A DNA stretch of 38,731 bases from Pararcticibacter amylolyticus (lineage in GTDB: Bacteria; Bacteroidota; Bacteroidia; Sphingobacteriales; Sphingobacteriaceae), in assembly GCF_003130405.1 (NCBI RefSeq), contig NZ_QEAS01000015.1, positions 114,656 to 153,386 of the forward strand. The letters are read 5' to 3'. The notes beneath the pieces are model-generated. The model searched no databases, was not told the origin of the DNA, and saw nothing but the letters and a program-made list of their open reading frames with translations. Positions 1 through 38,731 of this stretch are shown one piece after another. The position numbers and the translations under genes are program-made. Each line of letters opens with the position of its first letter. The first letter of the stretch is position 1.

Positions 1-1331
1 TGGGAAATATTCTCTCAGGCGAAACTGAGTTTTTCAAAGAAATTGGCCAGATCAAATATGAAGGCCCTCAGTCCGACAATCCTCTTGCATTCAGATGGTA
101 TGATGAAAACCGTGTAGTAGCCGGAAAAACATTAAAAGATCATTTTAGATTCGCTTGTGCTTACTGGCATTCATTCTGTGGAAATGGGTCAGATCCGTTT
201 GGAGGCCCTTCACATTTCTTTGCATGGGATAAGAAGAGCGATCCGGTTGAGCGTGCAAAAGATAAAATGGACGCTGCATTTGAGTTCATCACCAAGCTGA
301 ACCTGCCTTATTATTGTTTTCACGATGTCGACCTTGTTGACTATGGCAATGACGTTCTTGAAAATGAGAGAAGACTTCAGGCAATTGTAGAATATGCTAA
401 AGAGAAACAGGCTGCCAGTGGTGTAAAGCTTCTTTGGGGAACTTCCAATCTTTTCAGCAACCCGCGCTACATGAACGGAGCCTCAACCAATCCTGATTTC
501 CATGTATTGACACATGCAGGAGCACAGGTGAAAGCGGCTCTTGACGCAACTATCGCGCTCAATGGAGAAAACTACGTATTCTGGGGCGGTCGTGAAGGTT
601 ATATGAGCCTCCTGAATACCGATATGAAGCGTGAACAAGAGCATTTTGCCCGTTTCCTTCATACTGCAAAGGATTATGCACGGAAAAACGGATTCACAGG
701 AAACTTCTTTATCGAACCGAAACCATGTGAGCCAACCAAGCATCAGTACGATTATGACGCTGCTACCGTTATTGGTTTCCTTCGTCAATATGATCTGCTT
801 GACGACTTTAAACTGAACCTGGAGGTAAACCATGCCACTCTTGCCGGACATACTTTCCAGCATGAAATGCAGGTAGCTGCGGACGCAGGCTTGCTCGGAT
901 CTATGGATGCAAATCGTGGCGATTATCAGAATGGTTGGGATACAGACCAGTTCCCTAATAATGTGTATGAACTTACCGAATGTATGCTGGTATTCCTCGA
1001 AGCAGGTGGACTGAAAGGCGGCGGTGTTAATTTCGATGCGAAGATCAGGAGAAACTCTACTGATTTAGAAGATATCTTTTACGCTCACATCGGAGGTATG
1101 GACACCTTTGCCCGTGCCCTGATCATTGCAGATGACGTGCTTCAGAAGTCTGACTATAAAAAGTTCCGTCAGGAGCGTTACTCGTCATTTGACAGCGGAA
1201 AAGGTAAAGAATTTGAAGATGGCCGGTTAACACTCGAAGATCTTCGTTCTTATGCGATTGAGAAAGGCGAGCCTGCTGCAAAGAGCGGAAAGCAGGAATA
1301 CCTGGAAAATCTGATTAACAGATACCTGTAA
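1..1331 (+). CDS. xylA: Xylose isomerase, 5' end cut by window edge
   Basis: Interconverts D-xylose and D-xylulose in the cytoplasm (and D-glucose/D-fructose in vitro). The reading frame is open from base 3 to the stop at 1331, giving 442 residues; only the first few codons are missing, because the frame opens with the typical N-terminal stretch ending [15 protein letters not shown]. Family landmarks are all present: FHDVD with the catalytic His and Asp, WGGREGY, IEPKP with a metal-binding Glu, [22 protein letters not shown] and NFDAK, which supply the two metal sites. Length matches the roughly 440-residue class II enzymes. An internal ATG at 267 is not the start, since conserved sequence lies upstream of it. 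A strong terminator follows, so it is probably the last gene of a xylose operon unrelated to the PULs. Confidence 0.95.
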
Positions 1332-1358
1332 ATTTTCAAAATAAGTATAATGTGGTTT

Positions 1359-1389
1359 AGCCCTGTGCCGTTTGGTACGGGGCTTTTTT
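1359..1389 (+). terminator. Rho-independent terminator after xylA
   Basis: An 11-bp stem (AGCCCTGTGCC paired with GGTACGGGGCT, two G-T wobbles) closes a GTTT loop and is followed at once by six T residues. It lies 27 bases after the xylA stop and separates xylA from the sigma factor gene. Confidence 0.85.
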
Positions 1390-1420
1390 ATTGGCCGATT
1401 GCAGGCCCTAACCTAAAGCC

Positions 1421-1451
1421 TTTATTTTTCTGAATACATCCTGTAAATTTG
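1421..1451 (+). promoter_or_regulatory. Candidate Bacteroidota-type promoter for the first sigma gene
   Basis: TAAATTTG at 1444-1451 fits the TANNTTTG -7 consensus of Bacteroidota housekeeping promoters. A TTTA 19 bases upstream is one base off the TTTG -33 box. A second -7-like box, TATGTTTG, lies at 1489-1496 but has no -33 match. The leader to the start at 1598 would be about 140 or 95 nt. Confidence 0.35.
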
Positions 1452-1597
1452 CACACATACAGCAGGATGATCTGTGTCAGTTTTTGTCTATGTTTGTTAT
1501 ATAGAATATTTCGCAGTACTTTTAATAAAAAACCAATTTGACACCTATTGATATAGCTATCGGGTGAGAATCATTTATACGGCGCAATCGTTTACTG

Positions 1598-2173
1598 ATG
1601 CAGGACTATCACGGGTTAACTGATTTTGATTTAGCGAAATTGCTGAATAAAAGCGATGAATTTGCTTTCAGGGAAATCTATATCCGTTATTGGGACAGGC
1701 TATACGTAATTGCGAGGAAGCGCCTCAGAGATGCAATCGAAGCAGAAGAGGTTGTTCAGGATATCTTTTGTAATCTATGGCGCAAAAGAGAATCCTTTAC
1801 ACTATCAAAAGGGTTCGATCACTATTTTTCGGTTGCGGTAAAATTCGAGGTGATTAACCGCCTCGCAAAAAAAGCACGCCATTCCATCTTCGAAAAAGAA
1901 GCTTCGTCTACCTTTTCTGAGACAGACTTTTCAACAATTGAATCATTAAATCTCCAGGAATTAAAAAATCAGCTTCAGCAATCAGTAAGTTTGTTACCTG
2001 AAAAATGCCGTATTGTTTTCCTGCTCAAATACGAAAAAGATTACACACAACACCAGATCGCACAGGAACTTCAGATCTCGGAGAAAACAGTCGAGGCCCA
2101 TCTTTCCAAGGCACGTAAAACACTCAGAGGATCTTTTGGAAGTGCATTGACACTGTTAATCGGGCTCCTGTAA
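1598..2173 (+). CDS. ECF RNA polymerase sigma factor, FecI/Bacteroidota PUL type
   Basis: A 191-residue sigma-70 family protein. Region 2 spans roughly residues 22-90, with FREIYIRYWDRLYVIARKRL followed by the EAEEVVQDIFCNLWRKRE helix. Region 4 spans roughly 130-180, with LPEKCRIVFLLKYEKDYTQHQIA and the helix-turn-helix QISEKTVEAHLSKARKTLR. It would direct RNA polymerase to PUL A promoters when released by the anti-sigma encoded next. The fecR start lies 89 bases downstream, giving the usual sigma, fecR, susC, susD order, so signalling probably runs from glycan-loaded SusC through FecR to this protein. The C-terminal hydrophobic tail (SALTLLIGLL) is common in this family. The target promoter sequence is not known. 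Confidence 0.92.
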   Translation: MQDYHGLTDFDLAKLLNKSDEFAFREIYIRYWDRLYVIARKRLRDAIEAEEVVQDIFCNLWRKRESFTLSKGFDHYFSVAVKFEVINRLAKKARHSIFEKEASSTFSETDFSTIESLNLQELKNQLQQSVSLLPEKCRIVFLLKYEKDYTQHQIAQELQISEKTVEAHLSKARKTLRGSFGSALTLLIGLL

Positions 2174-2262
2174 ACTGTCTAAGACACGACAGAATAATTT
2201 TTTTTTCATATCACTAAGGGATTTTAAGTTTTGCGTTGGCTATACTGAAAACAACCAATCCA

Positions 2263-3435
2263 ATGCCTAAAAGAAAGCGGGAGGAAATCATTCAGGAGCT
2301 TGCCAGAAAGTGGCAGGAGGGTACCATTACAGAGGAAGAAAAAGTAATGTTTAACAAATGGTACCATTCTTTTGATGACACCCTCCTGGAAGAAACATCT
2401 TTTGAAAATCCTGAAGAACTGAGGGAACGGCTATACAGGACAGTTTATGAAAAAGAAGGGATCGGGAAAAGGAGACAAATCCGTTTCCTCAGGCGTGTTT
2501 CAGCTGTGGCAGCGTCAGTACTGCTTATCGTTTCTTTCAGTTTTTATCTCTATTTCGGTCATTCGCAGACAGAGCATGGAAGCCTGAAGGAGAGCGCTCA
2601 TTCTGCCAATATCCTTCCCGGTGGTAACAGAGCAGTTCTCACTCTTGCTGATGGTTCCAGTATCATCCTCGACAGTGCCGAAAACGGAGTCCTGGTTAAC
2701 CAGGGAAATATTTCGATCCGTAAAAGTAAAGAAGGGCAGCTTATATACCAGGTGAGTAGCCAGGTAAAAAAAGCTGTGGGGGAAAGCCTGATCTTCAATA
2801 CAATCACTACTCCACGCGGGGGGCAGTACCAGGTGGATCTGCCCGACGGTACCAGGGTGTGGTTGAATGCAGCCTCTATGTTGAAATTTCCTGCTGTTTT
2901 TAGCTCGAAGGAGCGAAGAGTGGAACTGCAGGGTGAGGCATACTTTGAAGTAGCTTCAGCAGCAGGAAAGGGAAAGAGGCTCCCGTTCATTGTCGTCAGC
3001 GGAGAACAGCAGGTAAGTGTACTAGGTACCCACTTTAATATCAATGCGTATGGTGATGAAGAGATAATGAAAACTACTCTGCTTGAGGGCGCAGTAAAGG
3101 TTTCCAAAACAGGCATTAAACAGTCGGAGATCCTGCATCCCGGACAACAGGCGCGGGTGGGTAGAGATATTAAAGTCGCGCCTGTTGATACCGAACAGGA
3201 AATGGCCTGGAAAAGAGGATATTTTATTTTTGATAACGAAAGCGTTCAGAGCATTATGCGCAAGATTTCCCGGTGGTATGATGTAGACGTAGAATATAAA
3301 GGAAATATTCAGCACCGGAAATACGCAGGGACTATTCAGAGATCTGAGAATATTTCAGAGGTCCTCAGAATAATGGAATTAACAAAATCAATTCATTTCA
3401 GGATAGAAGAGAGGAGGGTCATTGTCATGCCATAG
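2263..3435 (+). CDS. FecR-family anti-sigma factor of PUL A
   Basis: An inner-membrane anti-sigma protein of 390 residues from the ATG at 2263. The frame extends upstream to a TTG at 2236, but the conserved N-terminus (MPKRKREEIIQELARKWQEG) fits the ATG. Order: a short cytoplasmic sigma-binding domain (about 1-70), one transmembrane helix (about 79-98), the periplasmic FecR domain (TTPRGGQYQVDLPDGTRVWL through GEAYFEVA and LGTHFNINAYGDEE) and a C-terminal DUF4974-like domain (FIFDNESVQSIMRKISRWYD onward) that contacts the STN domain of the receptor. It sits between its sigma factor and its SusC, so it should transmit substrate binding at the outer membrane to the sigma factor. Confidence 0.93.
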   Translation: MPKRKREEIIQELARKWQEGTITEEEKVMFNKWYHSFDDTLLEETSFENPEELRERLYRTVYEKEGIGKRRQIRFLRRVSAVAASVLLIVSFSFYLYFGHSQTEHGSLKESAHSANILPGGNRAVLTLADGSSIILDSAENGVLVNQGNISIRKSKEGQLIYQVSSQVKKAVGESLIFNTITTPRGGQYQVDLPDGTRVWLNAASMLKFPAVFSSKERRVELQGEAYFEVASAAGKGKRLPFIVVSGEQQVSVLGTHFNINAYGDEEIMKTTLLEGAVKVSKTGIKQSEILHPGQQARVGRDIKVAPVDTEQEMAWKRGYFIFDNESVQSIMRKISRWYDVDVEYKGNIQHRKYAGTIQRSENISEVLRIMELTKSIHFRIEERRVIVMP

Positions 3436-3476
3436 ATATACTTCCAATTATTATTTACCTAAGATTGACCGGAATA

Positions 3477-3504
3477 ACCAGGAGCGATTAGGCCCGCTCC
3501 TGGT
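3477..3504 (+). promoter_or_regulatory. Conserved hairpin in the leader of susC (PUL A)
   Basis: A perfect 10-bp inverted repeat (ACCAGGAGCG and CGCTCCTGGT) with an 8-nt loop lies between fecR and susC, ending 61 nt before the susC start. The same ACCAGG/CCTGGTAT core recurs in the other two susC leaders at 12080-12108 and 18919-18947. No T-tract follows on either strand, so it does not look like a simple terminator. A role in mRNA processing, stability or protein binding is inferred. Confidence 0.6.
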
Positions 3505-3565
3505 ATCCTGAAGGCCGATCATAAAGAGTGAGCTAACACATTTTATAATTATAACCCTAAAACAA

Positions 3566-6500
3566 ATGTATAAAATTTGTACTGGATTAATATGCAGTTA
3601 CAGAAGCTGCATTCCCTTAAAACTACTGCTACTCATGAAACTAACCATTGTTTTACTGATGGCAGCATTCTTACAGGTCAGTGCTGCGGGGTATGCGCAA
3701 AAAATAAGTCTATCCGGGCAGAACATCAAAATAGAAGAGGTCTTTAAAAAGATAAAAAAACAGTCTGATTATAACTTTTTCTACGATACCGAAATGTTGC
3801 AGCAGACCCAGCCTGTTAGCATCGATGTAAGAAACGTGCCTGTTGAAGTCGTTCTCGAAAAATGTTTTGCGGGACAGCCGCTCACGTTTGTCATTGAGAA
3901 AAAGACAATTGTTGTGATGAAAAAAACAGGAAATGCAGAAACTCTGGTCAGAGGCTCTGTATTACCGGTTGCTATATCCGGAAAAGTAACGGATGAGAAG
4001 GGGGAGGGGCTTCCGGGGGTGAGTGTGCGGGTGAAAGGAACGTCTGCTGCGACCTCCACTGATATTAACGGAGGCTTCAGGATCTCTGTAGGCGATAACA
4101 ATGCGGTGCTGGTTTTCTCTTTTATCGGATTTGCGGCAAAAGAGATCCCCGTAAAAAATCAAACATTTATTTCTGTCAGGCTGGAGCCCGAAGAAAAGGC
4201 ACTTGAAGAAGTCGTCGTGATCGGTTACGGCACACAGAGAAGAACCAGTGTGGTAGGCGCAATTGATCAGATAAAAGCCACCCAGATCGAAGAGAGGCCC
4301 GTAAGCAATCTTACCCAGGCATTGCAGGGCGCATCGGCGAATCTTGTTATCCAGCAACGTAGTATGAACCCCAATGATAATACTATGAACATCAATCTGA
4401 GGGGGGTAACTACTATTACCAACAACTCCCCCTTATTGGTCATAGACGGGATCATTGCGGATGACATCAATATGATGAATAACCTGAATCCTAACGATAT
4501 TGAAAATATTTCTGTTCTGAAAGATGCGGGCAGTGCTGCTATTTTTGGATCCCGCTCTGCAAACGGAGTGCTGCTGGTTACTACCAAGAAAGGAAAGCTG
4601 AACATGAAACCCACATTGAAGTTTAGCGGACTTATGGGTACTCAGCATCCCTCTATACTTCTTAAGCCATTAAAAGGTTATCAGAATGCCCTGCTGCGTA
4701 ACGATGCGTTTGTCAACACAGGATCAAACCCTATTTATTCTTCCGAACAAATCGCACAGTTTGCCACGGGTGACAGCGAATATTTCCTGAAAGGTATTCT
4801 GAAAGATGGAATGCAGCAGAACTATAATTTAAGTATCCAGGGAGGATCCAGCAATACAACCTATATGATCTCAACTGGATATTATGATCAGCGAAGCAAT
4901 TTCAAAGGGCCTGATTATGGTGCCAGACGGTATAATCTGCGCTCTAATTTAACCACCCAGGTAGGCAAATTCAAATTGTCGTCCATCTTATGGTACGACC
5001 GGAATAATGGCAAAGCCTACCAGGGAGATAATGGATTTCTGATAGCTGATGCATCCCGTATCCCTGTATATAATACCTATGTATTGAAGGACGCAGAGGG
5101 AAAGTATTATGCGAATGATGTGCTCACCGGAGGTAATCCGCTTGCAGCCCTGGAGCATGGAGGATATATCAATACAATCAATGATCACTTTCAGGCTAGC
5201 TTAAACGGCGAATTGGAAATTATAAAAGGACTTAAGGCGAAAGGGGTGATTGGATATGATCTTCGCCCGGACAGCCGCTTGATCAGAAGGTTTTACTGGC
5301 CGGTTTACAGCCTTTCCGGAGACCCTGCACCTATCAATCAAAACAATTCCAACGCCTATCATATTGAAGACTTCAGCGCGAAAGCAACTTCTCTGAATAC
5401 ACAGGCGATGCTTGATTTTCAGCGCACCTTCGCTTCTCATCATAACGTAACAGCCTTGGTTGGCTATTCCAATGAATCATACAGGCAGTTACGGCAGGAA
5501 CTGAAAAGACAATATGTAGATCCTGTTTTAGGTATCCCTATTGAGGGAACAATAACAGACGCCACAAGTTATAATACACCCGGTGGTACAACAGAGCGTA
5601 GTATTAACTCCTGGTTTGGCAGGGCCGGATATTCTTTTGACGACAGATATTATGCTGAAGCCAGTTTTCGTTATGATGGCTCAACAAAGTTTGGAAGTAA
5701 CAACCGGTGGGGCTTTTTTCCTTCTTTTTCTGCCGGTTGGCGCATTTCGGAAGAAGATTTCTTTAGTGTTTATAAACAGAAGGTGGGCGACCTGAAGATC
5801 AGGGGCTCATACGGACAATTGGGCGTTCAGACAGCCGACGATTACCAGACGTTTACTACCTACAATATTTACCTTAATCAATACGGGTTCAATAACGTTT
5901 CAGTTCCGGGTACCGGTTATATGTTCGGAAATCCAGATCTCAAATGGGAGACGGCAACTTCATTCAACATCGGGGCGGATGCTTCCTTCTTTAATGGAAG
6001 GCTCAATACATCTTTTGATTATTTTCATAAGAATACGAAAGACATCCTGCTGAAACCCGAAACCCCTCTTACTTTAGGCGGGGCCGTTCCTTTTGCTAAT
6101 CTGGCGGCTATGGCGAATCAGGGTTGGGAGCTTTCAGTCAATTACAATCTCCGGCATAATGGCTTTAGTCATACCTTCGGATTTAACATCGGTGATTCGA
6201 GAAATAAAGTAACAAAATTTGAAGGGAATGAACAGATCTCAAAAGCTGATCAGATTGAACGTATTATCCGGGTGGGATTGCCGCTCTATAGCTATTATGG
6301 TTATAAGACCGATGGATTATTTCAAAATGATGAAGATATTAAGAATTCAGCTCTTCCCGTTGGTGTCCTTCCGCAACCAGGTGATATAAAATATAAAGAC
6401 CGGAACGGCGATGGAATCATTGATGATAGCGACCGCTATGTCCTTGGACATGCTTTCCCAAGATTTACTTTCGGTTTTACCTATGACATGCAGTGGAAGG

Positions 6501-6976
6501 GATTCGATGTAAATATGCTTTGGCAGGGAGTAGGTAAGCGTGATATGGCATTGAGGGGAGAGATTACCGAACCTTTTCACGGCGGATACTCATTTGTCAT
6601 GTTTGAACATCAGCTCGACTACTGGACCCCTGCAAATACAGATGCCAAATGGCCCCGTTTAACTGCGCCCAGTACAGCTTCTTATACCAATAACTATGGC
6701 AAAGGATCTGATTTTAATATCTTCAGTGCCGCTTATCTCAGGTTGAAAAATATTCAGATAGGCTACACTCTCCCCAAAAAGCTTACAGGTCGCCTGGGCA
6801 TGAGCAGGACTCGTGTTTTTGTAAGTGGGCAGAATCTGCTTACTTTTTCTAAGAACTCGTTTATCGACCCTGAATCTACCGAGTTCGGGGCAAATATGAA
6901 TGCTTCAGGGGCTAATAGCGGGCGTAATTACCCCGTGCTGAAATATATTGGTGGTGGTATAAATATCGACTTCTAA
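3566..6976 (+). CDS. SusC/RagA-family TonB-dependent receptor with STN domain (PUL A)
   Basis: An outer-membrane glycan importer of 1136 residues. The N-terminal leader MYKICTGLICSYRSC, placed ahead of the signal peptide (about 17-44), is typical of Sphingobacteriaceae SusC proteins. STN signalling domain about 46-118; carboxypeptidase-regulatory-like beta domain about 137-207 (ISGKVTDEKGEGLPGVSV); then LEEVVVIGYGTQRR, the plug with the SusC signature (ISVLKDAGSAAIFGSRSANG), and a beta-barrel ending in INIDF with a terminal Phe. The STN domain implies transmembrane signalling through the FecR upstream. It pairs with the SusD 18 nt downstream. A GH76 mannanase in the same operon suggests an alpha-mannan oligosaccharide substrate, but the protein alone does not show this. 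Confidence 0.95.
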   Translation: MYKICTGLICSYRSCIPLKLLLLMKLTIVLLMAAFLQVSAAGYAQKISLSGQNIKIEEVFKKIKKQSDYNFFYDTEMLQQTQPVSIDVRNVPVEVVLEKCFAGQPLTFVIEKKTIVVMKKTGNAETLVRGSVLPVAISGKVTDEKGEGLPGVSVRVKGTSAATSTDINGGFRISVGDNNAVLVFSFIGFAAKEIPVKNQTFISVRLEPEEKALEEVVVIGYGTQRRTSVVGAIDQIKATQIEERPVSNLTQALQGASANLVIQQRSMNPNDNTMNINLRGVTTITNNSPLLVIDGIIADDINMMNNLNPNDIENISVLKDAGSAAIFGSRSANGVLLVTTKKGKLNMKPTLKFSGLMGTQHPSILLKPLKGYQNALLRNDAFVNTGSNPIYSSEQIAQFATGDSEYFLKGILKDGMQQNYNLSIQGGSSNTTYMISTGYYDQRSNFKGPDYGARRYNLRSNLTTQVGKFKLSSILWYDRNNGKAYQGDNGFLIADASRIPVYNTYVLKDAEGKYYANDVLTGGNPLAALEHGGYINTINDHFQASLNGELEIIKGLKAKGVIGYDLRPDSRLIRRFYWPVYSLSGDPAPINQNNSNAYHIEDFSAKATSLNTQAMLDFQRTFASHHNVTALVGYSNESYRQLRQELKRQYVDPVLGIPIEGTITDATSYNTPGGTTERSINSWFGRAGYSFDDRYYAEASFRYDGSTKFGSNNRWGFFPSFSAGWRISEEDFFSVYKQKVGDLKIRGSYGQLGVQTADDYQTFTTYNIYLNQYGFNNVSVPGTGYMFGNPDLKWETATSFNIGADASFFNGRLNTSFDYFHKNTKDILLKPETPLTLGGAVPFANLAAMANQGWELSVNYNLRHNGFSHTFGFNIGDSRNKVTKFEGNEQISKADQIERIIRVGLPLYSYYGYKTDGLFQNDEDIKNSALPVGVLPQPGDIKYKDRNGDGIIDDSDRYVLGHAFPRFTFGFTYDMQWKGFDVNMLWQGVGKRDMALRGEITEPFHGGYSFVMFEHQLDYWTPANTDAKWPRLTAPSTASYTNNYGKGSDFNIFSAAYLRLKNIQIGYTLPKKLTGRLGMSRTRVFVSGQNLLTFSKNSFIDPESTEFGANMNASGANSGRNYPVLKYIGGGINIDF

Positions 6977-6994
6977 CAGACAATATTGACCAAA

Positions 6995-8626
6995 ATGAAA
7001 AGGAAACTTATTAAATACGGAACAGGTGTAATTGCCGGGCTATGTTTGTGTCTGACAGCTTGTGTGAAGATGGATGTTGTACCAGCCGACAAGTTTACTG
7101 ACGCCACCTACTGGACTTCAGAGGATAAGGCCAACTCTGTTCTTAATATGGCTTACAGGCAAATGTTTTCAAATAATTACATCTTCAGTAACGAGATCCT
7201 CAGTGATAATGTGTACAACGGTTATGGGACGATAGATGAGAAGATCATTGTATCCGGCTTGGCGGATGCTTCAAATCCCCGGTTTAAAAATGAGTGGGGT
7301 GACAGCTACGCCGGGATAAAAACCTGTCATACCTTCCTGCAAAATGTAGACAGAGTGACCGCCATGAGCGAAGAATTAAGGCTGAGAAGAAAAGCTGAGG
7401 CTCGTTTTATCCGTGCAATGCTCTATCTCGATCTGACCACATGGTATGGAGACATTCCTCATTTTACAGAAGACATTACACTTGAAGAATCAAAGCTTTT
7501 GACGCGTAAACCACAGGCTGAAATACGAGCCTGGATACATAATGAGCTGGATGAGGTCGCCGCAATTCTTCCCTCGAAACAAGGGTATGAAGCTAAAGAT
7601 AACGGAAGAATAACCAGCGGAGCTGCAATAGCCCTGAATGCCCGGGCTTACTTGTATGAAAATAATTGGGAGAAAGTAGCTGAATATGCAGGGAAACTTA
7701 TCAATTCCACTCAATATGGCTCATACGAACTTTTTAACAATTATGAGCAGATGTTCTGGGCCGGAAATGAATATAACAGCGAGATGATTCTCACTTATCA
7801 GTTTGTGCCGGACGTCAGAACATGGGGGAATCTGGTGGACTATGCACCCATGTCTGCAAACGCCAGGCTGAACCTCGCCGGGCCTACCCAGGGACTGGTT
7901 GATAGTTATCTGATGAAAAATGGCGAAAAGTGGACTTCTGCTAATCCCGACTATGCAGACCGTGATCCCCGTATGAATGCCACTATCGTGTATGACGGGG
8001 CGAAATGGACCGATCGTACAGGGACACAGTACACTATTGTGATCCATCCCGAAGGTACCAGCCCTGCAGGAAAGCCCTCTGATAAATACACCGGGATAGG
8101 AACAGCGCAAACTTCAACCGGTTACTATTACCGTAAATTTGCTGATCCTACGCCTTCAACTTACAGGGAGGGGACCTGGGAATCAAGTGCCGACTTGCCA
8201 ATCATTCGTTTTGCCGACATCCTTCTTATGTATGCTGAGGCAAAAAACGAACTGGGCCAGATGGACGCTTCAGTCTGGAACCAGACTATAAAACGTTTAA
8301 GACAACGCGCCGGGTTTGATAATGTAGCTAAGGCTATGGATCTTCCGGCAGGTAATCAGGACGCATTGCGCGAAGTGATCCGCAACGAGCGCAGGGTTGA
8401 GCTTGCTCTTGAAGGCCTCAGGGTTTTCGACATCAGAAGATGGAAAATAGCTGACCAGGTACTGACACAAACTCCCAGAGGAGCAAAATTTGATAAAAGC
8501 AGCGGTACCTACGATTATATCAAGTTACCGGCCGGCAATTTCAGTAAAGACCGTGATTTCCTCTGGGCTATTCCGCGGAGTGAAAGAATATTGAACCCCA
8601 ACTTAACACAAAATCCAGGATACTAA
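6995..8626 (+). CDS. SusD/RagB-family glycan-binding lipoprotein (PUL A)
   Basis: A surface lipoprotein of 543 residues that forms the lid of the preceding SusC. The ATG at 6995 is preferred over an in-frame TTG at 6986 because it gives a clean lipoprotein signal (MKRKLIKYG, hydrophobic core, LTAC). Family landmarks: EARFIRAMLYLDLTTWYGDIPHF in the helical TPR-like region, IIRFADILLMYAEAKNELGQ, VIRNERRVELALEGLRVFDI, and the near-universal C-terminal LNPNLTQNPGY. It should capture oligosaccharides at the cell surface and hand them to SusC. Confidence 0.95.
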   Translation: MKRKLIKYGTGVIAGLCLCLTACVKMDVVPADKFTDATYWTSEDKANSVLNMAYRQMFSNNYIFSNEILSDNVYNGYGTIDEKIIVSGLADASNPRFKNEWGDSYAGIKTCHTFLQNVDRVTAMSEELRLRRKAEARFIRAMLYLDLTTWYGDIPHFTEDITLEESKLLTRKPQAEIRAWIHNELDEVAAILPSKQGYEAKDNGRITSGAAIALNARAYLYENNWEKVAEYAGKLINSTQYGSYELFNNYEQMFWAGNEYNSEMILTYQFVPDVRTWGNLVDYAPMSANARLNLAGPTQGLVDSYLMKNGEKWTSANPDYADRDPRMNATIVYDGAKWTDRTGTQYTIVIHPEGTSPAGKPSDKYTGIGTAQTSTGYYYRKFADPTPSTYREGTWESSADLPIIRFADILLMYAEAKNELGQMDASVWNQTIKRLRQRAGFDNVAKAMDLPAGNQDALREVIRNERRVELALEGLRVFDIRRWKIADQVLTQTPRGAKFDKSSGTYDYIKLPAGNFSKDRDFLWAIPRSERILNPNLTQNPGY

Positions 8627-8679
8627 GAATAAGGACAGGAACACCTCTGTTCTAATGATCACTTTAACGAATTACTAAA

Positions 8680-9801
8680 ATGAAAAAGAACATATTTTCA
8701 ATGGCCGTTTCTTTATTTCTGTTGTTTGTTTTTAGCAGCTGCGATAAAGACAACGAATTTAAAGAAGTAGCGGTAACAGAAGTAAATGCTCTCTATTCTC
8801 CCAATGATGGCCGGAACGTAGTATTGCAATCATCGGCATCATCATCCCTGTATTTTGAATGGGAGAAAGCTACGGCACAGGATAATGGCCTTGTCTATTA
8901 CGATGTGTTGTTCGATAAACCCGATGGTGACTTTTCAAACCCGGTTTATACCGTACCTTCCGACAATAATGGAATCAGTACAGGTGCTAGTATCACACAT
9001 AAAATACTTAACAGGGTTGGTGCTTTGTCCGGTATTGCAACGTCTGCTGAAGGCACGCTTAAATGGACGGTCAGATCATCAAGGGGCCTTACGAAAGTTC
9101 TTTCAAAACAAAGCCGCACTATCAAAATAACCAGACTCAGCAGTATTGAATCGCCAGCAGCCTTATATCTCACAGGCGAAGGTACTGAGGCCGGTGCAAA
9201 CCTTTCAGATGCGTTAATGGTGAAAGGTCTTGAAGGCGGAACTGAATTTGAGATCTATACGAAGTTGCTTGCAGGTAAAAAATATTCTTTCGTTGATTCC
9301 AGGACCAGTGTCTCCAGGACTTTTTCAATTGATGCAGGGGGCACTACCTTTAAAGAAAATGCTGATGGAGCAGTTGTTTCTAAAGATGGCGTTTATAAGA
9401 TCAGTCTCGATTTTAACACTTCTTCCGCATCGGTTAAGGAAGTTACCAAACTCGACTTTTTTATGTGTACTCCTCAGAAAAGAGCGGCATTAACTTATCA
9501 GGGAAAAGGAGTGTGGAGAATAAATGATCTGGTTCCTGACTTTACTACGAATTGGAGTGATGACCGGTATTTCTTCTGGATGACCATTGGCGGAGAAGAA
9601 CAAAAAGTCGGAAGCAAGAACAAAGACAATCAACCTCCTTCCACAACAAGCGGAGCGTATTTTGATCTGTATTTTTATCCAACAGATAAAAATCAGTGGG
9701 ATTATTCGTTTAAGTTCCCCAACAGGTCAGTTCCTAAATGCAGTATAGTGTTCCATCTTAGCGGAGATAGTCCTAAGTATTATTATGAAGTGCTTTACTA
9801 A
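8680..9801 (+). CDS. SusE/SusF-like surface glycan-binding lipoprotein
   Basis: A 373-residue lipoprotein with signal MKKNIFSMAVSLFLLFVFSS and lipobox Cys 20. The N-terminal 120 residues resemble the SusE Ig-like domain: alternation of LYFEWEKA, YYDVLFDKPDGDFSNPVY and LKWTVRSSRG. Two further beta-rich segments follow (about 155-255 and 260-373); in SusE/F proteins such tandem domains bind starch or other glycans at the cell surface. The position directly after SusD and before a glycanase fits a surface glycan-binding protein. Ligand is unknown; alpha-mannan is inferred from the GH76 neighbour. Confidence 0.8.
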   Translation: MKKNIFSMAVSLFLLFVFSSCDKDNEFKEVAVTEVNALYSPNDGRNVVLQSSASSSLYFEWEKATAQDNGLVYYDVLFDKPDGDFSNPVYTVPSDNNGISTGASITHKILNRVGALSGIATSAEGTLKWTVRSSRGLTKVLSKQSRTIKITRLSSIESPAALYLTGEGTEAGANLSDALMVKGLEGGTEFEIYTKLLAGKKYSFVDSRTSVSRTFSIDAGGTTFKENADGAVVSKDGVYKISLDFNTSSASVKEVTKLDFFMCTPQKRAALTYQGKGVWRINDLVPDFTTNWSDDRYFFWMTIGGEEQKVGSKNKDNQPPSTTSGAYFDLYFYPTDKNQWDYSFKFPNRSVPKCSIVFHLSGDSPKYYYEVLY

Positions 9802-9840
9802 TATGCATTATCACTCGGAAGATCAAGCATCAGATAACAG

Positions 9841-11007
9841 ATGAAGAAAATACTTTTAATATCAATATCCGGTATGGCGCTTATGTTAAGCTCCTGCGGA
9901 AAAATAGAGGATGAGTATATTGAGAGAAATCCAATATACCCTGTTAACTGGGAAGCCGCTGCCGACAGCAGCAGTTCCCAGTTTGTGAATGCCTATTGGA
10001 ACAGCACCAGGAATCACTTTAACAATGACAACTTTGGCGCCATCGGTCAGTACGATTATTGGCCGGAGGCTCATGGCCTGGATGTTCTCACTGACGCATA
10101 TCAAAGAACAAAAAACGATAGTTATAAACAGAAGATCTACTCCTTTTACGAAGGGGTGAAAGCCAAAAACGGTGGTCGTTTCTACAATAACTATTACGAT
10201 GATATGGGCTGGCATGGTATGGCTCATCTCAGGGCATTCGAAGCTACAGGTGATGCCCGTTACGAACAATCGGCCAAACAATTATGGGAATGGATCGTTG
10301 CCGGCTGGAATGAAGATGACGGAGGAGGGATACCCTGGAATCATGAAAATACCCCGGAGGGCAAAAGTAAAGGCGTGCCGTCTAACGGCCCCGCAGCTAT
10401 TATTGCAGCCAGGCGCTGGCAGAAATATGGAGAATCCGAAATTGTAAACGGACATAATAATCTGTACTGGCTTTCCAAAATATACAATTGGATAAAAGAG
10501 AACCGTGTAGTACAGCAATCCGGACGTGTATTTGAAAAAATAGATGATAAGAACGGCGACTGGACATATAATGCAGGTACCTATATCGGTGCCGCTTTGG
10601 AATACTATAAGATCACCGGAGAAAAAGTCTATCTGAATGATGCTATGAAAACTGCTGACTGGGCCACCAGTACCCTGGTTAATTCAACGAACCGTGTTTT
10701 GAGCGATTGGGCTGAACAGCAGGATCATGACGTTAATCTCTTTAAAGGTATTTTTGTTCGTTACCTCACACAGCTTATCCTGAACAAAGATGTGCCGGAT
10801 GTAACCAAAAAGAGATACGTGAACTTCCTGAAACACAGTGCAGAGATCCTTTGGACGAAAGGCACTGTTAAGACTCCTGTCGTATTATACGGCTATCATT
10901 GGTGGGAAGCACCATCAAATGGAAAGGCAGCCCTGCGTACACAGTTAAGCGGCGCTATGCTTATGGAGGCTCTCGCTCTGCTAAAAAAAGAGGGTTATGT
11001 AAATTAA
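9841..11007 (+). CDS. GH76 endo-alpha-1,6-mannanase, lipoprotein
   Basis: A 388-residue protein with a lipoprotein signal (MKKILLISISGMALMLSSCG, lipobox Cys 19), so probably surface- or periplasm-anchored. The body is an (alpha/alpha)6-type glycoside hydrolase of family 76. The adjacent aspartates D120-D121 in YYDDMGWHGMAHLRAF match the catalytic Asp pair of GH76 enzymes; other landmarks are GQYDYWPEAHGLDVLTDAYQ, GGGIPWN and DHDVNLFKGIFVRYL. Family 76 cleaves alpha-1,6-mannose backbones, as in yeast mannan, giving PUL A its most specific substrate clue. It is the last gene of the operon; a hairpin terminator follows 33 bases on. An exo-acting partner, GH125, is encoded at 33184. Confidence 0.9.
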   Translation: MKKILLISISGMALMLSSCGKIEDEYIERNPIYPVNWEAAADSSSSQFVNAYWNSTRNHFNNDNFGAIGQYDYWPEAHGLDVLTDAYQRTKNDSYKQKIYSFYEGVKAKNGGRFYNNYYDDMGWHGMAHLRAFEATGDARYEQSAKQLWEWIVAGWNEDDGGGIPWNHENTPEGKSKGVPSNGPAAIIAARRWQKYGESEIVNGHNNLYWLSKIYNWIKENRVVQQSGRVFEKIDDKNGDWTYNAGTYIGAALEYYKITGEKVYLNDAMKTADWATSTLVNSTNRVLSDWAEQQDHDVNLFKGIFVRYLTQLILNKDVPDVTKKRYVNFLKHSAEILWTKGTVKTPVVLYGYHWWEAPSNGKAALRTQLSGAMLMEALALLKKEGYVN

Positions 11008-11040
11008 TTGCTGCCCGCCCTTTAGAAGAAGGCAGAAACT

Positions 11041-11077
11041 ACAGCTGCGTATAAGTTTGTATGCAGCTGTGGTTTTT
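11041..11077 (+). terminator. Rho-independent terminator after PUL A
   Basis: ACAGCTGCGTAT and GTATGCAGCTGT pair over 12 bp with two G-T wobbles, closing a loop of about 6 nt, followed by GG and TTTTT. It ends the sigma-to-GH76 transcription unit. Confidence 0.75.
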
Positions 11078-11154
11078 AAATGCCTGTCACTTACCGCAAA
11101 AGAGCTTTCACTTCACGCTAAACGCAAATTATTTATCCCCGATTCTTTATTTCT

Positions 11155-11185
11155 TTTGCTAAAAGGTTTTAATCAATTATTTTAG
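11155..11185 (+). promoter_or_regulatory. Candidate Bacteroidota promoter for the second sigma gene
   Basis: TTTG at 11155-11158, a 19-nt spacer, then TATTTTAG at 11178-11185, one base off TANNTTTG. It lies 25 nt before the first possible start codon at 11211 and 112 nt before the alternative ATG at 11298. Confidence 0.5.
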
Positions 11186-11210
11186 TAAACGGAATGACAA
11201 CATTTCGAAG

Positions 11211-11852
11211 ATGTTGTTATTTGGAATTTTAGTAGCCAATTATAAAACAGGAAGAGATCTGTCTGATCGCATTCTGCTGGCTGGAAACGGGGCGAGTATG
11301 CAAATATATTCTGATGATTTAGAGTCTTTTAACGCGTTATATCAGGAGCATAGTGCAAAGGTCTACCTCAATATATTGAGGATGGTCAAGGATCCGGAGG
11401 CTGCTCAGGAAATCCTCCAGGACATTTTTGTGAAGGTTTGGGAAAAACGCGGTCTTATTCAGCCCGGCAAACCCTGGGCTCCGTATCTGTATCAGGTTGC
11501 CAAACATTCTGTCTACGATTATTTCCGCAGGGCTGTCGTTGTTAGAAAAGCTGAAGCTCATCTTAAAGCAGAAGATGACGAGTCATATTCTCATATTGAG
11601 GAGGATATTTACTTTAAAGAAAGTCATAAATTATTGTGGAGGGCAATTGGAAAATTATCTCCCCAGAGAAAACAAGTATATACCTTATGCAAGATTGAGG
11701 GTAAAAGCTACTGCGAAACCAGCCGCATTCTCGGGATCTCCGTATCTACCGTAAGCGATCATATGCTTAAAGCCAACCGCTTTATACGTTCAGAACTGGT
11801 CGCATCCGAGGTCTTTACCACGCTTCTTATTATACTTTCCATCAACCAATAA
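11211..11852 (+). CDS. ECF RNA polymerase sigma factor of PUL B
   Basis: A sigma-70 family protein of up to 213 residues. Region 2 is FNALYQEHSAKVYLNILRMV followed by DPEAAQEILQDIFVKVWEKR; region 4 is LSPQRKQVYTLCKIEGKSYC with helix-turn-helix ILGISVSTVSDHMLKANRFI. The first about 29 residues are not typical; an internal ATG at 11298 (MQIYSDDLESFNALYQEH) gives a more usual 184-residue protein and may be the true start. Normally a fecR anti-sigma follows, but here the next 318 bases hold only a broken fecR remnant before susC. Its regulator may therefore be the intact FecR at 17667, or it may be unrestrained. It is clearly different in sequence from the sigma at 1598. Confidence 0.88.
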   Translation: MLLFGILVANYKTGRDLSDRILLAGNGASMQIYSDDLESFNALYQEHSAKVYLNILRMVKDPEAAQEILQDIFVKVWEKRGLIQPGKPWAPYLYQVAKHSVYDYFRRAVVVRKAEAHLKAEDDESYSHIEEDIYFKESHKLLWRAIGKLSPQRKQVYTLCKIEGKSYCETSRILGISVSTVSDHMLKANRFIRSELVASEVFTTLLIILSINQ

Positions 11853-11909
11853 AAAAATATTTCAGAGCAGGGTTCTCCTCTTTTTGAACCGTATATCAGG
11901 AAAGGCAGG

Positions 11910-12060
11910 TTTAAATGGCTGGCAGGGAATGACCGTTAATTCAGAGGTCATAACCTTGGTAAACATTCAAAACAGTAACTTTTAAGTATTACGATCCTGA
12001 GACTAACCACAGGACCTATATTTTAAAGCAGAAAGGAGGAGTATACAAGCGATGAAATGA
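11910..12060 (+). pseudogene. Decayed fecR remnant between sigma and susC
   Basis: The 318-bp gap between sigma and susC aligns by eye to both ends of the fecR at 17667. The leader keeps AGAGCAGGGTT and CCGTATATCA (here from 11873, there from 17617). Bases about 11910-11968 resemble the first codons of that gene with small indels. Bases 12022-12060 align without gaps to its last 13 codons, encoding FKAERRSIQAMK-stop against FKIEGRQVMVMK-stop, and resemble ERRVIVM at the end of the fecR at 2263. An in-frame stop and loss of about 1.1 kb in the middle make it non-functional. Alignment was by eye, so the exact break is uncertain. Confidence 0.65.
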
Positions 12061-12070
12061 ATCTTTACTT

Positions 12071-12242
12071 AAGGTAAGAATACCAGGGTGCGCCAACACT
12101 CCTGGTATGATAGCTTACCATGATCTAATAGTTCAGTCAAAATCAATAAGTAAACCCAATTAACAAATCTATGATTTTTTATGATCTTTTTAAACCGGGG
12201 CTCCAGGCTTCCGGTGCTAACCAAATATGGCGTATTATGAAA
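12071..12242 (+). repeat. Direct repeat copy 1, susC leader and signal-peptide start
   Basis: The first 50 bases are identical to 18910-18959. After a short variable patch, similarity stays very high through the susC start codon and the first 22-24 codons (MIFYDLFKP... to MKL). Both copies lie between a fecR end and a susC start, about 6.84 kb apart, marking a segmental duplication. Confidence 0.85.
12073..12119 (+). promoter_or_regulatory. Conserved hairpin in the leader of susC (PUL B)
   Basis: Nested inverted repeats: GGTAAG with CTTACC outside, ATACCAGG with CCTGGTAT inside, and GTG with CAC closing the hexaloop CGCCAA. The element ends 52 nt before the susC start and is identical to that of PUL C at 18912-18958. 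It shares only its core with that of PUL A. No T-tract follows. Confidence 0.65.
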
Positions 12243-15200
12243 CTCACCATGATCATCATGACTGTAGTTTTAACGCAGGCAGCCGCTTCAGGCCTGGCGC
12301 AGAAAATTACTTTCATTCAGAAAGATGCGTCTTTGAAAACGGTATTCAGGGAGATTACCCGGCAAACCGGTTACCAGGTAATCTGCGACGGGAATCTGGT
12401 AAAAGACGCTCCTAAAATAAATGCAGAGTTCAGAAAGGCAACAATTCAGGAAGTATTAAATGCCTTCTTTACAGATCAAAAGGTTGAATGGACAATTCAG
12501 GAAGATATCGTAATTGTCAAAAGAGCATCGGGAAAAGAGGCGATTAAAATACCCGATCCTGTGCATATAACCGGTAAAGTGGTAGACGAAAATGGAGAAT
12601 CACTTCCCGGCGTAAGTGTCAGAATAAAAGGGACATCAGTAGCAACAAGTACCACGGTCGACGGAAAGTTCAAACTTGAATCCGCAGACAGGAACGTGAT
12701 CCTGATCTTCACTTTTGTCGGGTATACAACGAAAGAAATTTCTTTCAGTGGTCAGCCATCACTTTCAGTCCAGATGCTTCCTGAAAAAAAGGCTCTGGAA
12801 GAAGTAGTGGTAGTAGGCTACGGAACTCAAAAAAAGAAAGATGTCATAGCCGCGGTTTCTTCTGTAAAAGGGAAAGATATAGAAAACCAGCCTGTAGCGA
12901 CACCTCAGTCGCTAATACAGGGACGTGCGGCAGGGGTTCAGATAGTTCAGAATTCGGGCGCTCCCGGCAGCGCAGTAACAGTCAGGGTAAGAGGAACAAC
13001 TTCTATCAATGCCGGCAATGATCCTCTTTATATTGTAGATGGCGTTCCTGTAGAATCCGGTACCTTAAATGGGATCGGCCTTAGTGGCAGTAAGACATCC
13101 GCACTTTCAGCAATCAACGCCGACGACATCGAATCAATGGAAGTATTGAAGGATGCAGGAGCCCTGGCGATCTATGGTTCAAGGGCCGCCAACGGTGTTA
13201 TATTAATTACGACAAAACGGGGAAAGAAGGGCGCCACCAGCTATAGCTTTAATTATTACAGAGGGATTCAATCTGACAATAAGAATACCCGGGTAGATCT
13301 CATGAACAGTCAGCAGGCCCTGGAACTAGTCCAGGAAGGAAGGGCCAATGCTTTGAATAACGGCGTGAGTTCCGTTTACGGCTGGATTCTGCCCGATAGC
13401 CTTGGAAACTTGTATAATACTGACTGGCAGGATGCGCTGTTCAAAACGGCTGCCGTCTCCAACTATGAAATGGCGATCAGGGGAGGTGAAAATAAGCTGC
13501 GGTTTTCCCTGAGCGGAAGTTATCTTGATCAGGATGGTATCATGATTAATTCGGGTTACAAAAGAGGTACCGGGCGGCTGAACCTTGATTATGATGCAAG
13601 CAGCAAATTGAAGCTGGGTACCAACCTGGCATTATCACGATATAAAAATAACCGCGTATCCACAGAGGATGGCGACAGGTCACTGATCCAGGTTGCCTTG
13701 AAGAAATCGCCTTCTATGCCAATTTATAATGCCGACGGAACCTACTACAACAGTGACGTCTCAGGTTTTATTAATCCCGTTAACTGGGCAAATAAAGTGA
13801 AATACGAGAACGAAGTTTCTTCTGTCACAGGGAATATTTATGGCGAATACACCTTTATTCCCCGGCTTGTTTTCAGAACTACTTTCGGATTGAATTATGC
13901 ATCGGTGCTCGATAACTTCTTTCAGCCTTCCGACGCTGTCCGTAACGGAACAGCCAGCGGACAAACGTTCTCATCAAACGTGACGGGATGGGTGAATGAA
14001 AATACGCTTAATTACTCATTCAACATCTCCCGTCATCAGGTTTCCGCTCTATTAGGATACAGTCAGCAGGAAAGGAGTTCTTTTGCAATAAGGGCAGAGG
14101 GAAAGGATTATGCGACTAATAATATTTCAACATTAAATGCCGCAGTTACTCCTACAGCTGCAAATTCATCTGAATCGGCCTCCGGCTTATCCTCTACATT
14201 TGCGAGGCTGGGCTATTCTTATGCCGACAAATATTTGTTTGAGCTGACCGCCAGGCGGGATGGTTCTTCGAGGTTTGGTGCAAACCGGAGATACGTGTTA
14301 TTTCCCGCGATTTCGGGAGCATGGAGGATATCCAAAGAAAGCTTTTGGAAGGAGTCTTCCCTGGTGAATGACCTGAAGCTAAGGGGCAGTGCCGGGAAAA
14401 CAGGTAACCAGGATATCGAAGATTACATCGCCCAGGGACAGTATGCCACTACCGGAAGCTATATCGGCCAGAGCGGCATTTATATGAGTATCATTCCCAA
14501 TCCTGATCTTACCTGGGAAACAACGGTTCAATATAACGGAGGGCTCGACATTTCGCTCTTCAACTCAAGGATCACACTTAGCGCAGATGCCTATGTGAAA
14601 AAAACCTCTAATTTATTATTGAAAGTTGAGTTGCCGAACACTTCCGGTTTTAGCAATGTATTGAAAAATATAGGATCGACGGAGAATAAGGGTCTGGAAT
14701 TTAACCTGAATACAATCAATATTGACAAGAAGGACTTTTCATGGAGCACTAATTTTAACCTTTCCCTCAATAGGAATAAAGTAACCAAATTAAACGATGG
14801 GGTAAGTAATATCCTGGTTGGCAGCGGTCAGGGTTTATCAGGTTCTCTTGTATCATACAGCATTATCCAGGTTGGAAAACCCATAGGGAGCTTATATGGA
14901 TGGAGACAGTCAGGCGTATACCAGTATTCTTCAGATAATACCACAAACAAGACCACCTCGAGCGTCGGGATAAACGGATATGTATTCAGGGGAGGCGACC
15001 TCAATTTTGAAGATGTAAACGGGAATAATACAATTGACGACAATGACCGGATGATTATAGGCAACGCACAGCCGGATTTTACCGGAGGTTTTAGTAATAA
15101 CTTAAAGTACAAGTCTTTTGATCTGAATTTCCTGATGACGTTCTCCTACGGGAATGATATGGTGAACGGCACACGGTATTCAGCAGAGTCGGCCACCGGT

Positions 15201-15569
15201 TTTAACGGATCGCTGGCATTGTTGCGCAGGTGGAGAAATGAGGGAGATGTTACCGACATGCCTAAAGTCAATTATGCCGATCCTGCAGGAAACAGGAGGT
15301 TCTCCAACCGCTGGATTGAGGATGGTTCTTACCTGAGGTTAAAGACGATCACACTGGGATATTCGCTTCCTTCGGGCCTTGCCACAAGGCTAAAAGTAAG
15401 ATCCTGCCGCATGTATGTGATGGCGCAGAACGTGTTCACCATCACCAATTATACCGGCTATGACCCCGAAGCCAGCGCATTCAATGATAATGTGGCACGA
15501 ATCGGAATTGACCAGGGTACCTACCCCCAATACCGTTCACTGACCTTTGGTATTAATGTTGGATTTTAA
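12171..15569 (+). CDS. SusC/RagA-family TonB-dependent receptor with STN domain (PUL B)
   Basis: An outer-membrane importer of 1132 residues. The N-terminal leader MIFYDLFKPGLQASG precedes a signal peptide (about 24-44). STN domain about 46-117; regulatory-like beta domain about 132-203 (ITGKVVDENGESLPGVSV); then EEVVVVGYGTQKKKD, the plug with the SusC signature (MEVLKDAGALAIYGSRAANG), and a barrel ending INVGF. Its first 22 or so residues and upstream leader nearly match the PUL C receptor, while the rest diverges. The STN domain calls for a FecR partner, but the local fecR is broken. Substrate cannot be inferred, since no enzyme is encoded in this unit. Confidence 0.95.
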   Translation: MIFYDLFKPGLQASGANQIWRIMKLTMIIMTVVLTQAAASGLAQKITFIQKDASLKTVFREITRQTGYQVICDGNLVKDAPKINAEFRKATIQEVLNAFFTDQKVEWTIQEDIVIVKRASGKEAIKIPDPVHITGKVVDENGESLPGVSVRIKGTSVATSTTVDGKFKLESADRNVILIFTFVGYTTKEISFSGQPSLSVQMLPEKKALEEVVVVGYGTQKKKDVIAAVSSVKGKDIENQPVATPQSLIQGRAAGVQIVQNSGAPGSAVTVRVRGTTSINAGNDPLYIVDGVPVESGTLNGIGLSGSKTSALSAINADDIESMEVLKDAGALAIYGSRAANGVILITTKRGKKGATSYSFNYYRGIQSDNKNTRVDLMNSQQALELVQEGRANALNNGVSSVYGWILPDSLGNLYNTDWQDALFKTAAVSNYEMAIRGGENKLRFSLSGSYLDQDGIMINSGYKRGTGRLNLDYDASSKLKLGTNLALSRYKNNRVSTEDGDRSLIQVALKKSPSMPIYNADGTYYNSDVSGFINPVNWANKVKYENEVSSVTGNIYGEYTFIPRLVFRTTFGLNYASVLDNFFQPSDAVRNGTASGQTFSSNVTGWVNENTLNYSFNISRHQVSALLGYSQQERSSFAIRAEGKDYATNNISTLNAAVTPTAANSSESASGLSSTFARLGYSYADKYLFELTARRDGSSRFGANRRYVLFPAISGAWRISKESFWKESSLVNDLKLRGSAGKTGNQDIEDYIAQGQYATTGSYIGQSGIYMSIIPNPDLTWETTVQYNGGLDISLFNSRITLSADAYVKKTSNLLLKVELPNTSGFSNVLKNIGSTENKGLEFNLNTINIDKKDFSWSTNFNLSLNRNKVTKLNDGVSNILVGSGQGLSGSLVSYSIIQVGKPIGSLYGWRQSGVYQYSSDNTTNKTTSSVGINGYVFRGGDLNFEDVNGNNTIDDNDRMIIGNAQPDFTGGFSNNLKYKSFDLNFLMTFSYGNDMVNGTRYSAESATGFNGSLALLRRWRNEGDVTDMPKVNYADPAGNRRFSNRWIEDGSYLRLKTITLGYSLPSGLATRLKVRSCRMYVMAQNVFTITNYTGYDPEASAFNDNVARIGIDQGTYPQYRSLTFGINVGF

Positions 15570-15579
15570 AACAGCGACG

Positions 15580-16989
15580 ATGAAAAATATCAGACATATA
15601 TTGATTATTATAAGCCTCATAACATCTTTTTCATGCAAGGTAACCGATCAGGTGCCTGAGAGCATTATCACAGCGGTTAACTTCTATAAAACAGCAACGG
15701 ACGCCGATAATGCGATCAACGCCTGCTATGATGCCTTGCAGGGAAGTCCGAACAATTATGAAATCTGGGGCGATGGCCGGACGGACGTTCTGGCGAGTAC
15801 TGACCGCTCTGGCAGTGCAGATCTTCAGGTCGCCAGTGGCAATGTATCTTCATCGAATAGTTACGTCGGATGGGGAGCACTTTATGCCGGAATTAACCGC
15901 TGTAATGGCGTGTTGAAGCATGTACCCGATATAGCCGATCCTGCTCTGACGAACAGGAAGGACCGGATTATCGGAGAAGCATATTTTCTAAGGGCTCTGT
16001 TTTACTTCTATTTAACCCGGACATTCGAAAATGTACCCTTAATCCTGGAACCCTATGAAAACCTGGACGCCGACTTTTTTCCCGTTCAGAGTGACAGGGC
16101 GACGATTTTCGCTCAAATTGAGTCCGACCTTAAGCTGGCAGAACCCTTAATTCCTGATCTGCCTTTTGCCAATACACTTGAAAATAAAGCGAAAGCCACA
16201 AAGGCAGCAGTCCGCTGTGTGCTTGCAGACCTCTATCTCTGGCAAAAGAAATATGAGCAAGCCGCTGCCATGGCAGATCTTGTAATCAATAGTCCCGCTA
16301 AATACACATTGGTATCGGGCAAGGACTACGCTACTTTGTTTGCCGCCAAAAATACGAGTGAATCTATTCTCGAGGTCCAGTACAGTAACACCTATGCTGA
16401 GTACACACAACAAGGAGCGGTAAACTCCATCAGTGAACTGTTTCTGCCTTTAGGGGGGACGGTCACTGGCGGTAACTGGCGGTACCAGCCCTCGGCTGCT
16501 GTATTAAACCTACTTACTGCAAGTGACCTGAGGAGCTCAGCTACTTACAAGAATACAGGGAGTAAGCCTGACCCTTATCGTGATGCGAATAAGACATATA
16601 TAGCAAAATACCCGGGCACCATCAGTTCAAATGTCATGTATCTCGACGCGAACCGGATCATCTATCGCCTCGCCGAAATCATACTTTTCAAAGCAGAGGC
16701 TTTAAATGAACTGGGACAAACCCCGGAAGCTATTTCTCTGCTCGATCAGATCAGGAACCGGGCTGGAATAGGCGGCACTTCTGCCTCCACACAATCTGAA
16801 GTCCGGCTGGCCATTGAGAATGAAAGACTCGCCGAACTGGCGTTTGAAGGGAAGAGATATTACGAACTGATCAGGAGAGGCCGCTATGCAGATGTCACAG
16901 GTTTTACCGATCCGAACTGGCTTAGATGGCCTATTGCTGCTACCGAAATAACAAAGAATACGAATTTAATTCAGAATCCGGGATATTAA
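15580..16989 (+). CDS. SusD/RagB-family glycan-binding lipoprotein (PUL B)
   Basis: A surface lipoprotein of 469 residues pairing with the preceding SusC. The ATG at 15580 gives a proper signal peptide (MKNIRHILIIISLITSFSC, Cys 19); a longer frame from a TTG at 15547 overlaps susC and is unlikely. Landmarks: GEAYFLRALFYFYLTRTFEN, IIYRLAEIILFKAEALNELG, IENERLAELAFEGKRYYELI and the C-terminal NTNLIQNPGY. It lies 10 nt after susC in one operon. It is shorter than the other two SusD proteins in the window (543 and 644 residues). Confidence 0.94.
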   Translation: MKNIRHILIIISLITSFSCKVTDQVPESIITAVNFYKTATDADNAINACYDALQGSPNNYEIWGDGRTDVLASTDRSGSADLQVASGNVSSSNSYVGWGALYAGINRCNGVLKHVPDIADPALTNRKDRIIGEAYFLRALFYFYLTRTFENVPLILEPYENLDADFFPVQSDRATIFAQIESDLKLAEPLIPDLPFANTLENKAKATKAAVRCVLADLYLWQKKYEQAAAMADLVINSPAKYTLVSGKDYATLFAAKNTSESILEVQYSNTYAEYTQQGAVNSISELFLPLGGTVTGGNWRYQPSAAVLNLLTASDLRSSATYKNTGSKPDPYRDANKTYIAKYPGTISSNVMYLDANRIIYRLAEIILFKAEALNELGQTPEAISLLDQIRNRAGIGGTSASTQSEVRLAIENERLAELAFEGKRYYELIRRGRYADVTGFTDPNWLRWPIAATEITKNTNLIQNPGY

Positions 16990-16999
16990 AAGATGCATT

Positions 17000-17494
17000 A
17001 TGAGACTGTTAAGATTAATTAAGCTTTTCTGTTTGATTGTAAGTTGTTTAGCTCTTGCCTTCATGAGCGGATGTAAAGAGGAAGATGAAAACTATCCTTC
17101 CGTACCCGATGCCGTATACTTAGTTTCTAATTCTGTTACAGGCCCTGGGAGCACAGCTTTAACAACCATTTCAAATTCCGGATCGGGGAAAGTTACGGTG
17201 TCTCCTGCCGTTGCAAAGGTTTATGTAAACACAGTAAAGGATTTTGACGTAACAATAAGGTATGCATTGTCCGGTACAGCGGTTGCAGGAGTAAATTATA
17301 CTCCTCCTGCAGAAACTGCCGTCACCATTCCGGCGGGCCAATGGTATGCAAGTATCAGGATCCCTGTTATTAATACGCCTGTATTAGTTGATAAAACAAT
17401 TGTTATTACATTGATTTCTGCGTCTAATGACGTTCAATTAGGGTTAGGGACTGATAGGACATACAAAACATTCACTTATACTCTGCAGAAATAA
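17000..17494 (+). CDS. Small lipoprotein with an Ig/Calx-beta-like domain (DUF1735/DUF4843-like)
   Basis: A 164-residue lipoprotein: signal MRLLRLIKLFCLIVSCLALA, lipobox MSGC with Cys 25. The remainder is one beta-rich domain with the pattern FDVTIRYALSGTAVAGVNYT, then AVTIPAGQWYASIRIPVIN and KTIVITLISASNDVQLG, which resembles the Calx-beta/DUF1735 type of domain found at the N-terminus of Bacteroidota surface glycan-binding proteins. It takes the SusE position after SusD and probably helps bind a ligand at the surface. The family assignment is by pattern only. A hairpin terminator follows and ends PUL B. Confidence 0.7.
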   Translation: MRLLRLIKLFCLIVSCLALAFMSGCKEEDENYPSVPDAVYLVSNSVTGPGSTALTTISNSGSGKVTVSPAVAKVYVNTVKDFDVTIRYALSGTAVAGVNYTPPAETAVTIPAGQWYASIRIPVINTPVLVDKTIVITLISASNDVQLGLGTDRTYKTFTYTLQK

Positions 17495-17525
17495 CCGGGG
17501 TACTTTTAAATCCATGTAAAGAAAA

Positions 17526-17575
17526 ACCGGGCGTGTCAGTGAAGCCGGCATGCCCGGTAATAGTTTCTTTATTCC
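17526..17575 (+). terminator. Probable terminator after PUL B
   Basis: ACCGGGCGTG and CATGCCCGGT form a 10-bp stem with one G-T wobble around a 13-nt loop, followed by AATAGTTTCTTTATT, a broken T-tract. It suggests that the fecR at 17667 is transcribed from its own promoter, though I found no convincing -33/-7 pair in the 90 bases before it. Confidence 0.55.
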
Positions 17576-17666
17576 GGACATTGGTTTACACCAGAAAAAA
17601 GATAAAAAAATAATATAAGAGCAGGGTTCCCCGCATCGCTGTCCGTATATCATAAAAAAACAAGTT

Positions 17667-18896
17667 TTGAAAGATTCACAGGAACTAACCAGATTATTCA
17701 AACGGTACCTGGCAGACGAATGTTCGGAGGATGAAAAGAAGCTATTATTTGAATCTTTATCGGCTGAAGAATTCAGGTCTCTCTATTTACAGTTGATAGA
17801 AGAGAACCTCGAACTTAATGCAGATGAAACGCTTCAGAATCAACCTCACGTCGGGGAGATCCTTCAGGAAGCAAGAAAAAACATAGCAGAGAGAATAGGA
17901 GAGCCGCCGTCAATACCAGCGCAGATGTCTAAGCGCTTTTGGCATTGGAGTATTCCCGCTGCCGCCGTCATACTGTGCACCTGTGCAATAACTTTTTATT
18001 TTTTCCGGGCTGAAAAGGTATCGGAGCGCATACCCGCTGCTTATACCGCAGCGCCCGATATAGAGCCGGGCGGAAATAAAGCCATTCTAACTCTTGCCGA
18101 TGGCTCGAAGATCTCATTAACAGATGCCGGAAACGGAACCCTTGCCAGGGAGCAGGGAGTATCGGTCACCAAATCCGCAGATGGTCAGATCACATATAAT
18201 ATTGAACAGGCTGGCAACGCGGGAGACAGTGCAGAAGACACCTTTAATACCATCGCTACTCCCCGAGGGGGACAGTATAACGTGGTATTGCCTGATGGCT
18301 CCCGGATCTGGTTGAATGCCGCATCCTCCATTACCTATCCGGTTAAATTCGGAAAAGAGCAAAGGAGGATAGTGTTGCAGGGTGAAGCTTATTTTGAAGT
18401 TGCCCGTCAGCAGGGCGGGGGCAGAAGCGGGAAAATACCTTTTATAGTAGCAACCGCTGATCAGGAAGTGGAGGTGCTGGGTACTCATTTCAATATCAAC
18501 GGCTATACAGACGAACCGATGGTGAAAACCACCTTGCTGGAAGGCAAGGTCAGGGTGAGTCAGAAAAGTGGTGGTAACGCAGTTCTCGCTCCGGGCCAGC
18601 AATCCCGTACTTCGCGTGACCGGAACAATGTACAGGTCGTCAATGCCGATCTGAAGGCAGAAATGGCATGGAAAAGTAACCAGTTTTTCTTTGAAGACGA
18701 ACCCATCGAATCGATCATGAGACAGATTGCAAGATGGTATGATGTGGAGGTGGTCTATAAGGATGATTTGAAGAATAAAACTGTTTGGGGTTCAATGACG
18801 CGGTTTAGCAATATTTCTAAAGTACTAAATATAATCGAACAGACCGGAAATGTACATTTTAAAATTGAAGGAAGGCAGGTAATGGTTATGAAATAA
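17667..18896 (+). CDS. FecR-family anti-sigma factor without an adjacent sigma gene (PUL C)
   Basis: An inner-membrane anti-sigma of 409 residues. The start is a TTG at 17667; no ATG occurs before residue 92 or so, and the N-terminus read from TTG (MKDSQELTRLFKRYLADECS) fits the family. One transmembrane helix at about 94-113, FecR domain (ATPRGGQYNVVLPDGSRIWL, GEAYFEVA, LGTHFNINGYTDE) and a C-terminal DUF4974-like domain (FFFEDEPIESIMRQIARWYD). No sigma gene precedes it: upstream lies the end of PUL B. Its leader aligns with the sequence starting at the sigma stop codon of PUL B, so its original sigma partner is probably a copy of the one at 11211. It may now control that sigma in trans. Confidence 0.93.
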   Translation: MKDSQELTRLFKRYLADECSEDEKKLLFESLSAEEFRSLYLQLIEENLELNADETLQNQPHVGEILQEARKNIAERIGEPPSIPAQMSKRFWHWSIPAAAVILCTCAITFYFFRAEKVSERIPAAYTAAPDIEPGGNKAILTLADGSKISLTDAGNGTLAREQGVSVTKSADGQITYNIEQAGNAGDSAEDTFNTIATPRGGQYNVVLPDGSRIWLNAASSITYPVKFGKEQRRIVLQGEAYFEVARQQGGGRSGKIPFIVATADQEVEVLGTHFNINGYTDEPMVKTTLLEGKVRVSQKSGGNAVLAPGQQSRTSRDRNNVQVVNADLKAEMAWKSNQFFFEDEPIESIMRQIARWYDVEVVYKDDLKNKTVWGSMTRFSNISKVLNIIEQTGNVHFKIEGRQVMVMK

Positions 18897-18909
18897 AGCT
18901 TTACAGAAT

Positions 18910-19082
18910 AAGGTAAGAATACCAGGGTGCGCCAACACTCCTGGTATGATAGCTTACCACGCGATTATTAGTTCAGTCAAAATCAGTAAGTAAACCCAAT
19001 TAACAAATCTATGATTTTTTATGATCTCTTTAAGCCCAGGCTCCATGCCTCCGGGACTAACCCCATATTGCGTATTATGAAA
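18910..19082 (+). repeat. Direct repeat copy 2, susC leader and signal-peptide start
   Basis: Partner of 12071-12242. It starts 14 bases after the fecR stop and runs through the first 24 codons of susC. Identity is complete over the first 50 bases and very high up to the signal peptide, after which the receptors diverge. Confidence 0.85.
18912..18958 (+). promoter_or_regulatory. Conserved hairpin in the leader of susC (PUL C)
   Basis: The same nested repeat as in PUL B: GGTAAG/CTTACC outside, ATACCAGG/CCTGGTAT inside, GTG/CAC around CGCCAA. It ends 52 nt before the susC start at 19011 and begins 16 nt after the fecR stop. Confidence 0.65.
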
Positions 19083-22000
19083 TTAGTTGTACTCATAATG
19101 ACCTCAATACTGATGCAGGTGAGTGCGGCAAGTGTTGCACAGAGGATCACTTTTTCGCAGAAAGCTGCATCTGTTAAGTCGGTATTTAAAGAGGTTACAA
19201 AGCAGACCGGCTACCAGGTAGTATGCGACGGAAGCTTGTTGAAGGCAGCACAAAACCTGGATGTGGATTTTAAAGAAGCTTCCGTTCAGGAAATCCTGGA
19301 CACGTTTTTTCATGATAAGAATCTGACCTGTACTGTAGAAGATAAGATTATTATCATAAAAGCTGCCGAAGATCGCATGCCGGTAACGAAGCCAGCTGCT
19401 CTCCCTAATAAACAGGTAACGGGTTTGGTGAAAGATGCTAAAGGAGAAATTCTTCCGGGAGTTTCTGTTTCGGTAAAAGGACAGTCAAAAATTGGGACTG
19501 CAACCGACCTCAACGGACGTTTCGTATTAAATGTACCGGAAAATGCAGTGCTCATATTCTCCATGGTCAGCTTTAAAACCCAGGAAATTACCGTGGGCGA
19601 TAAATCATTTGTCAATGTGACCATGCAGGATGCGGAACAATCGCTTGAGGAAGTCGTGGTTACTGCATTCAGCAACCGCCAAAAGAAAAGCGATCTGATT
19701 GGTTCTGTTACAAGTGTTTCGCCCAAGGATCTTAAAGTACCGGGAAGTAACCTTACGACAGCTTTGCAGGGCCGTGTGGCAGGCATGATCGCGTTTCAGA
19801 GAAGCGGGGAACCCGGAATGGACAATGCAGACTTCTTTATCCGTGGGATAGGCACTTTCGGTGTCAACCAGAAACCACTGATCCTGATCGACAATATGGA
19901 AGTTACGCAGGATCAGCTCGCAAGGATGCCTCCTGATGATATTGCCAGCTTTACCATACTTAAGGACGCCACATCATCCGCCGTATATGGGTCTAGAGGA
20001 GCCAATGGGGTAATTATCGTCACAACAAAACTGGGAGTTCAGGGTCCTGCGAAGATTAACTTCAGGGCTGAACAGCGTCTGACCACAGCCACTCAGAAGC
20101 TCGAAATAGCAGATCCTGTGGCCTTCATGAAATTAAATAATGAGGCTTTGCTTACCCGTGATCCCCTCGCAATCACTCCTTATTCGGATGAAAAAATTGC
20201 AATGACCGAAGCGGGGGCCGATCCAATTCTATACCCGGCAGTGGATTGGCTGGATATGCTCACCAAGGACTACACAACTACTCAGAATTATAGTATCAGC
20301 GTCTCCGGCGGAAGCAATCTGGCCACCTATGCAGTGAGCGGAAGTTTAACGCAGGACAACGGCCTGCTGAAAGTTAACCCAATTAACAATTTTAATAACA
20401 ATGTAGATTTTAAGACATATAATCTCCGGAGTAATATCAATTTTAACCTCACCAAGTCTACGCAGCTGATGGTAAGGACAATTGGTAATTTTCAGTCCTA
20501 CAGCGGTCCGCCCATTACAGGCAGCCAGGCTTTTTCTTATGCGATCAGTGCAAATCCCGTGCTGTTCCAGCCCATATATCAGCCCGGTAGCCAGCAGTCT
20601 TACATTAAGCACCCCATGTTTGGAAACTACAATACCGGAAATTACAGGAACCCCTATGCGGAAGTAGTCCGGGGTTACCAGGAACGCAATTCCAATAATA
20701 TGCAAGTGCAGCTGGAGTTTAAGCAGGATTTGTCGGGTATCGTTACAGAAGGCCTCAACTTTCGCTCACTGGCAAACCTCACACGGACTTCAGAATACCG
20801 GATTGTAAGGCAGTATTCTCCTTACTATTATTCACCGGCAATACTCGATCCCACGACAGGAAGCTACACTTATCTCAACCTGAATCCAACCGGAGGAACT
20901 GAAGAGTTGAATTTTTCATCTGAGGGCCGGGGGCTTTCAGCTCTGTTCTATATGGAAAATGCGTTCTCCTACAACAGGACTTTCAATGATAAACATGCTG
21001 TAGGTGGGATGGCCATCGCTACAATTCGCAGCAATATAACCCAGCCAAATGGAGATAGTTTTACCTTACTGAACACCCTGCCTTTCAGAAACGTAAGCTT
21101 CTCAGGAAGTTTTACGTATGCATACGACAGCCGGTACCATTTTCAATTTGCATTCGGGTATAACGGGTCAGAGCGTTTTGATGATAAATACCGCTGGGGA
21201 TTCTTTCCTTCTGCAGGTATAGCTTGGACGGTGAACAATGAGAAGTTTATGGAGCCAATTAAGGACGTGATCAGCACGCTGAGGTTCCGGCTGACACATG
21301 GAATGGTAGGAAATGATGCCATTTCTGATTCACGTTTCTTTTTTCTTTCAGACATAAATCTCAACGACGGAGACCGGGCATTTTCCTTTGGAACTATCGG
21401 GAACCTGTATACTCGCAATGGTATCTCCACAAACAGGTATGCTAACCCGACCGTCAGGTGGGAGAAATCATTGCAGACTAACCTTGGTATTGACTTCGGG
21501 CTCTTCAATAATGCATTCAATCTCACAACCGACATATACAGGCAGGACCGGAGCGATATCGTCCAGGCGCGGGCATCATTGCCTGCATCATTGGGGCTTG
21601 TTCAGAATCCACTGGTAAATATGGGTAAATACCGAAGCACGGGGGTCGATATGGAAGCCACATATGACCATTCCGTAAATAAGGATCTGTGGTTTCAGGG
21701 GAGAGGAACGTTTACCTACTCAAGAGGAAAATTTCTTCAGTATGAAGAACCCTATTATGAGTACCCTTATCTCAGCCGCATCGGGCTGGCATCAAGCCAG
21801 CAACGCGGTTATATCGCAGAGCGCCTGTTTACCGACGATCAGGAAGTGTTTAACAGTCCCCGCCAGACTTTTGGCAGTGCGATGGGCGGTGATATAAAAT
21901 ACCTCGATGTGAATGATGACGGTGTGATTGACTCCGATGACCAGGTTCCGATCGGCTACCCCACAACCCCTCTCGTAAACTACGGATTCGGGCTTTCAAC

Positions 22001-22481
22001 CGGGTTTAAAAATCTTGATTTCTCGTTTTTCTTTTCCGGGGTAGCGGGAACTTCGCTGTTCATTTCACCGATATCATCTCAGCCGGGAGATGATGTACAG
22101 GGGATCGCACCTTTTGGCTCGACCACCGGTCCAAAGGCCGTATTGAAGGAGATTGCAGATAGTCACTGGAGCGAGGAGCATCAGGACCCTTATGCATTCT
22201 GGCCTCGTTTAAGTCCCTCCGCTCTCAATAATAATACGCGGACAAGCACCTACTGGATGAGAAATGGCGCATTTCTCAGGCTTAAGCAGGTAGAACTGGG
22301 TTATACCCTTAATCAACAGCTTACAAGGCGTCTTCATGTCGAAAGGTTCAGGGTCTATGCGAGTGCTACCAATCTGTTTAAGTTTAGCTCCTTCGACCTT
22401 TGGGACCCCGAAATGGGAGGGAACGGGTTAGCTTATCCCTTGCAGAGAGTATTCAACCTCGGCGTTTTTCTAACCCTTTAA
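19011..22481 (+). CDS. SusC/RagA-family TonB-dependent receptor with STN domain (PUL C)
   Basis: An outer-membrane importer of 1156 residues. The leader MIFYDLFKPRLHASG and signal peptide (about 24-44) nearly match the PUL B receptor. STN domain about 46-118; regulatory-like beta domain about 135-207 (VTGLVKDAKGEILPGVSVSV); then LEEVVVTAFSNRQKKSD, the plug with the SusC signature (FTILKDATSSAVYGSRGANG) and a barrel ending in LGVFLTL, so without the usual terminal Phe. The replacement of the common VxGYGTQ by VTAFSNR after the TonB-box-like LEEVVV is within family variation. It should signal through the FecR just upstream and pair with the SusD that follows at once. Confidence 0.95.
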   Translation: MIFYDLFKPRLHASGTNPILRIMKLVVLIMTSILMQVSAASVAQRITFSQKAASVKSVFKEVTKQTGYQVVCDGSLLKAAQNLDVDFKEASVQEILDTFFHDKNLTCTVEDKIIIIKAAEDRMPVTKPAALPNKQVTGLVKDAKGEILPGVSVSVKGQSKIGTATDLNGRFVLNVPENAVLIFSMVSFKTQEITVGDKSFVNVTMQDAEQSLEEVVVTAFSNRQKKSDLIGSVTSVSPKDLKVPGSNLTTALQGRVAGMIAFQRSGEPGMDNADFFIRGIGTFGVNQKPLILIDNMEVTQDQLARMPPDDIASFTILKDATSSAVYGSRGANGVIIVTTKLGVQGPAKINFRAEQRLTTATQKLEIADPVAFMKLNNEALLTRDPLAITPYSDEKIAMTEAGADPILYPAVDWLDMLTKDYTTTQNYSISVSGGSNLATYAVSGSLTQDNGLLKVNPINNFNNNVDFKTYNLRSNINFNLTKSTQLMVRTIGNFQSYSGPPITGSQAFSYAISANPVLFQPIYQPGSQQSYIKHPMFGNYNTGNYRNPYAEVVRGYQERNSNNMQVQLEFKQDLSGIVTEGLNFRSLANLTRTSEYRIVRQYSPYYYSPAILDPTTGSYTYLNLNPTGGTEELNFSSEGRGLSALFYMENAFSYNRTFNDKHAVGGMAIATIRSNITQPNGDSFTLLNTLPFRNVSFSGSFTYAYDSRYHFQFAFGYNGSERFDDKYRWGFFPSAGIAWTVNNEKFMEPIKDVISTLRFRLTHGMVGNDAISDSRFFFLSDINLNDGDRAFSFGTIGNLYTRNGISTNRYANPTVRWEKSLQTNLGIDFGLFNNAFNLTTDIYRQDRSDIVQARASLPASLGLVQNPLVNMGKYRSTGVDMEATYDHSVNKDLWFQGRGTFTYSRGKFLQYEEPYYEYPYLSRIGLASSQQRGYIAERLFTDDQEVFNSPRQTFGSAMGGDIKYLDVNDDGVIDSDDQVPIGYPTTPLVNYGFGLSTGFKNLDFSFFFSGVAGTSLFISPISSQPGDDVQGIAPFGSTTGPKAVLKEIADSHWSEEHQDPYAFWPRLSPSALNNNTRTSTYWMRNGAFLRLKQVELGYTLNQQLTRRLHVERFRVYASATNLFKFSSFDLWDPEMGGNGLAYPLQRVFNLGVFLTL

Positions 22482-22485
22482 AACG

Positions 22486-24420
22486 ATGACGATGAAAAGA
22501 ATAATCAGTATCATAATTATATCAGTCTCCGTTCTTTTTGGCTCCTGCAACAAGTATATGGATATTGTGCCCGATAACGTTCCGGAGCTGGATAATGCTT
22601 TTGCAACACGCATAATCGCAGAGCGGTATTTGTTTACCTGTTACAGCTATCTGCCCGGAGGCTTCGATCTTCAGTCCAACCCTGCACTGTTTGCCGGTGA
22701 TGAACTGTGGCTTAATTCTACTGCTAATTTTGGCGAAGGGAGCTATGGAAACTGGTACATTGCCCGCGGAAACCAAAATGTAAATTCTCCCCTGAATAAT
22801 TACTGGGAAGGCAGCAATCAGGCAAAGAATCTCTGGAGGGGGATTCGAGACTGTAACATCTTCCTTGATAATGTCTATAAGGTGCCCGATATGGACGAGA
22901 CGGAAAAAGACAGGTGGAGGGCGGAAGTCCTTTTCTTAAAAGCTTACTACCATTACTATTTATTAAGGATGTACGGACCTGTTCACATCATGGACAAAGA
23001 AGTTCCTGTCTTCTCCGATCCGGAACAAACCCAGTATGAAAGGCTGCCAGTGGATGAATGTATGGACTATATCATCAAGTTGGTAGATAGTTCTATGGTG
23101 AACCTTCCTGAAGATATCACGGCAATCGCCCAGGAAAATGGCCGGCTCAGCAAATTGGCAGCCTATGCCATGAAAGCAGAAATGCTTGTCACCGCCGCCA
23201 GTCCTCTTTTTAACGGGAATACCGATTATCCTGGTTTCGTAAACTCTGAAAATAAGCCATTTTTTAATCCTGTCTTCAGTTCTGAAAAATGGGAAAAAGC
23301 AGCAGAAGCATGCAAAGTTGCAGTAGAGTTTGCTGAATCTCACGGGCGGGCCTTATTCAAATGGAAACCGACATTAAATCTTACGACGCCTCCTCAAACC
23401 AGTACCATTAATCAAATGAGCTACAGGGAGGCTGTTGCAGAGCGGGATAACAATTCCGAGCAGATCTGGATAAATAACGTTTCCAGGGCGACGCAGGGCT
23501 TTCAGGCTGCAGCGACAGTAAGGAGTTATGATCCTGCCTATGTTGACAACAGGACGCTTGCCGGTTATCTTTCTCCTACTTTAAATGTCGCCCTGATGTA
23601 TTACAGCAAGAACGGTGTGCCGATAGAGGAGGATCTTACATACGATTATGGCGCACGCTTTAACTTAAGAACAGTACCCACCGGGACTTCGCCTTACATG
23701 TACAACCTGATCCCCGGACATACCACCGTAGGCCTGCATTTCGACAGGGAAGATCGCTTTTACGCATCTTTATCTTTCGACGGCGGAAGGTATTTTATGA
23801 GCAGTCATCTGAGCGATGCGAATGCTTTTAGTACCGTGTACCGGTCAGGAGGCAATGCGGCACCAGTTAGTATTTCATCCTATTCCATTACGGGCTATAC
23901 ACCGAAGAAACTGGTCAGCTACAGGAATGTTGTCGGATCATCTGACGCCTATACAGTTTATGAATATCCGTATCCTATCATCCGTTTAGCAGAGCTTTAT
24001 CTCCTCTATGCTGAAGCGCAAAATGAAGCTTTTGGGCCTTCAGCAGAGATCTACAGTGCAATAGACAAGGTAAGGTCCCGGAGTGGCCTCGGCGGAGTAG
24101 TGGATTCCTGGAGCCTTTATTCCAGGAATCCGGGAAAACCGGCATCTAAAGAGGGTTTAAGAGAGATCATCCGCAGGGAAAGAACCATCGAGCTGATGTT
24201 CGAAGGGAAGCGTTTCTGGGACCTGAGAAGATGGAAAACTGCAGCATTGGAGTTAAATACCAATATCCTCGGATGGGGAGTCAAGGAGAAGGAGACACAA
24301 TTGTTTTATCGTTCGGTCAGCTTATATAACCGGACTTTTGCACAGAAGGATTATCTGTGGCCGCTTAGTTTATCTGAACTCCGCAGAAATTCTAAATTAA
24401 CCCAGAACCCAGGTTGGTAA
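22486..24420 (+). CDS. SusD/RagB-family glycan-binding lipoprotein (PUL C)
   Basis: A large SusD-like lipoprotein of 644 residues. Signal MTMKRIISIIIISVSVLFGS with Cys 21; a start two codons later at 22492 is equally possible. Landmarks: RAEVLFLKAYYHYYLLRMYG, IIRLAELYLLYAEAQNEAFG, EIIRRERTIELMFEGKRFWD and C-terminal RRNSKLTQNPGW. At 644 residues it is about 100 longer than typical, as in SusD proteins that accompany large or branched ligands. Only 4 bases separate it from susC, so the two are co-transcribed. Confidence 0.95.
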   Translation: MTMKRIISIIIISVSVLFGSCNKYMDIVPDNVPELDNAFATRIIAERYLFTCYSYLPGGFDLQSNPALFAGDELWLNSTANFGEGSYGNWYIARGNQNVNSPLNNYWEGSNQAKNLWRGIRDCNIFLDNVYKVPDMDETEKDRWRAEVLFLKAYYHYYLLRMYGPVHIMDKEVPVFSDPEQTQYERLPVDECMDYIIKLVDSSMVNLPEDITAIAQENGRLSKLAAYAMKAEMLVTAASPLFNGNTDYPGFVNSENKPFFNPVFSSEKWEKAAEACKVAVEFAESHGRALFKWKPTLNLTTPPQTSTINQMSYREAVAERDNNSEQIWINNVSRATQGFQAAATVRSYDPAYVDNRTLAGYLSPTLNVALMYYSKNGVPIEEDLTYDYGARFNLRTVPTGTSPYMYNLIPGHTTVGLHFDREDRFYASLSFDGGRYFMSSHLSDANAFSTVYRSGGNAAPVSISSYSITGYTPKKLVSYRNVVGSSDAYTVYEYPYPIIRLAELYLLYAEAQNEAFGPSAEIYSAIDKVRSRSGLGGVVDSWSLYSRNPGKPASKEGLREIIRRERTIELMFEGKRFWDLRRWKTAALELNTNILGWGVKEKETQLFYRSVSLYNRTFAQKDYLWPLSLSELRRNSKLTQNPGW

Positions 24421-24438
24421 TCAATAAAGAATAAGAAT

Positions 24439-25662
24439 ATGAAAGCCATATTAAAAATATATCAGCTGGTACTCATTGTTTTGCTGCTGTCTTTCTCTGC
24501 ATGTAAGGATGCTCTGGAGCCGGAACCGATAAGAAAGGGCGGTATTCCCGGCGTCGTGGAAAATTTCAGCTCGAAGGAGATCCCCGGTGGGGCGATTATT
24601 ACGTATGACGTTCCCGAAGGAAGTGATCTTCGTTATGTCAAAGCCAGTTACATCCTTAGCGATGGAATGGAAAGAGAATCAAAATCAACTGTTTATAAAA
24701 ATACAATTACGGTAGAGGGATTTGCAAAGGCCGGAGAGTACGATGTGTCGCTGACTGCTGTCTCCGTAGGGGAAGTGGAATCGAAGCCGGTCACCGTCAG
24801 GGTAACGGTCGGAACGCCGCCGCATCTCCTGGTGGCTGCAAGTCTGGCAAATGACGATAACTTCTATGCTACATTTGGAGGTATAAATGCCGATTACGTG
24901 AATAGTGCGGAGGGAAATGTCGTGATCAGGGTGATGATCAAAGACGCACACGATAAATGGCAGGAGATCAATGCTGAATACACCAGGGCTAAGAAGGGAA
25001 GAGTAAGGGTGCGCGGACTGGATACGGTTGAATACACATTCGGGATTTATGTTCGTGACCGGTGGAACAACAAATCAGACACGATTGTGAAAAAATTAGT
25101 CCCTTTGTTTGAAAGGGAGTTTGACAAAGCTTTATTCAGGCATATAAAGCTCCCCGGCGATACCTGGGAAAGACATACAGGACAGGGGAGATCGGCCGAG
25201 CTACCGGTTCTCTGGAACGGTCTGCACAATCAAAACGGAAGTATTTTCCAGACGAAACCCTCCACTGTCATACCGCAGCATTTTACCTGGGATATGGGAG
25301 TAAAAGCAAGGTTAAGCCGTTTTATCTTCTATCCTGACATTCCGCCAAGTGAAAGGAACGTGTATACTGGCGGCCAGCCTTCTGTCTGGGAATTATGGGG
25401 GAGCAATAATCCTAATCCCGACGGAACGTTTGACGCGAGCTGGACGCTCGTTGGTACATTCCACGCGACAAAACCTTCCGGCTTGCCATTAGGACAGCTA
25501 AGTACGGACGATATTGCCCTCGCCCGAAAAGGTGAAGACTTTGAAGTGGAAGGAAAAGTGGAAGCTTTCCGGTACTGGAGATGGAGAACCATTGCAAACT
25601 GGGGCAATGTCACTTATGTAGCCATGTCTGAATTTACATTTTTCGGGGCAGTGGAAGAATAA
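24439..25662 (+). CDS. Surface lipoprotein with DUF4959/DUF5126/DUF5000-like domains
   Basis: A 407-residue lipoprotein (signal MKAILKIYQLVLIVLLLSFS, lipobox Cys 22). Three parts can be seen: an N-terminal fibronectin-like segment (about 35-125; PGGAIITYDVPEGSDLRYVK to VTVRVTVG), a middle segment (about 130-225; VVIRVMIKDAHDKWQEI) and a C-terminal discoidin/F5-F8-like module (about 230-407) with the hallmarks FTWDMGVKARLSRFIFYP, SVWELWGSNNPNPDGTFDAS and FRYWRWRTIANWGN. This layout is typical of PUL proteins annotated DUF4959-DUF5126-DUF5000, thought to bind glycans at the surface in place of SusE/F. Its position after SusD supports this. Ligand unknown. Confidence 0.82.
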   Translation: MKAILKIYQLVLIVLLLSFSACKDALEPEPIRKGGIPGVVENFSSKEIPGGAIITYDVPEGSDLRYVKASYILSDGMERESKSTVYKNTITVEGFAKAGEYDVSLTAVSVGEVESKPVTVRVTVGTPPHLLVAASLANDDNFYATFGGINADYVNSAEGNVVIRVMIKDAHDKWQEINAEYTRAKKGRVRVRGLDTVEYTFGIYVRDRWNNKSDTIVKKLVPLFEREFDKALFRHIKLPGDTWERHTGQGRSAELPVLWNGLHNQNGSIFQTKPSTVIPQHFTWDMGVKARLSRFIFYPDIPPSERNVYTGGQPSVWELWGSNNPNPDGTFDASWTLVGTFHATKPSGLPLGQLSTDDIALARKGEDFEVEGKVEAFRYWRWRTIANWGNVTYVAMSEFTFFGAVEE

Positions 25663-25691
25663 ATGCATTCACGAAATAGAACTGATCAAAG

Positions 25692-26381
25692 ATGAAAAGA
25701 ATAATAAAACTGTTATTACCCGGTACATTTTTTCTGATGATGGGATTGGCAGCCTGCCTGCCCAATGACGGAGACTACAGTGCCTATCTGGATAAGGCGG
25801 AGGCTGTATACCCTGGCAGGCCCGATTCGGTCATAATCATGCCAGGTTATAACCGTGCGAATATTAACGCATTAATGAGCACCGATCCGAGAGCAGTAAA
25901 AATCCGTCTTTACTGGAACAGCAGGCGGGATTCCCTGGATGCGGTAATCACGAAAGATGAAATCGCTAAACGGAAGATTATCGAAGTGCCCCGCATTCCG
26001 GAGGGAGTTTATACATTTGAACTGGTAACGTTTGATAAAAATGGGAACCGGTCGGTCGTATCAGAGAAAACAGGACAGGTCTTCGGGCCTGTCTATGTGA
26101 AGGGACTGGCAAACCGCATCGTAAAAAGTAAGGTAGTCATTTCCGGAAAACCAGCCATTATATGGTACTCAGAAACGGATACTACTTCCGTAATGGCGGG
26201 TACGGAAGTGTTTTATAAACAGGCTTCCGGTGATTCCGCCAGAATCTTTACTTCAAAGAGACGTGACACCACTATTTTGACAAATGCCATGACCGGAGGA
26301 AAATTAATTTTGCGGACTGCGTACGTTCCTGTAAACGCTATAGATACTTTTTACGCAAAAAGAGATACTATTGCATATTAA
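25692..26381 (+). CDS. DUF4998-like surface lipoprotein
   Basis: A 229-residue lipoprotein (signal MKRIIKLLLPGTFFLMMGLA, lipobox LAAC with Cys 22). It has an N-terminal fibronectin-type fold (YPGRPDSVIIMPGYNRANIN, KIRLYWNSRRDSLDAVI, IIEVPRIPEGVYTFELVTFD, GNRSVVSEKTGQVFG), which matches the general pattern of DUF4998 proteins, and a beta-rich tail ending YVPVNAIDTFYAKRDTIAY. Such proteins regularly sit next to DUF5000-type lipoproteins in Bacteroidota PULs and probably help bind or present glycan. The stop codon directly abuts the next open frame, indicating one operon. No enzymatic motif is visible. Confidence 0.75.
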   Translation: MKRIIKLLLPGTFFLMMGLAACLPNDGDYSAYLDKAEAVYPGRPDSVIIMPGYNRANINALMSTDPRAVKIRLYWNSRRDSLDAVITKDEIAKRKIIEVPRIPEGVYTFELVTFDKNGNRSVVSEKTGQVFGPVYVKGLANRIVKSKVVISGKPAIIWYSETDTTSVMAGTEVFYKQASGDSARIFTSKRRDTTILTNAMTGGKLILRTAYVPVNAIDTFYAKRDTIAY

Positions 26382-26423
26382 ATGGTGACGGGGCACCTGA
26401 ACCTTTATTTTAAAACTGATCAG

Positions 26424-28409
26424 ATGAAACACACACTCTTTCTACTCCTTTTTTTATTCTCCTTCAGGTTAGTAGCTCAGCCTAAGGTTGTTCAGGCAGA
26501 TATTTGTATTTACGGAGGCTCCTCAGCCGGCGTCATTGCGGCCTACACTGCCAAAAAGATGAACAAAACTGTACTTTTGATAGAGCCTGGCAAAAGGCTC
26601 GGCGGCTTATCCTCAGGTGGTCTTGGCTTTACAGATATTGGTAATAAATCGATTGTTACAGGTATCGCCCGCGACTTCTACCGGCAGATAGGGAAGCACT
26701 ACGGAAAATTCGAGCAATGGATATTTGAACCGAAAGTAGCCGAAGCGGTTTTCAAAGAATATGTAAACAAGGCGGGATTGCAGGTTATTTATCAAAAGCG
26801 AATTACCAAAGCGATAAAGACTGGGCAGAGAATTGATCAGATCCTTCTGGAAGATGCTTCCGGCCAGAGCAGTGAAACCCTGACTGTAAAGGCGAAGATG
26901 TTCATCGATTGCACGTATGAAGGCGACCTGATGGCAAGGGCCGGCGTCTCTTATACTTATGGACGTGAACCAAACTCCCAATATGGAGAATCCATTAACG
27001 GCGTGCAGCTAAAAAACAAGCACCAGTTTCCTGACGGGATCGATCCCTACAAAACCCCAGGAAAGCCCGAAAGCGGCCTGCTTTGGGGCATCAGCAATGA
27101 ACCGCTGTCTCCGGATGGTACCGGTGACAAAAAGATCCAGGCTTACAATTTCCGGATTTGTCTCACCAGCGATCCTGCTAACATGCGTCCCATAGGAAAG
27201 CCGGAAAATTACGATCCCGCAAAATATGACCTTCTTCTGAGGTATATCGAATTTGCAAAACCTAAAGGCATCGCAGGGAGTGTGCTGAAATTTGACCACA
27301 TGCCTAACCGGAAGGTGGATATCAACAACCAGGGGCCTTTTTCAACCGACATGATTGGAATGAATTATGAATATCCCGATGCTGACTATGCAAAGCGTGA
27401 AGTGATATTTAAAGCTCATGAAGCATATAACAAGGGGCTCCTGTATTTTCTTGGAAATGACCCGCGCGTGCCTGAGCATTTACGCAAAGACATGCTGAAA
27501 TGGGGATATCCGAAAGATGAATATACGGATAACGGAAACTGGACTCCGCAATTATATGTTCGTGAAGCCAGGAGAATGGTGAGCGATTTTGTGATGTCAG
27601 AGGCTCATTGTCTGGGACAGGTGGAAGTAAAAGATGCTGTTGGTGCCGCCGCTTACACTATGGATTCTCATAATGCCCAGCGGATTGTTGTTAATGGAAT
27701 GGTAAAAAATGAGGGAGATGTACAGCATAAAGTGCCGGCTCCTTATCCTATTTCCTACCGCTCAGTTGTGCCGAGGGCAGGTGAATGCGAAAACCTTCTC
27801 GTTCCGGTTTGCCTGTCAGCAAGCCATATCGCCTACGGCTCAATCAGAATGGAACCGGTATTTATGGTACTCGGCCAGTCTGTGGCAACTGCAGCCTGTC
27901 AGGCTATCGACACCGGTATGCCTGTGCAAAAGATTGATGTAAGTAAATTACAGGCTTCTCTGAAAAGCAACCCGCTTGCTGATAACAGCCCTGCCGACAT
28001 CCTGATCGATAACGATGATACCCAAAACGTGGAAATAAAGGGCGGCTGGCAAAAGAACAGCGGAGGATACGGTCCCTCTCTGCTGACAAATGTTCCGGGT
28101 AAAACCGGGTCTGTAAAATTCACCCCTCAAATAAAATCGGCGGGCAAATATCATGTGTATACATACATCACAAAGATCAGTGGCCTGGCCGACCCTATAA
28201 ATTATATCATTTACGATGGTACCCGTGCCAGGCCGGTCGGGGTTAAAACCAGTGAGGTCAGCGTAAGCGGTCAGACATCCGGTGAGTGGATCTCATTGGG
28301 AATATTTAATTTTAAAACAGGCAAAAAAGCTTACATTGAGGTTTTAAACCAGAAAACGAGCAAAAACAATATAATAGCAGATGCTATCCTCATTGTTCCT
28401 GAACATTAA
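26424..28409 (+). CDS. Secreted FAD-dependent oxidoreductase with golvesin-like C-terminal domain
   Basis: A 661-residue exported protein. The ATG at 26424 starts a clear signal peptide (MKHTLFLLLFLFSFRLVAQ); an in-frame ATG at 26382 adds 14 residues and hides it. The FAD-binding Rossmann motif is ICIYGGSSAGVIAAYTAKKM (Gly-rich loop about 31-36) ending VLLIEPGKRLGGLSSGG, as in the FAD_oxidored family (PF12831), with FIDCTYEGDLMARAGVSYTY downstream. Residues about 525-661 form a separate beta-rich module (DDTQNVEIKGGWQKNSGGYG, GKYHVYTYITK, IIADAILIVP) like the golvesin/xanthan-lyase C-terminal domain that binds polysaccharide. It may oxidise a sugar in the periplasm or outside; the substrate is unknown. 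It lies 14 nt before the SGNH gene and in the PUL C operon. Confidence 0.85.
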   Translation: MKHTLFLLLFLFSFRLVAQPKVVQADICIYGGSSAGVIAAYTAKKMNKTVLLIEPGKRLGGLSSGGLGFTDIGNKSIVTGIARDFYRQIGKHYGKFEQWIFEPKVAEAVFKEYVNKAGLQVIYQKRITKAIKTGQRIDQILLEDASGQSSETLTVKAKMFIDCTYEGDLMARAGVSYTYGREPNSQYGESINGVQLKNKHQFPDGIDPYKTPGKPESGLLWGISNEPLSPDGTGDKKIQAYNFRICLTSDPANMRPIGKPENYDPAKYDLLLRYIEFAKPKGIAGSVLKFDHMPNRKVDINNQGPFSTDMIGMNYEYPDADYAKREVIFKAHEAYNKGLLYFLGNDPRVPEHLRKDMLKWGYPKDEYTDNGNWTPQLYVREARRMVSDFVMSEAHCLGQVEVKDAVGAAAYTMDSHNAQRIVVNGMVKNEGDVQHKVPAPYPISYRSVVPRAGECENLLVPVCLSASHIAYGSIRMEPVFMVLGQSVATAACQAIDTGMPVQKIDVSKLQASLKSNPLADNSPADILIDNDDTQNVEIKGGWQKNSGGYGPSLLTNVPGKTGSVKFTPQIKSAGKYHVYTYITKISGLADPINYIIYDGTRARPVGVKTSEVSVSGQTSGEWISLGIFNFKTGKKAYIEVLNQKTSKNNIIADAILIVPEH

Positions 28410-28420
28410 TTAACGTAATC

Positions 28421-29170
28421 ATGCAAAGAAGACAAGTATTAAAGGGTATATTAACCTCAGCCGCAGGCCTCGCAGCGCTCAAAGCCGGTGCGGCCTCAGT
28501 GGCAGACTTATCAGCCGGTATGATCTTCCAGCCGGAAACGAACGATCCCGTGGTGATCAATTCCGGTATCGGCGGAAACAATACCGTAGATCTTTTAAGC
28601 CGTATAGAAAAAGACTGCTATGCTCATAAACCGAAACTCACAGTCCTGATGATCGGCACAAATGATATGAACAGCAGGAAGCACGTACCATTGGAGCAGT
28701 ATGAAAAGAACCTCTCCCAAATCATCAGCGGCATAAAAGGGACCGGAAGTAAGATCCTGCTCATGACTATTCTTCCTTTCTATGAACCCTACCTGGTTAC
28801 AAGGCATCCTGCAGACTTTTACCAACCGGAAGGCCCGGTAAAGCGGAGAATGCAGGTAAATGAAGTGATTAAGAATGCGGCAAAAAAACATAAGACTCAT
28901 CTTCTCGACCTTGGAATGCGTTTCGAAGCCATTGGAAAGATTGGAACGGATAAGGATTCTCTCATAAAGAACGAAGTGAACAGCGGTTCCACCGACGGAA
29001 TTCACCCAACGTCCAATGGTTACCGGTTTATCGGACTGACAGTATATGATTACATTGTATACAATAACCTTCCTAAAACTGGCATTGTGTGTTTTGGCGA
29101 CAGTATCACCCATGGAAACGGGCCAACTGACAGTTATCCGGGATATTTAAAGAAATTACTGATAGGATAA
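28421..29170 (+). CDS. SGNH/GDSL hydrolase with circularly permuted catalytic blocks
   Basis: A 249-residue exported esterase-like protein with a Tat-like signal (MQRRQVLKGILTSAAGLAAL). The SGNH blocks appear in unusual order: block II Gly in INSGIGGNNTVDLLSRI (about 46-62), block III Asn 81 in MIGTNDMNS, block V Asp 192 and His 195 in TDGIHPTSNGY, and only then block I with Ser 228 in CFGDSITHG, followed by SYPGYLKKLLIG at the very end. In ordinary SGNH enzymes the Ser block is N-terminal and runs directly through YPxxLxxLL into the NxGIGG block. All four blocks are present once, so this reads as a circular permutation, not a truncation. Probable role: removal of acyl (for example acetyl) groups from a glycan, inferred from its PUL C context. 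Confidence 0.85.
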   Translation: MQRRQVLKGILTSAAGLAALKAGAASVADLSAGMIFQPETNDPVVINSGIGGNNTVDLLSRIEKDCYAHKPKLTVLMIGTNDMNSRKHVPLEQYEKNLSQIISGIKGTGSKILLMTILPFYEPYLVTRHPADFYQPEGPVKRRMQVNEVIKNAAKKHKTHLLDLGMRFEAIGKIGTDKDSLIKNEVNSGSTDGIHPTSNGYRFIGLTVYDYIVYNNLPKTGIVCFGDSITHGNGPTDSYPGYLKKLLIG

Positions 29171-29178
29171 AAAAGAAA

Positions 29179-29228
29179 CAGGCTGCGTTTATCAAAACCG
29201 GCATCCTGCACTATCTCTTTGGTTTTTT
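29179..29228 (+). terminator. Weak candidate terminator after PUL C
   Basis: CAGGCTGC and GCATCCTG pair except for one C-T mismatch around a 14-nt loop; a T-rich run (CTCTTTGGTTTTTTG) begins about 10 bases later. The distance to the T-run makes this uncertain. Confidence 0.3.
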
Positions 29229-29255
29229 GCTAAATCGATTGACCGGATATATTTG
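29226..29255 (+). promoter_or_regulatory. Candidate promoter for the lectin-GH2 gene, with an operator-like palindrome
   Basis: TTTG at 29226-29229 and TATATTTG at 29248-29255 match the Bacteroidota -33 and -7 consensus with an 18-nt spacer. The spacer holds AATCGATT (29233-29240), which fits the AANCGNTT core of LacI-type operators, and a LacI-family gene lies at 37720. The leader to the start at 29345 would be about 85 nt. The operator is inference. Confidence 0.5.
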
Positions 29256-29272
29256 TATCCGCCTGATTATAA

Positions 29273-32926
<3,654 letters not shown>

Positions 32927-32962
32927 ACCGGTAAAAAACAAAACTCAGGAATCTGAATCTTC

Positions 32963-33065
32963 CCGTCCGCAGCGTAAATACGTTTTGCGCTGTGGACGGA
33001 TAACCGGAGTATGATATAGCTCCGGATGTAAAATTTTCGAATGATAATTCGCTAAATCAATTTAG
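32963..33065 (+). repeat. Four consecutive inverted repeats between GH2 and GH125
   Basis: In order: CCGTCCGCAGCG with CGCTGTGGACGG (32963-32999), CCGGAG with CTCCGG (33004-33025), CGAAT with ATTCG around GATA (33038-33051), and CTAAATCAATTTAG (33052-33065). The first could terminate the GH2 transcript, though it lacks a T-tract. The last two are operator-like and lie at the promoter proposed at 33048-33078. Confidence 0.55.
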
Positions 33066-33078
33066 TTATGTATGTTTG
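33048..33078 (+). promoter_or_regulatory. Candidate promoter for GH125
   Basis: TATGTTTG at 33071-33078 fits TANNTTTG exactly; TTCG 19 bases upstream is one base off TTTG. The palindrome CTAAATCAATTTAG fills most of the spacer, a suitable place for a repressor. The leader to 33184 is about 100 nt. Confidence 0.4.
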
Positions 33079-33183
33079 AAATGAGCTTTCTTAGAGATAC
33101 TGAATACCAATTAGAATTAACTGATCAATAGTTTCAATGAAAGAAGATACGTTCACTCCAATTGATAAAAACCACACACAAAT

Positions 33184-34605
33184 ATGAAAAGAAGGACATT
33201 TATTAGGACTGCCGGGGCTTTAGGGGCCGGGTACGTATTGAGCAATAATTTTGCCTTTGCTGCACCTCAGAATTTTCCGGTTGTGAGAACTGCTGCGGCT
33301 TCCAGGAAGTTTACCAGTAAAGCTGTTGAAAAGGCCATTGCCGAGTTTAAGAAAAATGTAAAGAACCCTGAATTGGGATGGCTGTTCGAAAACTGTTTCC
33401 CCAATACTCTTGATACTACGGTATTCCCCGAAGCAAAGAACGGAGTTCCTGATACGTATGTCATTACCGGCGATATCGATGCGATGTGGATGCGGGACAG
33501 CAGTGCCCAGGTATGGCCTTATATGCAGTTCATTAAACAGGACAAGCCTTTGCAGCAGCTTATTGCCGGGGTGATCAACAGGCAGACAACCTATGTACTG
33601 AAGGATCCTTATGCGAACGCTTTTTACCACGATCCCAATAAAAAAGGAGAATGGTCAACCGATCACACAAATATGAAACCGGGAGTGCATGAGAGAAAAT
33701 GGGAGATCGACTCTCTTTGTTACCCCATTCGCCTGGCCTATCATTACTGGAAATCAAGCGGAGATACTCAACCCTTCGGCCAGCAGTGGCAGGAAGCCAT
33801 CAAGGCAATACTGAAGACTTTTAAAGAACAGCAGAAAAAAGGGAGTCAGGGCCCTTATAAATTTCAGCGTACTACACCAAAGGCTTCCGACACTCAGCCT
33901 ATGGCGGGATACGGGTTCCCGGTGAAACCTGTTGGCCTCGTTTGCTCAGCCTTCAGGCCCAGCGATGATGCAACGCTTTACCAGTTCCTGGTACCCTCAA
34001 ATTTCTTTGCTGTTGTCAGCTTAAGAGAGGCGGCAGAAATGATGACCGCAATTGCGAAAGATACACAGACTGCATCTGAGCTGACGGCTCTGGCAAATGA
34101 AGTGGAAACTGCGTTGAAACAGTATGCAACTTTTGACCATAAAAAATACGGGAAGATCTATGCTTTTGAAGTAGACGGATATGGGAATCAGCTTTTTATG
34201 GATGATGCCAATGTTCCTAGCCTGATGTCATTGCCTTACCTGAAAGCTGTGGAAGTATCCGATCCTGTTTATCAGAACACCCGTAAATTTATCTGGTCAG
34301 AAGACAATCCATATTTCTACAAAGGAACTGCCGGCGAAGGATACGGTGGCCCTCACGTGGAGAGGGATGGCATGATCTGGCCCCTGAGTATCATCATGCG
34401 CGGGCTTACCAGTACAGACGACGCCGAAATTAAGCGGTGTGTGGAAGTTCTCAGTAAAACTCACGGCGACACCGGTTTCATGCACGAAACCTTCTATAAA
34501 AACGATCCTAAAAACTTCACACGCTCGTGGTTTGCCTGGGCAAATACCATTTTTGGTGAGTTCTTATGGAAAACGTATAAGGAAAGGCCTCATTTACTGG
34601 TTTAA
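33184..34605 (+). CDS. GH125 exo-alpha-1,6-mannosidase
   Basis: A 473-residue exported enzyme with a Tat-like signal (MKRRTFIRTAGALGAGYVLS). Family 125 landmarks: YVITGDIDAMWMRDSSAQVW (about 92-111), WEIDSLCYPIRLAYHYW, GLVCSAFRPSDDATLYQFLV with candidate acid Asp 261/262, GGPHVERDGMIWPLSIIMRG and GFMHETF with candidate base Glu 435. Family 125 enzymes are inverting exo-mannosidases that release terminal alpha-1,6-mannose without a metal ion. It complements the GH76 endo-enzyme of PUL A although the two lie about 22 kb apart. The catalytic residue assignments follow from position relative to characterised members and were not tested by alignment. Confidence 0.92.
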   Translation: MKRRTFIRTAGALGAGYVLSNNFAFAAPQNFPVVRTAAASRKFTSKAVEKAIAEFKKNVKNPELGWLFENCFPNTLDTTVFPEAKNGVPDTYVITGDIDAMWMRDSSAQVWPYMQFIKQDKPLQQLIAGVINRQTTYVLKDPYANAFYHDPNKKGEWSTDHTNMKPGVHERKWEIDSLCYPIRLAYHYWKSSGDTQPFGQQWQEAIKAILKTFKEQQKKGSQGPYKFQRTTPKASDTQPMAGYGFPVKPVGLVCSAFRPSDDATLYQFLVPSNFFAVVSLREAAEMMTAIAKDTQTASELTALANEVETALKQYATFDHKKYGKIYAFEVDGYGNQLFMDDANVPSLMSLPYLKAVEVSDPVYQNTRKFIWSEDNPYFYKGTAGEGYGGPHVERDGMIWPLSIIMRGLTSTDDAEIKRCVEVLSKTHGDTGFMHETFYKNDPKNFTRSWFAWANTIFGEFLWKTYKERPHLLV

Positions 34606-34662
34606 TTAATTCGTTTATTAAATAAACCGGAATGAAGTATTAAGAGCGGCTCCGGCTGTTTC

Positions 34663-34890
34663 GGTATCAAAGGAACAAAGGTACTGCTGACGCGATCCGA
34701 TCTCTTTAAGACCGGTCTTTCCTTTCCTGGCGATGGAAACTACCAGATGCATGTCTGGAAAGACGGTCTGAACGCCGGCCGCAATGCAAAAAATTTAAAA
34801 TGGAAATGATCGATGTGGATAAACGCTCATCGGTCAACTTAAACCCTCGCGAAAGACGGGGGCTATGTAGCAAGATTAATTAAAAAATAA
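34663..34890 (+). pseudogene. GH97 C-terminal remnant, frameshifted
   Basis: The 299-bp gap before the second GH2 gene translates to the end of a family 97 glycoside hydrolase spread over two frames. Frame one reads LSFPGDGNYQMHVWKDGLNA and GRNAKNLKWK (about 34715-34800), like the GH97 pattern LSFLxxGxYxxxIYKDGxNAxRNA. Frame two reads MIDVDKRSSVNLN, and frame one again reads LAKDGGYVARLIKK then stop at 34888-34890, like the final LAPGGGxVA. At least two frameshifts and the absence of any catalytic part show a dead fragment. GH97 members are alpha-glucosidases or alpha-galactosidases, so the locus once had another activity. The remnant ends 14 bases before the next start codon. Confidence 0.65.
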
Positions 34891-34904
34891 ACCAGGATCA
34901 TAAA

Positions 34905-37652
34905 GTGAAGAAACACCATTTATTATTCCTGCTTCCATTTCTCTGGGGGCAGTCAGCTGTTCACGCACAGACAAGTGCTTCTCTGAGTAAAGCATCTTCT
35001 GAGAATTCTATTTTCCTCCGCTCTCAAAAAGGCTACAACGGAAAAACAGAATGGAAAATAAAGAAAGCCGGTGATGTAAAAGCCGGCGGAGCCGAGCTTT
35101 CAAAGGCCGGATACAAGAGCAGCGACTGGTATTCTGCGATTGTTCCCGGAACCGTATTGAATTCGCTGGTGAGCAATAAGGTATATCCCGAGCCATACTA
35201 TGGCGACAATAACAGGAAAGAAAGAAAGCTGATCCCCGATATTGCAGATGCAGGCAGGGATTTCTATAATTACTGGTTCCGGACTGAATTCTCAGTTCCT
35301 GCCAGTTTCGCCGGAAAGAAGATCTGGCTGAAATTCCATGGAATAAATTACCGGTCTGAAATCTGGCTGAACGGGAAAAAGCTGGGTAATATGGCAGGCA
35401 TGTTTAACTCGCAGAGCTTCGACATTACTTCCATCGCCTCTCTTAAATCTAAAAATGTACTGGCCATAAATGTGTTGCCGGTAGATATTCCGGGAACAAG
35501 CAATCGCGCAAATAATAACCGCCAGGGTGCTGTAGGAGAGAATAAGAACGGGGGAGACGGCGAGATCGGAAAGAATGTGACGATGCTGATGAGCGTGGGC
35601 TGGGATTTTACAGCGCCTGACGGGATCAGGGACCGCAACACGGGGATCTGGAAGGACGTGGAACTGTACGCAACCGGCGACGTCCTGCTGGAAAACGCCT
35701 TCGTTCAGTCGAAGCTGCCGCTTCCTGACACCACATCATCCAGGGAAACGGTATCTGTGGAAGTCGTAAACGCTTCTTCAAAAGCTCAGAAAGGCATAGT
35801 TTCCGGTGTGATCAGCGAGAATGGAATTCGTTTTCAGCAAGCTGTCAGCCTGGCTCCGCACGAAAGAAAAACCGTCATGTTCCGTCCGGAACAATACAAA
35901 CAGCTGGTGGTTAAAAATCCGAAGCTCTGGTGGCCGGTAAATAAAGGGAAGCAAAACCTCTACACACTAAACCTCAAATTTGAAACTGCATCCAAACAGG
36001 TCAGTCACAAATCTTCTGTCCGTTTCGGAATCCGGGAGATCACTTCAGACCAGAACACCCCTGATCAGTCGAGGAGATTTTACGTAAATGGCCATCCTGT
36101 ATTTGTGAGAGGTACCAATTGGATACCCGAAGCGATGCTGCGCAATACCGAAGAACGTACCTATACAGAGCTTAGATATACCCGCCAGGCCGGACTCAAC
36201 CTGATCCGTTTATGGGGAGGCGGGATTGCCGAGTCAGACTACTTCTACCAGCTGTGTGACGAAATGGGGCTAATGGTCTGGTCCGAGTTCTGGATCACCG
36301 GCGACACCCGGTTCCCGGTTGACACTGCCCTGTATTTTAAGAATATGGAAAATACAGTTAAACGGATCCGCTCACATGCCTCATCTGCTTATTACGTTTC
36401 AGCAAATGAAGCCACGGAAATAAAAGGCGCCCGCGAACTGATCTATCGCCTCGACAGCACCATCGGTTACCAGGTCCAAAGCGAATGCTGCGGAATCCAC
36501 GACGGAAGTCCCTATAAGTACGAGAACCCGATGCAATACTTCGAGAACACTGCTTCCCCGAGAGGCAGCCGTGTCGATGGCTTTAATCCTGAGTACGGAA
36601 CCCCCTGTTTGCCAACCCTCGAATCTTTACAGGAAATGATGCCTGCCAAAGATCTATGGCCTATCAGCGATACTGTATGGAACTATCTCGACGGCGGAGG
36701 CTTTCACCAGGTAACAACCAAATACAGACAGGCTGTAGACGAATTCGGTAAATCTTCTTCCATTGCTGAATTTGCCCGTAAAGCCCAACTGGTAGGAGCC
36801 CTGAACTTCCGGGCAATCTGGGAGGTATGGAATTATAACAAGTTTAATTTTGGAGACCGCTTTGCCTCAGGCTTTTTGTTCTGGTATCATAACAGTCCGC
36901 TGCCGCAGACAGGAAGCCGCATGTATGACTGGTCACTGGAACCAACAGCAGCACTCTATTATTCCCAAAATGGCCTTGCACCTCTTCATCCGCAGTTCGA
37001 CTACCTCAAAAATACAGTTTCCGTTTACAACGATTACCGTACCCCTTTCAGTAAGTACAGGGTAGACGCAACCGTATACGATCTGCAGTCGAAGGTTGTG
37101 TTTAACCAGTCAAAGGTGATTGATATTCCATCAGACGGTTTGGTAAAAGATGCCATCAAAATTGATTTTCCGGAAAATATATCCCAGGTTCACTTCATTA
37201 AGCTGCAACTCAGGGATGCGTCCGGAAAGGTTGTGAATGATGCATTTTACTGGCGTTCAAAAGATCAGTACAAAGGAGCCTGGACATTGACCGGCCCGGC
37301 AGTTTCAGGGTTTTCTGACATTAATAAGCTTCCGGCAACTGAGCTGAAGGTTAAAGCAACTGCCAGGAAGAGCACCGGTAAAACAATGCTCAGCGTCACC
37401 GTATCCAATCCCGGGAATTCGCTGGCATTCTTTACCCGTTTAAAACTGGCAGATGACAAGGGTGCGATTATAAAGCCGGCCTTCTACACAGATAATTTCT
37501 TTTCGTTGCTTCCGGGAGAATCAAAGAGCGTTGAAATTGAAATTCCGGCAGGATCATTCAGCGGAGGTCAGCTTCATTTAATTACGGAGAGCTTTAATTC
37601 TCCTGAAGTAAAGGCGAGTATCTCTGTTGTGAATCAGGGAAATAAGAAGTGA
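34905..37652 (+). CDS. GH2 enzyme, beta-mannosidase / exo-beta-glucosaminidase-like
   Basis: A 915-residue exported GH2 protein starting with GTG at 34905 (MKKHHLLFLLPFLWGQSAVHAQ signal; no ATG fits). Domains: sugar-binding jelly roll (about 50-255; VPGTVLNSLV, YWFRTEF, NYRSEIWLNGKKLG), Ig-like domain, TIM barrel (about 385-680; FVRGTNWIPEAML, LNLIRLWGGGIAESDYFYQL, MVWSEFW) and two C-terminal Ig-like domains as in exo-beta-glucosaminidases and plant-type mannosidases. Candidate acid/base is Glu 502 in VSANEAT and nucleophile Glu 563 in FNPEYGTPCLP. The Asn-Glu acid motif is closer to beta-mannosidases than to the Ser-Asp of CsxA-type glucosaminidases. In a mannose-focused locus, cleavage of beta-mannose (for example an N-glycan core) is plausible but unproven. 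Confidence 0.85.
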   Translation: MKKHHLLFLLPFLWGQSAVHAQTSASLSKASSENSIFLRSQKGYNGKTEWKIKKAGDVKAGGAELSKAGYKSSDWYSAIVPGTVLNSLVSNKVYPEPYYGDNNRKERKLIPDIADAGRDFYNYWFRTEFSVPASFAGKKIWLKFHGINYRSEIWLNGKKLGNMAGMFNSQSFDITSIASLKSKNVLAINVLPVDIPGTSNRANNNRQGAVGENKNGGDGEIGKNVTMLMSVGWDFTAPDGIRDRNTGIWKDVELYATGDVLLENAFVQSKLPLPDTTSSRETVSVEVVNASSKAQKGIVSGVISENGIRFQQAVSLAPHERKTVMFRPEQYKQLVVKNPKLWWPVNKGKQNLYTLNLKFETASKQVSHKSSVRFGIREITSDQNTPDQSRRFYVNGHPVFVRGTNWIPEAMLRNTEERTYTELRYTRQAGLNLIRLWGGGIAESDYFYQLCDEMGLMVWSEFWITGDTRFPVDTALYFKNMENTVKRIRSHASSAYYVSANEATEIKGARELIYRLDSTIGYQVQSECCGIHDGSPYKYENPMQYFENTASPRGSRVDGFNPEYGTPCLPTLESLQEMMPAKDLWPISDTVWNYLDGGGFHQVTTKYRQAVDEFGKSSSIAEFARKAQLVGALNFRAIWEVWNYNKFNFGDRFASGFLFWYHNSPLPQTGSRMYDWSLEPTAALYYSQNGLAPLHPQFDYLKNTVSVYNDYRTPFSKYRVDATVYDLQSKVVFNQSKVIDIPSDGLVKDAIKIDFPENISQVHFIKLQLRDASGKVVNDAFYWRSKDQYKGAWTLTGPAVSGFSDINKLPATELKVKATARKSTGKTMLSVTVSNPGNSLAFFTRLKLADDKGAIIKPAFYTDNFFSLLPGESKSVEIEIPAGSFSGGQLHLITESFNSPEVKASISVVNQGNKK

Positions 37653-37666
37653 TGAGGAAGAATGTT

Positions 37667-37697
37667 ATTTCGTCTTGCGTTATAAATACTATCTTTG
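37667..37697 (+). promoter_or_regulatory. Candidate promoter for the LacI-family gene
   Basis: TATCTTTG at 37690-37697 fits the TANNTTTG -7 box. TTTC at 37668-37671 is a weak -33 with an 18-nt spacer. The start codon would lie about 15 nt after the transcription start. Confidence 0.4.
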
Positions 37698-37719
37698 AAC
37701 TCATTCATAATTCTCTGAA

Positions 37720-38731
37720 GTGAAGAAAAAACTTTCAATTAGTGATATCGCTAAAAGCCTGAATATCTCTGTAACTACGGTTTCTTTCATCCTGAATGGA
37801 AGAGCTGAGGAAAAGAGGATCAGTGAAGAATTGGTGCAGCGTGTTCAGAAATATATAGCGGAGGTGGGCTATAAGCCCAACTCACTGGCCAGAAGTCTCA
37901 GAACCGGAAAGTCGAATACCATCGGATTGATGGTGGAAGATATCTCCAATCCCTTTTTTGCGAATATCGCCAGGCTCATTGAGGATAATGCATACAAAAA
38001 CGGGTATAAGATCCTGTATTGCAGTACAGACAATGATCCTGAGAAGACCAGGGAGCTCATCCAGATGTTTCAGGAACGGCATGTAGATGGTTACATCATT
38101 GCTGCCCCCAAAGGAGTGGAGGAGGAGATCAATGCACTGATCAGTTCGGGTTCCCCGGTTGTTCTGTTTGACAGAAATCTTCCTGAAGTGACTACCGACT
38201 ATGTCGGTATTGATAACTACGGAAGTGCCTATCAGGCGGTTAAGCACCTGGTCAGCGAAGGTTTTAAAAAGATCGGCTTTATTACCCTGTACTCGCAGCA
38301 GTCACAGATGCAGGAACGGATGCAAGGATATGAAAGTGCTCTGGCTGAGCACGACAGGGATCAGCACATCTGCGAAATCCCCTACAGCAATAATCCTGAG
38401 GACATCATGAAACACGTATCCGCTTTCCTCTCGGAGAACAAGGAACTGGATGCCGTATTATTTGGTACCAATTATCTTGCCGTAAGCGGGCTGCGGGCTA
38501 TTTATAAACTCGGCCTGAAGATACCTGATGACCTGGCTGTCGTAGCGTTCGATGATCATGATGTTTTCCAACTGAGCAACCCTTCCATTACAGCGATCAC
38601 TCAGCCGATCAAAGAAATATCAGCAGAGGTGATCGATCTGCTCTTAAGTAAGCTGAAATCACCATCCAAGCCAAAGAAGCCGCAGTCAGTTGTGCTGGAC
38701 ACAGCCCTGCAGTTGAGGCAATCATCTGAAG
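37720..38731 (+). CDS. LacI-family transcriptional regulator, 3' end cut by window edge
   Basis: The frame runs from a GTG at 37720 to the window end without a stop (337 codons), so nearly the whole protein is present. The N-terminal helix-turn-helix ISDIAKSLNISVTTVSFILN is followed by the hinge YKPNSLARSLRTGKSNTIG and a periplasmic-binding-like sugar sensor domain (MVEDISNPFFANIARLIE, GYIIAAPKG, PVVLFDRNLP, YVGIDNYGSAYQAVKHLV, AVVAFDDHDVFQLSNPSITA). It probably responds to a sugar or sugar phosphate released by the upstream enzymes or used by the gene set beyond the window. Operator-like sites at 29233-29240 and 33052-33065 are possible targets. What it regulates is unknown. Confidence 0.92.
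   Translation, partial: MKKKLSISDIAKSLNISVTTVSFILNGRAEEKRISEELVQRVQKYIAEVGYKPNSLARSLRTGKSNTIGLMVEDISNPFFANIARLIEDNAYKNGYKILYCSTDNDPEKTRELIQMFQERHVDGYIIAAPKGVEEEINALISSGSPVVLFDRNLPEVTTDYVGIDNYGSAYQAVKHLVSEGFKKIGFITLYSQQSQMQERMQGYESALAEHDRDQHICEIPYSNNPEDIMKHVSAFLSENKELDAVLFGTNYLAVSGLRAIYKLGLKIPDDLAVVAFDDHDVFQLSNPSITAITQPIKEISAEVIDLLLSKLKSPSKPKKPQSVVLDTALQLRQSSE

Follow-up and report, generated by a model that had tools for sequence, protein, structure and literature searches.

Hairpins upstream of three susC genes of Pararcticibacter amylolyticus most likely belong to DonS-like antisense RNAs that probably act as brakes on sugar-importer genes

DonS-type antisense RNAs and three susC loci of Pararcticibacter amylolyticus

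RNAs of the DonS type (Cao et al. 2016, described in PMC7366714, PMC10994844, PMC11697453 and PMC9723704) are 78–128 nt long, lie divergent to susC homologues and lower their expression (PMC7366714). Five further members were shown by Northern blot in Bacteroides thetaiotaomicron (PMC7366714), and the count of such RNAs in this species was later raised to 32 (PMC10994844). There, both negative and positive correlations of antisense/susC pairs are noted (PMC10994844); the positive ones count against the reading proposed below. The mechanism of DonS is termed unknown in a passage of PMC11697453. PMC9723704 cites the Bacteroides fragilis cases and proposes a similar study in flavobacteria, and among open-licence papers we found no description of susC antisense RNAs outside Bacteroides; DonS-like RNAs are presented as a trait of PULs in gut Bacteroides.

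The window analysed here, a stretch of 38,731 nucleotides of the P. amylolyticus genome, contains three PULs (A, B and C), all with SusC and SusD proteins as identified by Pfam and each with a hairpin upstream of susC. We consider it likely, judging from sequence, that all three hairpins serve as intrinsic-terminator stems, each ending a cis-antisense RNA of about 85 nt, DonS-like in kind. As with DonS, the predicted RNAs lie opposite susC and overlap its leader; their predicted lengths are 85–87 nt here, in the range of the described 78–128 nt, and 72–134 nt across the family. DonS-like PULs carry an ECF sigma factor and an anti-sigma factor; here PUL A has both, PUL B the sigma factor only and PUL C FecR only. 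The known cases come from Bacteroides, whereas RNAs of this kind, compared by description, are predicted here in P. amylolyticus, its relatives and other Bacteroidota. FopS/GibS of B. thetaiotaomicron are likewise short and repress susC through pairing at its translation start; the FopS RNAs regulate several PULs in trans, four of the 14 being described as antisense RNAs (PMC11697453), whereas the RNAs predicted here each lie opposite their own target. The genes and hairpins are as follows.

1598–2173, plus strand: ECF-type sigma factor of PUL A (Pfam)
2236–3435, plus strand: FecR anti-sigma factor of PUL A (Pfam)
3477–3504, minus strand: PUL A hairpin, the predicted antisense-RNA terminator stem; 10 bp, 8-nt loop; covariance model 23.1 bits on minus
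3566–6976, plus strand: susC of PUL A (Pfam: STN, plug, barrel)
11211–11852, plus strand: sigma factor of PUL B, no FecR adjoining (Pfam; tblastn)
12082–12106, minus strand: PUL B hairpin core, outer stem 12073–12078 with 12114–12119; model 18.6 bits on minus
12171–15569, plus strand: susC of PUL B (Pfam; STN below cut-off)
17667–18896, plus strand: FecR anti-sigma factor of PUL C, no sigma gene adjoining (Pfam; tblastn)
18921–18945, minus strand: PUL C hairpin core, outer stem 18912–18917 with 18953–18958; model 18.6 bits on minus
19011–22481, plus strand: susC of PUL C (Pfam; N-terminal extension, STN not called by Pfam)

Position, letters and folding of the hairpins

The window sequence confirms the three hairpins at the positions given in the initial annotation, and its distances from hairpin end to ATG are right for PUL A (61 nt) and PUL C (52 nt), with PUL B at 51 rather than 52 nt. 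The arrangement it described, a fecR end followed by susC, is borne out by Pfam in PULs A and C; PUL B shows only a short fecR-end-like stretch in the DNA alignment, and tblastn with both FecR proteins finds no FecR remnant between the sigma gene and susC at E < 10. PUL B (sigma factor, no FecR) and PUL C (FecR, no sigma factor) have nearly identical leaders, and the two PULs may share one sigma/FecR pair.

All three hairpins do have the ACCAGG/CCTGGT core in common, and the window holds four copies of the pattern ACCAGG-N(4–20)-CCTGGT where its shuffles average 0.03, the fourth copy (31566–31588) lying within a beta-galactosidase gene. As a signature, the core fails: it occurs at 30 places in the 6.3-Mb genome (control 3), and other susC genes carry a hairpin with different stem letters, so we rejected it. 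Locus L153, the closest relative of B and C found, does not retain their outer stem GGTAAG/CTTACC. B and C are 93% identical across the predicted antisense RNA, so the window copies are not independent. No Rfam family matches the window at its gathering score, and a search for similar DNA in plasmids found none.

When folded as plus-strand RNA, the three hairpins beat their shuffles (z of -5.2, -3.4 and -3.7). The earlier proposal that structure is under selection holds: the hairpins are real and maintained by selection. The folds also fit the view, put forward in the initial annotation, that the hairpin works within the susC mRNA as a protective, processed, or protein- or RNA-binding stem, and a sense transcript starting upstream would carry the same stem. 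We nevertheless regard this explanation as unlikely given the strand evidence described below.

Hairpins in STN-type leaders and their strand

Genes matching the SusC model number 56 in the own genome, 24 of STN type and 32 others, with STN type mostly assigned from the length of the N-terminal extension. The STN-type leaders often contain a strong hairpin, positioned 50–100 nt upstream of the first ATG and built from quite different stem letters. A larger set was drawn from this genome and eight relatives, in which the STN matches listed gave 129 candidate leaders; L125 and L170 were dropped for want of a suitable ATG, leaving 127, several of them near-copies. A hairpin is present in 114 of these and absent in 13. 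Strong hairpins occur in 97 real leaders and 14 shuffled ones. Across the hairpins the stem letters vary widely with pairing retained; the covariation count is inflated by selection because the hairpins were chosen by a stem search, and the wobble and shuffled-leader tests are the fairer ones.

The T-tracts are on one strand. In the 127 leaders, a minus-strand T-tail above 2.5 follows 65 of 114 hairpins and a plus-strand T-tail none (p = 5.5e-18), in line with the earlier remark that no T-tract follows on the plus strand; in the comparison with shuffled leaders, minus T-tails number 62 against 1.55, with shuffled plus T-tails at 0.15. Minus T-tails likewise exceed plus T-tails in the STN leaders of the own genome (Wilcoxon p = 0.0006; 24 STN-type and 32 other leaders). 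We therefore rejected a plus-strand terminator. The position between fecR and susC would suit a terminator or attenuator acting on the plus strand downstream of fecR, or a DNA palindrome bound by a protein, but the 0/114 count speaks against the former, and stem letters that vary widely while pairing is kept are unlike a single operator; we hold this pair of explanations to be extremely improbable.

Wobble pairs point to the same strand as the T-tracts. Under symmetrical scoring, 156 pairs are possible on minus only and 48 on plus only, with 79 against 14 loci (p = 3.6e-12), and at L108 (near A) and L153 (near B and C) an A-C mismatch on the plus strand is a G-U pair on the minus strand. Both the T-tract and wobble asymmetry and these two loci argue against a stem acting in the susC mRNA, whereas the single wobble of B and that of C, each plus-only, speak for it. 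The T-tails of A, B and C are weak (1.9, 2.0 and 2.1), and a strict terminator scan at the three hairpins returned nothing on either strand. The minus-strand assignment, predicted from sequence features, is thus well supported for the family and less so for each window copy.

A covariance model, R1, was built from 43 minus-strand hairpins, nine of the 52 distinct hairpins being left out of the alignment. In the own genome its best 19 matches (E ≤ 0.075) are all antisense and lie 78–154 nt before an STN-type-like ORF; 12 come from the training set and seven do not, and when three untrained matches were checked with Pfam, two showed STN, one of them below the cut-off, and L327 showed none. Hairpins B and C are absent among the whole-genome matches listed, and 15 held-out loci gave five antisense matches. 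In a named Bacteroidota set of 80 loci from many families, none used in training, an antisense leader match is found in 19 of 38 STN-type loci versus 0 of 42 other susC loci (p = 3.0e-8). Of the 20 antisense matches at named STN loci, 18 lie 45–164 nt before the first ATG, the L242 match overlaps the called ATG, and the L260 match, 497 nt before the first ATG, was left out of the 19/38 count. In Bacteroides oleiciplenus, from the genus with proven RNAs of the DonS kind, six of seven matches are antisense within the leader. Minus T-tails follow 19 of 32 hairpins at the named STN loci and seven of 33 at the other susC loci, with none on the plus strand in either group. The hairpin element is thus enriched before susC in relatives, so the refuting condition set in the initial annotation, a lack of such enrichment, did not apply.

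R1 also recognises ordinary terminators, because its best match in the window is another hairpin, at 17518–17560. This strong hairpin, located between the DUF4843 gene and fecR, carries a minus T-tract (24.6 bits) and a weaker plus match (13.8), and may terminate transcription of PUL B in both directions. Elsewhere, three non-STN susC genes of Flavobacterium (L258, L294 and L299) have a hairpin in common that lies about 95 nt upstream of the ATG and bears a strong minus T-tract, and in the own genome a perfect inverted repeat of 27 bp is found 213 nt upstream of a non-STN susC (L048, C75).

A promoter-like box and the predicted antisense RNAs

As fecR and susC are both encoded on the plus strand and a minus-strand terminator would lie between them, the terminated transcript would therefore begin in or after the susC start. 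At this point the leaders contain CAAANNTA, the complement of TAnnTTTG, the box of the main Bacteroidota sigma factor and the -7 box of DonS-like RNAs, which is present at A, B and C too. The candidate boxes and the predicted RNAs, with inferred ends, are as follows.

3563–3570, minus strand: PUL A TACATTTG (TAnnTTTG), candidate -7 box over the susC ATG at 3566
12164–12171, minus strand: PUL B TAGATTTG, candidate -7 box
19004–19011, minus strand: PUL C TAGATTTG, candidate -7 box
3471–3557, minus strand: antisense RNA predicted for PUL A, about 87 nt
12074–12158, minus strand: antisense RNA predicted for PUL B, about 85 nt
18913–18998, minus strand: antisense RNA predicted for PUL C, about 86 nt

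Between -25 and +20 of the first ATG, CAAANNTA occurs in 17 of 24 own STN leaders versus one of 32 others, with 1.75 expected from shuffles in each group. The exact box is found in 86 of the 127 larger-set leaders and is absent in 41, sitting at -3 or -7 from the ATG. The two registers of the conserved CAAATGTATRAAA relative to the ATG place it in two reading frames, and we therefore rejected a peptide signal as its explanation. At the named loci the box is found in 20 of 38 STN-type versus two of 42 other leaders, and in B. oleiciplenus it sits at -7 in seven of 16. Measured from box to hairpin, the predicted RNA of the family has a median length of 93 nt (range 72–134, n = 62), and the hairpin-to-box gap is near-constant (median 65, n = 62). 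A -33 box (TTTG), expected for DonS-like RNAs, was not enriched at any spacer of 10–31 nt in the 127 leaders; we do not treat its lack as decisive, because a passage of PMC7366714 reports that Flavobacterium johnsoniae likewise showed no -33 motif.

A stem acting in the susC mRNA offers no account of the -7 box. The box also bears on another explanation, in which the minus-strand terminator merely insulates fecR and the sigma gene from stray antisense transcription, the RNA having no regulatory role. PMC7366714 does warn that some antisense RNAs may be noise; however, a promoter-like box at a near-constant distance, restriction to one receptor type, and the repression by DonS experimentally shown in Bacteroides (PMC7366714, PMC11697453) argue against simple insulation, which we judge to be quite improbable. 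The T-tract, the wobbles and the promoter-like box on the minus strand make a cis-antisense terminator the simplest reading, one supported at the level of sequence by the strand signals, by the box and the distance separating it from the hairpin, and by the restriction to STN-type susC. In the initial annotation, action by a small RNA was one option among several, and these minus-strand features were missed; its suggestion that susC is controlled apart from sigma/fecR probably stands, whereas an mRNA processing or binding stem is disfavoured by them.

For a cis-antisense RNA, minus-strand transcription would start from the TAnnTTTG box that overlaps the start codon of susC, yield RNA complementary to the 5' leader of this gene and stop at the hairpin about 85 nt downstream. 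By analogy with DonS of B. fragilis, the RNA may pair with the susC leader and lower susC–susD expression, and sigma-driven sense transcription may outrun it and so lift repression. Predicted RNAs B and C, given their 93% identity, may each act on both leaders. We propose that these RNAs, overlapping the start of sugar-importer genes, probably act as brakes, and that they are probable members of the DonS-like kind, which would then range far more widely and be linked to sigma/FecR-type susC.

The YUNR loop motif, counted on either strand, is present in 45 of 81 loops (shuffle mean 26.4, highest 39 of 2000), and such loops could serve sense-antisense kissing, a point that also suits a functional stem in the susC mRNA; the loop idea is suggestive only, because shuffled loops make a weak control and the ordinary terminators used for comparison numbered 27. 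More tentatively, the antisense brake might be ancient and form, throughout the phylum, the third component of the sigma/FecR/STN-SusC cassette, with one RNA per receptor gene, a U-turn terminator loop (on either strand) starting sense-antisense pairing, and near-identical B and C copies coupling neighbouring PULs that split one sigma factor and one FecR; we see this as possible but doubtful.

Should the signature denote genuine RNAs, an antisense brake of its own would accompany the sigma/anti-sigma switch at each of dozens of receptor genes in a single environmental genome, and at receptor genes in many groups of Bacteroidota. It would also provide a simple sequence rule for predicting these RNAs and a clear set of strains for testing the mechanism that PMC11697453 leaves unexplained.

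At the coding side of the same putative start codons, the STN-type susC frames of the window (3566–3634, 12171–12240 and 19011–19080) open about 22 codons ahead of an MKLT-type signal-peptide start.
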